This document shows positions 1-64,000 of a DNA stretch of 64,000 nucleotides, one piece after another. Source of the stretch: a virus. The translations under genes and the position numbers were made by a program. Location: positions 1-64,000 of the IMG/VR virus record IMGVR_UViG_3300037189_012690. The stretch is one strand, 5' to 3'. Each line of letters starts with the position of its first letter. The first letter of the stretch is position 1. A model generated the notes under the pieces. That model was not told where the DNA came from, did not search any database, and saw only the letters and a list, made by a program, of their open reading frames with translations.

Positions 1-98
1 GGTCTAGTTGCTAAATGTATCCAAGGTAGTGCGCAGAATGTTGGAGTACCGGTTCTATCTTCAATGAGTTTTATAAATGTTTTGATTCTATCTGACAT
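1..98 (-). CDS. Radical-SAM/twitch-type protein, N-terminal fragment
   Basis: This reading frame starts with ATG at 98-96 and runs off the left edge, so only about 32 residues are visible. The stretch FCALPWIHLAT resembles the opening of phage and bacterial proteins with a twitch or SPASM radical-SAM domain, which commonly begin FCALPW-h-H. No iron-sulphur cysteine motif is inside the window. It is divergent from the oxygenase-like gene at 114 and belongs to the radical-SAM-rich block that follows. The family assignment rests on one short motif. Confidence 0.55.
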   Translation of the reverse strand, partial: MSDRIKTFIKLIEDRTGTPTFCALPWIHLATR

Positions 99-107
99 AA
101 TAAATAC
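99..107 (+). promoter_or_regulatory. T4-type late promoter
   Basis: AATAAATAC lies 6 bases before the ATG at 114. It matches the T4 late element TATAAATA at 7 of 8 positions. No Shine-Dalgarno sequence separates it from the start codon. Confidence 0.6.
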
Positions 108-113
108 TTATCT

Positions 114-605
114 ATGAAATATCTAGGAAATTATAAAAATTGGGTAAAGCAAGAATTACTTGATGCAGTAATGAACAGTGAAGGTCAAGTTCGTCCTGGG
201 AAAGAAGAAAGCGAAAAGGCAAGAGCGCAAGGCAAAGACTATCAAGGTCTTGATGTAGCCGGCGCAAGATGGAGATTTTATTACGAAGAAATTGGAATCA
301 ATGATATTGAATTGCCAATACCGTATACAGGAAACATAGATTGGTGGTTCGTTCGTCTTGATCCTGCATGTTTATTTCCAATGCACGTAGATACATTTAA
401 AGATAACGGCTGTAATGTTAGGCGACTTTGGATTCCTTATCAAGACTACATTACAGGTCATATATTTGTTTACAAAGATAAACTTATCTCTGATTATCAA
501 GCCGGTGATATATTTGAATTTGATGATCCAACTGCATTACATGGTAGTGCTAATCTAACATTCATACCTAAAGTAAGTCTACAACTAACAATCTACGATG
601 TTTAA
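114..605 (+). CDS. 2OG-Fe(II) oxygenase-like (Asp/Asn hydroxylase fold) protein
   Basis: The 163-aa protein carries an H-x-D pair (FPMHVDTF, H91/D93) and a distal histidine in ALHGSAN (H143). This is the facial triad of cupin-fold 2-oxoglutarate/iron dioxygenases, close in style to aspartyl/asparaginyl beta-hydroxylases. Such enzymes hydroxylate peptide or small-molecule substrates; the substrate here is unknown. The ATG sits just after a late promoter, and the 3' end overlaps the next gene by 8 bp. A similar triad occurs in the convergent gene at 2055-2837, so two oxygenases flank a radical-SAM enzyme. Confidence 0.6.
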   Translation: MKYLGNYKNWVKQELLDAVMNSEGQVRPGKEESEKARAQGKDYQGLDVAGARWRFYYEEIGINDIELPIPYTGNIDWWFVRLDPACLFPMHVDTFKDNGCNVRRLWIPYQDYITGHIFVYKDKLISDYQAGDIFEFDDPTALHGSANLTFIPKVSLQLTIYDV

Positions 606-2061
606 ATCTATAATTTTTAATCTTCAAACAGACATGCCATACCGAAGTCCTGGTGCTCATCGTATTGCTACTATAATGAGAAAAAATGATTGGGATGTTG
701 AAGTAATAGATTGGGCTAACTATTTTTCATTAGATGAGTTAAAATTACTTGCTACTCAAAGAATTGATTCTTCTACAAAACTATTAGGATTCAGTTGTAC
801 TTTTGGACTGTATCCTCCAGAAATTGATTCATTTATTTCTTGGGTTAAAATTAATTACCCACAAGTTAAAATGGTTATAGGCGGTCAATATATTCCAGAT
901 ACTATTTCTAAAGACATTGATTATTATATAACAGGATTTGGAGAAAATGCTATTTTAGCCTTGTTGAAAAATCTTGTAGGCAATGGCCCATCGGTAAGAT
1001 TTAAAATTATGTATGATAAAAAAGTTATTGACGGTAATTCTTTTTATCCTAGCGCACCTTTAAAAGACTTAGATATAGTTTATGAAAAAAGAGATTATAT
1101 AGAATCTAACGAATGGTTAGGCATAGAGCTTGGACGCGGATGCAAGTTTGAATGTCCATACTGTAATTTTCCTATACTTGGAGTAAAGGGCGATTATACA
1201 CGAGATGCTGATAATTATACTACGCAACTACAAAGAACATATGATGATTACGGTGTAACAAAATATCTAATTGGTGATGAAACTATAAATGAAAGTACAG
1301 AGAAACTAATAAAATTTGCAGATGCTACTGAACAGTTAAGTTTCAATCCTTATTTCTCAGGCTTTATTAGAGCAGATTTATTAGTACTACGAAAACAGGA
1401 TAGAGAGCATATGGCTCGCATGGGTTTACTTGGTCACTTCTATGGTATAGAAACTATGAACACCCCTACAGCTAAATTTATAGGAAAAGGAATCAAAAAG
1501 GAAAGACTTCAGCAAGGTCTATTAGACGTTATTAGTTATTTTAAATCTGAAAGTTTACCCTATCGTGCAACTATAGCTTTAGTAATTGGCTTGCCCGGTG
1601 AAACAGTTGACACTCAACAGGATACATTTGATTGGATTGATAATTACTGGATTAAGAATCATCAAAGTGTAAAAAGTTTTGGTCTTGAAATTCCATCTGT
1701 GGATAGTAAATCACTTAAGCCGAGTAAGATTTCTTTGGATCTTCAAAAGTATGGCTATAGATTAAACACTGAAGAAGAATACGATGATTCATATAATATA
1801 TTTAAACACAATCATGTTATAAATTGGCAGAACGATCATTTTACTCATGCCACAGCAAAGAAAATGGCATATGATTTTAATGATTCTACTATCAATACCA
1901 ATCCTGTAAACAATTTTACTATGGCTCATTTCTTTGAGCAGCCAAAGTCTTTAATAAATGATAATGTATTAGAAGAAATAATTAACAACGAGACAAGTAC
2001 ATATTATTTTGCAAAGCAGGCACATATTGAAAAATATAAACGTAAAAAACTTAATCAATAA
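598..2061 (+). CDS. B12-binding-type radical SAM protein
   Basis: The 487-aa protein has the radical-SAM 4Fe-4S motif C-x3-C-x2-C in GRGCKFECPYCNFP (C182, C186, C189). About 170 residues precede it and resemble a cobalamin-binding Rossmann domain (VIGGQY, ITGFGENA). The expected S-adenosylmethionine-cleaving barrel follows, including LIGDE and LVIGLPGET. B12-type radical-SAM enzymes often methylate or rearrange unactivated carbons; the substrate is unknown. It overlaps the upstream oxygenase-like gene by 8 bp and converges on the next gene with a 7-bp overlap. Confidence 0.85.
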   Translation: MFKSIIFNLQTDMPYRSPGAHRIATIMRKNDWDVEVIDWANYFSLDELKLLATQRIDSSTKLLGFSCTFGLYPPEIDSFISWVKINYPQVKMVIGGQYIPDTISKDIDYYITGFGENAILALLKNLVGNGPSVRFKIMYDKKVIDGNSFYPSAPLKDLDIVYEKRDYIESNEWLGIELGRGCKFECPYCNFPILGVKGDYTRDADNYTTQLQRTYDDYGVTKYLIGDETINESTEKLIKFADATEQLSFNPYFSGFIRADLLVLRKQDREHMARMGLLGHFYGIETMNTPTAKFIGKGIKKERLQQGLLDVISYFKSESLPYRATIALVIGLPGETVDTQQDTFDWIDNYWIKNHQSVKSFGLEIPSVDSKSLKPSKISLDLQKYGYRLNTEEEYDDSYNIFKHNHVINWQNDHFTHATAKKMAYDFNDSTINTNPVNNFTMAHFFEQPKSLINDNVLEEIINNETSTYYFAKQAHIEKYKRKKLNQ

Positions 2062-2837
2062 AAATCTAAATTATTGATTCCCATCTTTTCACGAAATTCA
2101 TCAGTAAATATACCATCAACACGTATGCTATAGGTTTGTTTATTAGTGCGTCCACCTGCATGCCAGTCCTGATCGTTAAAAAATGTAGCATGACTATCTG
2201 TTAGTATCTTACTATCAGCATCACGATCCCAAATATAAAAAGGTTTATCTAAGTTAGTACGTAAATGTATAAACTCATGTCTATGATTAAAGTAATCGTT
2301 TTCTTCAGGATAAATTAAATCTCTGTGTAATGGCATATAACAATCATGCTCTGCTTTAAAAATTATGATTCTACCTAAGTGTTTGAATACACCTGTGGTA
2401 ATCAAATTTTCTAACCATAGTTTAAGTTCAGGGAAATACTTTGCATCAGGAGTCCATGCTTTTTCTTCAAATCTACTTTCCCAACCACCTTCTTCGGTCT
2501 TTAAAAATACAAATTGATATGCATCATATGCACCTAGTGCTAGTTTAAGAAACAGCATAAATTTATCACGATTTTGATATTCACCTATTTCTCTACCCAA
2601 AATTCTAATTTCATGATCCTCGGGTAAATTATGATATTCTTCTAATGCTTGAAACAATGGCTTAAAGGTTAACTCATATGCGTTATTAAACCCACCGGGC
2701 TGAACCATATTGCCTTCTTTTTTGTAATCAGAATCTAGTATCCCCTTGCAGATTTTATAGTGTAGCTTTTTAAATCCGTCAATGTCTATTAGATTATCTA
2801 AATTAATAAAAGGTTTTCCACCTATGCCACGAATCAT
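2055..2837 (-). CDS. 2OG-Fe(II) oxygenase-like protein
   Basis: The start at 2837 (MIRGIGGKPF) is chosen because AGGAG lies 7 bases upstream and a late-type ATAAATA just beyond; a longer in-frame start at 2906 lacks this. The 260-aa product has an H-x-D pair (PLHRDL, H171/D173) and a distal histidine in DWHAGG (H226), the metal triad of cupin-type 2OG dioxygenases. Substrate unknown. It shares a divergent promoter region with the gene at 2885. Confidence 0.6.
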   Translation of the reverse strand: MIRGIGGKPFINLDNLIDIDGFKKLHYKICKGILDSDYKKEGNMVQPGGFNNAYELTFKPLFQALEEYHNLPEDHEIRILGREIGEYQNRDKFMLFLKLALGAYDAYQFVFLKTEEGGWESRFEEKAWTPDAKYFPELKLWLENLITTGVFKHLGRIIIFKAEHDCYMPLHRDLIYPEENDYFNHRHEFIHLRTNLDKPFYIWDRDADSKILTDSHATFFNDQDWHAGGRTNKQTYSIRVDGIFTDEFREKMGINNLDFY

Positions 2838-2853
2838 TTTATTCTCCTGTTGG

Positions 2854-2868
2854 TATTTATTATAAATA
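2854..2868. promoter_or_regulatory. Back-to-back late promoters
   Basis: TATAAATA at 2861-2868 faces right, with CAGGAG and an ATG at 2885 downstream. TATTTAT at 2854-2860 reads ATAAATA on the minus strand and faces the gene starting at 2837, also with AGGAG. The two 7-8 base elements abut and serve divergent genes. Confidence 0.75.
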
Positions 2869-2884
2869 TTCAGGAGACAAATAT

Positions 2885-3577
2885 ATGATAACTGATAATT
2901 GGACATTTCTTTATAATTTAGAAGGACAAGAATGGGTACGTTCTAACTTAGTATACACTCCTTACGTAAGCCCGGATAAGAAAACATTATGCATGAGTTT
3001 TAACAGAGATGTTAATTACCACAGATGGCCAGAAGAAAACAAACTTTGGACAAACGAACTTCTTACTGATAGATTTTCACGTGAAGTAACTTTTCATGAG
3101 ATTGCACGTAAAGCAAGTATACCCACATTAAAAATACAAGACATTAATGTTTTCAAAAGAGAAATATACATTGATTGGCATGGTGATGATTTTTTAATGC
3201 AAGGGATTAACAATGGTGGATACGATAAAGTATTACCGAACTGGCAAGCACAGTGGTTAGATAGAATCACTGAAATGAAGAAAGCAGGCATTTATAAATT
3301 TAGTTTACATCCGAACAGTTGGGTAGCTATAGACGGAGTGCTTACTCCATATAATTGGTTCTTTTCTTTTAATAAAACTGATCCTAAAATTAAAATACGT
3401 GATTTGCTAATACAAATAAGCATAGACCGTCAGGATAAGTTGCAATTAATGTTGGATCATTATAAAATGGATTTAGATACACCATACGATATACCAACAT
3501 TACAACTAATATGTTTTAATAGCTTTAGAAGTAACTATCCTGAATCATTGATAGATCAGGCTATTAAAATAAATTAA
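2885..3577 (+). CDS. Conserved phage protein, possibly kinase/phosphotransferase-like
   Basis: 230 aa. I do not recognise the family firmly. The segment FSLHPNSWVAIDGVLTPYNW resembles a degenerate catalytic loop of kinase or aminoglycoside-phosphotransferase folds (H-x-N, then a D/Y-N-W element), and the N-terminal half is beta-rich. A strong late promoter and CAGGAG precede the ATG. It sits between the oxygenase and radical-SAM genes and is followed 8 bp later by the radical-SAM gene, suggesting co-transcription. Confidence 0.6.
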   Translation: MITDNWTFLYNLEGQEWVRSNLVYTPYVSPDKKTLCMSFNRDVNYHRWPEENKLWTNELLTDRFSREVTFHEIARKASIPTLKIQDINVFKREIYIDWHGDDFLMQGINNGGYDKVLPNWQAQWLDRITEMKKAGIYKFSLHPNSWVAIDGVLTPYNWFFSFNKTDPKIKIRDLLIQISIDRQDKLQLMLDHYKMDLDTPYDIPTLQLICFNSFRSNYPESLIDQAIKIN

Positions 3578-3585
3578 ATAACTAC

Positions 3586-4644
3586 ATGAATTTCTACGAT
3601 AACATAATAAACTTAGATATAGAGAACAGCAGTATATGTAATGCTGCATGTCCACAATGCTTACGTGAAACATATCCGGGTGACTATAGTTGGTTCAAGC
3701 AAACACACTTGACAACAGAGTTCTTTGACCGTATACCCGATCATGTATATGCAAATATAAAAAAGATATTATTCAGTGGCACAATGGGAGATCCGTGCGC
3801 TGCCCCAAACTTTATTGAGGTAGTAAAGAAGGCTAGAGAGAAAGCTCCTAATGCTATGATTAAGATTAGCACTAATGGTGGCATGAAGAACCCTATATTT
3901 TGGACTATGTTAGTAGAAGCATTAGGTCCCAATCATGAGGTTAACTTTGCTATAGATGGGTTATCGAATACTAATCATATCTATCGTATGAATGTAAACT
4001 ATCAGAAGGTAATGGTTAACAGTATAGCATTCATTAATGCAGGTGGTATTGCTAATTGGCAGTTCATTGTATTCAAACATAATCAACATCAAGTAGATGA
4101 AGCAAAAGAACTTAGCAAAGACTTAGGCTTTAAAAACTTTATCATTATATCTAGTCATAGATTCGCATTAGATAATATTTTAGGTCGTAGACCTGTTGGT
4201 ACAGATGGAGTTATAATTGAGCCACCAACTGATGAGAAATATGTACACAGTGTGGTCATGCAACCATTAAAGAAATTAGATGTACAGCAATGGTTAGATA
4301 GTAGTGAGAATAGTAATATAGATTGCTATGCTAAGAAAGACCGTAGTGTATATATTGACAGTCAGGGTAATGTATTTCCTTGTTGTTTCTTAGGTGCTAG
4401 TTTATATAGCAGAGTAACATTAACTGTACCCGATGGTTGGGATCATCTTTGGGATACTGAAGGTAAAAGTAAAGTTAATCTATATGAAACTGAGTGGCAT
4501 AACATCATAGACAATGTATTTTATAACAAGATACAAGAGAGTTGGGATGGGCGTAAATATAGTGAGGGTCGCTTAGCAGCATGTGCAGGCAATTGCGGGA
4601 ACTTTACGGGTAGAATAAACAATCCTACTGTTTGGGACAATTAG
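3586..4644 (+). CDS. Radical SAM/SPASM-type protein
   Basis: 352 aa. The radical-SAM motif is near the N terminus (SICNAACPQCLR; C18, C22, C25). A C-terminal cysteine-rich part (YIDSQGNVFPCC, then CAGNCG) looks like a SPASM or twitch auxiliary-cluster domain. SPASM enzymes often modify peptides or proteins, although many act on small molecules. Its stop overlaps the convergent methyltransferase stop by 4 bp. Substrate unknown. Confidence 0.85.
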   Translation: MNFYDNIINLDIENSSICNAACPQCLRETYPGDYSWFKQTHLTTEFFDRIPDHVYANIKKILFSGTMGDPCAAPNFIEVVKKAREKAPNAMIKISTNGGMKNPIFWTMLVEALGPNHEVNFAIDGLSNTNHIYRMNVNYQKVMVNSIAFINAGGIANWQFIVFKHNQHQVDEAKELSKDLGFKNFIIISSHRFALDNILGRRPVGTDGVIIEPPTDEKYVHSVVMQPLKKLDVQQWLDSSENSNIDCYAKKDRSVYIDSQGNVFPCCFLGASLYSRVTLTVPDGWDHLWDTEGKSKVNLYETEWHNIIDNVFYNKIQESWDGRKYSEGRLAACAGNCGNFTGRINNPTVWDN

Positions 4645-5234
4645 TATTTGTTTCCAATAATCATATAACGAGTATATAGTGGCAATTCAAACTCGCCACT
4701 ATACTCTACATCAATGTCACTCTGACTTACAAATTCTTCTAAACTGTCAACCACTCTAACGTGTTCATCAATCTTATAATCATTACTTTGTAACACTATA
4801 AGACTGTTCTGAGGTATGCCGCTTAGCCACATATCATATTCATCCTGTGATATATGTTCACAACTTGTATTGATAATGACATCCGCATCACTACGTATAT
4901 TACACATATCTGCGGTTACTGCACGAAAACGTCCTGCTATTTCTTCTAACTTATTCATTGTGCGACAAATTTCTTCACATGAAGGATCAATGTCTACACT
5001 ACGAATATTCTTTACAGGCATATTGCTTTGGAATATCATACTTGCTAATACTCCGTTCCAACCACCGTGTATATCAAAACTCATAGGCTCAACTATGAAT
5101 GGAGTTAGTTCTTCTATTAGCCAACGCTTACTACGTAATTGACCCTTCCAAAATGATTCTAATGTGCGCTTAGGGTCACTGCTATTACGTATAGCATCCA
5201 TCCAAAACATTACATGGTCTAAGTCAATTTGCAT
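4641..5234 (-). CDS. Class I SAM-dependent methyltransferase-like protein
   Basis: 197 aa. MSFDIHGGWNGVLASM resembles motif I of class I methyltransferases, SVDIDPSC is the acidic motif II that binds the SAM ribose, and INTSCEHI lies at motif IV. The first glycine-rich loop is less canonical than usual. The start overlaps the end of the upstream radical-SAM gene by 16 bp, so both are probably translated from one message. Substrate unknown. Confidence 0.65.
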   Translation of the reverse strand: MQIDLDHVMFWMDAIRNSSDPKRTLESFWKGQLRSKRWLIEELTPFIVEPMSFDIHGGWNGVLASMIFQSNMPVKNIRSVDIDPSCEEICRTMNKLEEIAGRFRAVTADMCNIRSDADVIINTSCEHISQDEYDMWLSGIPQNSLIVLQSNDYKIDEHVRVVDSLEEFVSQSDIDVEYSGEFELPLYTRYMIIGNKY

Positions 5235-6199
5235 TTTGGTATCTTACTGTCTGCACTACTCACGCAACTAGGAGTCACACAAACTTTTGGTTCACTGAAT
5301 AAGGTAAAGCCATTATCTAATGTGCCTAATATTTCATCACGACAACTATAGCCACGCTTAACCTCATTACTACGTATTATAACACTTTGATATCCTGAAT
5401 TACAACTCCATCCTTCAAACTTATTAAACCCAAACGCATTGAATCTTTCTGCTTGATCCAATTCATATTCAGTATCGTTTTCATATAATTTGATTTGATA
5501 GAACTGTGTCTTTTTATGTTGCTGTGGAAAACCGTTACGCATAAGTGTAATCATTTCATCATTGTAGCCGCTTACTATCTCTGTGGCAGTATCATTACTT
5601 TGTGGCTTTAATGTTACATTTATTCCTTTATCACTAAATCGTTTGCAACGGGCATATAGTTCATCAAACTGATCAGGTACCATTACTTGATTGATAGTAA
5701 CATGTACATTTTCGCCCATTAAGAATAAACACTTGTCAGTGAATTCACTTTCGTTTGCAAACTCACTATGAAAACTTGCAGTGATTGACTTACGTTGAAT
5801 CAACTCAGTTGCCATTCCCCAATTCATCCACCACTTCTTACTAGGGCTTAAATTAGTAGTCAGGTGTATGCTTTGATAGGGAGTAACATTATCATCTAGG
5901 TGTCTGATTAATTCTAGTAGATGTTTATATGCAGTTGGCTCACCACCACTAAAAGACCAATGAAAGTCTCTGAATCCATTTGCTTTGGCTTGACGTTTTA
6001 TTTCGTCTATAGATTTTTTATATGTATCTAGTGATTGATAGTCTGGTGTACTGGAGTTAGCATAGGGCCAACAATATGAGCATTTATAATTACAGAATCT
6101 TCCTAGTATCCAACTAATAGAAAAAAGAGGATATTGCAACATTGTCTGTTGCCCAAATTTTGTTATTCTATCAAATGGTATCTTATCAAATTCGTTCAT
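5219..6199 (-). CDS. Radical SAM protein
   Basis: 326 aa with the cluster motif GRFCNYKCSYCWP (C36, C40, C43), followed by the typical FSGGEPT segment that helps bind SAM. Cysteines near the C terminus (CNSGY, GYSCRDE, CVTPSC) suggest an additional iron-sulphur cluster. It is translationally coupled to the methyltransferase downstream and overlaps the glycosyltransferase-like gene upstream by 14 bp, giving a three-gene minus-strand operon. Confidence 0.85.
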   Translation of the reverse strand: MNEFDKIPFDRITKFGQQTMLQYPLFSISWILGRFCNYKCSYCWPYANSSTPDYQSLDTYKKSIDEIKRQAKANGFRDFHWSFSGGEPTAYKHLLELIRHLDDNVTPYQSIHLTTNLSPSKKWWMNWGMATELIQRKSITASFHSEFANESEFTDKCLFLMGENVHVTINQVMVPDQFDELYARCKRFSDKGINVTLKPQSNDTATEIVSGYNDEMITLMRNGFPQQHKKTQFYQIKLYENDTEYELDQAERFNAFGFNKFEGWSCNSGYQSVIIRSNEVKRGYSCRDEILGTLDNGFTLFSEPKVCVTPSCVSSADSKIPKCKLT

Positions 6200-7124
6200 T
6201 AAATTTATTTATAGCATCTTGTCTATCGCCACCCATAAAAAGTTCTGGACTTCTTATAGGTGCTTTGTAATTCTGTTTAAAATTTATACTTTCTTCTATA
6301 CTTAGCACTGGGCCTATATCTAATAATTCACCTAATCTATTGCATTCATATTCAAGATTATTATGTGCTATCCCGTAATATTTGCTGAACATCTGATTCA
6401 ATTTATCAAAGTCATTCAATATAGTTACATCAAAATCACGTTTCAACATGAATCGTCCTAGTCTAGCACCATATATAGTCCACAGCCCAAACTCTACGTC
6501 ACTGCCTACGTGCAACCAGTTGTACAGTCTATTATCAGTTCGCCAATCATCTTTGACTAAACTAAGTTTTACTCCATCTCTGAATCCTGCTCTAAATGCT
6601 TGTTTAGCAGAACCGTTTATGATAGTGTGACTGCCTATTGCGTTGAGTTCTAGGTAATTGGATAAGTCAAAATCAATACTCGACCCTACTTCATGTGTAC
6701 GCATTTCTTTAATCAATTTGACAGGCCAGCATTTAACTCCACCGTTGCCATAGCTAGTATGATTAATTACGTTGACGCTACTCCAACTGAATACTTTATC
6801 AGTCCAATCATAATCTGTTTTGGTATAAACGTTACGACCAAATATATTGGGCAATACATGATTGTCTCCGTCTACAATTATAACACGTTCAGTCTTAACT
6901 AACTCAGCACATGCTTTATGTGCGGCATCACTGCCTTTGACTCCATGTACTCTCATTGCTTTGGGTTTTATTGAAAGAAGGTGCTGATAGTTTATGTCAG
7001 CGTTTGGTTCATCATAGCTTAAGAATACTATATCGTAACTATTTGGGTTGAAAACTATTCCTGAGGGCATAGTTCTATTTACAAATAGATTGACATCACC
7101 TATTAATTCTATTGAAAAATACAA
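6186..7124 (-). CDS. Glycosyltransferase-like protein (GT-A type)
   Basis: About 312 aa. YDIVFLSYDEPN and ERVIIVDGDNHVLPN are characteristic of GT-A glycosyltransferase folds, with DGD acting as the metal-binding DxD. The start is uncertain: the frame opens with TTG at 7124, and the first ATG is at 7070, but residues before it look native. A TAAATATAG late-like element lies about 20 bases upstream of the TTG. First gene of the operon with the radical-SAM and methyltransferase genes. Confidence 0.6.
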   Translation of the reverse strand: MYFSIELIGDVNLFVNRTMPSGIVFNPNSYDIVFLSYDEPNADINYQHLLSIKPKAMRVHGVKGSDAAHKACAELVKTERVIIVDGDNHVLPNIFGRNVYTKTDYDWTDKVFSWSSVNVINHTSYGNGGVKCWPVKLIKEMRTHEVGSSIDFDLSNYLELNAIGSHTIINGSAKQAFRAGFRDGVKLSLVKDDWRTDNRLYNWLHVGSDVEFGLWTIYGARLGRFMLKRDFDVTILNDFDKLNQMFSKYYGIAHNNLEYECNRLGELLDIGPVLSIEESINFKQNYKAPIRSPELFMGGDRQDAINKFNERI

Positions 7125-7147
7125 TCAAAAAATAGCCAAAACCTATA

Positions 7148-7177
7148 TTTACAACGGTGCTAATAGGCATATATAAT
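7148..7177 (+). promoter_or_regulatory. Sigma70-type promoter for rubrerythrin operon
   Basis: TTTACA (7148-7153) and TATAAT (7172-7177) with an 18-bp spacer, 25 bases before the rubrerythrin ATG. Confidence 0.7.
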
Positions 7178-7201
7178 ATACACACATTGAAAGGAAACAC
7201 T

Positions 7202-7669
7202 ATGCCATTTGAAAAGGTATCAGACACATTAAAAAATCTTGAGGCTGCATTAGCAGGTGAAAGTCAAGCACATATCAAGTATCGCTATTTTGCAAAGATT
7301 GCACGTGAAGAAGGGTTTGAGGATGTTGCTAAACACTTTGAACACACTGCAGACCAAGAGTTATTACATGCTTGGGGACATTTGGAATTACTAGTAGGTA
7401 AGCCAACAACTAAACAATGTTTAGAAATGGCTATTGAGGGTGAGACACATGAGTTTACTGTCATGTATCCGGGCTTTGAAGCACAGGCCAAAGCTGAAGG
7501 TGATCGCACTGCACTTAACGAGTTTAGAAATCAGATTGTTGAAAGTTCGGAACATGCAGAACAGTTCAAGGAAGTATTAGTTAAAGCACAAAAACGATTT
7601 GCTGCACTAGCAAAAGTAGAAAAGCGTCATGCAAGTGCATATCAAACAATGTTACAGGAGGTTCAATAA
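7202..7669 (+). CDS. Rubrerythrin
   Basis: The 155-aa protein has a ferritin-like di-iron four-helix bundle: AGESQAHIKYRYFAK, then ADQELLHAWGH, and later VESSEHAEQF supply the glutamate and ExxH ligands. Rubrerythrins reduce hydrogen peroxide in the cytoplasm. The start at 7202 is chosen for AAGGAA upstream; the longer frame from 7157 is not needed. Unlike classical rubrerythrin it lacks a C-terminal rubredoxin domain. That domain is encoded separately by the next gene, whose ATG overlaps this stop (TAATG). The pair is a split rubrerythrin-rubredoxin system. Confidence 0.9.
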   Translation: MPFEKVSDTLKNLEAALAGESQAHIKYRYFAKIAREEGFEDVAKHFEHTADQELLHAWGHLELLVGKPTTKQCLEMAIEGETHEFTVMYPGFEAQAKAEGDRTALNEFRNQIVESSEHAEQFKEVLVKAQKRFAALAKVEKRHASAYQTMLQEVQ

Positions 7670-7803
7670 TGGGTGAAGTACATATATGCGTAGTATGTGG
7701 TCATGAACATGATCCAGCAACTGAAGGTCTATGGCATGAATTACCGGATGATTTTGTTTGCCCAGAATGCGGTTGCGGCAAGGAAGATTACGAAATATTA
7801 TGA
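7669..7803 (+). CDS. Rubredoxin, 44 aa
   Basis: This short gene encodes a minimal rubredoxin. ICVVCG (C7, C10) and FVCPECG (C31, C34) form the Fe(Cys)4 site, with the family signature LPDDFVCPECG and a following GK. It carries electrons and would be the donor for the adjacent rubrerythrin. The ATG overlaps the rubrerythrin stop codon, and its TGA overlaps the next start (ATGA). It is somewhat shorter than typical 52-54 aa rubredoxins because the first loop is reduced. Confidence 0.9.
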   Translation: MGEVHICVVCGHEHDPATEGLWHELPDDFVCPECGCGKEDYEIL

Positions 7804-8195
7804 TTGATTGCCTAATATTGGGTGATAGTATTGCTTATGGTGTAAGTAACATACGTACAGAGTGTGTTGCTTATGCCAAAAGTGGTATTAGCAGTCTTGT
7901 TTGGAATGACAAATATAATTCAAAGATAGAACCAGCTAAGACTACACTAATTAGTTTAGGTTCCAACGATACTTTTTCTATTAAAACTGAAGTAGAACTA
8001 ATAGCACTACGGTCACGTATTACTGAAGGACGTGTGTTCTGGATCTTACCTGCTATTAAACCTGAACGACAGAAAATAGTAGTCAAAGTAGCAAACTCAT
8101 ATAATGACAGAGTAATCAGAATTCCTGAAGTAAGTACCGACGGAGTCCACCCTACATACAATGGTTATAAGCGTCTCGGAGAGATGACTAAATAG
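7800..8195 (+). CDS. SGNH/GDSL-type hydrolase
   Basis: 131 aa. Block I is CLILGDSIAYG with the nucleophile serine; block III is ISLGSNDT with the oxyanion asparagine; block V is DGVHPTYNGY with the catalytic Asp-x-x-His. SGNH hydrolases cleave esters, for example acyl groups on lipids or polysaccharides. The start overlaps the rubredoxin stop. At 131 aa it is short for the family, so it is a compact catalytic core. No signal peptide is visible. Confidence 0.8.
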   Translation: MIDCLILGDSIAYGVSNIRTECVAYAKSGISSLVWNDKYNSKIEPAKTTLISLGSNDTFSIKTEVELIALRSRITEGRVFWILPAIKPERQKIVVKVANSYNDRVIRIPEVSTDGVHPTYNGYKRLGEMTK

Positions 8196-8207
8196 TATAT
8201 TATTTAG
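8188..8207 (+). promoter_or_regulatory. Late-type promoter inside an inverted repeat
   Basis: CTAAATA (8188-8194) and TATTTAG form a 7-bp inverted repeat around GTATAT, 9 bases before the next ATG at 8216. The rightward CTAAATA matches the late variant, and TTTAGGAG provides the ribosome site. Confidence 0.5.
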
Positions 8208-8215
8208 GAGCTACT

Positions 8216-8713
8216 ATGAAAGCTGTAGGAGAAACAGTAGGTGAATTTGCGATTTCTGGAATCAAACCAAATGAGACCAGTCCAAATAACAGAAAATTAA
8301 TTACAAATAAAAACTTTGTTGATAAATGGAAAATAATACTTTTCTACCCTAACAATTTTGAGATTGTTCCTCCGTTAGAATTAAACAACATTGATAATCT
8401 GTTTGAAACTATAACCGACAAGAATGCTGTAATATTAATAGGCTCTGATGATCAGGACTTTAGTAAAACAGCATGGACTTTGATGAAGAAGAATAGTAAC
8501 GATACTATTTCTTCTTGGTTATTCGCAGATAACACACGCCCTGACTTAAGTTTAGCAAATAAACTAGGACTGACTAAACAAGATACTGAATTTAGTCGTG
8601 TTATCTTTATAGTAGACCCATCAGACACAATACAATATGTTTCATCCGTATCATTAGATGTATCACATAATATTAACAATATGTTAACACTGTTGCAAAA
8701 CGGACAAGTTTAA
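8216..8713 (+). CDS. Peroxiredoxin (AhpC/TSA) homologue lacking all cysteines
   Basis: 165 aa. The thioredoxin-like peroxiredoxin fold is recognisable from ILFYPNNFEIVPPLEL (residues 41-56), ILIGSDDQDF and VIFIVDPSDTIQYV. Canonical AhpC enzymes read FYP-x-DFTFVCPTEL here; the peroxidatic cysteine is replaced by proline (P52). There is no cysteine anywhere in the protein, so it cannot be a thiol peroxidase. A structural or chaperone-like role is inference. It follows the rubrerythrin/rubredoxin genes. Confidence 0.75.
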   Translation: MKAVGETVGEFAISGIKPNETSPNNRKLITNKNFVDKWKIILFYPNNFEIVPPLELNNIDNLFETITDKNAVILIGSDDQDFSKTAWTLMKKNSNDTISSWLFADNTRPDLSLANKLGLTKQDTEFSRVIFIVDPSDTIQYVSSVSLDVSHNINNMLTLLQNGQV

Positions 8714-8714
8714 T

Positions 8715-8743
8715 TTGACAAACAAGGCAGATTGCTATATAAT
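8715..8743 (+). promoter_or_regulatory. Early sigma70-type promoter
   Basis: TTGACA (8715-8720), 17-bp spacer, TATAAT (8738-8743). Full consensus. It drives a short transcript that ends at the hairpin at 8929-8959. Confidence 0.85.
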
Positions 8744-8771
8744 ATTTTACATCAGGACTAAATAAATTACT

Positions 8772-8897
8772 ATGAAACAAAATACTTTTAATCAGCCGAT
8801 GAAACAGATATCACTATGCGTGGTGAATCAGTGGACACCAGCAGGTTTTAATTCCTCATCAAGCATTAATTATGATAGAGTTGAGGGGCTTAGTTAA
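8772..8897 (+). CDS. Small ORF, 41 aa, unknown
   Basis: It starts with ATG at 8772, about 22 bases after the predicted transcription start, and encodes a 41-aa peptide rich in serine and asparagine near its C terminus. There is no clear Shine-Dalgarno sequence, and I recognise no family. It could equally be a non-coding stretch within a small RNA bounded by the promoter at 8715 and the terminator at 8929. Confidence 0.35.
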   Translation: MKQNTFNQPMKQISLCVVNQWTPAGFNSSSSINYDRVEGLS

Positions 8898-8928
8898 AGT
8901 ATAAAGTTGCATACGTTAATTTTACAAG

Positions 8929-8959
8929 CCCTGAGTACTCAAAAAGTCTCAGGGTTTTT
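8929..8959 (+). terminator. Rho-independent terminator
   Basis: CCCTGAG (8929-8935) pairs with CTCAGGG (8948-8954), followed by TTTTT. Confidence 0.85.
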
Positions 8960-8976
8960 CGTTTTAAGGAGCTAAA

Positions 8977-9123
8977 ATGTTTGAAGAAGATAATAGCAAC
9001 ACTGATATCCTTAATGATGATGAACTTGAAGCTTTGATAACAGAAAAGTTTCAAAGATTGCAAGAACAGATTGAAGTAAGGAAACAGGTTGACAACAAAG
9101 TCAGTAAGATGTTAGACTACTGA
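8977..9123 (+). CDS. Small acidic/coiled-coil protein, 48 aa
   Basis: ATG at 8977 is preceded by AAGGAG. The peptide begins with an acidic run (FEEDN, DDELEA) and continues as a predicted amphipathic helix (FQRLQEQIEVRKQ). No family is recognised. It lies directly after a terminator and before a structured non-coding region. Confidence 0.55.
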   Translation: MFEEDNSNTDILNDDELEALITEKFQRLQEQIEVRKQVDNKVSKMLDY

Positions 9124-9331
9124 TAAGCAGTAAGTGTATTAAGAGGGAACGAGGCCCTCGCAGCGCACTATAAATATGCTGTGAACGGGCGGAGTCCTGG
9201 ATGAAAGACTGGAGATAACAGTTGAGTAAAATAGGAATGATAAAGCATACTAATAACAAACCCAACCCCGACCTGAAATCGGGAGTAGTATGCTTTACCA
9301 TACACTTTTGAATACTATAATTTGAGAGTGT
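9124..9331 (+). other. Structured non-coding region upstream of HNH gene
   Basis: No gene is visible here. The stretch holds several potential helices: GAGGG/CCCTC near 9145, CAGC/GCTG around a TATAAATA at about 9170, AGTC/GACT near 9195, and a long hairpin at 9242-9297. That hairpin has AAAGCATACTA at the base pairing with TAGTATGCTTT and CCCGA/TCGGG inside. Such density suggests an RNA element, or a terminator plus leader, placed directly before the HNH endonuclease gene. No known RNA family is recognised. Confidence 0.4.
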
Positions 9332-9339
9332 CTAAATAC
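9332..9339 (+). promoter_or_regulatory. Late-type promoter
   Basis: CTAAATAC lies 16 bases before the HNH gene, with TAGGAG between. Confidence 0.55.
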
Positions 9340-9355
9340 ACTTATAGGAGAAATC

Positions 9356-9916
9356 ATGTCTGTTTTAGCATTAGATATTTCAGGAATTCCTAGACAATGG
9401 ATTTCCAATGAAACTGCAATCACTTATCACGCAAAAGGTATGGTTGCTTGGTCATTAGGTGAAATAGTTGCTAAGTTCAGAGGTGGAATTCAAAATAACG
9501 GACAACAAAGCTATATTGAGACTCCTAGCATTATCGCAATCAATGGACATGGATTTGACATAAGCAAGCATGGCAAAGTTGCACTGACTAACAAAACATT
9601 GTTCGGTCGTGATAGGAATGTTTGTGCATATTGCGGTGATCATTTTCACAATCATCATAACTTGAGTAGAGATCACATTGTTCCAAAGAGCAGAGGTGGA
9701 CTGAATGCATGGACAAATGTAGTTACTGCATGTAGACCATGTAACGGCAAGAAAGATGATATGACATTAAAAGAAAGCAGTATGGAGTTGTTATATGTTC
9801 CATACGAACCAAATCATTTCGAAAATATGATATTACAGAATCGTAATATCTTAGCAGACCAAATGGATTACTTAATGTCTGGCGTTCCTAAGCACAGTAG
9901 AATCTTATTATCATAG
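9356..9916 (+). CDS. HNH endonuclease
   Basis: 186 aa. The N-terminal part (LALDISGIPRQWIS, WSLGEIVA) is typical of a widespread stand-alone HNH family. The catalytic region has a CxxC zinc knuckle (CAYCGDH), SRDHIVPKSRGG with the catalytic Asp-His, NVVTACRPCN with the Asn and second CxxC, then the downstream basic segment. It probably nicks or cuts DNA as a free-standing homing-type nuclease. It lies at the left edge of the tRNA cluster, as mobile endonucleases often do in T4-like phages. Confidence 0.9.
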   Translation: MSVLALDISGIPRQWISNETAITYHAKGMVAWSLGEIVAKFRGGIQNNGQQSYIETPSIIAINGHGFDISKHGKVALTNKTLFGRDRNVCAYCGDHFHNHHNLSRDHIVPKSRGGLNAWTNVVTACRPCNGKKDDMTLKESSMELLYVPYEPNHFENMILQNRNILADQMDYLMSGVPKHSRILLS

Positions 9917-9926
9917 GAAGAAATTA

Positions 9927-10001
9927 CTGGCGTTCGTTCAACGGATAGGACAAGGCTCTTCTAAAGCCTTTATGGGGGTTCGATTCCCTCACGCCGGACC
10001 A
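9927..10001 (+). tRNA. tRNA-Arg (TCT)
   Basis: Cloverleaf with acceptor CTGGCGT/ACGCCGG, anticodon stem AGGCT/AGCCT, anticodon TCT and encoded CCA. It reads AGA, a codon favoured in AT-rich genes. Confidence 0.95.
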
Positions 10002-10011
10002 GTAACAATCG

Positions 10012-10087
10012 GGGGGTTTAGCTCATCTGGGAGAGCGGCAGCTTTGCAAGCTGTAGGTGGTCGGTTCGAGTCCGACAATCTCCACCA
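10012..10087 (+). tRNA. tRNA-Ala (TGC)
   Basis: Acceptor GGGGGTT/AATCTCC, anticodon loop TTTGCAA, T arm GTCGG-TTCGAGT-CCGAC, encoded CCA. Confidence 0.95.
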
Positions 10088-10092
10088 ATCAT

Positions 10093-10169
10093 CGGAGTGT
10101 AGCACAGCCAGGGAGTGCGCATGGTTTGGGACCATGAGGTCGGGAGTTCGAATCCCACTTCCCCGACCA
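10093..10169 (+). tRNA. tRNA-Pro (TGG), imperfect stems
   Basis: Anticodon arm CATGG-TTTGGGA-CCATG and an encoded CCA identify tRNA-Pro. The acceptor stem (CGGAGTG/TTCCCCG) has two mismatches and one wobble. The T stem (GGGAG/CCCAC) also has mismatches. Function is therefore less certain than for its neighbours. Confidence 0.8.
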
Positions 10170-10193
10170 ATTTAACTGTTGTAGAAATACAAC

Positions 10194-10222
10194 TTGACAT
10201 TCAACTCATAGTTCCTTATAAT
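10194..10222 (+). promoter_or_regulatory. Early sigma70-type promoter inside tRNA cluster
   Basis: TTGACA (10194-10199), 17-bp spacer, TATAAT (10217-10222), 22 bases before tRNA-Asn. Full consensus. Confidence 0.9.
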
Positions 10223-10244
10223 ATGAGTTATCGTAATAAATTAA

Positions 10245-10320
10245 TGCTCAATAGCTCAGTTGGTAGAGCACCGGACTGTTAATCCGTTTGTCCCTGGTTC
10301 GAGCCCAGGTTGAGCAGCCA
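10245..10320 (+). tRNA. tRNA-Asn (GTT)
   Basis: Acceptor TGCTCAA/TTGAGCA, discriminator G, anticodon GTT, encoded CCA. Confidence 0.95.
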
Positions 10321-10325
10321 TACAA

Positions 10326-10409
10326 GGAGATGAAGCATCAATGGTGATGCAGCGGACTGTAAATCCGCCGCTTATAGCACGACTGGTTCGATCCCAGTAA
10401 TCTCCACCA
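10326..10409 (+). tRNA. tRNA-Tyr (GTA)
   Basis: Class II cloverleaf of 84 nt with a long variable arm, anticodon stem GCGGA/TCCGC, anticodon GTA, encoded CCA. Confidence 0.95.
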
Positions 10410-10474
10410 GAACGTTCCGTTGTCAACGGATACTCTGACCCGCAGGATTCTATTAGAGTTTGATAAATAAATGT

Positions 10475-11059
10475 ATGAGAAAAAAATACAATATTCAAAC
10501 TCCAAAAGATTTCTACGTTTATGCATATTTAAGAGCTAAAGACGGAAGACACGGAAAAAAAGGAACTCCTTATTATATAGGGAAAGGTAAGGGTAGACGA
10601 ATTGTAGAAACCCATAATAAAATATCTTTGCCGCCTGATGGCAAAAATATTATATTGATAGCTGACGGATTAACTGAAATAGGAGCATTTGCGATTGAAC
10701 GTAGACTCATTAAATGGTATGGCAGAATCATTGATAGTTCTGGAATACTATTAAACAAAAGTGAAGGCGGAGAAGGTAGCAGTGGGTTCAAACAGGATCG
10801 TGAAGTAGTAGAAGCAAGAGCCAAGAAACTACGGGGAAGAAAAAACTCAGAGGAGTTGCGATTAAGGAAAAAATTAGCTCGCCAACAACAAGAACCGTTT
10901 AGTAAAGAAAAACAGGATATAGTAAATCAAAAAATAAGTCAAAATAAAAAAGGAAAACCAAATGGAAAATTAGGAATTCCTATGACTATTGAACAAAAAG
11001 AAAAAATTCGCCTAGCTCAATTAGAAAGATGGCGAATTCGTAAAGAACGTGAGTGTTAA
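10475..11059 (+). CDS. GIY-YIG homing-type endonuclease
   Basis: About 194 aa from the ATG at 10475; a TTG-initiated extension from 10460 is possible. The GIY-YIG core is visible as DFYVYAYLR, then GTPYYIGKGKGRR with the catalytic arginine, then the glutamate-bearing helix IGAFAIERRLIKWYGR. The lysine/arginine-rich C-terminal half contains two short KGKP/LGIP-type motifs like NUMOD DNA-binding modules. Like the HNH gene, it is embedded in the tRNA region and next to a structured RNA. GATAAATAA just upstream resembles a late promoter. Confidence 0.85.
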   Translation: MRKKYNIQTPKDFYVYAYLRAKDGRHGKKGTPYYIGKGKGRRIVETHNKISLPPDGKNIILIADGLTEIGAFAIERRLIKWYGRIIDSSGILLNKSEGGEGSSGFKQDREVVEARAKKLRGRKNSEELRLRKKLARQQQEPFSKEKQDIVNQKISQNKKGKPNGKLGIPMTIEQKEKIRLAQLERWRIRKEREC

Positions 11060-11069
11060 TCACACTCTA

Positions 11070-11300
11070 TTCTGGTCCGGAAGATGAGAAGCGAGGTAAT
11101 TCCTCGTAGGACCTTACACTTAGGCGAAAAGTGCGCTGGCAATGCGAGAACGGACCCTGTCGGGGAGCGGGTGGAAGGTATTTAACAGTTGATGCGGCGA
11201 AAGCTAGACGAAGCTGTTAGTACTATAATTACCGCCGAGGGTCGCAGAGCATTTTAATGATTTTCATTAGTATCAGCCAATGATTATCTGCAATACCTTG
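11070..11300 (+). ncRNA. Candidate structured RNA between GIY-YIG gene and pqqA
   Basis: Two nested domains can be folded by eye. Domain 1: GGTCC (11074) with GGACC (11109-11113) encloses CGAGG/CCTCG. Domain 2: AAGGTATT (11175-11182) with AATACCTT (11292-11299) encloses AACAG/CTGTT (11184, 11214) and GCAGA/TCTGC (11244, 11287), a three-way-junction layout with coaxially adjacent stems. GC content is higher than in neighbouring genes and there is no ORF. It matches no RNA family that I recognise. It might be a stand-alone RNA or a relic of an element mobilised by the GIY-YIG nuclease. Confidence 0.5.
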
Positions 11301-11323
11301 GTGTTTTTACGTGTTACTATATC

Positions 11324-11349
11324 TTAAATACATATGCAGTATATGTATT
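11324..11349 (+). promoter_or_regulatory. Late-type promoter plus inverted repeat before pqqA
   Basis: TTAAATAC (11324-11331) resembles the late element. AATACATAT (11328-11336) and ATATGTATT (11341-11349) form a 9-bp inverted repeat, a possible operator or 5' hairpin. TAAGGAG at 11354-11360 is the ribosome-binding site. Confidence 0.5.
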
Positions 11350-11366
11350 CATTTAAGGAGAATAAC

Positions 11367-11438
11367 ATGTGGACAATACCTCAAGCAACTGATTTGCGTT
11401 TTGGTTTTGAAATCACAATGTACATTGCAAATCGCTAA
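11367..11438 (+). CDS. pqqA: PqqA-like coenzyme PQQ precursor peptide, 23 aa
   Basis: The whole product is 23 residues, [12 protein letters not shown] followed by [11 protein letters not shown]. It matches the PqqA family along its length: an N-terminal MW, a central DLR-x-GFE, and the invariant Glu and Tyr separated by three residues (E15, Y19). In PQQ biosynthesis PqqE cross-links this Glu and Tyr and the peptide is then processed to pyrroloquinoline quinone. A TAAGGAG sits 7 bases upstream, and a terminator follows at 11465, so the gene is monocistronic. No pqqB-E homologue is seen in the window, so the peptide would have to feed host enzymes. Confidence 0.9.
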
Positions 11439-11464
11439 TACATTGTAAAATAAGTTTTAAGATA

Positions 11465-11485
11465 AGGGTAGCTTGCTACCTTTTT
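11465..11485 (+). terminator. Rho-independent terminator after pqqA
   Basis: GGTAGC and GCTACC flank a 2-base TT loop, followed by TTTTT. Confidence 0.85.
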
Positions 11486-11510
11486 CTACCTAATGGTTAT
11501 GCCCTGCCAG

Positions 11511-11517
11511 ATAAATA
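11511..11517 (+). promoter_or_regulatory. Late-type promoter, leaderless spacing
   Basis: ATAAATA lies 5 bases before the ATG at 11523, and no Shine-Dalgarno sequence is present. Confidence 0.6.
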
Positions 11518-11522
11518 TATCT

Positions 11523-12011
11523 ATGAGTGATATACGTAAATTAATTAACATAGTAGAAGCTGCGCAACAACCTAGAAAGATAGGAAAGCGTATTGGCGGA
11601 GAACTTTATGTGCATAAACAATATGCGATAGAAGCCGGAATTCCTGCAGACGAATTAAAGTTTGCACAATCAAAAATCCCAAATGATTTTGACTTTACTG
11701 TAATCAAATACAATCCCAAGTTAAAAACATTCTCATTCATAGAATCACCTGACTTTGATACTGCAGACGAACCAATCAGTGGTACCAGTATCAGAGTATC
11801 ACCAGATGGTACCGTTAAAGTAACTAAACAGGCAGTTGATCCTTGGATCTATCATCACAAATGGCAATGGGTACCTGATGACTACACAGGCTTTGATGTA
11901 GAGCAAAGCAAACAACGTTCTAAACAATGGCAAGATTTACCAGACGTAGATAAAAGTCGCATTGGTAAGAAAAGCTATTGGGATACCAACGTCATTCCTC
12001 GTATAAAATGA
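11523..12011 (+). CDS. Late phage protein with capsid-targeting-like N-terminus
   Basis: 162 aa, function unknown. The N terminus MSDIRKLINIVEAA is a short amphipathic helix ending in I-V-E|A. This fits the T4 gp21 prohead-protease pattern (I/L)-x-E|A and the capsid-targeting tags of T4 internal proteins. The rest is hydrophilic with aromatic clusters (DPWIYHHKWQW). The late promoter abuts the start codon. It overlaps the next gene by 4 bp. Confidence 0.65.
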   Translation: MSDIRKLINIVEAAQQPRKIGKRIGGELYVHKQYAIEAGIPADELKFAQSKIPNDFDFTVIKYNPKLKTFSFIESPDFDTADEPISGTSIRVSPDGTVKVTKQAVDPWIYHHKWQWVPDDYTGFDVEQSKQRSKQWQDLPDVDKSRIGKKSYWDTNVIPRIK

Positions 12012-12511
12012 AAATCTTTGAACTTGCAGGATCAAAAATTGATCCATTATTAATTGAGTTTTGGAAGCAAGCTAGTCCAATGCAATTGAACTATTACTTT
12101 GTACAAGATAATTGTTATGGCGCCAGTCAAGATTTTATATCATTCTTAGAGAATAAAGGTATAGGTAATGCCGAGATTGTTCCTATTGGTATTGTAAACA
12201 ACGGCAAGAAAAAATATGGATGGTTTCATGCAGACGAACCTGATCTACATATTGACGCACTAGAAACAAAAGATAAATTAGCAATGAAACAATTAGGTCT
12301 TGATCCACGCAAGAAATCAGACCGCATCAAATACATAAACAGTGATCCTGCAATACGTGAAGAATTCAAATGGATACCGCATAGTTGGGTTGAGTTACGA
12401 GGTCAGATACTAGACCCTAGTGGATTTTACTTTGATGGTAAGAGTGGTCAATTTGACCGTATGGTAAATGATAAATCTAACTTAAGTAGCAGGTACCGCT
12501 TCTTTAGTTAG
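12008..12511 (+). CDS. Phage protein of unknown function
   Basis: 167 aa, beginning MKIFELAGSK, a short tag similar to those on neighbouring late genes. The body contains NCYGASQDFISFL and FKWIPHSWVEL, which suggests a compact globular enzyme, possibly of papain-like (NlpC/transglutaminase-type) topology with Cys and His. That is a weak inference. The start overlaps the preceding stop; the 3' end overlaps the convergent metallopeptidase gene by 30 bp. Confidence 0.6.
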   Translation: MKIFELAGSKIDPLLIEFWKQASPMQLNYYFVQDNCYGASQDFISFLENKGIGNAEIVPIGIVNNGKKKYGWFHADEPDLHIDALETKDKLAMKQLGLDPRKKSDRIKYINSDPAIREEFKWIPHSWVELRGQILDPSGFYFDGKSGQFDRMVNDKSNLSSRYRFFS

Positions 12512-13474
12512 TTTCTGTTTTAATTGTTGAATGTAATTCTGAACTTCCGAGTATATTAATTTAGCATAGCGTTGATAAACTTTCTTTGCTCTAGGATCAG
12601 GATTAGTAGCAAGACTTGCTATCATTGGATATCTAGACATTGCGTAAGTAATATCTTCAGGAGTTACTGTTGAAATTTCTTCAACTGAAGTTATTTCTGG
12701 TAGAGCATACGCACGAATAATATACAGAGCGATTTCATGTGCAAATGCAGGAATCTCTTGTGGACTAGCGTAATACAATTCTCTTGCACGAGGATTTTTA
12801 TTCCAGTCTTTGTTGTTGTGTAACTTTATAAACTCGCCTTTCTTTTTATCCAAATAACTGCGATATTCAAGGTTACTTCTTCCTTTTTGAAACTGGCGAC
12901 CATGTTGAGTTGTGTGAACCATTTCATGTGTAACAGTGTTAATTATAGAATCTACACTTGGTTGAATTTGGTCAAGTATTTCATTCAGTAAGAATTTACT
13001 ATGCCTGTCTACCCCATCAGCAATTATAGAACACATTGTGAAAAATGTAGTAACACGATCAGGATATTCACCTGACGCATCAATGCAAAATTGATCGATA
13101 GTATCAATTGTTGTTCTGGCAATATTTTTTATAATTATAGAACCGATGTAAAGATCAGTTCCTTGTGCGTATCCGCCATACTCAGATTTGATAAACTTGA
13201 TAGTGTCCACTTGAACACCGTCAATAGTTTTTAAGTTTTTGAATTCTTTAGCAATATCGGTGGCTAGATATCTTGTAAAAAGATTCACCATTTGTGTTCT
13301 AAATGGATAGCTACGATCATTCTGTGTTAATTCCTGTTCTTCTTCGGGAAATTTACCTTTAGTTTTGGATAAACGTTTTAGAGCCTTTTGGAGCCCTTTA
13401 ATAATCATACCTTGCACCTTACTTTCGTATTGTGTTAGACTGATGGCTTCTGTTAGAATCTCGTTGATTAGCAT
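12482..13474 (-). CDS. HExxH metallopeptidase-like protein with capsid-targeting-like tag
   Basis: 330 aa from the ATG at 13474; upstream in-frame codons lie beyond the late promoter. NTVTHEMVHTTQHG contains the zinc-binding HExxH motif of metallopeptidases. The N terminus MLINEILTEA ends in L-T-E|A, matching the T4 gp21 cleavage rule seen on internal capsid proteins. A capsid-packaged protease delivered with DNA is a plausible but unproven reading. GATAAATAC lies 7 bases upstream of the start. Confidence 0.7.
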   Translation of the reverse strand: MLINEILTEAISLTQYESKVQGMIIKGLQKALKRLSKTKGKFPEEEQELTQNDRSYPFRTQMVNLFTRYLATDIAKEFKNLKTIDGVQVDTIKFIKSEYGGYAQGTDLYIGSIIIKNIARTTIDTIDQFCIDASGEYPDRVTTFFTMCSIIADGVDRHSKFLLNEILDQIQPSVDSIINTVTHEMVHTTQHGRQFQKGRSNLEYRSYLDKKKGEFIKLHNNKDWNKNPRARELYYASPQEIPAFAHEIALYIIRAYALPEITSVEEISTVTPEDITYAMSRYPMIASLATNPDPRAKKVYQRYAKLIYSEVQNYIQQLKQKLTKEAVPAT

Positions 13475-13481
13475 AATATAG

Positions 13482-13489
13482 TATTTATC
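13482..13489 (-). promoter_or_regulatory. T4-type late promoter
   Basis: ATAAATAC on the minus strand, 7 bases upstream of the ATG at 13474. Confidence 0.65.
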
Positions 13490-13542
13490 AGTCAGATACT
13501 CCGAAAAATAACGGGCAAACTTAAAACACATATATAAAGATT

Positions 13543-14148
13543 ATGAAATACTTATACGAAACATTTATTCCGGCTTCTATGCAACATGCAAAAGACATTG
13601 TATTGACCCCGGATCCTGCAAATCCTAATAAATTTGAGGATGAGACCAATCAATTAGTCAATATAATTGCTAACGAAAATATCATATCTGATCAAAAAGT
13701 TGTACTTGATTTTGGATGCGGAATGGGTCGTGTAAGCAAACAATTGATTGAGAGATTCAAATGTGAAGTTATTGGGTTAGACATGAGTATTGACATGCTA
13801 AAGTTGGCCACAATGTATGTTGCTGATTCTAATAAATTTGTTACCTGCAGTTCATTCATCCGTAAGGGAGTAATTGATGTTTGCTTAGCTGCATACGTTT
13901 TGCAGCATGTAGAACACCCAGTAAAAGAGATAGAAACTATAGCTGATGCTATGCGTAAAGATGGATACTTTATATTGCTTAACGAAGCTGAAGGTAGATT
14001 AGTTCCCGGTGATGTTAGGTCAGATAATAGTGTCATCTGGTTCAATGATGATTTTAATGTTTTTAAAGAAGTAGAGAAGCACTTTGCATTAGTCAAATCT
14101 ATTCCTTTCAGCGGAAAGATTGACGTAAAGATTTATAAGAAAAAGTAG
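13543..14148 (+). CDS. Class I SAM-dependent methyltransferase
   Basis: 201 aa. VVLDFGCGMGRVSKQLI is motif I, the SAM-binding glycine loop, and VIGLDMSIDML is motif II. AYVLQHVEHP fills the motif IV position common in small-molecule methyltransferases of the Methyltransf_11 type. Substrate unknown. A late-like TATAAAGA lies just before the ATG with no ribosome site. The last base of the stop codon is also the first base of tRNA-Thr. Confidence 0.85.
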   Translation: MKYLYETFIPASMQHAKDIVLTPDPANPNKFEDETNQLVNIIANENIISDQKVVLDFGCGMGRVSKQLIERFKCEVIGLDMSIDMLKLATMYVADSNKFVTCSSFIRKGVIDVCLAAYVLQHVEHPVKEIETIADAMRKDGYFILLNEAEGRLVPGDVRSDNSVIWFNDDFNVFKEVEKHFALVKSIPFSGKIDVKIYKKK

Positions 14149-14223
14149 CCCATTTAGCTCAGTTGGTAGAGCAACTGATTAGTAATCAGTAGGTCGGCGG
14201 TTCGAATCCGTCAATGGGCACCA
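14148..14223 (+). tRNA. tRNA-Thr (AGT)
   Basis: Acceptor GCCCATT/AATGGGC, anticodon stem ACTGA/TCAGT, loop TTAGTAA giving anticodon AGT, T arm GGCGG-TTCGAAT-CCGTC, encoded CCA. An A at position 34 is rare among bacterial tRNAs other than Arg-ACG. A second Thr tRNA (TGT) lies at 18354. Confidence 0.9.
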
Positions 14224-14255
14224 CCAAATATATTGATATTTTACATTTTCCCATG

Positions 14256-14263
14256 TATAAATA
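14256..14263 (+). promoter_or_regulatory. T4 late promoter for dnaK
   Basis: Exact TATAAATA followed by C, giving a predicted leader of roughly 60 nt before the dnaK ATG. Confidence 0.8.
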
Positions 14264-14268
14264 CATGT

Positions 14269-14327
14269 CTCAGATGCGCCTTACGGGCTTCTGATAAAAA
14301 ATCTTGCTTAATTTAAAGGAGAAAAAT
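14269..14327 (+). promoter_or_regulatory. dnaK 5' leader with ROSE-like RNA thermometer
   Basis: Two hairpins are visible. The first (about 14271-14293) has CAGATGC pairing with GCTTCTG apart from mismatches. The second pairs CTTGCTT (14303-14309) with AAAGGAG (14315-14321) across a 5-nt loop. Six pairs form, with a single bulged G opposite the Shine-Dalgarno sequence. This is the hallmark of ROSE thermometers, in which a UUGCU strand masks AGGA. The same hairpin occurs before hsp20. It would block translation until the helix melts. Confidence 0.65.
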
Positions 14328-16220
14328 ATGTCTAAGATTATAGGTATCGACCTAGGTACTACCAATTCATGCGTTGCTATCATAGATGGCAAAACCCCAA
14401 AAGTATTAGAGAACAGCGAAGGTGCAAGAACTACACCTAGTATTATTGCGTATATGCAAAACGGTGAAATCACTGTTGGTGCACCAGCAAAACGTCAAGC
14501 TGTAACTAATCCAAAAAATACAATCTATGCTGCTAAGCGACTAATCGGACGTAAGTTTGATGAGAAAGCAGTACAGAAAGATATTGACTTGATTCCATAT
14601 AAAATCGTTGCAGCAGATAACGGTGATGCATGGGTACAAGTAGAAGATAAGAAGTATGCACCACCTCAAATAAGTGCTGAAGTTTTACGTAAGATGAAAA
14701 AGACAGCAGAAGATTTCTTAGGTGAAGAAGTTACACAAGCAGTTATTACAGTACCAGCGTACTTTAATGACAGTCAACGTCAAGCAACTAAGGATGCAGG
14801 TAGAATTGCAGGCTTAGAAGTATTGCGTATTATTAATGAGCCAACTGCAGCAGCATTGGCATATGGAGTAGATAAGAATGAAAAAACAGACCGCAAAGTT
14901 GCTGTCTATGATCTTGGTGGCGGTACTTTTGATATATCTATCATTGACATCAATAATGTGGATGGCGATAAACAATTCGAAGTACTTTCCACAAACGGTG
15001 ACACATTCTTGGGCGGTGAAGATTTTGACCAAAGAATAATGGATCACATCATTGCTGAGTTCAAAAAAGATTCAGGTGTTGATTTAAGTAAAGACATGAT
15101 GGCACTACAACGTTTGAAAGAGGCAGCAGAACGTACAAAGATTGAACTATCTAACAGTACACAAACTGATGTTAACTTACCATACATCACTGCAGATGCA
15201 ACTGGTCCTAAGCATTTGAATGTTAAGATCACACGTGCTAAGTTAGAATCATTAGTAGAAGATTTAATTCAGCGTAGTATTGAGCCATGTAAAGTTGCAA
15301 TGAAAGATGCAGGCGTTACTGCAAGTGACATTGATGAGATTATTCTTGTTGGTGGTATGACACGTATGCCTAAGGTGCAAGAAGAAGTTGAGAAGCTATT
15401 CGGTAAGGCTCCACGTAAAGATGTTAATCCTGATGAAGCCGTTGCAGTTGGTGCAGCAATTCAAGGTGCAGTATTAGGTGGTGATCGTAAAGACGTATTG
15501 TTATTAGATGTAACTCCATTATCATTAGGCATTGAAACAATGGGTGGTGTTATGACTAAGATGATTAAGAAGAACACAACTATACCTACAAAGTACAGTC
15601 AAGTTTATTCTACTGCAGAAAACAATCAGCCATCAGTTACTATCAGTGTTTATCAAGGTGAACGTGAGATTGTAAGTGGTAACAAACGTTTAGGTGAATT
15701 CAATTTAGAAGGTATCGATCCAGCACCACGCGGAGTACCACAAATTGAAGTTACATTTGACATTGATGCGAATGGTATCTTATCAGTTAAAGCAGTTGAT
15801 AAGAAAACCAACAAAGAAAAAGAAATCACAATCAAAGCAAACAGTGGCTTATCAGAGCAAGAGATTGATCAAATGGTCAAAGATGCTGAATTGAATGCTG
15901 AAGAAGATAAGAAAATTGTTGAACTTGTTGGTGCACGTAATAGTTTAGATAGTAGCATTGGTCATCTTGAATCTCAAATTGAGAATTTAGGTGATTATGT
16001 TCCTGCTGAGGAAAAAACAGCCATCACTGAATCTCTAAGTAAATATAAAGAGACGGCAAAGGGCGATAGTAAAGATGACATGGACGCAGCAGTTAAAGAA
16101 ATTGGTGAGTTGATGCAGAAAACTATTGCTTGGGAAGCTGAGAAGCGCAACAAAGAAATGCCAGATGGTCCTCCAACTGATGAAACAGTTGTTGATGCCG
16201 AAGTAAAAGAAGCAAATTAA
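14328..16220 (+). CDS. dnaK: Chaperone DnaK (Hsp70)
   Basis: 630 aa, full length. The nucleotide-binding domain starts [15 protein letters not shown] and contains [42 protein letters not shown] and [10 protein letters not shown]. The substrate-binding domain follows ([17 protein letters not shown]), then a helical lid and an acidic tail ending with VVDAE near the C terminus, as in bacterial DnaK. It refolds proteins in an ATP-dependent cycle with DnaJ and GrpE, neither of which is encoded here. The start at 14328 has AAAGGAG. Control appears to be a late promoter plus a thermometer-like leader. Confidence 0.98.
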
Positions 16221-16226
16221 GCATCA

Positions 16227-16249
16227 AAGCGGGTGATTATCACCCGCTT
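16227..16249 (+). terminator. Hairpin after dnaK
   Basis: AAGCGGGTGA and TCACCCGCTT form a 10-bp stem around TTA. There is no T-run, so it may be a weak terminator or an RNA-stability hairpin. Confidence 0.6.
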
Positions 16250-16265
16250 CAATTATACCTTAACA

Positions 16266-16505
16266 ATGATAAGTTACCTAACTACCTTTCTTGCAGTGTT
16301 TGTAGTAGATATATTCTATACATACTATTTAAAAGCTATCAGTGAAAATGCCGCCCTAACAGCTAGTCTTTGGGGTGCTATTGTATGGTTAATTGGTAGT
16401 TTAGCTGTGATTGAATATACCGCCGATCATATGTTATTAATACCTGCATGTATAGGTGCATTTTGTGGTACATATGTAGGAATGAAACTTAGGAATAGAA
16501 AATAA
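16266..16505 (+). CDS. Small integral membrane protein
   Basis: 79 aa with three probable membrane segments: TFLAVFVVDIFYTYYL, LWGAIVWLIGSLAVI, and LLIPACIGAFCGTYVG. The start at 16266 follows the dnaK hairpin. The pattern is typical of small inner-membrane proteins found in phages and bacteria; function unknown. The stop directly precedes tRNA-Ser. Confidence 0.7.
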   Translation: MISYLTTFLAVFVVDIFYTYYLKAISENAALTASLWGAIVWLIGSLAVIEYTADHMLLIPACIGAFCGTYVGMKLRNRK

Positions 16506-16593
16506 GGAAGTGTGGTAGAGTGGCCGATTACACTAGCCTTGAAAGCTAGAGGCTCGAAAGGGTCCGTGAGTTCGAATCTCACCGCTTCCGCCA
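16506..16593 (+). tRNA. tRNA-Ser (TGA)
   Basis: Class II tRNA: acceptor GGAAGTG/CGCTTCC, anticodon TGA, long variable arm, discriminator G, encoded CCA. Confidence 0.95.
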
Positions 16594-16609
16594 AACAACG
16601 AGTGATATA

Positions 16610-17773
16610 ATGACAGATATAGTAGACGTAAATGATTTAATTGAACAGGGCAATGAATATCGTAATTCAACGCAGCCTGATAAAGCATTAGAATGTTATG
16701 CTCAAGCCTTTGTCAAAGACCCAACAAACCCTCATGCATGGAATAATTATGGAAATGTATTACGTGAAATGGGATATCCTGCACGTGCAATACCTTTCTT
16801 ACAACATGCATGTGCATTAGTGCCTGACTATATAACAGCACAGTTTAATCTATCAGTAGCATATATGTTAATGGGAGACTTAAAGCGTGGTCTTGAACAA
16901 TATGAATGGCGTTGGCAATATGAACATCTAGCAGATACAAAATATAAATTTTCTCAGCCTGAATGGAATGGTGAAGATTTAACAGGTAAAACTATCTTAG
17001 TATGTTGGGAACAAGGTTTAGGTGATACAATTCAATTCTATCGTTTTTTAAAATACTTAACTGCACTTGGTGCAAAAGTAATTTTCCATACACATCAGGG
17101 TATGCAAGAGTTATTTGAACGTGATCCTAATATTAATAGAGTTATTACTGATATCAATGATGCAGGTGAATTTGATTATTGGGTAATGACTATGAGTGTT
17201 CCTAGAGTATTAGGAGTAACTTATGATACATTGCCAAAAGAGATAGGATATATTCAAGCTGATCCTAATTTAGTTGAACAATGGCGAGTTGCATTAGGGC
17301 CTAAAACTAAAATGCGTATTGGTGTATGTTGGAGTGGTCGTAAAGATAGTTGGATCAATCAACATAAAGCAATGCCAGTAGAATTAATGATTCAGTTAGC
17401 ACAACTTAATCCTGATATTGAATGGGTTAGTTTACAGGCTGATGCAAGTCAACAAGAAATGCAATTAATAGAAAATAGTAATGCATTCTTAAGATTTCCT
17501 GGTCATATTAGACATTGGGGCGATACAGCAGCAGTTGTAGCGAATATGGATATGATAATCAGTGTAGATACAGCAATTGCACATTTAGCAGGTGCAATGG
17601 GTAAAGACTTATGGATACCATTGAATGCATTTGCAGTTGATTGGAGATATCTACTTAATACTGGATTAAGTCCATGGTATCCAACTGCTAGAATATTCAG
17701 ACAAGCAACATATGGTGATTGGATACCCGTATTAGAAGGAATGCATAGATTTTTGGATAAAGTCAGAATTTAA
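16610..17773 (+). CDS. TPR-repeat protein with glycosyltransferase-like C-terminal domain
   Basis: 387 aa. Residues about 5-105 are tetratricopeptide repeats (ALECYAQAFVKDPTNPHAWN, then AIPFLQHACALVPDYITAQF). The C-terminal part resembles GT-B transferases of the ADP-heptose or GT41 type: ILVCWEQGLGDTIQFYRFL, IGVCWSGRKDSW, and MIISVDTAIAHLAGAMGK for donor binding. It may add a sugar to a protein or surface glycan. No signal peptide. It sits inside the tRNA region between Ser(TGA) and an early promoter. Confidence 0.8.
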   Translation: MTDIVDVNDLIEQGNEYRNSTQPDKALECYAQAFVKDPTNPHAWNNYGNVLREMGYPARAIPFLQHACALVPDYITAQFNLSVAYMLMGDLKRGLEQYEWRWQYEHLADTKYKFSQPEWNGEDLTGKTILVCWEQGLGDTIQFYRFLKYLTALGAKVIFHTHQGMQELFERDPNINRVITDINDAGEFDYWVMTMSVPRVLGVTYDTLPKEIGYIQADPNLVEQWRVALGPKTKMRIGVCWSGRKDSWINQHKAMPVELMIQLAQLNPDIEWVSLQADASQQEMQLIENSNAFLRFPGHIRHWGDTAAVVANMDMIISVDTAIAHLAGAMGKDLWIPLNAFAVDWRYLLNTGLSPWYPTARIFRQATYGDWIPVLEGMHRFLDKVRI

Positions 17774-17777
17774 GTGT

Positions 17778-17806
17778 TTGACATTACTCTGCACTTATTA
17801 TATAAT
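17778..17806 (+). promoter_or_regulatory. Early sigma70-type promoter
   Basis: TTGACA (17778-17783), 17-bp spacer, TATAAT (17801-17806), 33 bases before the next ATG. It probably also feeds the downstream tRNAs. Confidence 0.9.
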
Positions 17807-17838
17807 TAAATCTCTTAAACCGTTATAAAGGACTATGT

Positions 17839-18060
17839 ATGAACAAATTTAATAGTTTGAAACCAGAAGTAAAGGCAATACTTGCATTGTTAGCTATGAT
17901 AGTAGGTGGTTATGCAGTACTATATTATATTAATCCAGTAGCTATAACATGGATTGCTATAGCACTTCTTGTTTATGCAATGTACAGTATGCTAGTGAGT
18001 TATTTTAGATTCTCACACGGTGTAGATAAGTTGAATGAGAAGTACGAGGACAAGCAGTAA
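17839..18060 (+). CDS. Small membrane protein
   Basis: 73 aa with two membrane segments (AILALLAMIVGGYAVLYYI and AITWIAIALLVYAMYSML) and a charged C-terminal tail. Preceded by a consensus early promoter and AAGGAC. Unknown function; its early expression suggests a host-takeover role (inference). Confidence 0.7.
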   Translation: MNKFNSLKPEVKAILALLAMIVGGYAVLYYINPVAITWIAIALLVYAMYSMLVSYFRFSHGVDKLNEKYEDKQ

Positions 18061-18070
18061 AGGTTGTATC

Positions 18071-18165
18071 GGAGAGTTGGCCGAGTTGGTCGAAGGCACC
18101 TTCCTGCTAAGAAGGCAAGCGGACACAAATCTGCTTCATTGGTTCGAATCCAATACTCTTCGCCA
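18071..18165 (+). tRNA. tRNA-Ser (GCT)
   Basis: Class II tRNA of 95 nt: acceptor GGAGAGT/ACTCTTC, anticodon GCT, discriminator G, encoded CCA. Confidence 0.95.
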
Positions 18166-18184
18166 TTAACATAAAGAGGAAAAT

Positions 18185-18346
18185 ATGGCAGTAAAAAAAG
18201 ATAGTAAACGTGATCCAATGAAAACTAAGACAGGCAAAACTAGATTAGGTCCTCTTAACGTAGAGCAGTTAACTAAACTTTTAGAATCAGCAAGACCTAA
18301 GCATGTTATGAAAATTAAACGTGCTATAGAAAGTAAGACTAAGTAG
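18185..18346 (+). CDS. Small basic phage protein, 53 aa
   Basis: ATG at 18185 is preceded by AGAGGA. A very lysine-rich start (VKKDSKRDPMKTKTGKTR) precedes a helical segment (LNVEQLTKLLESARPKH). This layout is common in small proteins of T4-like phages. Possibly nucleic-acid binding. It lies between two tRNA genes. Confidence 0.6.
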   Translation: MAVKKDSKRDPMKTKTGKTRLGPLNVEQLTKLLESARPKHVMKIKRAIESKTK

Positions 18347-18353
18347 TTAAAAC

Positions 18354-18427
18354 GCCCTTTTAGTTAAATGGTATAACAGTTGATTTGTAATCATCAATTG
18401 GCAGTTCGATTCTGTCAAGGGGCACCA
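18354..18427 (+). tRNA. tRNA-Thr (TGT)
   Basis: Acceptor GCCCTTT/AAGGGGC, anticodon loop TTTGTAA giving TGT, one mismatch in the anticodon stem, encoded CCA. Confidence 0.9.
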
Positions 18428-18437
18428 TTCAACAACT

Positions 18438-18667
18438 ATGCCACATCCAGCGGATATTACTAAACAGATACTTGATAGGATAATGAAACTTAAATCGTAC
18501 ACAGTAAGTGTACCGGTTGAAGAAGGCTGGCTGCCGCATGGTGTTGTACCGTTTGATATAAAGATTAAAAATTGTATTGCTACTGTTACACTACCTGCAT
18601 TAAGCAGAAAAGAAGCAAAGCAGAAGTTACAAGATTTTATCAATGGTGTAGATGAAGAAGATGATTG

Positions 18668-18677
<10 letters not shown>
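18438..18677 (+). CDS. Conserved phage-type protein, 79 aa
   Basis: 79 aa with a central beta-like segment (YTVSVPVEEGWLPHGVVPFD) and a helical acidic C terminus (DFINGVDEEDDW). No family recognised. The last 10 bases, including the stop codon, overlap the 5' end of the next tRNA gene. Confidence 0.6.
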
Positions 18678-18744
<67 letters not shown>

Positions 18745-18754
18745 AGTAGTAAAT

Positions 18755-18828
18755 GCGGGGTTAGTTTAATGGTAAAACGAAAGCCTTCCAAGCTCTAGTT
18801 GAGAGTTCGATTCTCTCACTCCGCTCCA
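18755..18828 (+). tRNA. tRNA-Gly (TCC)
   Basis: Acceptor GCGGGGT/ACTCCGC, anticodon loop CTTCCAA, T arm GAGAG-TTCGATT-CTCTC, encoded CCA. Confidence 0.95.
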
Positions 18829-18833
18829 GTAAT

Positions 18834-18917
18834 GCGAGAATGGTGGAATGGTATACACACAAGACTTAAAATCTTGCGCCGAAAGGATTGAGGGTTCAAG
18901 TCCCTCTTCTCGTACCA
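18834..18917 (+). tRNA. tRNA-Leu (TAA)
   Basis: Class II tRNA: acceptor GCGAGAA/TTCTCGT, anticodon stem CAAGA/TCTTG, anticodon TAA, encoded CCA. Confidence 0.95.
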
Positions 18918-18924
18918 TATTAAT

Positions 18925-19008
18925 GCGTAAGTGGTGGAATGGTATACACGCTGGTCTTAGAAGCCAGTGCCGAAAGGATTGAGAGTTCGAGTCTCTCCTT
19001 ACGCACCA
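18925..19008 (+). tRNA. tRNA-Leu (TAG)
   Basis: Class II tRNA: acceptor GCGTAAG/CTTACGC, anticodon TAG. The D arm and variable arm are nearly identical to the preceding tRNA-Leu, suggesting a local duplication. Encoded CCA. Confidence 0.95.
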
Positions 19009-19024
19009 ATTAATAAATAGATGT

Positions 19025-19201
19025 ATGAAAGTAAACGTATACATAAACGACACATTATACAAAACGATTGATTTAGGAAATGTAACTAGTTATAATCCTA
19101 AAGCAATTACTGACCTTGTATTCGCTGATAAAGAAGCAGGACTTATTCCTGCAAGTTTAAATTTAGATGAATCAATGTCAATTCGTATTGAAAGAGTGTA
19201 G
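19025..19201 (+). CDS. Small protein, 58 aa, unknown
   Basis: Starts at the ATG after TAATAAATAG, a late-like element, with no ribosome site. The sequence begins with a beta-like segment (VNVYINDTLYKTIDLG) and ends SMSIRIERV. No family recognised. It lies between tRNA-Leu and tRNA-Val. Confidence 0.55.
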   Translation: MKVNVYINDTLYKTIDLGNVTSYNPKAITDLVFADKEAGLIPASLNLDESMSIRIERV

Positions 19202-19207
19202 TCAACT

Positions 19208-19279
19208 GGGTGATTAACTCAGTGGTAGAGTAGCGCCTTTACACGGCGAATGTCGGGAGTTCGACCCTCTAATCACCCA
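19208..19279 (+). tRNA. tRNA-Val (TAC), CCA not encoded
   Basis: Acceptor GGGTGAT/ATCACCC, discriminator A, anticodon loop TTTACAC. The discriminator is followed by CTA rather than CCA, the only tRNA in the cluster without an encoded CCA. Confidence 0.9.
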
Positions 19280-19299
19280 CTAAACATAAAGGGAATACA

Positions 19300-19500
19300 A
19301 TGAAAGGCAGAACAAGTGAATTAGCTGCTAAGGCGGCAGGCGGTCTTTATGATTTAATTTTAATTGCAAGTGTGAGGGCACGTGAATTGAAAAGTGGTCA
19401 TGCACCTAAAATTGTTACTAAAGATAAAACTACAGTAACAGCATTAAGAGAAATCGAAGAAGGTCACATAGGTAGAGAATACCTAAACAAAATAAGATAA
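19300..19500 (+). CDS. rpoZ: RNA polymerase omega subunit-like protein
   Basis: 66 aa. The segment GLYDLILIASVRARELKSG matches the conserved helix of bacterial omega, which reads RFDLVLVAARRARQL. TTVTALREIEEGHIG matches its second signature (ALREIEEG). Omega latches the beta-prime subunit and helps RNA polymerase assembly. A phage copy could replace or compete with host omega. AAAGGGA precedes the ATG. It lacks the usual N-terminal residues before the first helix and has a short C-terminal tail. Confidence 0.85.
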   Translation: MKGRTSELAAKAAGGLYDLILIASVRARELKSGHAPKIVTKDKTTVTALREIEEGHIGREYLNKIR

Positions 19501-19505
19501 CATAT

Positions 19506-19579
19506 TCCGGTTTAGTATAATGGCAGTGCGATGGTCTCCAAAACCATTAGTGGGGGTTCGATTCCCTCAACCGGAGCCA
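19506..19579 (+). tRNA. tRNA-Trp (CCA)
   Basis: Acceptor TCCGGTT/AACCGGA, anticodon loop CTCCAAA, discriminator G, encoded CCA. Confidence 0.95.
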
Positions 19580-19586
19580 AACAATT

Positions 19587-19802
19587 ATGATACTTGTAGA
19601 AATATGTTCAGTAACAGGCCCATTAGCAGGCATGCCTCATAAAGCAAATGATAGATATAAAAAATTTTGCAATTGGGCTAAACAATACAATATCATTAAT
19701 TACAAATTTGTAGATAATAGTAAAAGAATCATTGAATTTTTAGATGATAAAGATTATACTCTATTTGTATTGACGTATCCACACGAATACAAAAAGCTTT
19801 AA
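19587..19802 (+). CDS. Small protein, 71 aa, unknown
   Basis: 71 aa starting MILVEICSVTGPLAG, with basic and aromatic stretches (RYKKFCNWAKQYN) and a C-terminal beta segment (YTLFVLTYP). No family recognised. Its stop codon is 1 base before tRNA-Cys; start chosen at the first ATG after tRNA-Trp. Confidence 0.5.
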   Translation: MILVEICSVTGPLAGMPHKANDRYKKFCNWAKQYNIINYKFVDNSKRIIEFLDDKDYTLFVLTYPHEYKKL

Positions 19803-19803
19803 T

Positions 19804-19881
19804 GCAACGGTGGCAGAGCGGCCCAATGCAGCAGATTGCAAATCTGTAAAACCGTGTGTTCAAATCACACCCGTTGCTCCA
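19804..19881 (+). tRNA. tRNA-Cys (GCA)
   Basis: Acceptor GCAACGG/CCGTTGC, anticodon loop TTGCAAA, discriminator T, encoded CCA. Confidence 0.95.
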
Positions 19882-19961
19882 GTATCCTGCAGTCCCTTCT
19901 GCATTACTAAAGGGGGTAATTGGCTTCACCATATAGCCTATTTAACTTATAAAGGAAAATC

Positions 19962-20231
19962 ATGCAAGTACGTGCAAGTCACATTTTAGTAGAAAGCCTT
20001 GAGAAGGCAAATGAATTACGTGAACAAATTAAATCAGGTGCTGAGTTTTCAGCAGTTGCAAGAACAAATAGCAAATGCCCAAGTGGTCAAAACGGTGGTG
20101 ATTTAGGTGCATTTGGTCCTGGTCAAATGGTTAAACCATTTGAAGATGCTACATTCAGTTTGCAAGTAGGTGATTTAAGTCATCCTGTTCAAACACAGTT
20201 TGGATATCATTTGATTCAACGCACTGCTTAA
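19962..20231 (+). CDS. Parvulin-type peptidyl-prolyl isomerase
   Basis: 89 aa, essentially a single PpiC rotamase domain. VRASHILVES carries the first catalytic histidine; FSAVARTNSKCPSGQNGGDLGAFGPGQMVKPFE is the family's middle region (quoted in part: GGDLGAFGPGQMVKPFE); and FGYHLIQ ends the domain with the second histidine. It isomerises proline peptide bonds. No signal peptide, so it is cytoplasmic. AAAGGAAAA precedes the ATG and a strong terminator follows. Confidence 0.95.
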   Translation: MQVRASHILVESLEKANELREQIKSGAEFSAVARTNSKCPSGQNGGDLGAFGPGQMVKPFEDATFSLQVGDLSHPVQTQFGYHLIQRTA

Positions 20232-20250
20232 ATTCTGCGGCAGAACAGAA

Positions 20251-20278
20251 AAAGTTACTTAAGAGTAACTTTTTTTTT
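20251..20278 (+). terminator. Rho-independent terminator
   Basis: AAAGTTACT pairs with AGTAACTTT around TAAG, followed by further Ts. Confidence 0.9.
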
Positions 20279-20280
20279 GG

Positions 20281-20309
20281 TTGACACACTATTCAACTGG
20301 TGATATGAT
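20281..20309 (+). promoter_or_regulatory. Early sigma70-type promoter
   Basis: TTGACA (20281-20286), 17-bp spacer, TATGAT (20304-20309). The next ATG is at 20316, so the transcript would be nearly leaderless. Confidence 0.85.
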
Positions 20310-20315
20310 ATATAC

Positions 20316-20531
20316 ATGAATACTATATTTAAAGTATATTGGACTGATATAGGTGGTGAGTCAACACACCAAGATTTTAATGATATGCGTGAAGCATTGA
20401 ATTGGATGCAAGAATTACGTAATACACATAATCGTACCTTTGTATGCATGGCTTCTGATAATCCTGACAGTGTTACTAAGTTAGGTGTAGCAGAAACAGG
20501 TTCAGATTATGATTGGAAGAAAAGGAGATAA
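20316..20531 (+). CDS. Conserved phage hypothetical protein, 71 aa
   Basis: 71 aa, FKVYWTDIGGESTHQDF followed by a helix with NWMQELRNT and a C-terminal SDYDWKKRR. No family recognised by name. The early promoter lies only 6 bases upstream of the ATG. The following phosphoesterase gene starts 2 bases after the stop, so they are probably co-transcribed. Confidence 0.65.
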   Translation: MNTIFKVYWTDIGGESTHQDFNDMREALNWMQELRNTHNRTFVCMASDNPDSVTKLGVAETGSDYDWKKRR

Positions 20532-20533
20532 GT

Positions 20534-21112
20534 ATGCCAGCAACATTTTTAGTAAGCGACACGCATTTTGGTCATGCTGGCGTTTGTAAGTTTCTACGTG
20601 AGGATGGTACAAAACTACGTCCATGGGATGATCCTAATGAGATGGATGAGGAAATGATTAAGCGTTGGAATGAAACAGTTCGTCCTAATGATAAAGTATA
20701 TCATTTAGGTGATGTGGTTATAAATCGCAAAGCATTATCAGTACTGGATAGATTAAATGGAGATAAGGTATTGATTAAAGGTAACCATGACATCTTCAAG
20801 CTAGAGGACTATACCAAGTACTTTAGAGATATTCGTAGCTATCACGTAATGAACGGTATGATACTGAGTCATATTCCAGTACATGAATCTAATCTGTATA
20901 GATTTGGTACTAATATTCATGGCCATTTGCATGAAAAGCGTGTAATGATGTTAGACACGTATTTGAGTGAAAAAATCGTTAATCCGAGTTATTTTAACGT
21001 TTGTGTAGAGAGAACTGACTTTAGACCCATTTTACTTGAAAAAGTGTTTGAAATGATAAAGGAAGAAGGTGGTACTGTAGGATTCCGCAAAAACACTGGA
21101 GTTTTTATGTAA
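20534..21112 (+). CDS. Metallophosphoesterase (calcineurin-like)
   Basis: 192 aa from ATG 20534. All metal motifs are present: LVSDTHFGH (D-x-H), YHLGDVV (GD), LIKGNHDI (GNHD), LSHIPVH and NIHGHLHE (GHxH). This resembles small phage and bacterial YfcE-like phosphoesterases that hydrolyse phosphodiesters or phosphomonoesters. It is the active counterpart to the motif-degenerate homologue at 56260. AGGAG precedes the ATG. Confidence 0.9.
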   Translation: MPATFLVSDTHFGHAGVCKFLREDGTKLRPWDDPNEMDEEMIKRWNETVRPNDKVYHLGDVVINRKALSVLDRLNGDKVLIKGNHDIFKLEDYTKYFRDIRSYHVMNGMILSHIPVHESNLYRFGTNIHGHLHEKRVMMLDTYLSEKIVNPSYFNVCVERTDFRPILLEKVFEMIKEEGGTVGFRKNTGVFM

Positions 21113-21138
21113 AATAGACCCTTCGGGGTCTATTTTTT
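21112..21138 (+). terminator. Rho-independent terminator
   Basis: AATAGACCC-TTCG-GGGTCTATT tetraloop hairpin followed by TTTTT. Confidence 0.95.
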
Positions 21139-21205
21139 TGGCTGTTTCGGGGTAGCCCGCTAATTTGCTTTTTAACGTAGCATATTGTATACTGTTGAAG
21201 GCAAG

Positions 21206-21213
21206 TTAAATAC
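21206..21213 (+). promoter_or_regulatory. Late-type promoter, leaderless spacing
   Basis: TTAAATAC ends 3 bases before the ATG at 21217; no ribosome site can fit between. Confidence 0.6.
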
Positions 21214-21216
21214 TAT

Positions 21217-22044
21217 ATGAGAAAAATAATTATATTGATGCTACTATTGTCCTTAGGATTAGTGGACACAGCATACGCAAGACATAAAAAGCATGTACAG
21301 AAAAAACAGGTTCATTCTGTTATCCACACCCATGCTAACTATCTGTTGGTTAATCTGACTGATAATTCAGTTGTAAACAGCAGCTATGATAATCAAAAAT
21401 TGAGCATCGCCAGCATAAGTAAATTAATGACAGTTTATACTGTTATGAAGAATGACGAGAATATGTATGAGGTGTTAACAGTAACACATAGCCCAGTAAA
21501 TCATACAAGATTAAATAAGGGTATGGCACTGACTAGGATGGATTTAGTAAAATTAGCTCTGATACACAGTGATAATTTAGCAGCTATTACGTTAGCAGAA
21601 AATGGTAAGGGTGGATTCAATAACTTCATCGGAGACATGAATACTAATGCTAGATCATTGGGTATGTTTAATACTGTATTTTATGAACCAACTGGCCTTG
21701 ATGCTAACAACAGTAGCACGTTAAGTGATATTGCAACATTGACTGCAGAGGTTAGTAAATACGATGTTTTCCGTGAAGCTGCACAAACAGAAAAACCATT
21801 GACTGTACATGCAATAAAAAAGAATAGACTAATTAACATTATTGTTTCTCCAACAAGCACAATGTTTGGTAAAGAAGGTATAATAACAATCAAAACGGGT
21901 TTTACAAACGCTGCTGGATTTTGTATAACTATGTTAGTGAATTGTGAAAATAAATTATATAGTTTAACTGTATTGGGCGCACGGACTAAACAAGAAAGAA
22001 AAATAATAGTAGAAAAATCGCTTCAAATGATAAATCAAGTTTAA
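21217..22044 (+). CDS. Secreted D-Ala-D-Ala carboxypeptidase-like protein (peptidase S11)
   Basis: 275 aa. A signal peptide (residues 1-21, hydrophobic LMLLLSLGLV and cleavage near AYA) precedes a penicillin-binding-protein fold. Catalytic motifs: S66-x-x-K69 in IASISKLM, S118-D-N120 in IHSDNLA, K226-T-G228 in IKTGFT. Low-molecular-weight PBPs trim peptidoglycan stem peptides in the periplasm. A phage copy may remodel the wall during infection or before lysis. The late promoter abuts the start codon. Confidence 0.92.
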   Translation: MRKIIILMLLLSLGLVDTAYARHKKHVQKKQVHSVIHTHANYLLVNLTDNSVVNSSYDNQKLSIASISKLMTVYTVMKNDENMYEVLTVTHSPVNHTRLNKGMALTRMDLVKLALIHSDNLAAITLAENGKGGFNNFIGDMNTNARSLGMFNTVFYEPTGLDANNSSTLSDIATLTAEVSKYDVFREAAQTEKPLTVHAIKKNRLINIIVSPTSTMFGKEGIITIKTGFTNAAGFCITMLVNCENKLYSLTVLGARTKQERKIIVEKSLQMINQV

Positions 22045-22048
22045 TATC

Positions 22049-22056
22049 TATAAATA
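22049..22056 (+). promoter_or_regulatory. T4 late promoter
   Basis: Exact TATAAATA followed by CT, 43 bases before the ATG at 22100. Confidence 0.75.
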
Positions 22057-22099
22057 CTTATGGATATATAAAAGATCCAACTAACTATGAAAGAATACC

Positions 22100-22390
22100 A
22101 TGAGCAAAGCTACTGAAGTCATAGAAGAAATAGAAGAAGAAGTTTATGAGGAATGGCAATACGAAGAAAGTGGTAAGAAAGCAAGTGAATTTCTTGAAAC
22201 CGTATTAATGCCGGTTTTACAAGAATTTGACTACGGTAATGAAGATGAAAATTATATATACGGAACTGCCACTTTTGGAATGTTTATAGAATTAGTACCT
22301 TTATTATCACATTTAGGGTATAGCAAAGAAGATTTAATTGATCAAGTATCACAATATATTGACTTTGTAGAAAGTAGAACCCTTCATTAA
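22100..22390 (+). CDS. Acidic phage protein, 96 aa
   Basis: 96 aa with a strongly acidic N terminus (EVIEEIEEEVYEEW) followed by helices (ASEFLETVLMPVLQEFDYG). No family recognised. It overlaps the next start by one base (TAATG), implying translational coupling with the metallopeptidase-like protein. Confidence 0.6.
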   Translation: MSKATEVIEEIEEEVYEEWQYEESGKKASEFLETVLMPVLQEFDYGNEDENYIYGTATFGMFIELVPLLSHLGYSKEDLIDQVSQYIDFVESRTLH

Positions 22391-22854
22391 TGCTAGTAAA
22401 ATTTTACTATCAGGATAAAAGTAAAAACACATACAGACTAGTGCGTGAGACTATGATTAAATCATTATCTCATGCACTTTCCACATTGATACCTTTGCCT
22501 GAAACTGTTGAAGTTTGTATATATGATTTACCTGATAATGTATATGGTGGATTAGATAAGCATACCCCGAATAGATTAGGTCTAAACAGTAAGCTTCCAT
22601 TAGAACGTATCCCTGAAATATTAGTGCATGAGTTGATACATGCTAGTCAACGACATACTAATATGTTAGATATAAAAAATAATGGGACATATTATTGGCG
22701 AGGCATCCCATATCATAATACACTTCCTGAAAATTTAGATTATCATGAATACAAGAATTCTCCTTGGGAATTAGATGTAGATGAAAGGCTTGATAAACTA
22801 TTAACAGAAACAGTAAAATTAGCAAAACAGCAACAACTCTCCCAACTCAATTAA
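22390..22854 (+). CDS. Putative zinc metallopeptidase (HExxH)
   Basis: 154 aa. ILVHELIHASQRH contains the HExxH zinc-binding motif in a minigluzincin-like context. The N-terminal beta segment FYYQDKSKNTYRLV and PETVEVCIYDL suggest a small cytosolic protein; no signal peptide. Target unknown. Followed by an early promoter. Confidence 0.7.
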   Translation: MLVKFYYQDKSKNTYRLVRETMIKSLSHALSTLIPLPETVEVCIYDLPDNVYGGLDKHTPNRLGLNSKLPLERIPEILVHELIHASQRHTNMLDIKNNGTYYWRGIPYHNTLPENLDYHEYKNSPWELDVDERLDKLLTETVKLAKQQQLSQLN

Positions 22855-22868
22855 TTTAACCAAATATA

Positions 22869-22896
22869 TTGCACTTGTGCCATAACAGTGTATAAT
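22869..22896 (+). promoter_or_regulatory. Early sigma70-type promoter
   Basis: TTGCAC (22869-22874), 16-bp spacer, TATAAT (22891-22896). The predicted start of transcription, about 22903, coincides with an ATG at 22904. Confidence 0.7.
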
Positions 22897-22903
22897 GCTA
22901 AGC

Positions 22904-23104
22904 ATGTACAATTTACAAAACAGACTATTCATCGTTACAGGTGCATTAATAATTTCATGGACACTATTCATTAGTGTTCTTGTATTGTTTTGGACTGAGA
23001 TTACCGGTACTGAAAAAAACGTTATCTCGTATAATTGCGAGTTAGCTGATCTTGCAAGTACTCCCATTGAAGTACGTGCTAAATGCAAAGCATTAAAAAG
23101 GTAA
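22904..23104 (+). CDS. Single-pass membrane protein with short two-cysteine tail
   Basis: 66 aa from ATG 22904; an upstream in-frame ATG at 22895 falls inside the -10 box. One membrane helix (FIVTGALIISWTLFISVLVL) is followed by a tail, NCELADLASTPIEVRAKCKA. The tail pattern N-C-(E/D)-h-A-(E/D)...TP...R-x-x-C recurs in the protein at 24187, so these are paralogues. Function unknown. Confidence 0.65.
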   Translation: MYNLQNRLFIVTGALIISWTLFISVLVLFWTEITGTEKNVISYNCELADLASTPIEVRAKCKALKR

Positions 23105-23107
23105 ACT

Positions 23108-23233
23108 ATGATAAAGTTTCTTATTCTTATAGTAATATTTTTATTATTGTTTTGGATTATCTTTGATAAATTTGAACGTGATTTAGATGAGGTTAATAAA
23201 CTACATGATGACGTACATTCGGATAAGAAATAA
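23108..23233 (+). CDS. Small single-pass membrane protein, 41 aa
   Basis: ATG at 23108. Nearly the whole N-terminal half is hydrophobic (KFLILIVIFLLLFWIIF), followed by a charged tail (DKFERDLDEVNK). It lies in a run of small membrane and lipoprotein genes. No family known to me. Confidence 0.55.
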   Translation: MIKFLILIVIFLLLFWIIFDKFERDLDEVNKLHDDVHSDKK

Positions 23234-23234
23234 C

Positions 23235-23242
23235 CATAAATA
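23235..23242 (+). promoter_or_regulatory. Late-type promoter
   Basis: CATAAATA, 19 bases before the lipoprotein ATG, with TAGGAGGA in between. Confidence 0.6.
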
Positions 23243-23261
23243 TATATAGGAGGATTCAATT

Positions 23262-23441
23262 ATGAAATACTTAACTATATTTTTTATATTAGCATTATCT
23301 GCGTGTGGTAGTAAATTTGACAGTTGTATAGATGAACAAAGGGAAATGTATCGTTTAAAAAATCCTAATGCTCCGCATAGTCAAATAACTTCTCAGTATC
23401 AACGTTTTCAAATGGTATGTTCAGAATTTAAAGATAAATGA
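23262..23441 (+). CDS. Small lipoprotein, 59 aa
   Basis: ATG at 23262 preceded by AGGAGG. A short hydrophobic signal ends in a lipobox (LALSAC|G), so it should be lipid-anchored after signal peptidase II cleavage. The mature part is hydrophilic and has further cysteines. The stop overlaps the next ATG by 4 bp. Confidence 0.7.
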   Translation: MKYLTIFFILALSACGSKFDSCIDEQREMYRLKNPNAPHSQITSQYQRFQMVCSEFKDK

Positions 23442-23638
23442 AAGATACACTTATGAAATTTCTTAGAATGTGGAACAGGTTCTTTTTCAAATTATCATAC
23501 AATATATTTGACTTACTTGTATTGATAACTGTGGTTCAGTTAATAGCCCATGATTCATGGTGGTGGGCATTAGTGTATATCCCAACAACTATGATTAGTG
23601 TTATCATGCAACGAAAGGTAGAACATGCAAATAGTTAA
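23438..23638 (+). CDS. Small membrane protein, 66 aa
   Basis: 66 aa with two hydrophobic helices (NIFDLLVLITVVQLIA and WWWALVYIPTTMISVIM). It is translationally coupled on both sides, overlapping the lipoprotein (ATGA) and the next gene by 14 bp. Function unknown. Confidence 0.6.
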   Translation: MKDTLMKFLRMWNRFFFKLSYNIFDLLVLITVVQLIAHDSWWWALVYIPTTMISVIMQRKVEHANS

Positions 23639-24194
23639 AAGCGAATGGCACCAAGTTGAAAGAAGATATGGTATTGAACTTAATGAAGCAATATTAAGTG
23701 AGATATATCCTGACTATGAAGAAGCTGAAATAACTCAACTACTAGCCGACTTGGAAAGTGGAGAAGAAGATTTTGAACAAGTTATCGGTGATGCTTGGGA
23801 CAATAATATTGACTTAGAATGGGATTGGCTTGACGAAGATGATTGGTGGACTGACCGCAAAGGTGGATACGAAGTTACATATAGTGCAGAAGAATGGGAA
23901 GTTCATCAACCATATGTAGAACCTACAGTATGGAAGTGTACTAAGTGTAAATGGACTGGTGGTAGATATGATGCTAACACCGTACACTGTCGTGAAGATG
24001 GTTCTGTAATAGAAGATTATTATATGACTGAAGAAGAATCACATCATGAAAAAGAAACATGCCCAATGTGTGATAGTGATGCAGACTATGTTGATGAAAT
24101 GACACGTGAGCGTGAGGAAACAGAAAAACGTGAACGTACTGAACGCATGGCACGTTGGGCTAAAGAAGCCGAAGAGGAAGAAAAAGATGAATAA
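23625..24194 (+). CDS. Acidic zinc-ribbon protein, 189 aa
   Basis: 189 aa with very high Asp/Glu content. Two CxxC pairs (WKCTKCKW and ETCPMCDSD) suggest a zinc ribbon, and the C-terminal tail alternates Glu and Arg in a long charged helix. This type occurs in T4-like phages, but its function is unknown. Overlaps the next start by 8 bp. Confidence 0.65.
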   Translation: MQIVKSEWHQVERRYGIELNEAILSEIYPDYEEAEITQLLADLESGEEDFEQVIGDAWDNNIDLEWDWLDEDDWWTDRKGGYEVTYSAEEWEVHQPYVEPTVWKCTKCKWTGGRYDANTVHCREDGSVIEDYYMTEEESHHEKETCPMCDSDADYVDEMTREREETEKRERTERMARWAKEAEEEEKDE

Positions 24195-24366
24195 AATTAT
24201 GCAAGAAGTATTATTGGTAGTTATGATTATTATAGCTATTACTGGTGTAGTAATGATGTCCGACGTTCCAGTTAAAGGTTCAACTAATTGTGATATAGCA
24301 GAAATAAGTCCTGACTTCACACCTGCTATGCGTGAACAATGTAGACAACTTAGAGAAGCAAAATGA
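24187..24366 (+). CDS. Single-pass membrane protein, paralogue of 22904 product
   Basis: 59 aa. The helix EVLLVVMIIIAITGVVMM is followed by NCDIAEISPDFTPAMREQCR, the same N-C-acidic-h-A...TP...R-x-x-C tail as the protein at 22904. ATG at 24187 overlaps the preceding gene. Probably periplasmic tail with a possible disulphide. Confidence 0.65.
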   Translation: MNKIMQEVLLVVMIIIAITGVVMMSDVPVKGSTNCDIAEISPDFTPAMREQCRQLREAK

Positions 24367-24437
24367 TAATCATATCTGAAGCATTGTTATTCTGCATCAC
24401 CGTTTGTATTATTTTATTTGTTAACCGAATTGTTTGA
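24363..24437 (+). CDS. Possible 24-aa hydrophobic microprotein
   Basis: ATG overlaps the preceding TGA (ATGA), the usual coupling in this genome. The peptide is almost entirely a membrane helix (LLFCITVCIILFV). No homologue is known to me; the overlap is the only positive sign. Confidence 0.35.
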   Translation: MIIISEALLFCITVCIILFVNRIV

Positions 24438-24467
24438 TATATCATAGCAGTTATGCTATGATTGTAT

Positions 24468-24758
24468 ATGAATGATATTTTATTTAATATTTTTAGTTGG
24501 ATAAGAGATGACTACAAAACTAATCCTTTTAGGTTTATGGTTGAAATCACTGCCTGGACAATTAGTATCGGATGTTCAATTACTATGGCCAGCACAGTTC
24601 CAAATCCGCCTTTACTTTTACTCTATCCTATTTGGATCACTGGTTGTGCCTTGTATGGTTGGGCTGCTTACACTCGCAAATCATTTGGCATGTTGGCCAA
24701 CTACATGTTATTAGTAACAATTGATATGATTGGTTTAGTGAGAATGCTATGGGCCTAA
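24468..24758 (+). CDS. Multi-pass membrane protein, 96 aa
   Basis: About 96 aa with three hydrophobic stretches, including ITAWTISIGCSITMA, LLLLYPIWITGCALYGW and YMLLVTIDMIGLVRML. Conserved-looking phage membrane protein of unknown function. Ends with a 10-bp overlap into the next gene. Confidence 0.65.
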   Translation: MNDILFNIFSWIRDDYKTNPFRFMVEITAWTISIGCSITMASTVPNPPLLLLYPIWITGCALYGWAAYTRKSFGMLANYMLLVTIDMIGLVRMLWA

Positions 24759-25060
24759 CTAAAGTAGATAGTACAAAAGATTGGACAGACAAAGAGTGGG
24801 ATAAGTTCAATGTGTGGATTACTGGAGTATTAAAAGAAACTACAGTTAAAATTGTCTTTAATAAAAAAGACGGTACTGAACGAACAATGCATTGTACCTT
24901 AAAAGAAGATTTATTGCCTACAAGAGAAACTAAACGTCAACTAGTTGAAACTTCAAAATCCAAAGAATATATCGCAGTATATGATACTGTGGAAAAGGGC
25001 TGGCGTAGTTTTGTTATCAAAAATGTAAAATCATTTGAGTTTGAAATAAAAAACGGTTGA
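24749..25060 (+). CDS. SH3-like barrel phage protein (DUF2693-type)
   Basis: 103 aa. VKIVFNKKDGTERTMHCTL, then a KEYIAVYDTVEKGWRSFVI segment, are the two signatures of the small DUF2693/SH3-beta-barrel family common in T4-like phages. Function unknown, perhaps nucleic-acid or protein binding. The stop overlaps the next early promoter. Confidence 0.8.
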   Translation: MGLTKVDSTKDWTDKEWDKFNVWITGVLKETTVKIVFNKKDGTERTMHCTLKEDLLPTRETKRQLVETSKSKEYIAVYDTVEKGWRSFVIKNVKSFEFEIKNG

Positions 25061-25086
25061 CAATAAATAGTATTCGGTTATATAAT
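25057..25086 (+). promoter_or_regulatory. Early sigma70-type promoter
   Basis: TTGACA (25057-25062), 18-bp spacer, TATAAT (25081-25086). Confidence 0.85.
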
Positions 25087-25095
25087 ATCAATACT

Positions 25096-25251
25096 ATGAA
25101 ACATGAAACTATTACATTTCTCATAACACCCAAAACTAGGGCCCATCGTGTTCTTTTTGACAACGATACTCCCTTTACACCCAAAGTTGTTAAAAGTAAG
25201 AAGTTGTTTAAAAGACAACCTAAACACAAAAAATATTTACCCGAAGCTTGA
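25096..25251 (+). CDS. Small basic protein, 51 aa
   Basis: ATG at 25096, 9 bases after the -10 box, so the message has almost no leader. The C-terminal half is very lysine-rich (KKLFKRQPKHKK). Probably an early nucleic-acid-binding or host-directed protein (inference). Confidence 0.6.
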   Translation: MKHETITFLITPKTRAHRVLFDNDTPFTPKVVKSKKLFKRQPKHKKYLPEA

Positions 25252-25276
25252 CATCGGATCTGACATATCATATAAT
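25248..25276 (+). promoter_or_regulatory. Early sigma70-type promoter
   Basis: TTGACA (25248-25253), 17-bp spacer, TATAAT (25271-25276). Overlaps the stop of the preceding gene. Confidence 0.9.
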
Positions 25277-25305
25277 TACTTCATCTTAACTTTTTGGAGA
25301 ATAGC

Positions 25306-25509
25306 ATGGGATACAAAGTACTCTGCGACCGTGATGTTAAATGGCAACCACGTAAGGGTTTAGAAGGTCCTTTCTATTACAGTAACGGTCGTGTGTTATA
25401 TTATGATGTCAAAGAAGGCATGTATTATGATCCTACCACAGACTTTTACGTTGAGCAAGCAGAAATGGATGAGATCCATAACTACCTTGCAGAGGCACTT
25501 GCAAAATGA
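25306..25509 (+). CDS. Small tyrosine-rich protein, 67 aa
   Basis: 67 aa from ATG 25306, preceded by TGGAGA. Contains GPFYYSNGRVLYYDVKEGMY and an acidic helical C terminus. Unknown function. Overlaps the next gene by 4 bp (ATGA). Confidence 0.6.
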   Translation: MGYKVLCDRDVKWQPRKGLEGPFYYSNGRVLYYDVKEGMYYDPTTDFYVEQAEMDEIHNYLAEALAK

Positions 25510-25751
25510 ACAACCGTATTGAAGAACTTGCTAAGAATTCTGGACTGTGGTTTGTAACAGATCGGGAAGATTTAGTTAATGACTTTGCTAAGTTGATTAT
25601 TGCTGAGTGTATAAGTGAGGTAAAAAAATTCAGAGAAGTTTCCAAAGAGGAAGTCTCCACTGATGTAGCTACTCGCATGATTATGACCGGTACATGCAAT
25701 ATTGTACTTAATCAATTCAAAGAACATTTTGGAGTTAAAGATGACATTTAA
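25506..25751 (+). CDS. Conserved T4-like phage protein, 81 aa
   Basis: 81 aa starting RIEELAKNSGLWF and continuing FAKLIIAECISEVKKF. This matches a recurrent small-protein family of T4-like phages (R-I-x-E-L-A...F-A-x-x-I-I-x-E-C). The protein two genes downstream has a related motif. Function unknown. Confidence 0.7.
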   Translation: MNNRIEELAKNSGLWFVTDREDLVNDFAKLIIAECISEVKKFREVSKEEVSTDVATRMIMTGTCNIVLNQFKEHFGVKDDI

Positions 25752-25911
25752 AATTTCACTTGCAGAACAACTTAGACAGATCCGTATTCAGGATCATAGT
25801 GCAGGTCAACTTAGACATATGATGGATATACGTGATGAAAAACTTAAAGAGTTTAAGAAAGCACATCACATGAATGTAGTAAACAAAAACAAGGTAGATG
25901 TCTATGTCTGA
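25741..25911 (+). CDS. Small helical protein, 56 aa
   Basis: ATG at 25741, overlapping the preceding gene by 11 bp. Predicted helix with EQLRQIRIQDHSAGQLR and a basic C terminus. No family recognised. It overlaps the next gene by 14 bp. Confidence 0.55.
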   Translation: MTFKISLAEQLRQIRIQDHSAGQLRHMMDIRDEKLKEFKKAHHMNVVNKNKVDVYV

Positions 25912-26230
25912 TTTTCCTGAATTTTATCAAGCATATGATACAATGCTGCTACCTGATGATGCTGATGTTTTCAATTATATAGCCGCAGCTACACGGTTTA
26001 ATATTTACAATTCTCCTATATGGCGTGTGCAGGGACGTAGATTCGTTGAAGCAATAGTTAGAGAATGTGCTGATAGATGTGGTAGCCAAGCAGATCAAAG
26101 AAACTTACTTAAATCGTTTGGCTTTGAAGTAGAAAGTAATATTAAGTATCCTAGTCCTGAAAAGAATGGCAGCATAAACTCGCAATATGAGAGAGAATAT
26201 AATTTACCTAATAGTGAGATTAAAGAATGA
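25898..26230 (+). CDS. Conserved T4-like phage protein, 110 aa
   Basis: 110 aa (a start at 25904 is also possible). RRFVEAIVRECADRCGSQ is the same F-x-E-x-I-V-R-E-C-A motif as in the 81-aa protein at 25506, followed by LLKSFGFEVE. These are paralogous members of a small phage-specific family of unknown role. Confidence 0.65.
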   Translation: MSMSDFPEFYQAYDTMLLPDDADVFNYIAAATRFNIYNSPIWRVQGRRFVEAIVRECADRCGSQADQRNLLKSFGFEVESNIKYPSPEKNGSINSQYEREYNLPNSEIKE

Positions 26231-26535
26231 TTTTATTTCAGCTTAGAATTGTAAATCCTTTTAGTGATCGGTGGAATACTATTTTTTACAAAGATCATCA
26301 AATTAGCAAAAATAAAGCAGGTGAAATACAGATATGTAAAGATACAACTATTGTTAGGTTATCAATTAATGTATCTACGCATAGTGATTATGCTGGAGTT
26401 CATTTTGAAATTGGTTTATTTGGTTATAGTATTATGCTACACTTCTATGACACAAGACGCTGGAACTATGAAGAAAATCGTTGGTATAACCATGGTGAAG
26501 TTGACTGGGCTGAAATTGCAGGCAAAAACAACTAA
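26227..26535 (+). CDS. Conserved phage protein, 102 aa
   Basis: 102 aa, beta-rich, with VHFEIGLFGYSIMLHFYDTR and the ending RWYNHGEVDWAE. I have seen such sequences only as conserved hypotheticals of T4-like phages. Overlaps the preceding stop by 4 bp and the next ORF by 44 bp. Confidence 0.65.
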   Translation: MILFQLRIVNPFSDRWNTIFYKDHQISKNKAGEIQICKDTTIVRLSINVSTHSDYAGVHFEIGLFGYSIMLHFYDTRRWNYEENRWYNHGEVDWAEIAGKNN

Positions 26536-26749
26536 AATTGATCGTGGTTCCTATCATGTAGAGGATTTGGAATTGTGTTTTAAACTGTTTGGTTCAGGTG
26601 GAACAAGTAAAGATAAACGTTGGTTCTATAGATTAGTAGAACAAACGGGGTGGAGACGAAAAGGAGCTAGAGGTAAATACCGTGAGTATGAACTGCACTT
26701 GTTTTTTCGTGATAGCAGAGATGCAACACTTTTCTTATTAAAGGCATAA
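26492..26749 (+). CDS. Small phage protein, 85 aa, C-terminal F-x-x-x-x-D-A-x-x-F motif
   Basis: The ATG at 26492 is within the preceding gene; an exact start is uncertain. The C-terminal segment HLFFRDSRDATLFLLKA resembles the ends of the small proteins at 48811, 52483 and 52686 (aromatic, then D-x-x-x-F-x-L), suggesting a dispersed family. Function unknown. Confidence 0.55.
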   Translation: MVKLTGLKLQAKTTKIDRGSYHVEDLELCFKLFGSGGTSKDKRWFYRLVEQTGWRRKGARGKYREYELHLFFRDSRDATLFLLKA

Positions 26750-26750
26750 A

Positions 26751-26873
26751 ATGAAAAAGAGCGACATGAAAGATCATACTGATAACTTAACTAAAATCAT
26801 TTTGACATTAGCAATTATTCCATTAACTTCTGTTGGATTAGGGTATTTAATAGGTACATTAATTTTTGGTTGA
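26751..26873 (+). CDS. Small membrane protein, 40 aa
   Basis: ATG at 26751. Hydrophilic N terminus, then the helix IILTLAIIPLTSVGLGYLIG. Its stop overlaps a perfect early promoter. Unknown function. Confidence 0.5.
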   Translation: MKKSDMKDHTDNLTKIILTLAIIPLTSVGLGYLIGTLIFG

Positions 26874-26898
26874 CAGTAAATCATTTTGGTCATATAAT
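26870..26898 (+). promoter_or_regulatory. Early sigma70-type promoter
   Basis: TTGACA (26870-26875), 17-bp spacer, TATAAT (26893-26898). Confidence 0.9.
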
Positions 26899-26930
26899 CA
26901 CTACATCAACTAACAACACAGGAACTTATC

Positions 26931-27128
26931 ATGAATGCAAAATTTGACTACGGTATGAATACTGACATAGGCAATAATACTGTACATGAAATTGTATTAA
27001 TTGCCATCTCTAAAAAATTAGCATGGTCTAAAGTTCTTAATATGTTACTTGAAATAAGCACTGTTACAGGGCTTGAAAAAGCTACTGACACTGAAGTACG
27101 TAAGAAAGTTTATAATACATTGTTTTGA
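26931..27128 (+). CDS. Small helical protein, 65 aa
   Basis: 65 aa behind a consensus early promoter, with GGAA upstream of the ATG. Contains IVLIAISKKLAWSKVLNMLL. No family recognised. Confidence 0.6.
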   Translation: MNAKFDYGMNTDIGNNTVHEIVLIAISKKLAWSKVLNMLLEISTVTGLEKATDTEVRKKVYNTLF

Positions 27129-27147
27129 TACACTCTTAAGGAAAAAT

Positions 27148-27414
27148 ATGCGCAAACCACAAGTTATCAAAGGTTTCAATAATAGTCAAAAGATTCGTGT
27201 TATTGTTGAAGGTGTCGGTATTTACATGACAGTTGGCGAAATAGTTACTCGTTTTGCAACTACCCCTCACTATCAAGCAGTAGAGCAAACTCTGCACCTA
27301 ATGGCACTACACTTGAAAGCAGGCGAAAAATGTGGTGGGATTGGTCATCGTATACGTGTATATGATTATAATATGAATCCGCATTCTGTTGATGTACAAG
27401 TTGATTTACTTTAA
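27148..27414 (+). CDS. Conserved phage protein, 88 aa
   Basis: 88 aa from ATG 27148 preceded by AAGGAAA. Beta segment KIRVIVEGVGIYMTVGE then helix with LHLMALHLKAGEKC. Unknown function. Confidence 0.6.
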   Translation: MRKPQVIKGFNNSQKIRVIVEGVGIYMTVGEIVTRFATTPHYQAVEQTLHLMALHLKAGEKCGGIGHRIRVYDYNMNPHSVDVQVDLL

Positions 27415-27423
27415 GGAGATACT

Positions 27424-27618
27424 ATGAAGAATATAATCATTTTAGCCTCGCTACTGGCATTGACTGCTTGTAATACTATATCCGGCATCGGCAAAGATAT
27501 TACACAAGGTGCAGATTGGACCAAAGATAAAATGAATGGTGAACAGCCAGTTCGTTCAAAGCCAGCCCCAATTGAAGAACGTAGTAATACTAAATCAAAA
27601 TTCTTAGGTGATGCATGA
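27424..27618 (+). CDS. Entericidin-like lipoprotein
   Basis: 64 aa. The signal peptide ends in a lipobox (LLALTAC|N), and the following NTISGIGKDITQGADWTK matches the entericidin EcnA/EcnB pattern (CNT-x-x-G-x-GKD-h-x-x-G). Entericidins are small membrane lipoproteins of toxin-antitoxin type; EcnB is bacteriolytic when overproduced. The hydrophilic C-terminal extension is longer than usual. AAGGAG precedes the start. Confidence 0.75.
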   Translation: MKNIIILASLLALTACNTISGIGKDITQGADWTKDKMNGEQPVRSKPAPIEERSNTKSKFLGDA

Positions 27619-27806
27619 AAAACTACAATCACCATGATGCATATAAGCATTATGTAATTAAATTGAATAACGATAAACGGCAAAAGATTGATAAACTGTT
27701 AAATCAGTTGGATCAAATTCATACAAATATGATTGAAGATGCAGTAGCAGTAAGTGACTTGACCCAAGCAAATGAAGTTATTAACTATATTAAAGGATTG
27801 AAATAA
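27615..27806 (+). CDS. Small helical protein, 63 aa
   Basis: 63 aa, mostly charged helix (KRQKIDKLLNQLDQIHTN). Start overlaps the preceding stop (ATGA); stop overlaps the next start. No family recognised. Confidence 0.55.
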   Translation: MKNYNHHDAYKHYVIKLNNDKRQKIDKLLNQLDQIHTNMIEDAVAVSDLTQANEVINYIKGLK

Positions 27807-27961
27807 TGGACAACTTTATTATTGATGTTGCATTTGATGAAGGACATGACTCCTACATCGCAAATTATTCGGATGGTAATATTGTAGTACTTAATGCAAA
27901 TAACTATCAGGATGCTGTCCTTGAGGCAGATATGTTAGATGTTGAACTTGGCTATAACTAA
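27806..27961 (+). CDS. Small acidic protein, 51 aa
   Basis: ATG at 27806 overlaps the preceding TAA. Contains FIIDVAFDEGHDSYIAN and an acidic helix. Its stop is followed one base later by the next ATG. Function unknown. Confidence 0.55.
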   Translation: MDNFIIDVAFDEGHDSYIANYSDGNIVVLNANNYQDAVLEADMLDVELGYN

Positions 27962-27962
27962 T

Positions 27963-28472
27963 ATGAACAATGATAAAATTTTAGTCATAGGCGGAACTAA
28001 AGGCCTTGGGCTAGAGATAGTTAATAAATTTAATGCACAAGGTATAGGACGCAGCAATGGATATGATAGTGTCAATATTCAACCTATATTAGAACTTAGT
28101 GAAAAATTTTCTATTGTTATAAATTGTCTTCCGAACGATGATCAATATGATGTTGTTGCTCAGATGGTAAAGTATCATAGTGATAAAAATTTAAGCACTT
28201 ATTTTATTACAGTAGGTAGCATGAGTTATCGGATAAATGACCAGTATCATGTTAAAAATAAATTGGTTAGATTAAATGAACAATTATTGTTAACTAGGTC
28301 TAGCGTCAAACATACACTGATTAATCCAGCAGAATTATTTAATACTCCGCAAACTGTATATTGTGACAGAATTAGCAAAGAAGAAATATTAAGTACATTT
28401 GAATTTTTAATAAACACTAATCTTTGGGCATCTACAATACCCTTGATTGAAATTAGAGGTCCATTGAAATGA
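27963..28472 (+). CDS. Short-chain dehydrogenase/reductase-like protein
   Basis: 169 aa from ATG 27963. ILVIGGTKGLGLEIV is the N-terminal Rossmann G-x-x-x-G-x-G motif that binds NAD(P). A reduced core follows with a VGSMSY segment at the usual catalytic-serine position. It is short for the family (about 250 aa) and lacks a clear Y-x-x-x-K, although YHVKNK may be the remnant. Possibly not catalytic. Confidence 0.65.
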   Translation: MNNDKILVIGGTKGLGLEIVNKFNAQGIGRSNGYDSVNIQPILELSEKFSIVINCLPNDDQYDVVAQMVKYHSDKNLSTYFITVGSMSYRINDQYHVKNKLVRLNEQLLLTRSSVKHTLINPAELFNTPQTVYCDRISKEEILSTFEFLINTNLWASTIPLIEIRGPLK

Positions 28473-28618
28473 ATGAACTAACTGATGCAGTTATGCAACT
28501 ACATAATATCGCACGATTGATAGAAAAAGAAATTGGTACAGGTACATTAAGTGAAACTGTTAGAAAATGTGCTGATGACTTGAATCAACTTAATAAACCA
28601 TTAGGAGAAGTAAAATGA
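28469..28618 (+). CDS. Small helical protein, 49 aa
   Basis: ATG at 28469 overlaps the preceding TGA. Helical throughout (VMQLHNIARLIEKEIG). Overlaps the next start by 4 bp and supplies its GGAG ribosome site. Function unknown. Confidence 0.55.
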   Translation: MNELTDAVMQLHNIARLIEKEIGTGTLSETVRKCADDLNQLNKPLGEVK

Positions 28619-28758
28619 ATGGATTTCGTGTACGTGTGTTTATATCTGAATCTAAATGGATGGATATTGTTATCCAAGCAGATACATGGTATAATGCAGT
28701 ATCATTAGCTGAAGGTTCTAGTCCTCTTGGACGGGCAGTTCTTTTGGGTAATGTGTAA
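28615..28758 (+). CDS. Conserved T4-like phage protein, 47 aa
   Basis: 47 aa: FRVRVFISESKWMDIVIQAD then TWYNAVSLAEGSSPLGRAV. The motif T-W-Y-N-A...L-A-E-G-x-S-P-h-G-R-A is a recurring small protein of T4-like marine and freshwater phages. Function unknown. Confidence 0.7.
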   Translation: MNGFRVRVFISESKWMDIVIQADTWYNAVSLAEGSSPLGRAVLLGNV

Positions 28759-28779
28759 TGAATTTGGTCATACCAATTG

Positions 28780-28808
28780 TTGACAATAAACACAAATGGT
28801 GTTATCAT
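28780..28808 (+). promoter_or_regulatory. Early sigma70-type promoter
   Basis: TTGACA (28780-28785), 17-bp spacer, TATCAT (28803-28808), with a leader of about 50 nt before the next ATG. Confidence 0.85.
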
Positions 28809-28863
28809 ATATAGACTGAGCAATCAGTGTTTTTTATTAACTTTAATTTTTATGAGGTAATTT

Positions 28864-29214
28864 ATGGCAGATACTAATCAGCTTTTTAAGGTAGCAGGCA
28901 TTACAACTCACAATGGTAATTCTAAGGTTCGTTTTACTGATGACCTTATCCGTCGTGTTAAGCAGTTTACTAAAGGTGGTGCATCACGCATCGATTTGAT
29001 TGAACTCCCGAATGCAATGACTAAACTTGAAGCATTGCGTTATCTTGCTGCACATGCAGATTTTCAAAGTGCCAATGATCAGGCATTGATTAGTGATTGT
29101 ATCGCTGATCGTGAAAAAGATGCTAAGAAAGGTGAAGTTAAGGTTAAGGCAAGTAAGCCTAGCCTCAGCGACATCCAAGCACGTGCAAAAACTAAGACTG
29201 CGGTTGAACAGTAA
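28864..29214 (+). CDS. Conserved T4-like phage protein, 116 aa
   Basis: 116 aa. LFKVAGITTHNGNSKVRFTD then RIDLIELPNAMTKLEALRYL follow the pattern of a small protein widespread in T4-like cyanophages and relatives (KVRF-x-x-D...DL-x-ELP-x-x-MTK). The C-terminal part is lysine-rich. It is preceded by a strong early promoter and followed by a terminator, so it is an independent early unit. Confidence 0.75.
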   Translation: MADTNQLFKVAGITTHNGNSKVRFTDDLIRRVKQFTKGGASRIDLIELPNAMTKLEALRYLAAHADFQSANDQALISDCIADREKDAKKGEVKVKASKPSLSDIQARAKTKTAVEQ

Positions 29215-29223
29215 TAAATATGA

Positions 29224-29245
29224 TAGGACATTTTAGGATGTCCTA
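29224..29245 (+). terminator. Terminator-like hairpin
   Basis: TAGGACAT and ATGTCCTA form an 8-bp stem, with only a weak U-rich tail (TATTCTTTC). Confidence 0.65.
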
Positions 29246-29266
29246 TATTCTTTCTAGGAGTATTAA

Positions 29267-29455
29267 ATGAAGATTAACGATAAACTAATGAAGGTAGATG
29301 AAACAGTAACCATTCAGATGTATGATAATGGTTTCTTGTTTGAGATATCTGGACGTGACCATGATGATGATTGGTCTAACGTAAAGATTCTTTGTGCATC
29401 ACTTGATGAAGTAACCACACTTATCAAAGAAGCTACTGCCATTGAACGTAGCTAA
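29267..29455 (+). CDS. Conserved phage protein, 62 aa
   Basis: 62 aa, beta-rich N-terminal half (VTIQMYDNGFLFEISGRD) then an acidic helix. TAGGAG upstream of the ATG. Pattern typical of small conserved proteins in T4-like phages; function unknown. Confidence 0.65.
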   Translation: MKINDKLMKVDETVTIQMYDNGFLFEISGRDHDDDWSNVKILCASLDEVTTLIKEATAIERS

Positions 29456-29457
29456 AC

Positions 29458-29676
29458 ATGATTTGCATTGATAGTATAACAATACTTCATAAGTTTGCAC
29501 AACGCAGACGTTATTTTGATCCGGCTAATCGTAATGATTTGGAAGAATTTAAATATTTCAAACAGAACTATAGATGGAAAGATAGGTGTCCTTTCTATTT
29601 AGAATGGCCGTTTACGGATATAATATCAATGTGTGAAAGTAAATATGCAGAGTTCATGTTACAACGCTTAAAATAA
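29458..29676 (+). CDS. Conserved phage protein, 72 aa
   Basis: 72 aa, starting 2 bases after the preceding stop. DLEEFKYFKQNYRWKDRCPF followed by LEWPFTDIISMCESKYAE. Recognised only as a conserved hypothetical type. Ends at a bidirectional terminator. Confidence 0.65.
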   Translation: MICIDSITILHKFAQRRRYFDPANRNDLEEFKYFKQNYRWKDRCPFYLEWPFTDIISMCESKYAEFMLQRLK

Positions 29677-29702
29677 AAAAGCCCCAATTAAGGGGCTTTT
29701 TT
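29675..29702. terminator. Bidirectional rho-independent terminator
   Basis: AAAAAAGCCCC-AATTA-GGGGCTTTTTT separates the rightward genes from the leftward fibre operon and can act on both strands. Confidence 0.95.
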
Positions 29703-29721
29703 AGTTATTGCTTTATATTAA

Positions 29722-32565
29722 TTATGATACAGTTATATTACCCCAAGCAGAACCACTATAAACTTGCACATTTCCTGAACCAGTATTATAAATTATCATA
29801 CCTGCAGTCGGAGAAGTAATAGCTGCATCTCTAGCAGTAGCATCTGCATATACTGGCATTTTTAATGCTAGTGTAGCGAGAGTAATTGCCCCTGAAACAT
29901 TACCTGCACTGACATTACCTGATATATTAGCGTAACCAGTTACGTTAGCACCTGTACCAGTGATAACCATTGTAGCATTGCTTGTAGCAGTTAGTGTAAT
30001 ATTTGCGTTAGCAGTAATAGTTACGTTTGAGTTTCCATTCTGAACTAAGCCAGTATTAACAGTAGTGATGTTACCTGTAGTGATAATAGCAGTAGTAGTA
30101 CCTAAATTACCTACATTAGCATTACCATAAATGCTCAAGTTACCGCTATCAGATAATGATAATAAAGTTGTAGAGTATCCATTATTGATAATTTCAAGAT
30201 TACCAGTACTATTCATGCGTACAAATTTCTTAGTGTTGGTCGCACCACTGGTTGTATTTTCAAATGTTATCATTCCTGCATAACCTGCACCACCGTGTGC
30301 ATTGTCATTTATTAAATGAATTTCACCTGGAACAGATAGATTACCTGTATTATCAAATGTTGAATAGTAAAATTCTTCTGTATTTGTATTAAATGATTGG
30401 AAAACTAAATTACCGTTAGCATTGTCATCAGTTTGAACTGCAGCAAAATTATTGAATTCTACTCCTGATCTAGGACCAATACCGCTTGTGATTGTCAATT
30501 GACCTGTACCTTCAATAACACCACCGGTACCTGTTCCGATAACTTCAATATTAATTTGATTAGCTATTTCATGGCCACCAATTAAACTACCGTCTATGAA
30601 TAATACATCACCGACGTTGTAATATTGTCCACCGTTACTAATAGATGAGATACTAACAGTTCCCGCAAGATTAACATAAACCAATACTTGAAGATTAGCA
30701 CCAGATCCAGTATCACTAGTTACGCTAACTTGAAAATATCTACCGTCTCCGTTCATATGAATTGAACCAGGAGCTGACAATGTACCATCATTTGAAAAAT
30801 TCCATTCAGTGCTTCCTGCATTGTATAATGAACCATATATTGTAGCAGTATTATCTTGAGCATGGAATCCAGTAGTGTCAGAATCACCTACCTTTTTAGA
30901 TCCAACTACATTATCATTATACCAAAGCATGTCAACAAAACTTGGACTTTTGATATAAAAATTATCATAAGCTTCTAATGTGCCTTGATTAGTAAACGCA
31001 TAATTGTAACTGGTAGGGCCTTCACTATCAAAAGTTTGAATAGTTACATTACCGTTAGCATCAGTACCAGATACTACACCTCCACCTGCAAACTTAACAC
31101 CGTCTAGTGGATGAGTATATGTTGTATCAATTGTTAACCCACCAGTGCTTGTAATTGTACCACTTCCATTAACTGCAGCAACGGTCATGTATACATCATT
31201 AAGTAAATTTGTACCATTAATTGCAGTACCTAAAACAAAAACACTATCACCGACAACATATCCGCTACCACCGTTTGCTATGCCTACAATAATCATTTCA
31301 CCTGCAGCAGTAACATTAATATTAATTCGAAGATTGATGCCTGAACCAGTATTAGTGTTAACTATAACATTAAAATATTGTTTGTAGTTGTTTTCGATTG
31401 AAATTCCTGCAGGGAAAACAGCAGTTCCGTCACTGTAATTATACCAGTAATAATTCTCTCCGTTCTTTGTTTCAATTCCGGTACCTGCTTGATTCCCTTC
31501 AATATATATGTATGAAGTAATACCGTCACCATTTGCTGCATTTGCTGCATCACTATTTTCAAATAATAATTCGCTATAGTTGCTACTTACGATATCAATA
31601 CTTTCAGCACCAACATTGATTCGATTATTTGGGAAAGCCATTATCCCGTCTTTACTGAACGTCCATGTACTAGTAGCATTTCCTTTTGCTCTAGCCCAAA
31701 TTTCAACACCAGGTAAATCATTGTTATTAGTATTAGTAAATACTGCAGATAAATCTAATGCACCAGTGCTTACTAAACTGTTACTAGAATACATTGCTAC
31801 ACCATCTTTAGCATTGACTATTAAACTCTCTCCACCGTCTGGACCAATAATTCCGCCATATGGAAATACTAACTGACCGTTATTATTAAAGTTCCATGTA
31901 TTTGTTGTATCTGTGCCTGAATCATATGATTGAATGTCAACATTACCAGTTGAGTTTAAACGTACATATTGATTATCTCCACCTACATAAAGCATATCAC
32001 CTGATGCACTAGTTGCCATATGAACATCATTACTTCCAGTTAGATAAATGTCAACTGCACTTGCACTAGCGTCATTTGGCTGTAGATACATATTGCCAGT
32101 GCTTATGATGTTTTCTTCATCAAAAGTGATGTTGCCTGTTACAGCAGTGAAAACATAGGAGTCACCGTTTGCATGTTGTAGATGATCGGTTCTTAAATTA
32201 GCTGCATTGACAATGTTTGCGCTTATATTTCCTGCACTAGTAATATTAGCAGTTGCACTGATTGAGCCAGTAAGTACATTTCCTGAAACAACTACTGTGT
32301 CATTATTAGGATTGTAGATGAAGCCAGCATCACCGGTCAACACACCATTGACGTTGAATTGAACTTGTCCGCCGGATCCTCCGGCAGTATTGTTGAAATT
32401 GTTAGTTAGGGTAGTATTTTGGACCGTTTGTTCTATCTGGGTAATGTTGTAAGTAACATTTCCATTAGAAACATATGCCGCAGAATTTAGTGCGTTTCCA
32501 TATGTGGCCAACGCAGGGTCAGTCCCTGTGCTGATAATTGTCTGTTGTGGGGTTGGTATAGCCAT
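29722..32565 (-). CDS. Large fibre-type virion structural protein, 947 aa
   Basis: 947 aa, very rich in Asn, Gly, Thr, Ser and Val with beta-repeat texture (SATANITSAGNISANIVNAA). The N terminus MAIPTPQQTII and the segment GGSGGQVQFN are typical of phage tail-fibre or virion structural proteins of T4-like phages. An internal duplication is visible: about 55 residues near 397 and near 610 share YF-x-V-x-V...TGSG-x-NL and Y-x-VGD-x-hF. Likely exposed on the tail and host-binding. A late CTAAATA and AAGGAG lie upstream. Confidence 0.8.
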   Translation of the reverse strand: MAIPTPQQTIISTGTDPALATYGNALNSAAYVSNGNVTYNITQIEQTVQNTTLTNNFNNTAGGSGGQVQFNVNGVLTGDAGFIYNPNNDTVVVSGNVLTGSISATANITSAGNISANIVNAANLRTDHLQHANGDSYVFTAVTGNITFDEENIISTGNMYLQPNDASASAVDIYLTGSNDVHMATSASGDMLYVGGDNQYVRLNSTGNVDIQSYDSGTDTTNTWNFNNNGQLVFPYGGIIGPDGGESLIVNAKDGVAMYSSNSLVSTGALDLSAVFTNTNNNDLPGVEIWARAKGNATSTWTFSKDGIMAFPNNRINVGAESIDIVSSNYSELLFENSDAANAANGDGITSYIYIEGNQAGTGIETKNGENYYWYNYSDGTAVFPAGISIENNYKQYFNVIVNTNTGSGINLRININVTAAGEMIIVGIANGGSGYVVGDSVFVLGTAINGTNLLNDVYMTVAAVNGSGTITSTGGLTIDTTYTHPLDGVKFAGGGVVSGTDANGNVTIQTFDSEGPTSYNYAFTNQGTLEAYDNFYIKSPSFVDMLWYNDNVVGSKKVGDSDTTGFHAQDNTATIYGSLYNAGSTEWNFSNDGTLSAPGSIHMNGDGRYFQVSVTSDTGSGANLQVLVYVNLAGTVSISSISNGGQYYNVGDVLFIDGSLIGGHEIANQINIEVIGTGTGGVIEGTGQLTITSGIGPRSGVEFNNFAAVQTDDNANGNLVFQSFNTNTEEFYYSTFDNTGNLSVPGEIHLINDNAHGGAGYAGMITFENTTSGATNTKKFVRMNSTGNLEIINNGYSTTLLSLSDSGNLSIYGNANVGNLGTTTAIITTGNITTVNTGLVQNGNSNVTITANANITLTATSNATMVITGTGANVTGYANISGNVSAGNVSGAITLATLALKMPVYADATARDAAITSPTAGMIIYNTGSGNVQVYSGSAWGNITVS

Positions 32566-32585
32566 CGTTTTGCTCCTTTATTCAG

Positions 32586-32592
32586 TATTTAG
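32586..32592 (-). promoter_or_regulatory. Late-type promoter
   Basis: CTAAATA(C) on the minus strand, 20 bases upstream of the 947-aa fibre gene, with AAGGAG between. Confidence 0.6.
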
Positions 32593-32608
32593 CTGAAATG
32601 GGAGGAAA

Positions 32609-34792
32609 TTACACTGCTACTTCATAGATTGTCATATAACTGAAGCTGGCCATATCGTTTGATTTTCTGTTATTGATATACATATCATATGCTACTCCAA
32701 GCCAATGAGATCCGGCATAAACTTCATAAATTCTAGGTACAATAGATCCTGATATTTCAGTATGTTTAAATGGAACTTGCATTATCCAATCAGATGCAGT
32801 ACTAACACCTATAAAACTAGTAACCTGAAAACCAGCAGTCCAAGGAGCTATGCCACCAACATTATTATTAACTGTAGGAACTCCGTCTTTGTATACTCCA
32901 AAACCCTGAACATAAGTAGGAGTTGCACTAATAACACAATCTATGATAATTCTGCTAGTAGCTGATAACGGTGTAAAGTTAATTTTAAGACCTAATACTG
33001 CAACATTAAGAGTGGTATTAATTTGTTGTCTTGCCGGACCACTTACTGCCATCTGAACTTGTAATATTGTTCCTGAAGGTAATCTAGCACTACCTAATGT
33101 ACCTGAAGTTTGGAAGCTAGAGTTACTTGCTACGCTGTTAGCATAGTTTCTTGCAAAATTAATTGTAGAAATTTGATTGGCTGGTGCAGTAACGGCATTT
33201 GCTAATGTGACATCAGGTGTTAGTGGAATACCATTAAAACTCGGACTTGTTAAAGGAGCTTTATTAGCGTTAAAATCTTTTACGAAATTCAATGTAGCAA
33301 TTTGTGAACTTGGGAATATAACGTTTGCTATATTTGCAACTTCAGGAGCTTGTGGAATTCCAGTAAAGATTGGACTATTTAATGGAGCTTTAGTTAATAT
33401 AACATTGTTTACAAATTCTGTAGTAGCAACTGTCGTGTTACTTATTGAATTACTAGGAGTCAGTGCATACATAGCACCAGTTGATGATATAGTACCTAAT
33501 GCAACTACGTTACCATTTGCTCTAATGTTTCCAACTACAGATAAGTTAACCAAGTTACCAACAGTTGTGATATTGCTTTGGGTAGCACCAGTAACTGATC
33601 CGGCAAAGTTTGCGTTATTAGCAGATAATACTCCAGTTACACTAGCACCGTTACCTGATAGTTTAGGAGCAGTAAAAACTCCTGTAACTTTATCAAAAGT
33701 AAAGCCAGCATTAGCACCAATTGCACCTGCATTATTAAATTGTACTTGTGTGTTACTACCTGCAGCAGCAGTTGTAGTTCCAACTGCACCCGGAGCTGGT
33801 TGCCAACTTAGATTGCCGCCACCGTCTGTTTGTAAGAAATAACTTGATGTACCTCCACCAATCTTGATATTATCTGGAGTTGATGCTACTAAGTTTCCTG
33901 CTACAGAAATATTACCATTAGCTGTCAGATTCCCAGTTATCTGCACATTTCTGTTACCTGTGATGTTGCCGTATGTTATTGTATTACCAGAATTAGTTAT
34001 ATTACCAACTATGCTTATATTAGTAGGTAAGTCAATGGTAATAGTACCTGCTGTAGTTATTGTTGGGTTTGTAATAGTTAATGTGGTACTAGACACACTA
34101 ACTTGTGATACTGTGCCGCTTGATAATTTTGCAGAAATTGTTAGTTCACCGGTGTTATCAGTTACTACAATACCGGGACCTGGATTAATTCTAGTCACAC
34201 CTGTATTAGTTACAGTTATTGTACCATTTGATGTTATCGGACTGCCTGTTATAGAAATACCATTGCCACCACTTACTGCAACTGAAGTAACAGTACCAGC
34301 AATACTTGAATTTGCAATTTGTGTTACACGACCATATTCATCTACTGACATTACTGGTGTAGCATATTGACCGGGTACTAATGCAGGAAGTAATGGCAAA
34401 TCAACTGTCATAATTCCAGCACTTACTATAGGACTACCTGTAATTTCTAATGTATTAGTAACTAATGCAACATTGGTAACACCTGCCACTAAATTACCAG
34501 TCCCGTCACCTGACATACTGATTATAACGTTTCCGTTGGCACTGTTTACTGTAATACCAGTTCCCGCTATTACATTAATAACGCCAGTATTTGTGATTTT
34601 GAGTGTACCGGTTGAACTAGTTGACTCAGTAGCTATTCCATTATTTCCAACAAAAGTATTGTAGTTACTTGCGGTTGTGAAAAGTGTAGTGAAATTATTC
34701 TGTATTTTATTAAAAGCCGTGAATAATGAATCGCTATTTGCGACTGAATTCTGTGCTCCAATGTTGATATTTGCTTGTCCTTGTATAGGCAT
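32609..34792 (-). CDS. Fibre-type virion structural protein, 727 aa
   Basis: 727 aa. N terminus MPIQGQANINIGAQNSVA with FTAFNKIQNNFTTLF is typical of a baseplate- or tail-attached fibre. The middle is a series of T/V/G-rich beta repeats (ISITGSPITSNGTITVTNTG) and the C-terminal 150 residues are a less repetitive globular tip (YVQGFGVYKDGVPTVN). It resembles the neighbouring 947-aa protein, including AAGSNTQVQFNNAGAIGA near GGQVQFN. Probably the two are stacked or interacting fibre subunits. Confidence 0.8.
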   Translation of the reverse strand: MPIQGQANINIGAQNSVANSDSLFTAFNKIQNNFTTLFTTASNYNTFVGNNGIATESTSSTGTLKITNTGVINVIAGTGITVNSANGNVIISMSGDGTGNLVAGVTNVALVTNTLEITGSPIVSAGIMTVDLPLLPALVPGQYATPVMSVDEYGRVTQIANSSIAGTVTSVAVSGGNGISITGSPITSNGTITVTNTGVTRINPGPGIVVTDNTGELTISAKLSSGTVSQVSVSSTTLTITNPTITTAGTITIDLPTNISIVGNITNSGNTITYGNITGNRNVQITGNLTANGNISVAGNLVASTPDNIKIGGGTSSYFLQTDGGGNLSWQPAPGAVGTTTAAAGSNTQVQFNNAGAIGANAGFTFDKVTGVFTAPKLSGNGASVTGVLSANNANFAGSVTGATQSNITTVGNLVNLSVVGNIRANGNVVALGTISSTGAMYALTPSNSISNTTVATTEFVNNVILTKAPLNSPIFTGIPQAPEVANIANVIFPSSQIATLNFVKDFNANKAPLTSPSFNGIPLTPDVTLANAVTAPANQISTINFARNYANSVASNSSFQTSGTLGSARLPSGTILQVQMAVSGPARQQINTTLNVAVLGLKINFTPLSATSRIIIDCVISATPTYVQGFGVYKDGVPTVNNNVGGIAPWTAGFQVTSFIGVSTASDWIMQVPFKHTEISGSIVPRIYEVYAGSHWLGVAYDMYINNRKSNDMASFSYMTIYEVAV

Positions 34793-34809
34793 TTTAGTCC
34801 CTCATCTAG

Positions 34810-34816
34810 TATTTAT
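34810..34816 (-). promoter_or_regulatory. T4-type late promoter
   Basis: GATAAATAC on the minus strand, about 17 bases upstream of the 727-aa fibre gene, with GAGGGA between. Confidence 0.7.
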
Positions 34817-34822
34817 CTTACT

Positions 34823-35152
34823 TTAATAGGGATTAAAGCTAGAACCACACCCACAAGTAGTCTGAGCATTAGGATTAATGATTTTAAAGCTGGATCCGTA
34901 TACATCTTCACTGTAGTCAATACTAGCATTTTCTAAGTATTGTGCCGAAATACTGTCAATTAATACACTCAATGATCCTGCTGGAATTGCAAAGTCATCT
35001 TCATTTTGTTCATTATCTAGTGTGAATCCATATTGCATACCCGAACAGCCACCGCCTTGTACAAATATACGTAGTCTTAGCGCAGGATCATTTTCCTCCT
35101 CTACTATTTCATGTAATTTCTTTATGGCATTTTCTGATACTTGTAGATTCAT
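34823..35152 (-). CDS. erpA: A-type Fe-S carrier protein (ErpA/IscA-like)
   Basis: 109 aa, normal length for the family. The three conserved cluster-binding cysteines are present: C36 in QGGGCSGMQYGF, and C100/C102 in TTCGCGSSF. A-type carriers deliver Fe-S clusters to apo-proteins. Possible clients are the radical-SAM enzymes encoded at 1-6.2 kb (inference). AAGGAG precedes the ATG, 8 bases after the stop of the upstream glycosyltransferase gene. Confidence 0.95.
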   Translation of the reverse strand: MNLQVSENAIKKLHEIVEEENDPALRLRIFVQGGGCSGMQYGFTLDNEQNEDDFAIPAGSLSVLIDSISAQYLENASIDYSEDVYGSSFKIINPNAQTTCGCGSSFNPY

Positions 35153-35160
35153 ATAACTCC

Positions 35161-35859
35161 TTATTTTGTATACTTATCTGCATACTTGCGAAAATTCTTA
35201 CTCCATTCAGCAGTACCTAATGACCCTGTCCCTGCATGAATTATGGCTAGTGGAAATGTACCCATCTTTAGATTCTTTAATTCTGCTTGTCTACAGAAGT
35301 CCATGTCATAGAAATGAAAGTCAAACTGTGGGTCGAATCGTAGTCCTGATTGTTTTAATGTGTTACTATGTGCTGCTAAGAACACTCCATCTAAGAGTTT
35401 TACTTCTTGATCGCTAGGACCATAATAGTTGATATTGTTTGGGTACCAGTTTTGACCGTGCGCAACAGTACCAGTTAGGTTTGTATTTTCATCCCAAACA
35501 AATCCACTTTCTTTGATTAAATGTCCCCATGCGGGTTGATAGTCAACTCTCTTTATATTTCCTGCTAATCCAACAACGTCATATTTCTTTAATGCTTCCG
35601 TAACCCTTAATGGCCAGAAGTAATCAAGTATCATAACATCGTCATGCATGAACACAATAATATAATCTTCATCTAAACTCTGTTCAATTATGTTATTATA
35701 TACTTCACCTAAACTAGATTTATTATTGGTGGCAATATGAATCTGGATATTTTTCTGATTTGTAGCCATTAGTGATTTAGCAGTTTCAGCTTTCTGCTTA
35801 AAATCTTCTTGTGAATATTCGGTAGCGACTACTACTTTGATTTTTTGATCGGTATACAT
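35161..35859 (-). CDS. Glycosyltransferase family 2-like protein
   Basis: 232 aa. KVVVATEYSQEDFKQKA, then EDYIIVFMHDDVMILDYFWP with a DD metal motif, and LLDGVFLAAHSNTL match GT-A transferases close to the StrF-like group in phages and bacteria. It probably transfers a sugar onto a surface or virion component. AATAAATA lies 6 bases before the ATG. It is followed by erpA in the same direction. Confidence 0.8.
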   Translation of the reverse strand: MYTDQKIKVVVATEYSQEDFKQKAETAKSLMATNQKNIQIHIATNNKSSLGEVYNNIIEQSLDEDYIIVFMHDDVMILDYFWPLRVTEALKKYDVVGLAGNIKRVDYQPAWGHLIKESGFVWDENTNLTGTVAHGQNWYPNNINYYGPSDQEVKLLDGVFLAAHSNTLKQSGLRFDPQFDFHFYDMDFCRQAELKNLKMGTFPLAIIHAGTGSLGTAEWSKNFRKYADKYTK

Positions 35860-35865
35860 AGTCTA

Positions 35866-35873
35866 ATATTTAT
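35866..35873 (-). promoter_or_regulatory. Late-type promoter, leaderless spacing
   Basis: AATAAATA on the minus strand; ATTAGACT-type spacing of 6 bases to the glycosyltransferase ATG without a ribosome site. Confidence 0.6.
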
Positions 35874-35897
35874 TGACTACGTGCTTGACCATTATAT

Positions 35898-36452
35898 TTA
35901 AAGACTTTTGCCCCAACGTGTGTTGATGACGTTCCAGTTGATGATCTTCCACTGTTCTTTTAGATACTTTTTCTTATCTGTGCCGTAGTCAAGGATCCAT
36001 GCATGTTCCCACCAGTCAATTAACAATAGTATATCATTACGTACTTCATGGTTTTTGATTGTTTTGATGGTACCATTGTGCGCTAGATAAATCCAATTAC
36101 TACCCTGTAACTTCATAGCTTCTTCTTCAAACTTATCCTTCATATTGTCGTATCCACCAAAGTGTTTTTTGATGAATCCTAGCATAGGGCCATTAGGCTT
36201 GTTATCATTACGAACTTCACGGAACTGTGGGAAAAGTGTATTGTGCAAAAATGCACCTGCATAATTGAAATCAGGATCACCTTCACCCTTGTTGTATCTT
36301 TCTGCATACCCATGGGCTAGTTTACCATAGTGTAAGTCTATTGTATCCTTGCTGAGGACAGGGCTTACGTCTTTTGGTTCAAAGTTTAGATTAATTATTT
36401 CGATGTCTTGAGGTTTGTTCTTATCCTCAAGTAATGTAATGATATCACGCAT
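35898..36452 (-). CDS. Fe/Mn superoxide dismutase with capsid-targeting-like tag
   Basis: 184 aa. The four metal ligands are visible: H41 in DLHYGKLAHGY, H70 in AGAFLHNTLF, and D146/H150 in LIDWWEHAWILDYG. The enzyme converts superoxide to peroxide and oxygen. Residues 1-10 (MRDIITLLED) form a short leader not found in normal SODs. They resemble the capsid-targeting tags of T4 internal proteins, so the enzyme may be packaged. A late promoter abuts the ATG. Confidence 0.9.
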   Translation of the reverse strand: MRDIITLLEDKNKPQDIEIINLNFEPKDVSPVLSKDTIDLHYGKLAHGYAERYNKGEGDPDFNYAGAFLHNTLFPQFREVRNDNKPNGPMLGFIKKHFGGYDNMKDKFEEEAMKLQGSNWIYLAHNGTIKTIKNHEVRNDILLLIDWWEHAWILDYGTDKKKYLKEQWKIINWNVINTRWGKSL

Positions 36453-36457
36453 TAGAA

Positions 36458-36465
36458 TATTTATC
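36458..36465 (-). promoter_or_regulatory. Late-type promoter, leaderless spacing
   Basis: GATAAATAT on the minus strand ends 5 bases before the SOD ATG at 36452; no ribosome-binding site in between. Confidence 0.65.
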
Positions 36466-36676
36466 TGCGGCGTGTGATTCGGCCTCTAGTTAAGTCATAT
36501 GGACTGAACTCTACTTCTACCGTGTCTCCTAGTAGAATCTTGATGTCATGCTTGCGCATTTTACCTGATATGTAACCAATAATCAACTGCTTGTTCGGTA
36601 ATTCAACCCTAAACATTGCATTTGGTAATACATCGATGACTTTACCATCAATTTTTAATCCTTCTTCTTTAGCCAT
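36461..36676 (-). CDS. infA: Translation initiation factor IF-1
   Basis: 71 aa, exactly the usual length. The OB-fold pattern is complete: [58 protein letters not shown]-1 binds the A site of the 30S subunit during initiation. A phage copy could bias initiation, perhaps together with the phage bS21. Its ATG overlaps the stop of the upstream gene. Confidence 0.97.
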
Positions 36677-37065
36677 TATCTCCTCATTTTACTAATGTCT
36701 TTTGCTGCTTCATCAGTAAAAATAGGCACAGCATTACTTTTATGCATAGTACCGATACCAATGATTTTGTCACCTGTGTATTTTGGTGTTTGTCTAATAG
36801 TGACAGCACCAGTGTGACCTGTATCAACACTAGGCAGATTACGTATCTCTGCTAGTCTTGGATTTTTAGGAGGAATATAAGGCTTAGACTTCAATGCACG
36901 ACTGCGCTTTTTATCTTCAGCGTCAATTTTCCATTTATCCTGCAAGTCTTTCCACTCACGGTCTAATTGCTCTGCTTTACGCTTTTGCTCAGAAGAAGCC
37001 CATTTGTGTTTACCCTTACGCTTGCCCATTGTAGTGAGTGCAGGATGTGCTAGATGCATTGTCAT
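36676..37065 (-). CDS. Conserved T4-like phage protein, 129 aa
   Basis: 129 aa, basic. The start [10 protein letters not shown]-like ([17 protein letters not shown]) and [15 protein letters not shown] are hallmarks of a protein widespread in T4-like environmental phages. Likely nucleic-acid associated from its composition. Preceded by an early-type promoter. Confidence 0.7.
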
Positions 37066-37095
37066 AGTAATATTGAAGTAGTTGACTGTATTATG

Positions 37096-37124
37096 ATTCT
37101 ACTACCAAAATGATTAAGTGTCAA
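37096..37124 (-). promoter_or_regulatory. Sigma70-type promoter
   Basis: Minus strand TTGACA (37124-37119), 17-bp spacer, TAGAAT (37101-37096), upstream of the 129-aa protein and infA. Confidence 0.8.
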
Positions 37125-37126
37125 CA

Positions 37127-37600
37127 TCATTTTTTGAGGATGTCCCACACTTGTTCTTTCTCTTTGATTTCAGCTTCTAGTTCTTTATAACGTTTTGATA
37201 ATTCACGTAGTTCTTCCCACTTTTCTTCTAGTTCAGGATTAGGTTTATAAATTGCTAATTTATCTTCTATCTTAGATAATAACTCAACTAAATCTTTTCC
37301 ACCTACTTTAATCTTGCCTTCAAACTCAGCATCACCCTTTACTTGTATCGTACCAGAATTCTGTATCGCACCATTAGTATATACATTTGAAATTGGATTT
37401 GGATTTAGTGTTATAGTTTGAGGATGTTGATAGCTTGTGCCAGACCATGTTATGTTAGGTGATCCTATACCATAGGCGCCACCGGTGCCATTGTATACAT
37501 GTCCTAATGTTCCTGAATTAATCCCTACAGTGGATAAATCAGCAGCAGTCAAAGGCTTAATATTTGATGTAGTTAATGGAGGTATCGTTGTTATACTCAT
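37127..37600 (-). CDS. Virion-associated coiled-coil protein, 157 aa
   Basis: 157 aa. The N-terminal half is Thr/Ser/Gly/Asn-rich beta (TAADLSTVGINSGTLGHVY) and the C terminus is a charged coiled coil (RELSKRYKELEAEIKEKEQ). The combination is typical of small virion structural proteins of T4-like phages. The start overlaps the AbrB-like gene by 4 bp. Confidence 0.65.
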   Translation of the reverse strand: MSITTIPPLTTSNIKPLTAADLSTVGINSGTLGHVYNGTGGAYGIGSPNITWSGTSYQHPQTITLNPNPISNVYTNGAIQNSGTIQVKGDAEFEGKIKVGGKDLVELLSKIEDKLAIYKPNPELEEKWEELRELSKRYKELEAEIKEKEQVWDILKK

Positions 37601-37779
37601 TTGTCAACCTTTTTAAGAATGAATCGACCAGTCTTATCGACATTAAACTCAATGTCATCACCTGGTTCCCATTTCAACTCTGTTAATAGTGCAGGAGGAA
37701 TGGGGATAAGAACATCACCGTTGGTATCTTCTTGGGTGATAACCTCATACCTTTTGTGATCTTTGTTCTTTTTGCTCAT
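37597..37779 (-). CDS. AbrB/SpoVT-type DNA-binding protein
   Basis: 60 aa. VLIPIPPALLTELKWEPGDDIEF followed by FILKKV is the swapped-hairpin AbrB fold (PIPxxLL...W-x-x-GD). Such proteins act as transition regulators or antitoxins; no toxin partner is apparent beside it. It is coupled to the downstream structural gene. Confidence 0.75.
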   Translation of the reverse strand: MSKKNKDHKRYEVITQEDTNGDVLIPIPPALLTELKWEPGDDIEFNVDKTGRFILKKVDK

Positions 37780-37839
37780 ATCTTATTGTACAGGAAAATT
37801 ATCATTATAACAATACTTAGTATAAAAATAATTCTCCCA

Positions 37840-38439
37840 TTAATATTGAGAAGTTGGTAAGTCAGTATAAGCAGACTTTGATTTAACTGGTTTTGGTTCT
37901 GGGGTTGATGGTTTTGGAGATACTAAATCACTTACATAATTTGAAATTTTACTAGTCCATGAATCATCAGCTTTCGGTGCCGATGGTATAGTTCTTTCAT
38001 CATGTACATAATCTGCTACATAATTTTGGGTTTGCTTGAATGGTGGAATTCCGCCGTACTTTTCAACAGCAGTTGGTCCTGCATTGTATGCTGCTAATGC
38101 TAATGTAGGATCTTTGCTATATCTATTGTAGTATTTGGCTAACAACTCTGTACCGCCTCGTATATTTTCATAAGGATCAGTACGATCCTTAACTCCTACA
38201 TCTTTTGCAGCTATAGGCATTAATTGCATAACACCTACTGCACGTTCACCACTTTTAGTTTTAGGACCTCTAACTGTTGCTCTTGCTGCAGGATCATCAG
38301 CTAGGTGTCCTGTTTCTTTCTTCATAGCATGTAAAACCATGCCAGGTGGAATCCCATACTTTTCAGCCATTTGTCTAGCATATTCATCATATGCTATTTG
38401 TGGCTTACTATCTTCAGTAATGAACTCGCTTGCTCTCAT
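37840..38439 (-). CDS. Lytic transglycosylase (SLT domain), tagged N terminus
   Basis: 199 aa. The SLT catalytic domain spans about residues 18-135: catalytic E42 in HAMKKETGHLA, AVGVMQLMP (GxMQ motif), ENIRGGTELLAKYY, and LALAAYNAGPTAV. It cleaves the glycan strands of peptidoglycan. The N terminus MRASEFITED resembles a T4 capsid-targeting tag with a possible gp21 site (I-T-E|D). This suggests an enzyme carried in the virion. The C-terminal third is proline-rich and disordered. Confidence 0.9.
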   Translation of the reverse strand: MRASEFITEDSKPQIAYDEYARQMAEKYGIPPGMVLHAMKKETGHLADDPAARATVRGPKTKSGERAVGVMQLMPIAAKDVGVKDRTDPYENIRGGTELLAKYYNRYSKDPTLALAAYNAGPTAVEKYGGIPPFKQTQNYVADYVHDERTIPSAPKADDSWTSKISNYVSDLVSPKPSTPEPKPVKSKSAYTDLPTSQY

Positions 38440-39404
38440 TTACCTTCTTTGATAGCCTTTAATAAACTACGGAGAGATTCTTCAATTTTTTCCTCAGCCA
38501 CTTGGTACTCACGCTGATATAGGTTTTCATCTTCTGTGACTTTTTCTTCATCTTCTTCTTTGTCATCTTCTTTTCCAATCACAGTAGAAGTGTTCTTTGG
38601 TGTCTCACGTTTTGGAATATCAGTCTTTGTTGGATTCTGAGAAGGATTATCTTTAGTAGTACTTGTATTCTTTTGATCCTTACCATCATCTTTTTTAGCT
38701 TCGTCTACTTCTTTTTCAGAATCTTTTTTAGGACCTTCGTGGTCTCTTACGATGTCAAGTAATTTCTTTAGTAAATCTCGTACTGATTCTGGTTCTTCTT
38801 CTTCTTGCACAGTTTGTTGACCTGGCTGAGGGGTCATTCCTTTTGCTATACCAGCTAGTTCTTGATCACCTGAAGTAACTGTATTGTTACCAACATTGCT
38901 ACCGCTCGCACCACCAAAGCCAACACCACTTACGGCTGTTCCTTGTGCTCCACTACCTGTTGTTGCAGTAGTTGTAGTAGGTGCAGCAATTTGTCCCTGA
39001 GCATAATTAGGTGCATTTTGAGATTGAGCAACACCAACATCACCCATTTGATAATCCATTGATTTTGCTTTTACATATCCGCCGGGAGTTTTTGTTGATG
39101 ATACACCCACATCACCTGCGTTAAATGCAGTAGTAATATCACCTGTTTTTGCGTCCGCTGATTGTGACATTCCACCTAAACTTGCTGTGGGTGCTACTCT
39201 TTGCGGTTCTCCAACTTGCTTTTGCGGCGCCATGTACGGCATCTGTTTTGGAGAGTTTGGTGGAACGTTACCTCCAGCTGATGCATTACTAGCCGCTCTA
39301 GTAGCTGCTAATGTTTGTGCTGTTGTAGGGCGCATTGCGCCTGGCGCCGGAGCTTGTGCCTCATTGATGATATCAATGTATTTTTTGAAAAAATCGTGTT
39401 CCAT
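38436..39404 (-). CDS. Low-complexity late protein with capsid-targeting-like tag
   Basis: 322 aa. The N terminus MEHDFFKKYIDIINEAQ ends in I-N-E|A, fitting the T4 prohead-protease rule. The middle is Ala/Gly/Ser/Thr/Gln-rich and repetitive (AQSQNAPNYAQGQI), and the C-terminal third is highly charged. Probably an abundant internal or scaffold-type virion protein (inference). Its stop overlaps the transglycosylase start by 4 bp, and a late promoter lies upstream. Confidence 0.65.
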   Translation of the reverse strand: MEHDFFKKYIDIINEAQAPAPGAMRPTTAQTLAATRAASNASAGGNVPPNSPKQMPYMAPQKQVGEPQRVAPTASLGGMSQSADAKTGDITTAFNAGDVGVSSTKTPGGYVKAKSMDYQMGDVGVAQSQNAPNYAQGQIAAPTTTTATTGSGAQGTAVSGVGFGGASGSNVGNNTVTSGDQELAGIAKGMTPQPGQQTVQEEEEPESVRDLLKKLLDIVRDHEGPKKDSEKEVDEAKKDDGKDQKNTSTTKDNPSQNPTKTDIPKRETPKNTSTVIGKEDDKEEDEEKVTEDENLYQREYQVAEEKIEESLRSLLKAIKEGK

Positions 39405-39431
39405 AGTATATTTGCCTTTAAGGATAATATA

Positions 39432-40040
39432 CTATTTATCTAGAAACTTTCCATATATCTGTTTAAGTTGTTGAATGGTATGGTCAGTATTTTGTTCACG
39501 GTGTAATATACCGATTCCGCCCTTACCTTCCCATGCTGAAATGTACTTCTTATGGTCATCAACTAATACGTTAGGTTGACCGCCTTTTGTAGCGTATCTT
39601 TCCTTCATACCGTCAAATATCATAGGAAGTCCGGGGTTGTGTTGACTGAGCCAATATTTCTTACCCTCAATGCTTGCAGCCGTGATTAACTTTTGTTTGT
39701 CCTCAGGGCTTGAACGTAGGGGAGCGGATAAGATTGTGCAAGGAATCTTGTTGTCTTTGATCCACTGCACAAGTGCCATACCGTTTGGAAGTATTGGTAA
39801 AGTAGCAAAGAACTGATAGACAAATTCAGGACCTTCTGCTTGTAAGGCACGAATGCTTTCCTCACGCTTTTCTTTGTCACCAATTTGTTTGTATCTTTGT
39901 ACTTCAGGATTTTGAATTTTCTCGCCGTGCCATAAAGCCCAGCTTGTAAAAAAGTCTGCCTGAACTCCGTCCATGTCAAGGTACAACATAGGCGGTTTCT
40001 GTTCAACTACTTCTTGTTCTTGTACTTCAAAAATTTTCAT
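39432..40040 (-). CDS. HAD-superfamily phosphatase/5'-nucleotidase-like protein
   Basis: 202 aa. MLYLDMDGVQADFF is HAD motif I with both catalytic aspartates, CTILSAPL matches motif II, and NVLVDDHKKYISAW is motif IV. It is closest in style to 5'(3')-deoxyribonucleotidases. It starts MKIFEVQEQEV, a short N-terminal extension before the fold similar to tags on other late proteins here. Substrate unknown; nucleotide recycling is a reasonable guess. Confidence 0.8.
   Translation of the reverse strand: MKIFEVQEQEVVEQKPPMLYLDMDGVQADFFTSWALWHGEKIQNPEVQRYKQIGDKEKREESIRALQAEGPEFVYQFFATLPILPNGMALVQWIKDNKIPCTILSAPLRSSPEDKQKLITAASIEGKKYWLSQHNPGLPMIFDGMKERYATKGGQPNVLVDDHKKYISAWEGKGGIGILHREQNTDHTIQQLKQIYGKFLDK
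39433..39439 (-). promoter_or_regulatory. T4-type late promoter
   Basis: GATAAATAG on the minus strand, about 28 bases before the ATG at 39404, with AAAGGCA between. Confidence 0.6.
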
Positions 40041-40126
40041 TATTCACCATCTATCTCTTCGGTTAACCAACGTATGAATAAAACTGCTGCTACAAAACCT
40101 ATTATGATTAAAAATGTGTTAATCAT
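40040..40126 (-). CDS. Membrane microprotein, 28 aa
   Basis: MINTFLIIIGFVAAVLFIRW plus an acidic tail. Its ATG overlaps the stop of the upstream gene (ATGA), and its TAA shares a base with the HAD gene start. The precise coupling on both sides supports a real single-helix membrane peptide. Confidence 0.55.
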   Translation of the reverse strand: MINTFLIIIGFVAAVLFIRWLTEEIDGE

Positions 40127-40473
40127 TTTGGTTCCTCTTTCTTATGATGAGGATGCGGTTCTTCTTCTACTGCCTGTCTAAATTTCTTTTCTGCCTCAAC
40201 ATCAACTTTATGTGCTTCCATAACACGTTCACTTTCAATAATCTTACCACGTAAATGAAGTGTAGTGTTAACTTTTTGTTGCAATCTTATTAAGTCATTA
40301 TCTAGCATACGAATACGGTCGATTAATGCAATCAATGTAGTATTCGCTTCACTGAGAACAGGCTTAATATCCTTAGTCGCCCATTCCCAAACATAGTATA
40401 TCATGTAACCGGTTCCGCCTGCAGCAACTATGGGAAAACCATATTTGTTAATTAAATCAGCTATGCCATCCAT
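40123..40473 (-). CDS. Membrane protein with helical tail, 116 aa
   Basis: 116 aa from ATG 40473; the longer frame starting near 40626 overlaps the upstream gene and is not needed. One helix (FPIVAAGGTGYMIYYVWEW) is followed by a coiled-coil region (LIALIDRIRMLDNDLIRLQQ) and a His/Glu/Pro-rich end. This architecture recurs in T4-like phages (compare 41417) and is holin- or spanin-like in outline, but function is unknown. Confidence 0.65.
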   Translation of the reverse strand: MDGIADLINKYGFPIVAAGGTGYMIYYVWEWATKDIKPVLSEANTTLIALIDRIRMLDNDLIRLQQKVNTTLHLRGKIIESERVMEAHKVDVEAEKKFRQAVEEEPHPHHKKEEPK

Positions 40474-41024
40474 TATACTATCATCCAAATAGCTTGTGCC
40501 ATTAGTATAGCACCAATACCGCCAACCCACAAGCTGGCCCAGAACATAGTCATACTCACTGCTAATATACTTGCTGATAATAACACAATTGCTAACTGAA
40601 ATGCAGTACCGGCAAATGTATACCACGGACTACGTTTTTTAGCTTCTGCTCTATCTGCTGCTAGTTTCTGAGCCTTAGCCATTAACTCTTTTTTACCCTC
40701 ACCTTTTTCAGGATCACTTTCGTATCTTGCAATCTTTGCTCTTAGCTTCTCAACCTTTGCTGCATCCTTACGTGACAATGCATCATCAAGTTGCCCTTCA
40801 GCAATACTTTGCTTAATACTTTTTGCTTGATAGAAACCCCAAGTATCGTTTGCTTCAATTGTATTGTTTAATATTTTACTACTATTACTATTGCCTAAGT
40901 AAGCATTAACTGCTAATAGTGCAGCAACAACTGTGATAACCCATCCTGCTTTATCTTTAATTTTAGCTTCGGCTTCACTTCTTGTCAATACTTTTCCTGT
41001 TGCTTTATCAATCATTTGTTTCAT
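40473..41024 (-). CDS. Membrane protein, DUF4337-like
   Basis: 183 aa. An N-terminal cytosolic helix leads to a membrane segment (WVITVVAALLAVNAYLG), then NTIEANDTWGFYQAKSIKQS, which is the recognisable DUF4337 core. A charged coil and two further membrane helices follow (LAIVLLSASILAVSMTM and LWVGGIGAILMAQAIWM). Function unknown. Ends overlap neighbours by 3-17 bp. Confidence 0.75.
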   Translation of the reverse strand: MKQMIDKATGKVLTRSEAEAKIKDKAGWVITVVAALLAVNAYLGNSNSSKILNNTIEANDTWGFYQAKSIKQSIAEGQLDDALSRKDAAKVEKLRAKIARYESDPEKGEGKKELMAKAQKLAADRAEAKKRSPWYTFAGTAFQLAIVLLSASILAVSMTMFWASLWVGGIGAILMAQAIWMIV

Positions 41025-41238
41025 TATCTGCTCCTTTTATTATAAACTTCTCTAACACATCTATTTTTACTAATCTACGTACACCATTTTCTTCTACAAA
41101 CTTAAAGTAGTCTCCTACCTGCCAGCCCAGTTGTTCTACTTCTAATTCACTATCTAGTTTAATTCCGTTTTCATCTAGATTCCAAGTGTAATCATGAAAT
41201 AGCACAACTGATCCTTTAGATAAAATATGGGCACTCAT
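41008..41238 (-). CDS. Small phage protein, 76 aa
   Basis: 76 aa, beta-rich (SKGSVVLFHDYTWNL, QVGDYFKFVEENGVRRLVKI), resembling a small barrel. Overlaps both neighbouring genes. No family recognised. Confidence 0.6.
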   Translation of the reverse strand: MSAHILSKGSVVLFHDYTWNLDENGIKLDSELEVEQLGWQVGDYFKFVEENGVRRLVKIDVLEKFIIKGADNETND

Positions 41239-41417
41239 TTAAGGAATAGCCAAAACCCTAAACCTATTCCTACTATGAATCCTATTGCTAATGATACTAT
41301 AATGTCATTTGTATTATGTTGTTCGTAATACTTACCTTGATTTTCTAGGTATATCTTGTAGTTCTCAGGTAATGACTCATACCATTGATTCCATTTGTTT
41401 CCTTTGAATATTTTCAT
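41235..41417 (-). CDS. Small single-pass membrane protein, 60 aa
   Basis: 60 aa with a basic/aromatic N terminus and a C-terminal helix (IIVSLAIGFIVGIGLGFWLF). It overlaps the upstream gene by one base and the downstream gene by 4 bp. Function unknown. Confidence 0.6.
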   Translation of the reverse strand: MKIFKGNKWNQWYESLPENYKIYLENQGKYYEQHNTNDIIVSLAIGFIVGIGLGFWLFLK

Positions 41418-41695
41418 TAGTCTCTCCTTGCATCGTTTTTTCCGTCTGCTCTCGCAATACGGTCTACGTCTGGTCTGAGTCCTAATGCATTACTTACTGT
41501 TACGTCAATTCTTACTACATCATGGTTCATGGTTTTAACACGATTATCTAGGGCCATAATAATGCCCTTGATACCCATAACACTACCTGTTACACCAGCC
41601 AAGATAAACTTCAATGTCAAAAACACGAAATACCCTGCGGCACATGCACCGGCAATGGGAAACCCCACTTCGGCGACTAATTTGAAAAAGTCCAT
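41417..41695 (-). CDS. Conserved phage membrane protein, 92 aa
   Basis: 92 aa. Two adjacent hydrophobic segments (FPIAGACAAGYFVFLTLKFI and VTGSVMGIKGIIMA) and a helical tail NRVKTMNHDVVRIDV. This is a common small membrane protein of T4-like environmental phages, similar in plan to the product at 40123. GGGAG lies 7 bases upstream of the ATG. It is the first gene of the minus-strand membrane-protein operon. Confidence 0.65.
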   Translation of the reverse strand: MDFFKLVAEVGFPIAGACAAGYFVFLTLKFILAGVTGSVMGIKGIIMALDNRVKTMNHDVVRIDVTVSNALGLRPDVDRIARADGKNDARRD

Positions 41696-41743
41696 ATTTA
41701 TGCTCCCTGTAAAGTATTACGCTATTTTTTTGATCTAAGTCAA

Positions 41744-41750
41744 CTAAATA
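41744..41750 (+). promoter_or_regulatory. Possible late promoter for the curli locus
   Basis: CTAAATA, 39 bases before the csgF-like ATG. The minus-strand ATAAATAC at 41765-41772 faces the other way towards 41695, so the intergenic region is a divergent late-promoter region. Confidence 0.45.
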
Positions 41751-41764
41751 GTCTTATTATAGTA

Positions 41765-41772
41765 GTATTTAT
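41765..41772 (-). promoter_or_regulatory. T4-type late promoter
   Basis: GATAAATAC on the minus strand, about 70 bases upstream of the ATG at 41695. Confidence 0.55.
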
Positions 41773-41789
41773 CTGGAAAGATTGTACCA

Positions 41790-42245
41790 ATGGTAGTCAA
41801 AAAAATAATAAAGGTGGCTGTTCTAACTGCACTAACCAGCGTAGTTTATGCTGCGCCTTTACCCGATTATAGTTTTAAAAGTCCATCCTTTAATGGTATT
41901 GGATACAGCAGCCACGTACTTACTATAGAGAATCAGGAACATACTAGAAAAGAACAATTGAGGAAAGATATACAGTCAGCAATAGATAAGGCTGCAGCAG
42001 ATGCCAAAAACACAAATCTACAGAAATTCCTTAATAACTTAGAATCACGAATCTATGCACAAATCAGTCAAAACTTAGCAACTGCTATGTTTGCTAATGG
42101 TGGTAGTAATAGTGGTACACTGAACTTTGAGGGGAATAATATTTCATGGACGAAAGATTCTAGCAACGTATATTTGACAGTAACAGATTTAGTAGGGAAC
42201 ACCACACAGATTACAGTACCATTAGGACAATTTCAATTTCAATAA
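41790..42245 (+). CDS. csgF: Curli assembly protein CsgF-like
   Basis: 151 aa. The signal peptide (residues 1-21, ALTSVVYA|A) is followed by the CsgF layout. An N-terminal segment (DYSFKSPSFNGIGYSSHVL) corresponds to the part that inserts in the CsgG pore. A helical middle follows (NNLESRIYAQISQNLATAMF). A C-terminal beta domain (VYLTVTDLVGNTTQITVPLG) ends the protein. CsgF sits at the outer surface and couples secretion to curlin nucleation. The TAATG overlap with csgG shows translational coupling. Confidence 0.9.
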   Translation: MVVKKIIKVAVLTALTSVVYAAPLPDYSFKSPSFNGIGYSSHVLTIENQEHTRKEQLRKDIQSAIDKAAADAKNTNLQKFLNNLESRIYAQISQNLATAMFANGGSNSGTLNFEGNNISWTKDSSNVYLTVTDLVGNTTQITVPLGQFQFQ

Positions 42246-43387
42246 TGAGAACAATAAAAATATTATTATTACTAAGTTTATTATCAGGATGTGCAGTATC
42301 GCAAAACGAGCGTATGGGGTCAGCTCCTAAACCTGTTAATATGCCAGTAATGATGCAAAAAGAATTTGATAAGATTCCGGGTCCTGCAGGTGGACAACCT
42401 ATTACAGTAGCACTGTATGGATTTACAGATAAAACAGGTCAGCGTAGACCACAACAAAACGTAGCAAGTTTAAGCACTGCAGTAACACAAGGCGGTGAAA
42501 TGTTTTTGATTAAAGCATTGCAAGATGTAGGACAAGGTAAGTGGTTCAAAGTAGTTGAACGTGTAGGCATAGATGGCTTAACACGTGAACGACAATTGAT
42601 TCGTCAAATGCGTGAAGCATATGAAGGATCAAATGCTAAGCCTTTGCCACCTATGATGTTCGCCGGTATATTATTAGAAGGTGGCATAGTTGGATATGAT
42701 AGTTCAACTAAGTCAGGCGGTATGGCAGCACGTTGGTTAGGCATAGGACCTCAAACACAATATAGTGAAGATATTGTTACTGTGAGTATCCGTGCTATCA
42801 GTGTAAGCACAGGTGAAGTATTAGCAGCAGTAACAATGCAGAAAACAATTGTTAGTGCAGGTGACTCAGTAGCAGCAATGAAGTTCTTTGACGTGGGCAC
42901 CAAAGCGTTTGAATTTGAAGCAGGGTTAACTGTAAATGAGCCAGGGACATTTGCAGTTAAGAGTGCAATTGAAGCAGCAGTGCTTGAATTGATTAAAGAA
43001 GGTGCACGTAAAGGTATCTGGGCAATTGAAGATACTAAACCTGGCGTAATAATTATACCCGCTTCAAAGCAAGAACCTAAGGTGGAAACAAAAAAAGAAG
43101 ATGTAAAGAAAGAAGAACCTAAGGTAGAAGTAAAAGAAGAACCAAAAGAAGAGCCTAAGGAAGAAGTTAAATCCGAAGAGCCAAAAGTACAAGAAGTTGA
43201 CACACACAGTGAAACAAAAGAATCAAATGATAATAGGTTTGCTCAAAAAAGTAAAGTATTAGTGATGATACCTATAAAGATGAGTAAGCCTACTATTAAG
43301 ATGAAACAAGAAGAAAAACATGCTAGAAAAATTAGCAATAAAAAACAGGTCATTAAGAACCTGCACAATAAAAAAAAGAAAAAGTAA
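42245..43387 (+). CDS. csgG: Curli secretion channel CsgG with long charged C-terminal extension
   Basis: 380 aa. Lipobox LLSGC (C16) marks an outer-membrane lipoprotein. The CsgG core is clear: ITVALYGFTDKTGQRRP, LIKALQDVGQGKWFKVVER, and MFAGILLEGGIVGYDSSTKS followed by GGMAARWLGIGPQTQY and VSTGEVLAAVTMQKTI. CsgG forms a nonameric pore exporting curlin. Beyond about residue 270 is a Lys/Glu/Pro-rich extension and a very basic C-terminal tail, absent from normal CsgG (about 277 aa). Confidence 0.97.
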   Translation: MRTIKILLLLSLLSGCAVSQNERMGSAPKPVNMPVMMQKEFDKIPGPAGGQPITVALYGFTDKTGQRRPQQNVASLSTAVTQGGEMFLIKALQDVGQGKWFKVVERVGIDGLTRERQLIRQMREAYEGSNAKPLPPMMFAGILLEGGIVGYDSSTKSGGMAARWLGIGPQTQYSEDIVTVSIRAISVSTGEVLAAVTMQKTIVSAGDSVAAMKFFDVGTKAFEFEAGLTVNEPGTFAVKSAIEAAVLELIKEGARKGIWAIEDTKPGVIIIPASKQEPKVETKKEDVKKEEPKVEVKEEPKEEPKEEVKSEEPKVQEVDTHSETKESNDNRFAQKSKVLVMIPIKMSKPTIKMKQEEKHARKISNKKQVIKNLHNKKKKK

Positions 43388-43403
43388 GGACTCGTGAAAA
43401 ATC

Positions 43404-44183
43404 ATGAAAACAAAAATAGTAGTAATGATGGCGTTATTAACTTTAGCCAGTGTTGCTATATCAGGGGACAACAAAGTTTATTTGGATCAAATTGGTGATC
43501 GTAGCACTATTACTATAACTCAAGACGGATCGAGCAACACCGTTAAGGGTATAGGAATAGCACAAGATGCTAATGCTAAAATATATGGTGATGATACTGC
43601 AGTAACAATCACACAAACAGGTATCAACAATCGTTTAACATTAGGTATTAACGGCGGATCATTAGGTTCAACAAACGTGTTCAGCTACAGTGTTTCAGGT
43701 AACAATGGCATTGCACTTATAAATTGTAATGACGCTGAAACAGGAAAATGTAATCGTAACAATATTGGTATTACACAAGTAGGTAATAATTCACAGGCTA
43801 ACGTTTCAATTAGCGGTGAAAACAATGTAGTTACTGGTAACAGTGCAGGTGGTAATAACAATGCAATGAACTTTAACATCATTGGTGATGGATTACATCC
43901 TAGCATTGGTATCACAGGCGGTGGCGGTAACACAGGTAATATTACATTAGCTCCTAGTGTAGGTATTAATGCTACTGCTACTATGGTTATAGCGGGTGCT
44001 AATAATAATGTGTCTATTAATCAAACTGGTGGTGCAGTACTAGGACATAGTGCTACATTAGCAGTTACAGGTAGTGGCAATACATTATCAGTAACTCAAT
44101 CAGGTACTGCAGGTGATAACACATTTAATTTACAAAGTTCAGGAAGTACTAATTCATTTACAATAACACAAACTGCCCAATAA
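43404..44183 (+). CDS. Curlin-repeat amyloid subunit (CsgA/CsgB-like), 259 aa
   Basis: A Sec signal (TKIVVMMALLTLASVAISG) precedes repeated curlin motifs of the form N-x-h-x-I-x-Q-x-G-x-x-N: YLDQIGDRSTITITQDGSSN, VTITQTGINNRLTLGING, IGITQVGNNSQANVSISG, VSINQTG, LSVTQSGTAGDN, and SFTITQTAQ. It is longer and more irregular than E. coli CsgA, with Gly/Asn-rich inserts. It would be exported by CsgG and polymerise outside the cell. Located 16 bp after csgG, with no promoter between. Confidence 0.92.
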   Translation: MKTKIVVMMALLTLASVAISGDNKVYLDQIGDRSTITITQDGSSNTVKGIGIAQDANAKIYGDDTAVTITQTGINNRLTLGINGGSLGSTNVFSYSVSGNNGIALINCNDAETGKCNRNNIGITQVGNNSQANVSISGENNVVTGNSAGGNNNAMNFNIIGDGLHPSIGITGGGGNTGNITLAPSVGINATATMVIAGANNNVSINQTGGAVLGHSATLAVTGSGNTLSVTQSGTAGDNTFNLQSSGSTNSFTITQTAQ

Positions 44184-44193
44184 GGGGAAGGAG

Positions 44194-45303
44194 ATGAAAA
44201 CATGGTACCTAAGAATATCCTTACTATTGCTGAGCATATCGCCAATGAACGTAAACGCAGCAATAGGGACGATAACGGAACAAGTTCAGACTCCGCCTTC
44301 GATACTACGACAGAAGCAGACGTTGACGGGGTCCAAAGGGACTGGACTGGAGATGTTAGATACGGTAAGAACCCAACAGGGAAAAGTGGGACTCACGTTC
44401 GCAGACAACACAAAGGTACAGGTAACGGAGAATAGTAAACTAGTTATAGATGATTTTGTTTATGATCCTAACAGCAAGACAGGTGGAAAACTTGCTGTTA
44501 ATATAGCATTAGGTACCGTACGTTACGCATCAGGTCAAATAGCAAAGAACAATCCACAATCAGTAGCAGTTAATACTCCATCAGCCACAATTGGTGTTCG
44601 TGGTACAGACTTCACCGCAGCAGTAGATGAACTTGGTCGTAGTACTATTGTGTTGTTGCCTAGTTGTCCAGTAGGCTGGCGTGATGTTAAAACAGATTGT
44701 AAGACAGGTGAGATTAGTGTAACAAGTGATGAAGGTGTTGTGATAATGAATCAACCTTTTCAGGCTACTGTAGTACAAACACGTGAAACAAAACCTATGA
44801 AGCCAGTTATATTAAAACTGGATGAAGACCAAATGAATAATTTATTGATTATGACTCCAGTTAAATCTGAGAACAACAATGAAGCACGTGGTGATACTAA
44901 AAAAGGTTTTCTAGACGTTGATTATTTAAAATATGAAGGACTAGATAATGTATTAGCAACACAAGATCCATTCAAGTATAGTAAATTAGATGTTAATTTT
45001 TTAGAAAGAGATTTTCTAGTTAATATACTTGATTTAATTAATGCTATGCTTAAAGCGCAGATGGATTATTTAGAGAATGCTAATGCTAGACTGTTACCTG
45101 ATTATGTAGCATTAACTGGTGTAGTAGCAGTCATTGAAGATCCAATTGTGCAATTATGTCGTGAAGATAATGGCAGTAACATTGCATGTGCTACAGTAAG
45201 ACAAACTAGAGATGTGACTATTACTATTAATCAAGAACGTATGGAATTTAAGAATCGTGTCAATGCAGGTGGCACAAGCAATATAACAATTACACAACAT
45301 TAA
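44194..45303 (+). CDS. FecR-domain secreted protein ending in a curlin-like motif
   Basis: 369 aa with a signal peptide (LLLLSISPMNVNA|A). The FecR domain is visible in VGLTFADNTKVQVTENSKLV, GTVRYASGQI and the signature TPSATIGVRGTDFTAAVD. The C-terminal third is helical, then ends VNAGGTSNITITQH, which matches a curlin repeat half. This suggests the protein can dock on or seed the fibre. FecR-domain proteins often sit beside CHASE2 cyclases, as here. The start overlaps no gene; 2 bases separate it from the next. Confidence 0.9.
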   Translation: MKTWYLRISLLLLSISPMNVNAAIGTITEQVQTPPSILRQKQTLTGSKGTGLEMLDTVRTQQGKVGLTFADNTKVQVTENSKLVIDDFVYDPNSKTGGKLAVNIALGTVRYASGQIAKNNPQSVAVNTPSATIGVRGTDFTAAVDELGRSTIVLLPSCPVGWRDVKTDCKTGEISVTSDEGVVIMNQPFQATVVQTRETKPMKPVILKLDEDQMNNLLIMTPVKSENNNEARGDTKKGFLDVDYLKYEGLDNVLATQDPFKYSKLDVNFLERDFLVNILDLINAMLKAQMDYLENANARLLPDYVALTGVVAVIEDPIVQLCREDNGSNIACATVRQTRDVTITINQERMEFKNRVNAGGTSNITITQH

Positions 45304-45304
45304 G

Positions 45305-45898
45305 ATGAACTTTAGACTAGCTACTATATTATATTTTGTTTTAGTTTTACTACTATTAGTGGTGGGTTATGCATGGAGTGCAGACAATACAATTAGTGTA
45401 GATCAAATTGGTACTGGCAATACAGTTACTATTGAACAAACAGGGTTAGGACACACCGCCACTATAAACACAGGCAGTATTAGTGATGTAGATTATTCTG
45501 TGTTTACAATAACTCAACAAGGTGCTGCTAAAACAGCAACCGTTGAAGTTAAAGCCGGAATTAATAACACAATAGACATTAATCAAAGTGGTTCAGGTAA
45601 TCACATAGCTAACATACAGAATTTACAAGGTAATGGTAACAGTATTACTATAGGACAAACAGGTTCAGGATCTCATACTTTAATTGTTGATGGTAATAAT
45701 GTAAATAATGGTAACACTATAACATCTACCCAAAGCGGTGATGTAGGATCAGATAAATGGTTTAAAGTTTATCTACACGGTGCAACAAATGCAACAGTCA
45801 ATGTAGTACAGGATAATCCAACTACAGTAGACCAAGCAAGTATTATGATTAACTGTGCCCCAGGCACGTGCGGCATGTATAGTTATATTAAACATTAG
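45305..45898 (+). CDS. Second curlin-repeat protein (CsgB-like), 197 aa
   Basis: A long hydrophobic N-terminal signal or anchor (LATILYFVLVLLLLVVGYAW) is followed by curlin repeats: ISVDQIGTGNTVTIEQTGLG, FTITQQGAAKTATVE, IDINQSGSGNHIANIQN, ITIGQTGSGSHTLIVDG. The C terminus (SIMINCAPGTCGMYSYIKH) has two cysteines and departs from the repeat. The retained hydrophobic N terminus and odd tail would suit a nucleator such as CsgB, but the role split between the two curlins is inference. Confidence 0.88.
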   Translation: MNFRLATILYFVLVLLLLVVGYAWSADNTISVDQIGTGNTVTIEQTGLGHTATINTGSISDVDYSVFTITQQGAAKTATVEVKAGINNTIDINQSGSGNHIANIQNLQGNGNSITIGQTGSGSHTLIVDGNNVNNGNTITSTQSGDVGSDKWFKVYLHGATNATVNVVQDNPTTVDQASIMINCAPGTCGMYSYIKH

Positions 45899-45907
45899 AC
45901 TATAAGA

Positions 45908-46051
45908 ATGAACATTGAATTAATTCTACGTATGATTGAACATGGTTATACTGTGCAGGATATCCATCTAAGACTTAGACACCGTATAGAACTAATAGAA
46001 CTAGTTATCCAAAATCATGAAAAATGGAAGCGGGAAGTAGAACAACAATAA
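45908..46051 (+). CDS. Small helical protein, 47 aa
   Basis: ATG at 45908, 10 bases after the CsgB-like stop. Predicted helix-rich with RMIEHGYTVQDIHLRLRHRI; the segment may form a small helix-turn-helix. Last gene of the curli transcript before the terminator. Function unknown. Confidence 0.5.
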   Translation: MNIELILRMIEHGYTVQDIHLRLRHRIELIELVIQNHEKWKREVEQQ

Positions 46052-46073
46052 TAAAGTAGTACGGTAGTTTTTG

Positions 46074-46113
46074 GTAGCGGTCTAATTATATCTAGTTAGA
46101 CTGCTATTTTTTT
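46074..46113 (+). terminator. Rho-independent terminator ending the curli transcript
   Basis: GTAGCGGTCTAA pairs with TTAGACTGCTAT (one G-T pair) across an AT-rich loop, followed by seven Ts. Confidence 0.85.
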
Positions 46114-46117
46114 GTGT

Positions 46118-46125
46118 CTAAATAC
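46118..46125 (+). promoter_or_regulatory. Late-type promoter
   Basis: CTAAATAC, 24 bases before the cyclase ATG, with TAAGGTAG between. It overlaps the end of the terminator region. Confidence 0.6.
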
Positions 46126-46149
46126 TATTACAAACTATAAGGTAGATAG

Positions 46150-48204
46150 ATGATTAAGAAAATATTATTAAGCCCTTGGACTTCACTAATAACACTAGCA
46201 TTGTTAGCATTATTGCGCATTGCAGATCCTGCATTTGTGGAATCAATTCGTCTACGATATTTTGATACTGTAATAATCAGTCAACCTATAACACAAAACA
46301 ACATCTACACCGTAAACATAGATGAGGCTACACTAGATAAGTATGGACAATGGCCTTTACCCAGAAATGAATATGCTAATCTAATTGATGAATTATATAA
46401 ACGTCATGCGGGGCTTGTAGTGTGGAATATATTAATGCCTGAAGCCGATCGTAACGGACAAGATGAAGCACTAGCAGAATCATTAGCAACTCATCCTGTA
46501 GTATTAAGTAACACACCTTCAGCACGTAGTAAGAATACACCTAAACAAGTTGGTGTAAGTATTATGCGTCCTGAATTTGTTGATAGAATTGTAGTGTATC
46601 CTGGATTAATTGCTAACGTAAGCCCATTAGAAGAAAATGCTGCAGGTGTTGGTATTGCAAATGTAATGCCTGAGATTGATGGTGTTAATCGTAGATTACC
46701 TTTAGTAGTAAGTGTAAATGATTTACTATATCCTTCAATAGCATTAGAAACATTACGTGTTGCTGCAGGTGATCCAAGTTTTCAAATTAAATTAAATGAA
46801 CTAGGTGTAGAGAAAATGCGTATACCTCAGTTCGGACCAATCAGCACTGATCCATTAGGTCGTATATGGATTGATTGGAGTCAAAGTAATAAGAGTGTAA
46901 GTGCAGTTGACTTACCCGCAGACTTTGGTGGTGCAATAGTAATCGTAGGAACAAGTGCAGCAGGTATAGCTAATCCAGTACCAACAGCACGTGGTGCAGT
47001 ATATCCACAAGATGTACAAGCAGCAGTAATTGGCACAATGATTAATGGAGTTAACATCGAACGTCCTGATTGGATAGACGGTGCTGAGATATTAGGCTTG
47101 ATACTAGTAGGTCTAATAATTATTTTTATATCAAGGTGGACATATGCTGGAATTATTATATCTGTCATTATTATTGGCAGCGTTGTGCCCGGTAGTTTTT
47201 ATACTTTTACCAAGTACAAATGGCTTGTCGATGCCACTGCGCTTATTGTTAGTAGTGTGTTGGTTATGCTACATTGCTATGGCATTAAGTTCATAAGTGA
47301 ATTTTTACAAAAACAACAAATTAAGAAACAGTTTGGTACATACTTATCACCAGACTTAGTTGCACAATTGCAACGACAACCCGATCTACTTAAGTTAGGT
47401 GGAGAAAGCCAAGAATTGTCTATTATGTTTACTGATGTTCGTGGCTTTACAACAATCAGTGAACATTATGGCAAAGACGTTCAGGGTCTTACAAAGATCA
47501 TGAATAGGTACATGACTGCTATGACAAAAAAGATACTAGAAAACAAAGGTACATTAGACAAGTATATTGGCGATGCACAAATGGCTTTCTGGAATGCTCC
47601 AGTAGGTAATAGCAATCATGCAAAAGATGCTGTTAAAACGGCATTAGAGATGATGGAAAGTTTAACTGAGTTCAATGAAGAAATTACGAAAGAAGGTGTG
47701 CCAGCTTTTGGTATGGGTCTGGGAATCAATACCGATACTGTTGTTGTGGGAAATATGGGGTCTAGTCAACGTTTTGACTATACTTGCCTTGGTGATGGTG
47801 TCAATCTTGCTTCACGTTTGGAAGGACAGTCTAAGCCTTATGGTGTCAAGATTGTATTAGGACCTAAGACAGCAGAACAGATAAGTGATGATTACTTCAC
47901 ATTAGAATTAGATATTATAGCAGTAAAAGGTAAGACTGAAGGTGTTAGAATCTTTACAGTATTAAAAACAGATGCAAACTCAATGGCAGAATATTTAGTA
48001 TCACGTGTAGAACATGACCTGATGCTGGATCACTACCGCAAGCAAAAGTGGGATGAAGCATTAGAACTACTGAACCAACTTCATGGGGAATTTGATTCAG
48101 AGATGGACAAATACTATCATATGATGATAGAAAGAATAGGAGAACTACGTGAACAAAATTTACCTTCTGATTGGGATACTGTGTATCGCACCAACTCTAA
48201 GTAA
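46150..48204 (+). CDS. CHASE2-domain adenylate cyclase (class III)
   Basis: 684 aa. An N-terminal helix and a periplasmic CHASE2 sensor (about 30-310) lead to three membrane helices (about 313-380) and a cytoplasmic cyclase domain. Metal aspartates are D429 (MFTDVRGFTT) and D475 (YIGDAQMAF). K471 is the adenine-selecting lysine, T545 sits where class IIIa enzymes have Asp (DYTCLGDGVN), and N552/R556 stabilise the transition state. It should make cAMP. Placement after the FecR and curlin genes suggests signalling from the fibre or envelope (inference). Confidence 0.93.
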   Translation: MIKKILLSPWTSLITLALLALLRIADPAFVESIRLRYFDTVIISQPITQNNIYTVNIDEATLDKYGQWPLPRNEYANLIDELYKRHAGLVVWNILMPEADRNGQDEALAESLATHPVVLSNTPSARSKNTPKQVGVSIMRPEFVDRIVVYPGLIANVSPLEENAAGVGIANVMPEIDGVNRRLPLVVSVNDLLYPSIALETLRVAAGDPSFQIKLNELGVEKMRIPQFGPISTDPLGRIWIDWSQSNKSVSAVDLPADFGGAIVIVGTSAAGIANPVPTARGAVYPQDVQAAVIGTMINGVNIERPDWIDGAEILGLILVGLIIIFISRWTYAGIIISVIIIGSVVPGSFYTFTKYKWLVDATALIVSSVLVMLHCYGIKFISEFLQKQQIKKQFGTYLSPDLVAQLQRQPDLLKLGGESQELSIMFTDVRGFTTISEHYGKDVQGLTKIMNRYMTAMTKKILENKGTLDKYIGDAQMAFWNAPVGNSNHAKDAVKTALEMMESLTEFNEEITKEGVPAFGMGLGINTDTVVVGNMGSSQRFDYTCLGDGVNLASRLEGQSKPYGVKIVLGPKTAEQISDDYFTLELDIIAVKGKTEGVRIFTVLKTDANSMAEYLVSRVEHDLMLDHYRKQKWDEALELLNQLHGEFDSEMDKYYHMMIERIGELREQNLPSDWDTVYRTNSK

Positions 48205-48463
48205 TGCAGAGCAACATTCTGTACCGTTTGAAGTAATATGTGATGATACTGCAGTTATAGTGCAGACATTAAAAAAAGAATATGTTGAGGTACCAATAGT
48301 AGTGGGAAAAGGATTAGGATCAAGTCAACATATGATATCCTTTTGGGGAAATCCTGAAACCAAAACATTTACAGTAATAGATACTTACGGTGATACTTCA
48401 TGTATCCTTGGAGTAGGTACTGGTGTTGAAGTTATAGAACAATCTGCAGGACCTAAAACTTAA
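48149..48463 (+). CDS. Small secreted protein, 104 aa
   Basis: Starts with GTG at 48149 inside the cyclase 3' end (56-bp overlap, other frame). A signal peptide (YLLIGILCIAPTLSNA|E) precedes a small domain with two cysteines (VICDDTAVIVQTL and DTSCILGVG). The type occurs repeatedly in T4-like environmental phages; periplasmic, function unknown. Confidence 0.65.
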   Translation: MNKIYLLIGILCIAPTLSNAEQHSVPFEVICDDTAVIVQTLKKEYVEVPIVVGKGLGSSQHMISFWGNPETKTFTVIDTYGDTSCILGVGTGVEVIEQSAGPKT

Positions 48464-48612
48464 TGCTTACGTTGTTTGATATGTATATGGATTACTGGGT
48501 AAAAACTATGTTGTTCTATAAGTTTTTACCTGGTTTGATGGTTGAGGCTCAATCTAATCTTTGTCAGCCGAAGGCTCAGGCTTCTTCGGAAGATAGTGAA
48601 CAAACGGAATAG
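48463..48612 (+). CDS. Doubtful 49-aa ORF
   Basis: ATG at 48463 overlaps the preceding stop (TAATG), the usual coupling sign. The peptide starts MLTLFDMYMDYWVKTMLFY. It overlaps the convergent gene at 48554 by 59 bp, so only one may be fully real in that stretch. Confidence 0.35.
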   Translation: MLTLFDMYMDYWVKTMLFYKFLPGLMVEAQSNLCQPKAQASSEDSEQTE

Positions 48613-48823
48613 GTGATCTGTCTTTACATAATTTGATAATACTCTCACCATACTTTAATTCAATATAACTTAATAGTTTAGTTTCACTATCTGGTATTTG
48701 TATCAATAATCCACAATGCCAAAATATTGTAGTGCCTGTATATTTCTTTAATTCGGAATCATTTAATATGTCATCAAAGTTATTTGATTCTCTATGAAAA
48801 GTTAATTGCTTCATTTTTTCCAA
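48554..48823 (-). CDS. Phage protein, 89 aa
   Basis: 89 aa with a central beta/cysteine segment (TGTTIFWHCGLLIQIPD) and a helical region; proline-rich charged end. It overlaps the upstream gene by 13 bp. Function unknown. Confidence 0.6.
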   Translation of the reverse strand: MEKMKQLTFHRESNNFDDILNDSELKKYTGTTIFWHCGLLIQIPDSETKLLSYIELKYGESIIKLCKDRSPIPFVHYLPKKPEPSADKD

Positions 48824-49023
48824 ACTATAAAGTTTATGTAATCTCGTTCTGATTCAAAGTAAAATCTGTAATTGCCTTCCTGATCATACTGAACGGCTTC
48901 GCTTTCACTTACATACCATTTATCATTGCAGTTACGTTTACACCAATCCATAAGAGGACCTAACTCTCCGTAACGTAAGTCAACAATAACTGTATGCCAA
49001 TCAATCACTGAGTTGGACAACAC
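48811..49023 (-). CDS. Small phage protein, 70 aa, C-terminal aromatic/D/F motif
   Basis: 70 aa. WHTVIVDLRYGELGPLMDWC and the ending FYFESERDYINFIVWKK. The end resembles those at 52483, 52686 and 26492 (aromatic strand, charged turn, D-x-x-x-F-x-h-x-W), suggesting one duplicated family. Overlaps dCMP deaminase by 23 bp. Confidence 0.6.
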   Translation of the reverse strand: MLSNSVIDWHTVIVDLRYGELGPLMDWCKRNCNDKWYVSESEAVQYDQEGNYRFYFESERDYINFIVWKK

Positions 49024-49531
49024 TTACTCCTGATTTTTTGAGGAATTCGATACCCACGTCAGAACGATAGTCTCCACGATAATATACAGCATTAATGCCT
49101 GACTGATATATGAGCTTGGCGCAGTCAATACAAGGGGCATGAGTAATAAACATAGTACTGCCATTACCACTGTCATTAGATTTAGCAAGTTTTGCAATTG
49201 CATTGCTTTCCGCATGGAGTACCTCCGGTTTAGTTTTCAAGTTATATCTACGTTTGGTAACCTGCATAGTTTCATCACCAAGTTGTTCAAATACTTCTTC
49301 TTCATATGGATATCTAGCAAATATTTCGGGTGGATCCATCCAACCACCTGCTTCCATATATGTCTTATCTTCACAATTGTTATCCCATCCTGCAGGCATA
49401 CCATTGTATCCGATACTAATAATTCTATCTTCTTTTACTACTATTGCACCTACTTGTAAACGTTTTGCTGAACTTAACTCAGCAAAGGTTTGTGCAACTT
49501 TCATGTATGCTTTTGCAAATTTTTCTTTCAT
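49001..49531 (-). CDS. Deoxycytidylate (dCMP) deaminase
   Basis: 176 aa. Zinc site: H and catalytic E in VLHAESNAIAKL, and two cysteines in HAPCIDCAKLI. The N-terminal AYMKVAQTFAELSSAKRLQV and GYNGMPAGWDN are typical of phage dCMP deaminases related to T4 gene cd. It makes dUMP from dCMP to feed dTTP synthesis. Upstream and downstream neighbours are small phage hypotheticals. Confidence 0.95.
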   Translation of the reverse strand: MKEKFAKAYMKVAQTFAELSSAKRLQVGAIVVKEDRIISIGYNGMPAGWDNNCEDKTYMEAGGWMDPPEIFARYPYEEEVFEQLGDETMQVTKRRYNLKTKPEVLHAESNAIAKLAKSNDSGNGSTMFITHAPCIDCAKLIYQSGINAVYYRGDYRSDVGIEFLKKSGVSVVQLSD

Positions 49532-50065
49532 TTAATCCCACAAACTTCTAAAGTGTTTACCAAACAATTCTAAGCCTTCTTGTATTCTATCTTCATGCAT
49601 TCTATGACCAACATAATCATACCAATGATTCTTATTTTTGTTAATCATTTCATGAGCAACTTCATCTTTTCCAGTTACTGGATTATGTATCTTTTCATCA
49701 AGTTCTTTCCATTCAAACTCAACTTCACCGTGATGATATTTACTATCATAGTCATCATCTATAATTTGTTCAAAACTCCAAATCATCTTATCTAGTACTT
49801 CGTCCCAACGGTCGCAACCCTTGCTAAATGATTCATCCTGACTCTCTTTGTAGAAATCAAAACTATCCTGTGAATCATAGTCCTCACCACCTACTGTAGC
49901 AAACTCATGTGGAATACCATGCTTAGTATTTCTTAATTGTACAAGCATGGGAAGGATGATAAGGGCTAAGGTATGATCCATACTATAGGTATCATGCCTG
50001 TCTATTCTTATTGATACTTTTCTTGATTTGTTCCCGTTTGGATACGGGCCGATATTAACTTTCAT
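49532..50065 (-). CDS. Conserved T4-like phage protein, 177 aa
   Basis: 177 aa. KVNIGPYPNGNKSRKVSIRI and HTLALIILPMLVQLRNTKHG, with later EVEFEWKELD, are typical of a protein found across T4-like cyanophages and relatives. It has a very acidic middle (FDFYKESQDESF). Function unknown. It overlaps the upstream gene by 11 bp. Confidence 0.75.
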   Translation of the reverse strand: MKVNIGPYPNGNKSRKVSIRIDRHDTYSMDHTLALIILPMLVQLRNTKHGIPHEFATVGGEDYDSQDSFDFYKESQDESFSKGCDRWDEVLDKMIWSFEQIIDDDYDSKYHHGEVEFEWKELDEKIHNPVTGKDEVAHEMINKNKNHWYDYVGHRMHEDRIQEGLELFGKHFRSLWD

Positions 50066-50444
50066 TGAGTGCGTCTATAATATTATTTGAAATTTTACCT
50101 TTAACAAAATAGATATTTTTATTATCTATCGTTAATGCACCTAGCATGTTATTTTTTCTTTGATTGAATTTTTCTGCTGCTTCTTCCATTGATTCAGCCT
50201 GGCAAATAAACTCATTGTTTAATCTGTCGTAAATCAATATTACATTGTCAATATGTTCTGCTTCTAATAGTAACACATTTGGATTTTCTTCTACTGTAAC
50301 ATTACCTATTAATTGGTCTAAATCAATATCGTTATCTTTTGCTAGTTTACGTATAGCAAGTCGTAATTCTACCATTTGTATAAATTTACCAAGTTTATAA
50401 CCAGAATAGAATGTTAATGCGATTAATATAGTATCCCAAAACAT
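50055..50444 (-). CDS. Membrane-anchored phage protein, 129 aa
   Basis: 129 aa. An N-terminal helix (TILIALTFYSGYKLGKF) anchors a cytosolic domain with NVILIYDRLNNEFICQAESM. Known to me only as a conserved hypothetical of T4-like phages. Upstream AATAAATAA resembles the late element. Confidence 0.65.
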   Translation of the reverse strand: MFWDTILIALTFYSGYKLGKFIQMVELRLAIRKLAKDNDIDLDQLIGNVTVEENPNVLLLEAEHIDNVILIYDRLNNEFICQAESMEEAAEKFNQRKNNMLGALTIDNKNIYFVKGKISNNIIDALNES

Positions 50445-50530
50445 GTTGTTAGTCCCTTTTAATTATTTATTAATATGGTAAGGTTGCAGCCTTTTAAAAC
50501 AGAGGCTGCATAACTGTTAATCAATTAAGA
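50445..50530 (-). other. Intergenic hairpin
   Basis: GCAGCC (50486-50491) and GGCTGC (50504-50509) form a stem between two minus-strand genes. No T-run follows on the minus strand, so it is only a weak terminator candidate for the HTH gene upstream. Confidence 0.4.
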
Positions 50531-50791
50531 TTACAACCCTAATGCAAGTGCGCGGTAACCAGCTGCAACTACACGGCGACTTGGCATGCCGATTTCATAC
50601 TTAGTAGTTACTTGACCCTTAGTATCTTTGTGTGGATTTGCATAGATTGCATAACCACTGAAACGTAAATCACTTACGGTTGCTGTTGGATTCTTGATAC
50701 CAAAACGTGCTGCGATTTGCTTAGCAGTTAATTTCTCACCGCTTTTAAATGCTTGCAATAAACGACCTTGTTTAGTTTCTTTAGTTTTCAT
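50531..50791 (-). CDS. Small winged-helix DNA-binding protein
   Basis: 86 aa. LLQAFKSGEKLTAKQIAARF followed by KNPTATVSDLRFSGYAIY is a helix-turn-helix with a wing, a family common in T4-like environmental phages. Probably a transcription regulator. It has its own early promoter and AAGGAA ribosome site. Confidence 0.8.
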   Translation of the reverse strand: MKTKETKQGRLLQAFKSGEKLTAKQIAARFGIKNPTATVSDLRFSGYAIYANPHKDTKGQVTTKYEIGMPSRRVVAAGYRALALGL

Positions 50792-50837
50792 TACATTTTC
50801 CTTATAAAATATTTCGCTGAGTTATCAACGTGAACAT

Positions 50838-50866
50838 AGTATAGCAAATTGTTATCTTTGTAGCAA
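50838..50866 (-). promoter_or_regulatory. Sigma70-type promoter for HTH gene
   Basis: Minus strand TTGCTA (50866-50861), 17-bp spacer, TATACT (50843-50838). Confidence 0.75.
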
Positions 50867-50879
50867 CAGTTTAGGTTAA

Positions 50880-51419
50880 CTAATTTATATCAGTTTTACC
50901 AGAAATCTCATTAACTGGGAAAGGCCAAACTTTGAGTTCATCGTCAGGAACTGTTTGCCAACTAAGTTCAGCTTTACTTGATGTTGGCTTAATATCTTCT
51001 TCGATTATATCACCTGTTAACTCATCAATCAAGTTAATTTTTACCGGACCACATATAACTACCGTTGCATCTTCTACTTGCCAATTATGCTCTCCATCAT
51101 ATAACCAAGCAGCACCACCTTCTTCCCAACTATTTTCTAAATCTGCTTTTTCTTGGTCAGTGAATCCATCATCAAATTGATAATAGCAAGCAACTAAATC
51201 ATCTGATTCTGAACCTAAACTGAAGTCACAATAGATACCGTTGTTATTAGTTTCCCATTCACTAATTGGATCATCTACTGAACGATATCCTGCACCCCAT
51301 CGATATGTTTCTTCTATTTGCCAACCACGTATATTATTGTTGCCCATATCTTCAAATATTTCATATGTAACAACAACATTTTTCTTTTCAAGTGATATTA
51401 CTTGATATACTCTACTCAT
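50880..51419 (-). CDS. Acidic phage protein, 179 aa
   Basis: 179 aa, rich in Asp, Glu and Trp (EDMGNNNIRGWQIEETYRWG, SWEEGGAAWLYDGEHNW). No family recognised. The start codon is directly adjacent to the stop of the phosphoesterase gene, so the two are co-transcribed. Confidence 0.6.
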   Translation of the reverse strand: MSRVYQVISLEKKNVVVTYEIFEDMGNNNIRGWQIEETYRWGAGYRSVDDPISEWETNNNGIYCDFSLGSESDDLVACYYQFDDGFTDQEKADLENSWEEGGAAWLYDGEHNWQVEDATVVICGPVKINLIDELTGDIIEEDIKPTSSKAELSWQTVPDDELKVWPFPVNEISGKTDIN

Positions 51420-52256
51420 TTAAATCTCCACGTATTGTAATTTAAAATTATCAGCACGATCCTCAAAGTCAATATAACCTCGTGGGTTACATACTATTCT
51501 AGTTGTGCCAATCATATAATCAAATGGTTCATGGGTATGCCCATGAGTCCATAATTTAATTTGTCTACGATCCAAAATAAAATCGTTTAAGTCAGTACTA
51601 TATGCACCATTCATCACAACTTCAGTTTTATATCTAGGATGTGTACTTGCCTTACTTGGCGCATGATGCCCTACAACTACCACTTTATGATCAGGATAAT
51701 TTTTCAACACACTGTCTAATGCTCTACGAAACGCATAATGATCCTCTACTGAATCTTCTGGTAAGAATTTTCCACCTGCATTAGCACCAGTATTCTTAAT
51801 CTGAATGTAGTCATTCATAGCACCACGTATTTGCATCATAGTGATTGGATCTTCATTATTCATGTTAGTCCATAATGTACCACCATAGAATACAACACCT
51901 TTGATGATTAAAAAGTCTTTGTCCAAATAATTAAAGTTTTCTAAATCACTAAATGACTTACGAATAGTATCATGTGTAGTAGCAAAGTCTCCATGATAGT
52001 GTTCGTGATTGCCTGACACCATAATAACTTCAGGGAAACGTTCACAGCAACGTAGTATAAAATTATTATAACGTTTGCCTCGATCAACTAAACTTTGCAT
52101 AACCGGTATAACTAACCCATCTTCATTTTGATAATTCTTCAAATCATTAGCAATAAAGATATCGCCGCTAAGGATGAGGACATCTGCGCCCTCATCATTT
52201 TGCAAATCTAAATCTCCAAACTCTAAATGGAGATCACTACATACTGCTATTTTCAT
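51420..52256 (-). CDS. Metallophosphoesterase
   Basis: 278 aa. Complete calcineurin-like metal motifs: AVCSDLHLEF (D-x-H), ILSGDIF (GD), VSGNHEHYHG (GNHE), VVVGHHAPS and WTHGHTHEPFDY (GHTH). The enzyme should hydrolyse phosphoesters; substrate unknown. It is the intact relative of the catalytically degenerate protein at 56260. Overlaps the upstream gene by 4 bp. Confidence 0.92.
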   Translation of the reverse strand: MKIAVCSDLHLEFGDLDLQNDEGADVLILSGDIFIANDLKNYQNEDGLVIPVMQSLVDRGKRYNNFILRCCERFPEVIMVSGNHEHYHGDFATTHDTIRKSFSDLENFNYLDKDFLIIKGVVFYGGTLWTNMNNEDPITMMQIRGAMNDYIQIKNTGANAGGKFLPEDSVEDHYAFRRALDSVLKNYPDHKVVVVGHHAPSKASTHPRYKTEVVMNGAYSTDLNDFILDRRQIKLWTHGHTHEPFDYMIGTTRIVCNPRGYIDFEDRADNFKLQYVEI

Positions 52257-52486
52257 GTTGTCTCTCTTAATAAATCAAAAAACCCTGCGTATTCTACATG
52301 TAGTACCATTTTATAATTTTGACTATACCACGGGGTTGCTTTATAGTATTTTTGTTTGTATATATGTTTAAGCCATACACGTTTTTCTGAAACTGTAGTT
52401 CTAGGTAACCACGCAAATGTTTTCCGCCATGTATAACATTCTGGATACCCAAATATTTTTCCTTCAAGCGCATTACCTATACTCAT
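52253..52486 (-). CDS. Small aromatic/basic phage protein, 77 aa
   Basis: 77 aa from the ATG at 52486, chosen because it overlaps the upstream stop (ATGA). Rich in Lys, Trp and Tyr (WLKHIYKQKYYKATPWY), ending HVEYAGFFDLLRETT. First of three tandem genes with similar endings; probably paralogues. Confidence 0.55.
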   Translation of the reverse strand: MSIGNALEGKIFGYPECYTWRKTFAWLPRTTVSEKRVWLKHIYKQKYYKATPWYSQNYKMVLHVEYAGFFDLLRETT

Positions 52487-52689
52487 GACCATCTCAAGGT
52501 AAACAATACAGCATCTTTTTCATGAGCAAACCAAACAACACGCTTCTCATTGTTATCTGAATCCATATATGATATATCATAGTCAAGAGCATTAACATTG
52601 TCAAGTAACCAAATTCTAAGATCACGCCATTGATCTGTACTACGCCATGGCACACTTGTTTTTATATTACAGTAATCAGATTTACTCAT
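52483..52689 (-). CDS. Small phage protein, 68 aa, tandem paralogue
   Basis: 68 aa. Ends RVVWFAHEKDAVLFTLRWS, nearly the same as the next gene's TWEFRKEKDLMEFILRWS. Start at 52689 overlaps the upstream stop. The conserved tail (K-D-x-x-x-F-x-L-R-W-S) marks a duplicated family. Confidence 0.6.
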   Translation of the reverse strand: MSKSDYCNIKTSVPWRSTDQWRDLRIWLLDNVNALDYDISYMDSDNNEKRVVWFAHEKDAVLFTLRWS

Positions 52690-52937
52690 GACCACCTCAA
52701 TATAAATTCCATCAAATCTTTTTCTTTACGAAATTCCCATGTCACTTTTAATCTACTGGAATAACTATCTTCCCATGATACTCTTTCACGCCAACCGCAT
52801 TTATAAATTTTCTTACCATGACGGTTAGCTAACCATTGCCACATGTCATTGTATACGTCCCAATCTCTACATAATGTGGGTACGCTATACTTCCAACACC
52901 GTCTATCAATTCGTCTTTGTTTACTGTTCATGCCCAT
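52686..52937 (-). CDS. Small phage protein, 83 aa, tandem paralogue
   Basis: 83 aa with WDVYNDMWQWLANRHGKKIY and the family tail FRKEKDLMEFILRWS. Very rich in Trp and Arg. Start at 52937, or possibly 52931. Function unknown. Confidence 0.6.
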   Translation of the reverse strand: MGMNSKQRRIDRRCWKYSVPTLCRDWDVYNDMWQWLANRHGKKIYKCGWRERVSWEDSYSSRLKVTWEFRKEKDLMEFILRWS

Positions 52938-52940
52938 CTA

Positions 52941-53153
52941 CTACTCATAGGCACTTACTATATCATCATAGATAATTTCATATTTTTCACTAGCACAATC
53001 ATATGTCATTTCTTCTAATTCTTCATCAGTGAGAAACTCACCGGTATCTGCCCAAACAGCACTAGAAAAATATGAATCACAAAAGTCAGGGAAATCACGT
53101 TTATCAATTCCGTCAACTTCTACATCAATAACTTTGCGATTTTTAAATAGCAT
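52941..53153 (-). CDS. Conserved T4-like phage protein, 70 aa
   Basis: 70 aa. KVIDVEVDGIDKRDFPDFCD then SSAVWADTGEFLTDEELEEM is a well-conserved small protein in T4-like cyanophages and relatives. Function unknown. A consensus early promoter and AGGAG lie upstream. Confidence 0.8.
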   Translation of the reverse strand: MLFKNRKVIDVEVDGIDKRDFPDFCDSYFSSAVWADTGEFLTDEELEEMTYDCASEKYEIIYDDIVSAYE

Positions 53154-53183
53154 GTTGTTCTCCTATTTGTTTACGATAGATAG

Positions 53184-53212
53184 ATTATATTATAGAGTAA
53201 ATTTACTGTCAA
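53184..53212 (-). promoter_or_regulatory. Early sigma70-type promoter
   Basis: Minus strand TTGACA (53212-53207), 17-bp spacer, TATAAT (53189-53184). Confidence 0.9.
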
Positions 53213-53215
53213 TAC

Positions 53216-53602
53216 TTATTTCTTTTCGGTCACTATAGTTTCAGATACTTGTTTAGTACAATTCTTACCGCATGATTCTGTGTGACTACTTTCTGTAGTT
53301 ACCTTATCACTGCATTTAGTAAAGTAATGATTACGACCATCACTAACACGATAGAAAGCATAGATACTGCAACCATCAATTTCATTGATTTTTCTTGGAC
53401 GCTCACTCTCAGTCTGTTCACGTATTCTTTCTTGTAACTTGGCAGCAGATTCTTCAGGAGTATCACGCCAATGCCAAATAGACCACGGAATTATAACTAC
53501 AGCAAGTATAAAAAAGAAAGTACCGTTATCCCATTCATAATGAACGGCAAGCAATAATATGAGTGCTATTAATACTACTAACAATATCCATTCTAGCATC
53601 AT
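53216..53602 (-). CDS. Membrane protein with cysteine-containing tail, 128 aa
   Basis: 128 aa. Two N-terminal membrane helices (WILLVVLIALILLLAV and FFFILAVVIIPWSIWHW) lead to a hydrophilic tail with several cysteines (DGCSIYAF, FTKCSDK, ESCGKNC). Function unknown; membrane topology would place the tail on the same side as the N terminus. Confidence 0.65.
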   Translation of the reverse strand: MMLEWILLVVLIALILLLAVHYEWDNGTFFFILAVVIIPWSIWHWRDTPEESAAKLQERIREQTESERPRKINEIDGCSIYAFYRVSDGRNHYFTKCSDKVTTESSHTESCGKNCTKQVSETIVTEKK

Positions 53603-53615
53603 TCAGCTCCAAATA

Positions 53616-53867
53616 TTAATCCCACTTTTTCTTTTCGCCAAACTGCTCATTATCATCATAGCCTGCAATATATTCTTCAATTTCTGCAGCAGTCAAAACA
53701 GTAATTTCTTTACCTTTACCAGTACCTTCGGGCCACCAGTGTGGCCTAGCACCACGATGATAGTAACTGTCTGCAGAACCACGATCATACAAACTACCAT
53801 GACGTTTACGGTTGAATTGAGGTTCATCTTTGAGAATACGAACAATTTTTTCTGCAGTTATAACCAT
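53616..53867 (-). CDS. Conserved T4-like phage protein, 83 aa
   Basis: 83 aa. KRHGSLYDRGSADSYYHRGA and IEEYIAGYDDNEQFGEKKKW match a conserved small protein of T4-like environmental phages (HGSLYDRG-x-ADSYY...GY-x-x-NEQFG). Function unknown. AAGGAGATA precedes the ATG. Confidence 0.8.
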   Translation of the reverse strand: MVITAEKIVRILKDEPQFNRKRHGSLYDRGSADSYYHRGARPHWWPEGTGKGKEITVLTAAEIEEYIAGYDDNEQFGEKKKWD

Positions 53868-53882
53868 AATATATCTCCTTAA

Positions 53883-54227
53883 TTAATCTAAACGTGAACC
53901 AGCATAAGCTTTATCAAAGCCATATTTTTTAAACACATCAGCAGCAGCTTGTGCGCCTTGTTCTAGTGTATCAATGTTTTGGCAACCAAATCCACTAGGA
54001 TTCCAAATACGAAATGCACCAGTATATGATTTTTCTAGTCCTGCAGATTTCATAGCACGACCGAGTTTAGTGTTACCTTTAATGCCATAGATTTCAACCC
54101 ATGCAAAACCACAGCAACCTTGATCACGACCATTCAATTTAGTTTTAAAGAAGTTATCAGCCGCTTTGTATGCTTCTAATCTAGCTTCTTTGATGATTGA
54201 AACAATATCGTCTTTAGTATAATTCAT
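53883..54227 (-). CDS. Conserved phage protein, 114 aa
   Basis: 114 aa. GCCGFAWVEIYGIKGNTKLG and YTGAFRIWNPSGFGCQNIDT recur in T4-like phages as a conserved hypothetical. It has a double-cysteine motif. AGGAGATC upstream of the ATG. Confidence 0.7.
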   Translation of the reverse strand: MNYTKDDIVSIIKEARLEAYKAADNFFKTKLNGRDQGCCGFAWVEIYGIKGNTKLGRAMKSAGLEKSYTGAFRIWNPSGFGCQNIDTLEQGAQAAADVFKKYGFDKAYAGSRLD

Positions 54228-54239
54228 TTTGATCTCCTA

Positions 54240-54449
54240 TTAAACAACTACACGTGAAATATATTCAGCCCATGCTTTTGCACGTTTTAAACGTGTATAG
54301 CCACCAGACTTTTCATCACCCTGATATACATACCACATTGTGGATAAATTGTTGCAACCCCAACCGTAGCTTTGTTCACGAACAATTTTAACACCACGTT
54401 TGTCATAAACTACTTTAGTGTTTTGAGTTACTAGTGTATTTTTAATCAC
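54240..54449 (-). CDS. Small phage protein, 69 aa
   Basis: 69 aa, beta-rich, basic C terminus (GGYTRLKRAKAWAEYIS). AGGAGCTG upstream. It is preceded by a perfect early promoter, making the region 52.9-54.5 kb an early operon set. Confidence 0.65.
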   Translation of the reverse strand: MIKNTLVTQNTKVVYDKRGVKIVREQSYGWGCNNLSTMWYVYQGDEKSGGYTRLKRAKAWAEYISRVVV

Positions 54450-54481
54450 AATCAGCTCCTGTTTTGTTAGCGTATGAGTAT

Positions 54482-54510
54482 ATTATATGCCCAAAATTAT
54501 TTGCTGTCAA
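54482..54510 (-). promoter_or_regulatory. Early sigma70-type promoter
   Basis: Minus strand TTGACA (54510-54505), 17-bp spacer, TATAAT (54487-54482). Confidence 0.92.
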
Positions 54511-54734
54511 CTGATTTTTATTAGGAGACCTACTGTATAGATTAATAAAAGTGTTGCATTAATAACAATTAATGACCACTCACGCCACATGATTGAGACA
54601 ATCAACCAAATGAAGGCACCTAGATTAAGTAAGGCGGGGCCTAGTGGATACATGTTAATGCTTGTAGCCACAGCCCCGATTATAGTTACGAAAGTTGCAA
54701 GCCACTTGAGATAAAATACAGGTTCTTTTTTCAT
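54507..54734 (-). CDS. Small multi-pass membrane protein, 75 aa
   Basis: 75 aa with three short membrane segments: WLATFVTIIGAVATSINMY, GPALLNLGAFIWLIVSIMW and LIVINATLLLIYTVGLLI. Unknown function, widespread type in phages and bacteria. A perfect early promoter ends just before it. Confidence 0.7.
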   Translation of the reverse strand: MKKEPVFYLKWLATFVTIIGAVATSINMYPLGPALLNLGAFIWLIVSIMWREWSLIVINATLLLIYTVGLLIKIS

Positions 54735-54740
54735 GTCCGT

Positions 54741-54769
54741 ATTATAGTACCAAGTGGCTTTATTGTCAA
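54741..54769 (-). promoter_or_regulatory. Early sigma70-type promoter
   Basis: Minus strand TTGACA (54769-54764), 17-bp spacer, TATAAT (54746-54741). The transcript start falls at the ATG of the membrane protein. Confidence 0.92.
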
Positions 54770-55260
54770 GCGGTTGCTAGTTCCTTAAAGGTTTCAACTT
54801 CAAATACCCACCACTTACTAATATGACCGTTGTAAGTTACACGTTTGGGAGAGCCGTCAGTATGAAATGGTATCTCTAAGTATGATACAGTTGAGTGTTC
54901 ATGTTGCGGTATCACAAAATAATAAAACTTATCTTGGTGCTTTTCGTAAACTTGTACTCGCAACTTTCCTGTTTTATTTTTTGTATTAGATACATGTGCA
55001 TCACATTTGCCACGATGAAAACATGATGTGACTAATTTAGCATCACTACCGTCACTTCCATCTCTACCAGATTCACTTACTACTTCAAACTTGCCTACTT
55101 TTGCTAGTGCATGTTCAAATGCAGTACTTACTTGAATCATTCCATTATATAACAATGTATCAATGGTCTTTGGACACATTGAATTATATCTAGGTATGTA
55201 TTGCTGAAAATTTCTAAAATGCTTTACTTCATGTTTGATGTGCGCTGATACGGTTGCCAT
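54766..55260 (-). CDS. Phage protein of unknown function, 164 aa
   Basis: 164 aa. A basic N-terminal helix (SAHIKHEVKHFRNFQQYIP) and a middle segment with SDAKLVTSCF...KLRVQVYEK; the D and E-x-K spacing loosely recalls restriction-endonuclease-like folds, but this is weak. Lies 9 bp after clpP on the same strand, so probably in the clpP transcript. Confidence 0.6.
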   Translation of the reverse strand: MATVSAHIKHEVKHFRNFQQYIPRYNSMCPKTIDTLLYNGMIQVSTAFEHALAKVGKFEVVSESGRDGSDGSDAKLVTSCFHRGKCDAHVSNTKNKTGKLRVQVYEKHQDKFYYFVIPQHEHSTVSYLEIPFHTDGSPKRVTYNGHISKWWVFEVETFKELATA

Positions 55261-55269
55261 GAGTAATCC

Positions 55270-55857
55270 TTATCGTTGTGTAATTACTTTATCAGCAAGA
55301 CCATATGATACGGCTTGGTCAGCACTCATAAAGTTATCACGTTCCATATCTGCAGCAAGTTCATCAAATGATTTGCCTGCACTATTATGTTTAACGTAAA
55401 TCTGTGTTAGATTACGTTTCATTTCCATAATTTCATTTACTTGAATTAACATATCAGTTGCTTGGCCGCGGGCGCCACCTGATGGTTGATGAATCATGTG
55501 TCTTGCGTTCGGCAGGATAAAACGTTTGCCACTAGCACCAGCGTTAGCAAGCAATGAACCCATACTACAAGCTTGGCCCATAACGATGGTAGAAACATCA
55601 GGCTTGATAAATTGCATAGCATCGTAAATAGCCATACCAGCAGTAACACTGCCGCCGGGACTGTTGATATAAAGGGATATATCTTTCTTATCATCTTCTG
55701 ATTCCAAAAAGAGTAGTTGTGCTACGATTAGATTTGCCATATGGTCATGCACTTCGCCCTCAAGCAAAATTACACGGTCACGCAATAAACGACTATAGAT
55801 GTCATAGCTACGTTCACCCTTGCTAGTTGATTCAATTACAATTGGTACTAACGACAT
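55270..55857 (-). CDS. clpP: ATP-dependent Clp protease proteolytic subunit ClpP
   Basis: 195 aa, full length. The catalytic triad is S98 (GQACSMGS), H123 ([10 protein letters not shown]) and D174 (MERDNF). [16 protein letters not shown] is the classic oxyanion-strand signature. ClpP forms a tetradecameric barrel and degrades substrates unfolded by ClpX or ClpA. Together with the phage clpX and clpS it gives an almost complete phage-encoded Clp system. A late-like CTAAATAC lies upstream on the minus strand near 55919. Confidence 0.98.
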
Positions 55858-55963
55858 TTGATTCCTTTATAAAATTAGAAAGTAAGTCACTATAGCAAAT
55901 TGATATCAGCTATTAAAGTATTTAGGTAATATTGCTTAAATTAATATTTTATTTGATTTGGCT

Positions 55964-55970
55964 CTAAATA
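55964..55970 (+). promoter_or_regulatory. Late-type promoter
   Basis: CTAAATA(C), 17 bases before the ATG at 55988, with AAGGAGA between. Confidence 0.65.
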
Positions 55971-55987
55971 CTATAAAGGAGATTCAT

Positions 55988-56221
55988 ATGTTAGACTTTG
56001 TTAAAAAACTATTTAGGTTAGAACCAAAAAAACAGGAACCTTGGCCATTTCCTACTAGTCGCCCGCAAGAACCTGTAATAGATGCAGTAGATATGACACC
56101 CACCCTTACTTTAAAAGTAGAAGAACCAGTTAAAGTAGAAAAGAAGGCTAAAAAAACAGCTAAGCCAAAAACAGCAAAAACACCTGCTGCTAAAAAACCT
56201 AAAGCTAAAAAAGAAAAATAA
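55988..56221 (+). CDS. Lys/Ala-rich basic protein, histone-H1-like tail
   Basis: 77 aa from ATG 55988. A short hydrophobic start (MLDFVKKLFRLE) leads to a proline-containing middle and an H1-like tail (KKTAKPKTAKTPAAKKPKAK). Likely binds nucleic acid, perhaps an internal DNA-compacting virion protein given its late promoter (inference). Confidence 0.65.
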   Translation: MLDFVKKLFRLEPKKQEPWPFPTSRPQEPVIDAVDMTPTLTLKVEEPVKVEKKAKKTAKPKTAKTPAAKKPKAKKEK

Positions 56222-56224
56222 TAG

Positions 56225-56242
56225 TCGGGACGAAAGTCCCGA
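56225..56242 (+). terminator. Short hairpin with GAAA tetraloop
   Basis: TCGGGAC-GAAA-GTCCCGA, 7-bp stem, no T-run. A weak terminator or stabilising 3' hairpin directly before a late promoter. Confidence 0.6.
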
Positions 56243-56247
56243 TACCA

Positions 56248-56255
56248 TATAAATA
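56248..56255 (+). promoter_or_regulatory. T4 late promoter fused to a start codon
   Basis: Exact TATAAATA, then CTAT, then ATG at 56260. With T4 geometry the transcript would begin at the start codon itself. Confidence 0.8.
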
Positions 56256-56259
56256 CTAT

Positions 56260-56946
56260 ATGAGCATTAGTTTTGACATAATCAGTGACTTGGATCTTTA
56301 TCCTGAGGATAAGTTTGATTGGACTGATAAAGTAACTAGTTTATTCTGCATTGTTGCAGGGAATCTGTCCCATGATTTAAAAACAATACAACGCACACTA
56401 ACCTATCTATCTACATTCTATCAAGGTGTTTTTTACATCGATGGTGGATTAGAACATTTTGATCTTATGCTTCAACAAGATAGAGTAGAAGAAATAGGAA
56501 AGATGTGTGACAGCACAAACAATACAGTGTTTTTGCACAATAACGTAGTAGTTTTAAATGGGGTAGCACTAATCGCAATAAACGGATGGTATGGTAATTA
56601 TCCTATCATTGATTTAGAGCAGGACCTACTAGCAGAATCATATCGTAGAGAAGATATAGTATATCTTTATAATACCGTCAAAAAATTGCAATTACATATG
56701 GATGTTAAGGATATTGTGGTAGTTAGTAATTGTATACCCGACACAAAACTATTTTTTGGGGATACTAACAGATTATCGGATGACATTTGTCCAACTATGG
56801 TTTTAACAGCAGATACCGAAAAGAAAGTTAAGAATTGGATTTTTGGTGCAACTGATAAGATGATAGACACAACACTTAGTGGAATAAGATTTGTGTCTAA
56901 CCCTTGTGTAAGCAAGCCCTATTGGGCTAAACGTATAGAAATTTAA
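56260..56946 (+). CDS. Catalytically degenerate metallophosphoesterase homologue
   Basis: 228 aa that can be laid over calcineurin-like phosphoesterases motif by motif, but every metal ligand site except the first Asp is changed. ISDLDLY has D-x-D for D-x-H; VAGNLS has GN for GD; IDGGLEHF replaces GNHE; VVVSNCIPD has N for H; IFGATDKMID replaces GHTH. The fold is kept and activity should be lost. The intact relative is at 51420. Probably a regulatory or structural pseudoenzyme made late; no ribosome site. Confidence 0.75.
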   Translation: MSISFDIISDLDLYPEDKFDWTDKVTSLFCIVAGNLSHDLKTIQRTLTYLSTFYQGVFYIDGGLEHFDLMLQQDRVEEIGKMCDSTNNTVFLHNNVVVLNGVALIAINGWYGNYPIIDLEQDLLAESYRREDIVYLYNTVKKLQLHMDVKDIVVVSNCIPDTKLFFGDTNRLSDDICPTMVLTADTEKKVKNWIFGATDKMIDTTLSGIRFVSNPCVSKPYWAKRIEI

Positions 56947-57248
56947 CCTTCTTGTTCTATTTTAACCTGTAACGGAAATCCCTGTGATCTTGCATCTACA
57001 GTTACTTCAATACCCTTTTGTTCGGCTATCTCATAAGGTAACACTGCTACTGTAGCTGATCCTTCAACATGAATATTCTGTGTAATATTGACAGCGGTAT
57101 CTGCATTATAATTAAAATGTTCAATTAGGCTGCTAACTACAAAGTCCATGCTTGTATGGTCATCATTCATATAAATGATTTTGTACATAGGAGGTTCCGG
57201 AATCTTAAAGTTCGGTTTAATTTTTAGTTTTGTATCTGAATTTGCCAT
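56943..57248 (-). CDS. clpS: Clp protease adaptor ClpS
   Basis: 101 aa, normal length. PPMYKIIYMNDDHTSMDFVV carries the N-degron pocket residues N-D-D, followed by the family pattern IHVEGSATVAVLPYEIAEQK and GFPLQVKIE. In bacteria ClpS delivers N-end-rule substrates to ClpA; no ClpA is seen here, so it may modulate the host ClpAP. Convergent 4-bp overlap with the 56260 gene. Confidence 0.95.
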   Translation of the reverse strand: MANSDTKLKIKPNFKIPEPPMYKIIYMNDDHTSMDFVVSSLIEHFNYNADTAVNITQNIHVEGSATVAVLPYEIAEQKGIEVTVDARSQGFPLQVKIEQEG

Positions 57249-57267
57249 CTTTTACCTTATATGAGTA

Positions 57268-57295
57268 AAGTGTGCAGCAGAATTACTGCACACTT
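57268..57295 (-). terminator. Hairpin between hsp20 and clpS
   Basis: AAGTGTGCAG and CTGCACACTT form a 10-bp stem. On the minus strand no strong T-run follows; the plus-strand side has CTTTTATTT. Confidence 0.6.
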
Positions 57296-57307
57296 TTATT
57301 TAGTTTA

Positions 57308-57754
57308 TTACTTTACGTAAGAAATAGCAATAGATTTGGGCTTCTCATCTTCTGGGATGATACGGACCAAATCAATAACTAGCATACCGTCACGTATGAT
57401 AGCACCCTTAACTTCAATATGTTCAGCTAATGGGAAAGTGCGCTCAAAATTACGTGTACTGATGCCATGATGTACGTATTCGATGTTTTCTGGAATGCCG
57501 TCTTTTTTAGCACCCTTAACGGTCAATACATTTTTTTCTATGGTAACCTCAATTTCGCCTTCTTTGAATCCAGCAACGGCGATTTCAATATTGAAAACGT
57601 CCTCATCTATTTTTAGAAGGTTATACGGAGGGTAATTACTTTGTTGTACCGAGGATAGTCGTAGTAGTTCATCTATCATAGTATCGAAACCGATACCAAA
57701 TCTATGAATTGCGGGAATATCGCGGGCACGAAGGGTTAGTGTTGAATTTGTCAT
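57308..57754 (-). CDS. Small heat-shock protein Hsp20 (IbpA-type)
   Basis: 148 aa. The alpha-crystallin domain covers about 40-135: YNLLKIDEDVFNIEIAVAGF, GEIEVTIEKNVLTVKG, HHGISTRNFERTFPLAEHIE, and IIRDGMLVIDLVRIIPE. N-terminal residues FDTMIDELLRLS match IbpA. It holds unfolded proteins for DnaK and is common in T4-like phages. The leader has a ROSE-like thermometer and a late promoter. Confidence 0.96.
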   Translation of the reverse strand: MTNSTLTLRARDIPAIHRFGIGFDTMIDELLRLSSVQQSNYPPYNLLKIDEDVFNIEIAVAGFKEGEIEVTIEKNVLTVKGAKKDGIPENIEYVHHGISTRNFERTFPLAEHIEVKGAIIRDGMLVIDLVRIIPEDEKPKSIAISYVK

Positions 57755-57812
57755 TTTTATCTCCTTTCAATAAGCAAGTTATGACATTAAGTAGACCCGA
57801 CTTCGGCATCTA
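57755..57812 (-). promoter_or_regulatory. hsp20 5' leader with ROSE-like RNA thermometer
   Basis: Reading the minus strand, a first stem pairs AAGTAGA with TCTACTT (57815-57789). The second pairs CTTGCTT (57778-57772) with AAAGGAG (57767-57761) across a 4-nt loop. The pairing has six base pairs and one bulged G opposite the Shine-Dalgarno sequence, identical in strand sequence to the dnaK leader. This is the ROSE-type masking helix. Confidence 0.68.
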
Positions 57813-57817
57813 CTTGT

Positions 57818-57825
57818 ATATTTAG
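57818..57825 (-). promoter_or_regulatory. Late-type promoter for hsp20
   Basis: CTAAATAT on the minus strand; expected transcript start near 57812, just before the first leader hairpin. Confidence 0.6.
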
Positions 57826-57861
57826 TGTATACTTTTTGCGTAAAAAAGTAAATTATTTAGG

Positions 57862-58077
57862 TTAATATAATTTTTTGGGGAGAGTTTGATCTTTTAGGAA
57901 TTTCTTCCAGCGTCTTTTTGCAAGACTTTTGGCTACTTTGCGTTTGATGTTGGGTTTGACATATTCTTGGCGCTCACGTACTTCTTGCAGAATACCAGAT
58001 TCTGCAACTTTCTTTTTGAATTTACGCAATGCTTTCTCAACATTGCCGTCATGTACGATTACTTTTTTTCCACTCAT
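57862..58077 (-). CDS. rpsU: Ribosomal protein bS21
   Basis: 71 aa, the usual length. KVIVHDGNVEKALRKFKKKV then VRERQEYVKPNIKRKVAKSL and a basic C terminus match bS21. In the ribosome bS21 lies near the anti-Shine-Dalgarno end of 16S rRNA and assists initiation. A phage copy could exchange into ribosomes and favour late messages, some of which appear leaderless. Its ATG overlaps the clpX stop by 4 bp. Confidence 0.96.
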   Translation of the reverse strand: MSGKKVIVHDGNVEKALRKFKKKVAESGILQEVRERQEYVKPNIKRKVAKSLAKRRWKKFLKDQTLPKKLY

Positions 58078-59270
58078 AATATTGATTTAGGTTCTAAAAC
58101 ATCATCCTTAGTAATATTTAGCGTTTTTATATTATTTTCTTTGTATCTGCCCACATTGTACATGTGTGTCATTAATACACGCTCAATCTCAGTATGTAAG
58201 CCTCTAGCCCCAGTTTTTAGCGTTAATGTATTCTCTGCTATCTGTTCTAAAGCTTCGTCTGTAAAACTTAGTTCTATCTTGTCTAAACTGAATAGATATT
58301 TATACTGACTGATATAGTTATTTTTCACATCCTTAAGAACCTTAATTAACTGTTCTTTGTTCAGTTCGCTAATACTGACTGTAGTTGTAAAACGTCCAAT
58401 AAACTCAGGAATCATTCCATACTTTGTTAAATCGTCCGGAGTAACTTTACTTAAATCACCCTCAATTTTTGTATCTTTGATGCTTGCACTAAATCCAATA
58501 CTAGTTCCATTTTCACGTGTAGCTATAACGTCTTTCAGACCAACAAAGGCTCCTCCTGCAATGAATAATATGTTCTTAGTGTTTATTTCATTCATATCAT
58601 TGCCCGGATGCTTTCTGCCACCTTGTGATGATACTCTGCAAGTCGTACCTTCAACTAGCTTTAATAATGCTTGCTGTACACCTTCACCACTTACATCACG
58701 GGTAATACTTGTACTTTCGCCTTTACGTGCGATTTTATCTATTTCATCAACAAATATAATACCCTGTTCAGCTAAAGCTACATCACCTCCTGCAGCATTA
58801 ACAAGCATAGTAATCATTGACTCTACATCATCACCAACATAACCAGCTTCAGTTAGGCTAGTAGCATCAGCAACAATGAAGGGAACCTTAAGATATTTTG
58901 CAACTGTTTTGGCAAGCAATGTTTTACCTGAACCTGTAGGTCCAACGATTAGTACATTACCCTTTTGAATCTCAAGGTCTTTAGGTGGGTGAGTAATACG
59001 TTTATAATGATTGCTGATTGCTACACTTAGTACAATCTTAGCACTATCTTGACCTATTACGTGTTCATCCAAATAAGCTTTGATTTTGTCAGGATCATAG
59101 TTGGGTTCTGATTTAGGAGATTCTATCTTAAAATCATCCATAATCAGGTCATCACATAATTCAACGCAGTCGCTACAAATTGCTACTCCGTCCCCTACTA
59201 TAAGCTTCTTAACAAATTCTTTATTAGTTCCGCAAAAACTGCAGTGATTTAGTTTGTTTTCTTCTTCCAT
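58074..59270 (-). CDS. clpX: ATP-dependent unfoldase ClpX
   Basis: 398 aa, complete. Zinc-binding domain: C10/C13 (HCSFCG) and C32/C35 (ICSDCVELC). Walker A GPTGSGKT (110-117), pore loop GYVG (143-146), Walker B IIFVDEID (E176), RKH loop GGRKHP (217-222) and the ClpP-docking IGF tripeptide (258-260). All functional parts are retained, so it should pair with phage or host ClpP. GATAAGTATTATAT precedes the ATG with no ribosome site. Confidence 0.98.
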   Translation of the reverse strand: MEEENKLNHCSFCGTNKEFVKKLIVGDGVAICSDCVELCDDLIMDDFKIESPKSEPNYDPDKIKAYLDEHVIGQDSAKIVLSVAISNHYKRITHPPKDLEIQKGNVLIVGPTGSGKTLLAKTVAKYLKVPFIVADATSLTEAGYVGDDVESMITMLVNAAGGDVALAEQGIIFVDEIDKIARKGESTSITRDVSGEGVQQALLKLVEGTTCRVSSQGGRKHPGNDMNEINTKNILFIAGGAFVGLKDVIATRENGTSIGFSASIKDTKIEGDLSKVTPDDLTKYGMIPEFIGRFTTTVSISELNKEQLIKVLKDVKNNYISQYKYLFSLDKIELSFTDEALEQIAENTLTLKTGARGLHTEIERVLMTHMYNVGRYKENNIKTLNITKDDVLEPKSIL

Positions 59271-59309
59271 ATATAATACTTATCATAACCTTCCAATTGT
59301 CTTAGAAAA

Positions 59310-60413
59310 TTATTTGTCGGTACACAAGTGCGGTTTCACCGCAGACAATGTGATATTATTGACAGAATCAATGTTTGCCCTAATTCTATTTTTGGGCTTG
59401 TTCAGATCAATAATAAAAGTCTCTTTTGGGTTCCACTCACTCGATACTCCAAACTCAGTTCTTTTTCCGCTATAATTTTTGTACTTATTAGCACTTGGAC
59501 TATAGTAACAAACTGTGTTCAATATTCTTTTACTGGTATCTATAAAATCTACTTTGATAGCATATCTGCTATTATCAATTACATGGCCAGTTAATGCATT
59601 TACAGATTGAGGGAAATAATCTCCACCAAACCAATTATATGCAAGTTCAGGTCTATTTAAATCATTAAAGTAATAACGGTCTACTGTATCAAGTAACTTA
59701 TCATTTTGTTTTCTATATTGCACAACAAAACTATAAATTCCACTACAGAAAGTACTACAGTCCCTATCTTTAACCTGACTTAATACTTGTGACAATGATT
59801 GAAGATATCTGTCGCTGAATCTAACTCGGTATGTAAACTCAGCATACACGTATCTGTTTCTGTCATCCATTTTAAAGTTAATTGGTTGTACTTCTAACTC
59901 TAATGCTTTTTCAGGATAGTCTTTTAAGACACTCATTAGTAGTTTATCACCACTCTTGCGTTGGTCTTCGTATGTGCTAATAGAGCCAGCAAGAAAGTCA
60001 CCGTCAATTTTTTGATTAGATTTCGCAGAATACAAAACATATTCATCACGTATTGTAGGACGAATCATTACTTCCATCTGAACTAAGAACTGTCCAGAAC
60101 TTGTTTCATTGCCTTGACGTATTTCTAGTATCTTGTAACTTTCAATAAAACCTGAACTATGGCTTAGAATGTAATTTTTAGCAACTTCATTATTAACTAT
60201 TTCACGTTCAGTTTGAATAGCAACACCCATAGCAAGTTCAACTGCATATCTAAAGCATAATTTCTTAGCTTCAACTACAGTTTGACCATATGCATAAACC
60301 TTATATGGTCCACGCACATCTTTAGGTGTTGAATGTTTTACTAAAGTTGGGCCATCTGTTGTTGCACATGCACTTAACATACATGCCAACAACAGAGTTA
60401 TTAGATATCTCAT
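59310..60413 (-). CDS. Large lipoprotein of unknown function, 367 aa
   Basis: Signal and lipobox LACMLSAC|A give a lipid anchor. The mature protein is mostly beta (QFLVQMEVMIRPTIRDEYVL, RYVYAEFTYRVRFSDRYLQ) and contains several cysteines (DCSTFCSGIY). The first half resembles the small stress-lipoprotein (LPP20-type) layout with a KVYAYGQTVVEAKKLC repeat. It overlaps the next lipoprotein gene by 4 bp. Envelope-located; function unknown. Confidence 0.7.
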   Translation of the reverse strand: MRYLITLLLACMLSACATTDGPTLVKHSTPKDVRGPYKVYAYGQTVVEAKKLCFRYAVELAMGVAIQTEREIVNNEVAKNYILSHSSGFIESYKILEIRQGNETSSGQFLVQMEVMIRPTIRDEYVLYSAKSNQKIDGDFLAGSISTYEDQRKSGDKLLMSVLKDYPEKALELEVQPINFKMDDRNRYVYAEFTYRVRFSDRYLQSLSQVLSQVKDRDCSTFCSGIYSFVVQYRKQNDKLLDTVDRYYFNDLNRPELAYNWFGGDYFPQSVNALTGHVIDNSRYAIKVDFIDTSKRILNTVCYYSPSANKYKNYSGKRTEFGVSSEWNPKETFIIDLNKPKNRIRANIDSVNNITLSAVKPHLCTDK

Positions 60414-61081
60414 CTTTGATTTTTGCGCATTGAATCACGAACTTGTGCAGCAATATTAGCATCTTGTTCGCTCCACTGATAAACTGCAACATAAGTTTTA
60501 CCGTCATCTTTGATTGATTCACCAATCTTGCGAACACCGTGTAAGAAACCTTTTGATGTGATTTCAGTCACAGCTTCAGTTACGGTTTGATCTACTACAC
60601 GTGCATTGCGCTTTGCAGTATTATCTTTCTGCGAACCTTCATTGTTACGATTATTGTTGATATCGGCTTCGAGTTCTTTGTCAGTAGTATCAAATGTGCC
60701 TTCATTACTTTTGAACTTGTTAACAGTGATATCACTTGCATTGTCTATTGCTTTACTCATGATTTTAACCCGGCGTTCACTTGAAACATTTTTACCATGA
60801 ACAAACTTAACTAATTTGTCCATTGCATCACCCTCAGCTAATATGTTGACGTTACGTTTCCAAGCAGGAGCCTGACCTGTAACTTCAATACGTTCTAGTT
60901 TACCAAATGTAGTATAAACAATCTTTACACCTTCATCAGTAAATGTAGTACTGATTTTAGTTTCTTTTATTGGAGCAGTAGCATCTGCAGATGGAGTAAT
61001 ACCGTTGTTTTGCTTACCTGAAATTGAAGAACAACCAACCAAAGCGAGTGCTATTGCGGCTGCAATTGAAAGCTTTTTCAT
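60410..61081 (-). CDS. Lipoprotein, 223 aa
   Basis: Signal peptide with lipobox ALALVGC|S. The mature part includes KIVYTTFGKLERIEVTGQAP and a C-terminal YVAVYQWSEQDANIAAQV, a pattern found in LPP20-like bacterial lipoproteins. It shares an operon with the 367-aa lipoprotein and has its own sigma70 promoter, so the two probably form an envelope complex (inference). Confidence 0.7.
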   Translation of the reverse strand: MKKLSIAAAIALALVGCSSISGKQNNGITPSADATAPIKETKISTTFTDEGVKIVYTTFGKLERIEVTGQAPAWKRNVNILAEGDAMDKLVKFVHGKNVSSERRVKIMSKAIDNASDITVNKFKSNEGTFDTTDKELEADINNNRNNEGSQKDNTAKRNARVVDQTVTEAVTEITSKGFLHGVRKIGESIKDDGKTYVAVYQWSEQDANIAAQVRDSMRKNQR

Positions 61082-61113
61082 TTGTAAATCCTTAGTAAAG
61101 TTTAAGAGTTTGT

Positions 61114-61142
61114 AGTATACTGCGGTTTGGATTCAAGTACAA
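61114..61142 (-). promoter_or_regulatory. Sigma70-type promoter for lipoprotein pair
   Basis: Minus strand TTGTAC (61142-61137), 17-bp spacer, TATACT (61119-61114). Confidence 0.7.
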
Positions 61143-61157
61143 CAGTTTTTGGGTAAA

Positions 61158-62867
61158 TTATTGGGAACCCTTTTTGATATATTGCTCAACCATTTCTTGC
61201 TCAGTTGATGTCAATAAGTCTGGATCTACTTCGCCTGATCCTATTTTTTCAATCAAATAGTTCATATACTTGTCATTATATAAATAGGTATCACTTGTCT
61301 CTTTGCTAATTTCTATCCATTTGTCTTTACTGAATTTGTAAACACGATGGGGTAGAACATCAACTCTGACATAGATATCACCTGATGCTGCATACTGTGG
61401 GAATGCAGTACCAAATAATGTACTGTTTGCACCATTACCTTCATAGATGCTAAACAAGTCTGGATTAGATACACGTAATACACGTTCGTGCATACGCTTG
61501 CCTTCATACTGAACATAGCCATCACCTATTCTTTTGAATGCTTCAAGTGTTTGTCCTTCTGTTTCAATTTCAGGACCTTTATCTAACACTTTAATTTCTT
61601 CTTCAGTGAATGGTCTAAATTCAACTTCTGGAAATTCTTCTTCAATTGATGTATCAACTACATCAACTGTTTCAACAACTTCAACATGTCCAATAGCAGG
61701 AGCCCAGTTACCAACTGCAGGTTCTTCAACATGCTCAACGATTGCTCGTATTGGATATTCAACTACTTCCTCAACTGGAGTATCAACTATTGCTTCAAAG
61801 TCAGTTAATGGTTCAATTTCAGATTCAACAATAACTTCTGGCTCTACTGGAAGTGGCTCAGGCATTACTGATTCATAAACTGGCTCGGGAACAGTTTCTA
61901 TTACTGGCTTGATAACTTCAGGTTCAATAATTTCAATCTTATGCTCAGGCTCAATCTCTGCTAACTTACTATTAGCCTCTTCAATCTCAGCCTGTTCATC
62001 TTCAATCTTTTCTTTTTCAGATTGATTTCTTAATGAATCAAAGAATGTAGTTACATCACAAATTTCTTCTTCAGCCTCAACTATATCTTCTTTACGTTTA
62101 GCAAGTTTATCTGCACGTGCCCATTCAATTTGTTTGTTACCTGCAAGAATCAAACATAGTGCTAACGGATCGAATACGACAACGATAAGAATAATAACCC
62201 AACGCACAGCACGTTCTAATACGTTGGCATCAGGGTTGTCACCATAGATAAGCGCAGCAATATACTTGATAGGTCCTACTTCAGCCTCTACCTTACGAAA
62301 CTCTGCAGCAATTGGCGCACGTTCTTCTTGTAACTGTTGAATTATCTTTTGTGATTTTGTAATCTCTGCTTGTAGGGCAGCACGTTCTTTAGCTTGACCC
62401 TTACGAATATTAACAGCACGTTGAGCACCGGTATCACTATCAGTACGACCCATCATCTGGTCAACCTGCGTGTTCATTTGTTCTAGGGCTTTTTTAGCCT
62501 GTGCAACATTGTCTTTTTCTGTGTTAATCTTTTCATCATAGATAGCAACTTTACTCATTGCATCGCCTGATACTAGACCTTGATCACTGTGTGCTTTACT
62601 TAAGAAACCAAAGATACCCATACTTGTAAGTATCATTAAGAAAGCAATAGCAGGAATCAAATAAGATTTGAATGCCCAGTTAGCACGTTTCCAGTTATTG
62701 TGTAACCAAACTGTAGCGACAACCTTACCAAGCTCCATAGTACCGCCCATAATAATTACAGGTATCACAGCCGCGGAGAAAATAGCAGTAAGACCTGCTA
62801 TTGAGTACCAAGCTGCTACTGCGCTAAGCAGTACAGCGGTAAAAAGAATAATAGTTGCGAATATCAT
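61158..62867 (-). CDS. Large membrane/coiled-coil phage protein, 569 aa
   Basis: Four likely N-terminal membrane segments (IILFTAVLLSAVAAWYS, IFSAAVIPVIIMGGTM, YLIPAIAFLMILTSMGIF, and VIILIVVVFDPLALCLIL near 230). A coiled-coil loop between the third and fourth (KINTEKDNVAQAKKALEQMN) follows. The long Glu/Pro/Val-rich stretch and a compact C-terminal domain (YEGNGANSTLFGTAFPQYA) complete it. The family occurs in T4-like cyanophages and relatives; function unknown. A late promoter lies upstream. Confidence 0.75.
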   Translation of the reverse strand: MIFATIILFTAVLLSAVAAWYSIAGLTAIFSAAVIPVIIMGGTMELGKVVATVWLHNNWKRANWAFKSYLIPAIAFLMILTSMGIFGFLSKAHSDQGLVSGDAMSKVAIYDEKINTEKDNVAQAKKALEQMNTQVDQMMGRTDSDTGAQRAVNIRKGQAKERAALQAEITKSQKIIQQLQEERAPIAAEFRKVEAEVGPIKYIAALIYGDNPDANVLERAVRWVIILIVVVFDPLALCLILAGNKQIEWARADKLAKRKEDIVEAEEEICDVTTFFDSLRNQSEKEKIEDEQAEIEEANSKLAEIEPEHKIEIIEPEVIKPVIETVPEPVYESVMPEPLPVEPEVIVESEIEPLTDFEAIVDTPVEEVVEYPIRAIVEHVEEPAVGNWAPAIGHVEVVETVDVVDTSIEEEFPEVEFRPFTEEEIKVLDKGPEIETEGQTLEAFKRIGDGYVQYEGKRMHERVLRVSNPDLFSIYEGNGANSTLFGTAFPQYAASGDIYVRVDVLPHRVYKFSKDKWIEISKETSDTYLYNDKYMNYLIEKIGSGEVDPDLLTSTEQEMVEQYIKKGSQ

Positions 62868-62874
62868 AATCTAA

Positions 62875-62881
62875 TATTTAT
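62875..62881 (-). promoter_or_regulatory. T4-type late promoter
   Basis: GATAAATAT on the minus strand, 7 bases before the ATG at 62867 and overlapping the stop of the upstream gene. Confidence 0.65.
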
Positions 62882-63078
62882 CACCAAGAGCCATCACTAA
62901 TTAGTAGCTGTATTTTTAAGAATAACCAAGAACCCCAAATTTGTATATCTTTGTCAGACCATTCTATGTCATATCTGTAGCGGAAATGTGGAATATATCT
63001 CCAATGAAATGGATTTACAGTAATAGTAATACCTAACCCACTATATCTAATATAGTTAAGGACGTTTCGGAGGAGCAT
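62881..63078 (-). CDS. Small aromatic phage protein, 65 aa
   Basis: 65 aa, rich in Trp, Tyr and Arg (NPFHWRYIPHFRYRYDIEWS). A conserved-looking small protein of T4-like phages. Overlaps the upstream gene by 23 bp. Function unknown. Confidence 0.6.
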   Translation of the reverse strand: MLLRNVLNYIRYSGLGITITVNPFHWRYIPHFRYRYDIEWSDKDIQIWGSWLFLKIQLLISDGSW

Positions 63079-63271
63079 CTTTTAATCCAAATAAATGTCC
63101 ATATAATCCTACAAACTCAGATACTTTCATAACTAATTTTCTAGGAATACTGTTTCCTTGCTTGATAGTATATGTAACCCAAGGTTCATCCTCACGTCTT
63201 TTGATTTGAGTTATTTCGAGTTCTACCCCATCAGGGAATATATGTTTTTTACCAACGAATGATGTATCCAT
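63056..63271 (-). CDS. Small phage protein, 71 aa
   Basis: 71 aa: FPDGVELEITQIKRREDEPW then KLVMKVSEFVGLYGHLFGLK. Beta-rich small domain of unknown function. GTAAATAC lies 3 bases before the ATG without a ribosome site, another leaderless candidate. Confidence 0.65.
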   Translation of the reverse strand: MDTSFVGKKHIFPDGVELEITQIKRREDEPWVTYTIKQGNSIPRKLVMKVSEFVGLYGHLFGLKDAPPKRP

Positions 63272-63274
63272 GTA

Positions 63275-63282
63275 GTATTTAC
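63275..63282 (-). promoter_or_regulatory. Late-type promoter, leaderless spacing
   Basis: GTAAATAC on the minus strand followed by TAC and ATG at 63271. It overlaps the 3' end of the upstream gene. Confidence 0.6.
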
Positions 63283-63875
63283 TCTACGTAATGTACACGT
63301 GCTTCAAATGATTTAATATCATAATCGCCGGCAACATTTTCTATACTTTCATCATCATACGAAATGCCATCTAGTACTTCACCAAAGTCAGTTTCTACAC
63401 GTTTGAATTTTAGTTTCTTTGGATCAAAACTTTCTGCTTCAAACTGACCATCAAAATACAATCCTTTACCACCGTTACACCATTGTAGATAGTAACCAGG
63501 TTCCATGACACTCATGTAGTAATCACGATCACCACCATCAATCATATCAATTTCATAATCTGGATCATGTTCGGACACTAATCCATCAACATCACCCATG
63601 TACAAGATATTGTTATCTTCATCTTTGATGGTCATTTCATGATATTCAAAATCAGGACCAAATGTGAATAATACATCTTCATACTCATTATAGTATTCAT
63701 ATAGTTTACATTCTTCAGGAGTTTCATGTTCTTCATAATCAAAATTGTCCTGAAGTGCTTCAGTCAAATCATATTCACGATCCTCATCACTCCAATATTC
63801 ATATTGTGCTTGAGTAATCTTGCCGATACCTACATCAAGACCTCGACTATAAATTTCAATTGTATAAGTTTTCAT
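63279..63875 (-). CDS. Acidic phage protein, 198 aa
   Basis: 198 aa, very rich in Asp, Glu and Tyr (YEYWSDEDREYDLTEALQDN, LVSEHDPDYEIDMIDGGDRD). Resembles large acidic conserved hypotheticals of T4-like phages, possibly a DNA-mimic type protein (inference). ATG overlaps the upstream stop (ATGA). Confidence 0.65.
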   Translation of the reverse strand: MKTYTIEIYSRGLDVGIGKITQAQYEYWSDEDREYDLTEALQDNFDYEEHETPEECKLYEYYNEYEDVLFTFGPDFEYHEMTIKDEDNNILYMGDVDGLVSEHDPDYEIDMIDGGDRDYYMSVMEPGYYLQWCNGGKGLYFDGQFEAESFDPKKLKFKRVETDFGEVLDGISYDDESIENVAGDYDIKSFEARVHYVE

Positions 63876-64000
63876 TTGCTGTCCTTTGGAAATTTAATAC
63901 ATGATAAACACTTTTTAGATTTAGTGTCTTTAAAATATAATTGTATGTCATAAAATTTATTTTTACAAGACAAACAGGTAAAATGAGTTAAATCAGGACC
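63872..64000 (-). CDS. Zinc-ribbon protein, C-terminal part (cut by window edge)
   Basis: An open frame enters from the right edge and ends with TGA at 63872. The visible 42 residues have two CxxC pairs (FTCLSCKN and KKCLSCIKF), typical of a small zinc-ribbon phage protein. It overlaps the 198-aa gene by 4 bp. The N terminus is outside the window. Confidence 0.65.
   Translation of the reverse strand, partial: GPDLTHFTCLSCKNKFYDIQLYFKDTKSKKCLSCIKFPKDSK

Follow-up and report, generated by a model that had tools for sequence, protein, structure and literature searches.

PqqA is the peptide consumed in the established pathway of PQQ synthesis. One peptide is spent for each PQQ formed, and so the substrate, unlike the reusable enzymes, needs continued synthesis. 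Cyanophage psbA offers a precedent for a phage bringing its own copy of something that host energy metabolism keeps using up. Though the role of psbA is similar, it codes for a protein subunit subject to turnover, whereas PqqA is a substrate with one used per product.

There is a bacterial counterpart in Methylophilaceae, where, according to the available portion of one study, 3–12 copies of pqqA accompany single copies of the other pqq genes (PMC4109929), and where a separate pqqA copy is described as highly expressed in the available text of another (PMC9851590). Like the phage gene considered here, these copies stand alone, away from pqqBCDE, and they raise substrate dosage, but they are chromosomal. 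The closest phage case is the T4-type phage population VP_266 of Lake Baikal, assigned to Methylophilaceae, for which PMC7678222, in the part available, describes a pqqA, along with methanol dehydrogenase from the same Baikal phage populations. PqqA is also listed as an auxiliary metabolic gene in the accessible text of PMC13188868. Since PqqA had been printed for the Baikal phage, phage pqqA is of a kind already known. However, that report concerns one phage, and its available part is silent on solo-unit anatomy, conservation and spread. A search outside subscription journals and supplements found no publication on the spread and architecture of viral pqqA, and earlier notice elsewhere is possible.

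A solo pqqA gene

The window, meaning the whole stretch of DNA analysed, is 64,000 nts from a virus record of 64,596 bases. On its plus strand, at 11367–11438, is an ORF of 23 codons followed by the stop TAA. A reading made earlier from the sequence only had taken its product to match PqqA along its full length, including the Glu and Tyr that become PQQ, and proposed a search with PF08042. That search gave 36.2 bits (cut-off 21.1, E 5.6e-9) with all 19 model positions covered, TIGR02107 gave 31.8 bits (cut-off 20), and the PQQ-forming Glu-x3-Tyr is present as E15 and Y19. A PqqA search of the whole record returned this single match. The ORF is confirmed as a true copy of pqqA. That it is a chance ORF, as the sequence-only reading had also denied, is rejected by the passing of two curated models, the single match in the record, the conservation in 80 of 80 relatives and a low pN/pS.

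No pqqB–E gene adjoins it, as would be the case in a pqqABCDE operon, and the absence of any other visible pqq gene holds up: pqqB–E of Acinetobacter as queries matched nothing in the window, and the three radical-SAM ORFs found there gave no match to the PqqE model at E ≤ 0.01. These three ORFs (598–2061, 3586–4644 and 5219–6199) differ from each other, one being like B12-binding methyltransferases and one having a SPASM domain. The same solitude characterizes viral loci elsewhere. None of the 80, 51 and 80 viral loci of three scans has pqqB–E, which 51 of 80 bacterial loci do have. Solitude alone is no proof of viral origin, because solo pqqA occurs in bacteria too. Relatives of reference phage proteins occur in 77/80, 36/51 and 72/78 of the viral loci versus 2/80 of the bacterial (though stretch lengths differ), gp23 is in 4 of 17 viral records, and one terminase model is matched by 8 of 24 viral records, 7 of them above cut-off.

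The gene has its own ribosome-binding site, AAGGAG, at 11355–11360, six bases before the ATG, and directly before this is a 5′ hairpin of 10 pairs, AATACATATGCAGTATATGTATT, at 11327–11349; both, the latter as an inverted repeat, had been correctly noticed in the sequence-only reading. A terminator had also been claimed. Sequence and folding do reveal a terminator-like stem, GGTAGCTTGCTACC, followed by TTTTT at 11467–11485 (the stem portion is 11467–11480, with the T5 behind it), but the terminator scan assigned the stem to the minus strand alone. The late-type promoter is unproven, since a scan for promoters gave no plus-strand site of sigma-70 type at the window pqqA. Further upstream, 11060–11290 is a G+C-richer stretch whose fold is not unusual, between pqqA and an ORF at 10460–11059 which, from its motif, we presume to encode a homing endonuclease. 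A structured RNA in this stretch is not claimed, because there was no Rfam match at E ≤ 5 and the fold z was −0.70.

The phage and its host

The window is a phage fragment. It is 35.7% GC, has 16 tRNA genes, encodes DnaK, ClpX and a ClpP-like protease, and contains PHROG matches of endolysin and head-maturation-protease type; neither gp23 nor a terminase model was matched in the 64,596-base record, itself a fragment. S21- and Hsp20-type genes, and a curli block with a cyclase of Melnitz/HTVC008M type, are common to the window and the T4-like methylophage Melnitz. The curli and cyclase block, at 41766–48201, comprises CsgF, CsgG, curlin and FecR with a CHASE2-type cyclase, and the cyclase also matches that of Pelagibacter phage HTVC008M. 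With phage-type genes in the window, and with cultured phages carrying pqqA, the gene is in a phage genome and not in host flank.

No nucleotide relatives of the pqqA region were found among phage records. A viral record of 57.6 kb (G003, which contains locus L011) is from a relative of the window phage, its DnaK being 73% identical. There also pqqA adjoins tRNAs and the layout of the unit is repeated; its hairpin, ATACATGTGCAGTACATGTAT, differs by a two-sided change that keeps the pairing, and GAGAGGTAGCTTGCTACCTCTTTTC is at the position equivalent to the window's terminator-like stem. The same record has a tmRNA (L441:9923–10306) with the tag ANAANDEVFALAA, and a tmRNA is annotated in Melnitz-2 also.

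A host with PQQ-dependent dehydrogenases, such as a methylotroph, had been suggested, with Methylophilales among the candidates. The host is probably betaproteobacterial, but not necessarily of the Methylophilales, for which support is weak: the last 17 residues of the window PqqA are identical to those of Oxalobacteraceae, Derxia and Methyloversatilis PqqA, whereas the best Methylophilaceae match is 74%. The window DnaK is at best 72–74% identical in the G002 family versus 70–72% in the G001 family, a margin too weak to assign a host.

Distribution among phages

The sequence-only reading had proposed looking for the same ORF in related phages, since so short a gene is usually missed. A tblastn search with the window peptide gave 12 matches among 50,697 phage records. 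Nine are cultured Methylophilales/Methylophilaceae phages (MEP301, Venkman, P19250A, MEP401, MEP402 and four Melnitz), and the remaining three comprise podovirus ctXG6705 (Manatee Spring) and two records under the name Acinetobacter phage MD-2021a. Of these two, the one examined is a bacterial pqqABCDE operon. The annotation tables of seven of the phages (MEP301, Venkman, P19250A, MEP402, MEP401, Melnitz-1 and Melnitz-2) have nothing on the same strand at the pqqA site. There is no mention of ‘pqq’ in the MEP301 paper (PMC8024684) or in the available part of the Venkman paper (PMC8163748), and in the Melnitz paper PQQ appears only in the growth medium (PMC9004378). P19250A is stated, in the accessible text of PMC7678222, to have none of the reported auxiliary metabolic genes; this is contradicted by its unannotated pqqA ORF at 28085–28153 on the minus strand.

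At least four lineages, Melnitz included, carry the gene, since the terminases of MEP301, of Venkman with ctXG6705, of MEP401/402 and of P19250A are absent from each other's best 12 matches, and since Venkman and P19250A have been placed in one genus-level cluster (PMC8163748, in the part available). In IMG/VR at least 592 stretches encode PqqA relatives (592 were confirmed among the at least 600 picked out by a first scan), of which 80 were kept for analysis, and each of the 16 large records chosen from that scan holds exactly one PqqA. A pattern with Met before the Glu (GME type) yielded 51 more stretches, each of which reads as a short PqqA-like peptide. Some of these (among L219–L269, for example MKWSAPIVQEVCVGMEVTSYESAEIDTFN) we take to be alphaproteobacterial types of PqqA, and if so the practice probably extends beyond methylophages. 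One carrier of both a terminase and pqqA is a viral record of jumbo-phage size (G329, 356,312 bases, locus L466).

The presence of pqqA is patchy and not universal among related phages. Counted over 17 records of at least 20 kb from 160 loci, it is in 5 of 6 relatives by Venkman-type terminase and in 1 of 11 by MEP402-type terminase. One record, G318, keeps a gene that neighbours pqqA elsewhere without pqqA itself, and tblastn found no PqqA match in the MEP402 relative MW202697, of whose 45 kb 36 were also read.

Selection on the peptide

Failure of related phages to conserve the Glu-x3-Tyr had been named beforehand as what would tell against a functional gene. The pattern of the third scan ends at Gly13, so that residues 14–23 were unsearched, and it counted 120 stretches. 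The refuting outcome was not seen: in all 80 loci examined the peptide is 23 residues long and has both Glu15 and Tyr19. For codons 14–23, comparison of 74 distinct sequences gives pS 0.742 and pN 0.072 (pN/pS 0.097). With 130 distinct sequences, taking pairs of 80% identity or more, the ratio is 0.13, though part of these were found by motifs including the residues concerned. Viral pqqA is under strong purifying selection, and is kept by selection across phages.

The 5′ hairpin

Dereplicated viral relatives have a Shine-Dalgarno sequence in 59/60, 31/33 and 46/48 cases in three sets, and a 5′ hairpin just before it is enriched. With position left free, the first hairpin test was weak, 7 or more pairs being found in 29 of 60 viral upstreams versus 60 of 201 controls. 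Scored as a stem ending 14–28 bases before the ATG with a score of 14 or more, which 5.6% of shuffles attain, a hairpin is present in 37 of 96 dereplicated viral pqqA upstreams versus 42 of 364 Shine-Dalgarno-bearing control ORFs (p 8e-9) and, among controls in which every upstream frame contains a stop, 27 of 205 (p 1.6e-6). The 14–28 interval was chosen after viewing the data and then applied unchanged to 48 new dereplicated upstreams, where 18 have the hairpin (p 2e-5 against the earlier controls). All these p-values are optimistic because the sequences are related. Bacterial pqqA upstreams, including those of some scattered Methylophilaceae copies, differ in being without enrichment (11 of 75, of which set only part are solo Methylophilaceae copies). 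The hairpin is not universal in viral pqqA, as under half have one.

In several viral upstreams there is a TATAAT-like hexamer about 6 bases before the stem, and the RNA would therefore start with the stem. The hairpin may stabilise the short pqqA mRNA. A terminator is flagged after the stop in only 15 of 95 viral pqqA loci.

Dosage and methanol oxidation

In a sample of Methylophilaceae, 149 of 150 genomes have pqqA and 141 have at least two matches, with up to 12; in the G002 family, 38 of 145 genomes have it, 32 of the 38 with one match. Where hosts carry excess copies, the phage gene would therefore add to a dosage that the hosts already raise. A link to methanol oxidation is seen in a related marine viral record of 72 kb (G013), which has the same cyclase family and genes for DnaK, GroEL and ribonucleotide reductase. 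Within 9 kb (L562:13989–18783 and L563:1887–2789) it has a cassette of an XoxF-like methanol dehydrogenase, a formate-dehydrogenase-like molybdopterin protein, pqqA and a SoxYZ fusion. A PQQ dehydrogenase is present in only this 1 of 17 viral records. A literature search found no paper on phage-encoded formate dehydrogenase together with methanol dehydrogenase.

What the gene does

The window ORF is very probably a functional PqqA precursor gene that serves the phage as an auxiliary metabolic gene, and the best reading of the comparisons is that the phage would supply the consumed substrate of the host PQQ pathway. A small transcription unit of the infecting phage would yield the 23-residue peptide, host PqqD/PqqE and the later enzymes would crosslink and trim it to PQQ, and PQQ-dependent alcohol and methanol dehydrogenases would be kept supplied while host transcription fails. 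To this extent the sequence-only interpretation, taken as a whole, is partly supported.

A solitary 23-residue mimic would also be enough to act as a decoy, tying up host PqqD/PqqE, lowering PQQ and stopping methanol oxidation. However, a decoy has no need of the PQQ-forming residues that all 80 listed loci keep, and the position of pqqA beside methanol dehydrogenase in G013 is against it, so that we regard this as improbable. Slim chances attach to radical-SAM enzymes of the phage itself turning the peptide into a different product. Though the window has three such ORFs, one with a SPASM domain, they are at least 5 kb from pqqA, none is recognised by the PqqE model, and no radical-SAM annotation is seen in MEP301, Venkman and P19250A, which are small phages whose peptide is of the same type. 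Passenger host DNA or bacterial contamination comes to mind from the many scattered pqqA copies of Methylophilaceae and from the two of 12 phage-collection matches with the Acinetobacter phage name, but complete genomes of cultured phages carry pqqA, pN/pS is about 0.1 and the hairpin is enriched in viral copies; the isolates largely refute it, and it is very improbable. The framing hairpin and terminator-like stem could suggest a leader or a small-RNA scaffold with an irrelevant peptide, but this is scarcely credible given that variation is free at synonymous sites and not in the amino acids (pS 0.74, pN 0.07).

Returning to substrate supply, we consider it on balance probable that phages infecting PQQ-making bacteria commonly carry a stand-alone pqqA that has been overlooked, in several unrelated lineages and with peptides of both Methylophilaceae-like and alphaproteobacterial types. 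In many the unit would be reduced to a minimal mRNA, with a 5′ hairpin and a ribosome site between the promoter and the 23 codons with their stop. The gene would lift a substrate bottleneck in cofactor supply, as an auxiliary metabolic gene whose product is itself the consumable substrate rather than an enzyme.

Methylotroph phages are plentiful in lakes and coastal seas. Because pqqA is too short for annotators, yet is in cultured methylophages and hundreds of viral contigs, a possible phage effect on methanol oxidation has been undercounted. Whether PQQ synthesis in infected cells is limited by PqqA supply becomes testable, as cultured phage–host pairs exist: Venkman or Melnitz with H5P1, and P19250A with IMCC19250.

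Follow-up and report, generated by a model that had tools for sequence, protein, structure and literature searches.

The window, a 64,000-nucleotide stretch of viral DNA (positions 1 to 64,000 of IMG/VR record IMGVR_UViG_3300037189_012690, which is 64,596 bases long), carries a block of six plus-strand genes that encode CsgF, CsgG, a first curlin, a FecR-domain protein, a second curlin, and a CHASE2 adenylate cyclase (Table 1). A sequence-only reading had identified CsgF and CsgG homologs together with curlin-repeat proteins, and matches above the cutoffs of Pfam families PF10614, PF03783, and PF07012 confirmed both the identities and the positions of these genes. The same reading placed the two curlins directly after CsgG; the first does follow it, but the FecR gene separates the two. 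It had overlooked this FecR gene and the cyclase downstream. It had also named two grounds for abandoning its interpretation, namely, profiles that do not match and a chimera with host DNA; all of the profiles matched, and a chimera is very unlikely (see below).

Table 1. Genes and signals of the curli block, in window coordinates
Feature	Coordinates	Strand	Description
CsgF	41790..42245	+	151 aa, signal peptide; outer-membrane pore cap / coupler
CsgG	42245..43387	+	380 aa; outer-membrane lipoprotein secretion pore, charged C-terminal extension (about residues 262-380)
Curlin 1	43404..44183	+	259 aa, signal peptide, 7 strict repeat motifs; predicted amyloid fiber subunit
FecR-domain protein	44194..45303	+	Signal peptide; FecR core at about 25-205, then a disordered linker and, at about 308-369, a curlin-like C-terminal unit
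Curlin 2	45305..45898	+	197 aa, 5 strict repeat motifs; predicted second fiber subunit
Putative small ORF	45908..46051	+	47 aa, between curlin 2 and terminator; read from sequence
Intrinsic terminator	46073..46108	+	16-bp stem, 4-nt loop, T run after
CHASE2 adenylate cyclase	46150..48204	+	684 aa: periplasmic CHASE2 sensor, membrane helices, class III cyclase

The terminator, located downstream of curlin 2, splits the fiber genes from the cyclase gene. Its RNA fold (-19.2 kcal/mol; z, -4.0) was equaled in stability by none of 200 shuffled sequences. Because this terminator is strong, the cyclase is unlikely to be simply cotranscribed with the fiber genes as a single unit. No T4-type late promoter (TATAAATA) was found upstream of CsgF, the count of this motif across the window being at chance level, and a promoter scan of the curli block also yielded chance-level matches only. 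The genes immediately upstream of CsgF are on the opposite strand.

CsgF matched PF10614 with an E value of 2.4e-13 and phrog_35372 with one of 3.5e-66. For CsgG, the corresponding values were 2.1e-46 (PF03783) and 6.7e-85 (phrog_20175), and both Pfam matches exceeded the curated cutoffs. Within the pore-binding segment of CsgF (F-x-x-P-x-F-x-G), residues F29, P32, F34, and G36 were invariant in 14 phage CsgF proteins; the alignment with the CsgF of structure 6l7a was weak (E value, 0.44) and confined to this N-terminal segment. The CsgG profile matched E. coli CsgG structures at 2e-70, and the lipobox cysteine (Cys16) was invariant across 13 relatives. In some relatives (L004, L007, and L010), the end of the CsgG extension reads by eye like a bacterial SH3-like domain, which could tether the pore to the cell wall; in the window itself, the other frames of the extension did not reveal a hidden SH3 domain.

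The periplasmic adaptor CsgE is found in enteric curli and is missing from many lineages. A search of the whole record with the PF10627 profile gave no match to CsgE, with a positive result for the E. coli control. CsgE is also missing from the alphaproteobacterial and pelagiphage modules (PMC9599517). The block thus has a CsgG pore, a CsgF with the pore-binding segment, and exported curlin-repeat subunits, and lacks CsgE, which is not required for membership in the curli (type VIII) secretion systems.

Both curlins matched the Curlin_rpt family above its curated cutoff (2.9e-8 for curlin 1 and 4.5e-11 for curlin 2). The motif counts given in Table 1 compare with expected values of 0.15 and 0.12, respectively, and were equaled in none of 20,000 shuffles; every other open reading frame (ORF) of the window had at most one copy. 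A profile of curlin 1 and its relatives matched the solved curlin fibers 8c50 (1.3e-21) and the CsgA structure 8enq (1.7e-5). The AF2 model of curlin 1 (pLDDT, 86) displayed short strands stacked as a ladder, and a fold search of solved structures with this model returned nothing significant.

The FecR-domain protein matched PF04773 (1e-10, above the curated cutoff) and phrog_37870 (1.9e-127). Its AF2 model (mean pLDDT, 82) begins with a signal-peptide-like helix (residues 2 to 14) that is followed by the exported core; the core and the tail had values of about 90 or more, and the linker between them was poorly ordered. The tail comprises six short strands from residue 310 to 368 (pLDDT, about 90), and the C-terminal ends of the family resemble curlin strands. 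A profile of the tail beat all 150 column shuffles against each of phage curlin 1, phage curlin 2, and cellular curlins, and its alignment with the curlin 1 profile extended to the C terminus. The absolute HHalign probabilities were only 4 to 9%, reflecting the shortness of the stretch. Pfam searches of 44 FecR proteins gave no Curlin_rpt match in the tail, and FecR tails could not be told apart from shuffles with an HMM built on single cellular curlin repeats. The strand motif was present at the ends of 63 of 79 FecR proteins, compared with 2.4% of other ORFs. Since these proteins share ancestry and the motif had been noticed before any counting was done, this figure does not add independent support. 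On the basis of these sequence comparisons, the FecR tail is likely, though not certain, to be homologous to curlins; if the two instead converged on a strand pattern that lets the tail stack on curlins, the functional meaning would be unchanged.

Fold comparison matched the FecR core to 5ix9, a cell-surface anchoring domain (TM, 0.73 on the target), and to the anti-sigma domains of the FecR/PupR type (PupR and BDI_1681 structures). When the FecR profile was searched against the sequences of solved structures, no genuine match emerged. The alphaproteobacterial relatives of the core are located at about residues 70 to 300, near the N terminus, of long adhesin-like proteins, one of which has 5657 aa and RTX-like repeats.

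The cyclase matched PF05226 (CHASE2; 2e-40) and PF00211 (8.5e-22), both above the curated cutoffs, and phrog_35576 (2.6e-242). Its catalytic motifs (FTDVRGFT, DKYIGD, YTCLGD, and VNLASR) are intact. With a CHASE2 domain and the catalytic Asp pair, Lys, Thr/Asp, Asn, and Arg residues, it qualifies as a class III CHASE2 cyclase, the residues being assigned their usual roles in class III cyclases. Two forms of the cyclase were seen among the loci, the canonical one, as in the window, and one in which Ser replaces the Asn of the VNxxxR motif.

For comparison, about 90 viral and 80 genome loci were collected, by two scans of viral contigs and one scan of GTDB genomes. Among the 69 testable viral loci (i.e., IMG/VR loci in which the sequence extends 4.5 kb or more past CsgG), CsgF was encoded in 68, curlin in 69, FecR in 69, and the cyclase in 61, and the curlin genes mostly sit directly between CsgG and FecR. 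Neither FecR (0/62) nor the cyclase (0/62) was found in ordinary cellular curli loci. Alphaproteobacterial operons (e.g., that of Sphingomonas) resemble the window in having CsgF, CsgG, and curlins in this order and no CsgE; they differ in the lack of FecR and cyclase in all ordinary loci and in the placement of CsgG across a well-supported branch. This branch of the CsgG tree (SH-aLRT support, 99) split 47 ordinary cellular genes from all of the viral genes. The viral side also included eight genome loci that had been set aside before the tree was built, mostly because FecR or the cyclase was present; several of these, on short contigs in metagenome bins, are probably phage. Seven of the viral contigs with the module are 212 to 358 kb long, and most of these seven (six) have the T4-type capsid protein Gp23.

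Phage curli genes have been described previously. In 2020, Zaragoza-Solas et al. reported CsgF-CsgG with unidentified neighbors in pelagimyophages (PMC7029224), and a study of marine Bacteroidetes viruses reported curli genes in a T4-like virus (PMC7198788). Wittmers et al. described the order CsgF-CsgG-curlin-FecR-curlin-cyclase in podo- and myo-pelagiphages in 2022, identified the subunits, and found viral curli genes expressed in ocean metatranscriptomes (PMC9599517). The combination of secretion genes and fiber subunits on a phage, which the sequence-only reading presumed to be novel, is therefore already published, and the roles suggested there (holding infected cells or progeny near new hosts, blocking superinfection, or using the pore) are not new ideas either (PMC7029224, PMC9004378, and PMC9599517).

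The window has this pelagiphage-type order, which recurs in dozens of viral contigs. The same genes in the same order are found in Pelagibacter phage HTVC008M (NC_020484, gp14 to gp19), where CsgG and FecR are 45% and 44% identical to those of the window, respectively, and in Melnitz, a Methylophilales phage (MZ577097), with 42 to 45% identity. The published viruses infect marine SAR11 and comprise podo- and myo-pelagiphages (147 kb in HTVC008M), whereas the window's set includes the 212- to 358-kb contigs. Their modules are said to follow a histidine kinase, whereas the scanned genes directly upstream of the window's CsgF gave no match to one. No report of curli in jumbo phages was found in the literature searched, the coverage of which was incomplete. 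As far as we found, the new elements are a near-invariant module in 69 loci, including those of the largest contigs, a cellular exception in Hyphomonas, and the curlin-like end of FecR. With these, jumbo T4-like phages join the known carriers, and one cellular operon of the same makeup is added.

We interpret the block as a phage-borne curli (type VIII secretion) module that makes fibers on the infected cell, with the FecR protein as the fiber base and the cyclase in a signaling role, and assign this reading a probability of roughly 60%. During infection, Sec-exported subunits would cross CsgG-CsgF and polymerize into amyloid fibers on the infected cell. The FecR module would be held at or inside the outer membrane, like the retention module of a giant adhesin, and the curlin-like end would join or template the first fiber layer. 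The cyclase would most likely use its periplasmic CHASE2 domain to sense either the FecR protein or the load of subunits and would produce cAMP in the infected cell. The likeliest payoff would be an altered infected-cell surface (aggregation or adhesion, or exclusion of other phages), and the sequence cannot choose between these. Every part of the module has a full-length family match, and the earlier reading of the block as a phage-encoded fiber system of channel, coupler, and subunits is supported; the anchor, nucleator, and cAMP steps are ones that we infer. Phage curli would represent a virus giving its host an extracellular structure that the host may otherwise lack. The lack of clumping with Melnitz (PMC9004378), the lack of CsgE in the record, the low probabilities for the FecR tail, and the match of the FecR core to anti-sigma regulators as well count against this overall reading.

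Alternatively, CsgG-CsgF may form a regulated opening in the outer membrane that sets the timing of lysis or admits nutrients, with the curlin-like proteins serving as plugs or in some other use. Buchholz et al. argued for a pore in Melnitz in 2022, reading the operon as one without fiber genes, since csgA/B seemed to be absent and no clumping was observed in cytograms and TEM (PMC9004378). The missing periplasmic gate, CsgE, also favors a pore. However, that reading conflicts with the annotation of two curlin-repeat proteins in Melnitz's own record, and curlin genes are present in every one of the testable viral loci, mostly directly between CsgG and FecR. Furthermore, a lysis hole requires neither curlins nor a pore cap that is conserved over such divergence. 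We therefore consider a pore without fibers unlikely; with subunits in every testable locus, these comparisons render the question of fiber versus pore testable.

A different role is conceivable for the FecR protein, which could be a true regulator that senses iron or envelope state with the cyclase and controls the curli genes, its curlin-like end being due to chance or stability only. Such a function was suggested by Wittmers et al. (PMC9599517), and the core does resemble FecR/PupR-type anti-sigma regulators. Yet the protein shares only the fold with the iron-dicitrate anti-sigma family: it starts with a signal peptide, the N-terminal cytoplasmic anti-sigma part is absent before the exported domain, and no partner sigma factor was detected in the block or among the neighboring proteins scanned with Pfam and PHROG. 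A curlin-like end that outscored all column shuffles against three curlin profiles and the occurrence of cellular core relatives in giant adhesin-like proteins also speak against regulation, which we judge to be improbable. Because of the curlin-like tail, the match to 5ix9, and the adhesin-like relatives, retention of the fiber at the pore is favored over iron regulation, and the phage "FecR" protein appears to be better read as a fiber anchor or nucleator.

A FecR protein is paired with a CHASE2 sensor in the biofilm-linked BiofilmReg operon of Burkholderia, where a periplasmic FecR-domain protein is encoded beside the sensor (PMC5192318). Because of this known pairing, the phage cyclase may, by analogy, sense the FecR protein. 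The Burkholderia operon differs from the window in that its sensor is a histidine kinase, its FecR protein has LysM, and it contains no curli genes. We tentatively propose, as a possibility rather than a probability, that the phage FecR protein is a new type of curli nucleator-anchor (an adhesin-type retention module joined to a curlin unit) that fixes the fiber at CsgG and signals fiber status to the CHASE2 cyclase. If so, phages combined a curli operon with a pair that senses biofilm (FecR-CHASE2), and the amyloid system would report its own assembly to the infected cell. The comparisons also make the roles of FecR and the cyclase testable, with the curlin-like FecR end pointing to an anchor or nucleator.

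The record has 16 tRNA genes and a phage-type dCMP deaminase, and its proteins match phage endolysin-type transglycosylases, a tail fiber family, and ClpX-like proteins of large phages. A 638-aa window protein (14304 to 16220) was found with about 70% identity in 8 of the 17 other curli-bearing viral contigs searched, including contigs of 245, 213, and 329 kb, with a T4-type Gp23 capsid protein in the 245- and 329-kb ones. No near-identical DNA was found in deposited phages. The record is probably a fragment of a large T4-like jumbo phage, an assignment drawn from these relatives because the window has no match to a capsid or terminase protein. An assembly chimera of a host curli operon and phage sequence, for which we found no support beyond the existence of cellular curli operons in Alphaproteobacteria, was rejected as very unlikely because the base composition is continuous between the block and its flanks, dozens of independent viral contigs and two cultured phage species have the same arrangement of genes, four of the block's proteins have dedicated PHROG families, and the window's CsgG clusters with viral CsgGs in the tree.

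The cellular exception is Hyphomonas sp. TMED17 (L021), in which a 705-kb contig with ordinary bacterial neighbors carries a phage-type curli operon (CsgF-CsgG-curlin-FecR-cyclase, in the phage order). In contrast to the phage modules, its FecR protein has no curlin-like end, and its CsgG is on a long branch. This operon may represent the source lineage or a captured phage module, and the tree does not decide between the two because the CsgG branch is too long. The phage FecR profile was matched far better by the Hyphomonas FecR protein (6e-53) than by anything else in the 289 genomes of its class (next, 1.5e-35).

The gene order of the phage, CsgF-CsgG-curlin-FecR-cyclase, is also present on a 705-kb bacterial chromosomal contig of Hyphomonas sp. 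TMED17. According to the literature, FecR and cyclase genes are absent from bacterial curli operons.

In three relatives of the window CsgG (L004, L007, and L010), the C-terminal extension was seen by eye to be closed, after a charged linker, by an apparent bacterial SH3-like domain, which possibly binds the cell wall. A second form of the viral CHASE2 cyclase, in which Ser replaces the Asn of the VNxxxR motif (YDILGDMVSTAARL), was detected in curli loci L007, L012, L015, and L105, among others; judging from this substitution, its activity may be lowered or altered. A separate ORF similar to the C-terminal tail of the cyclase lies 5' of CsgF in L004, with counterparts upstream of CsgF in about 14 further viral loci and none seen in the window.

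The window also encodes, shortly before the curli genes and on the strand opposite to theirs, a DUF4337 protein with hardly any PHROG match. The phage contig also carries a D-alanyl-D-alanine carboxypeptidase gene, a cluster of radical SAM proteins, and tRNA genes, one of which is a Thr tRNA with anticodon AGT.

Coordinates of features in the window and in compared curli loci
Feature	Location	Detail
Radical SAM proteins	window 598-6199	n = 3: 598-2061, 3586-4644, 5219-6199
tRNA genes	window 9927-19881	n = 16
Carboxypeptidase	window 21217-22044	Peptidase_S11, 6.9e-35
DUF4337 protein	window 40473-41024	6.9e-30
Hyphomonas gene order	L021:9330-15353	
CsgG, SH3-like end	L004:7959-9206	
CsgG, SH3-like end	L007:7995-9152	
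CsgG, SH3-like end	L010:7995-9209	
Cyclase-tail-like ORF	L004:7026-7403	about 100-130 aa
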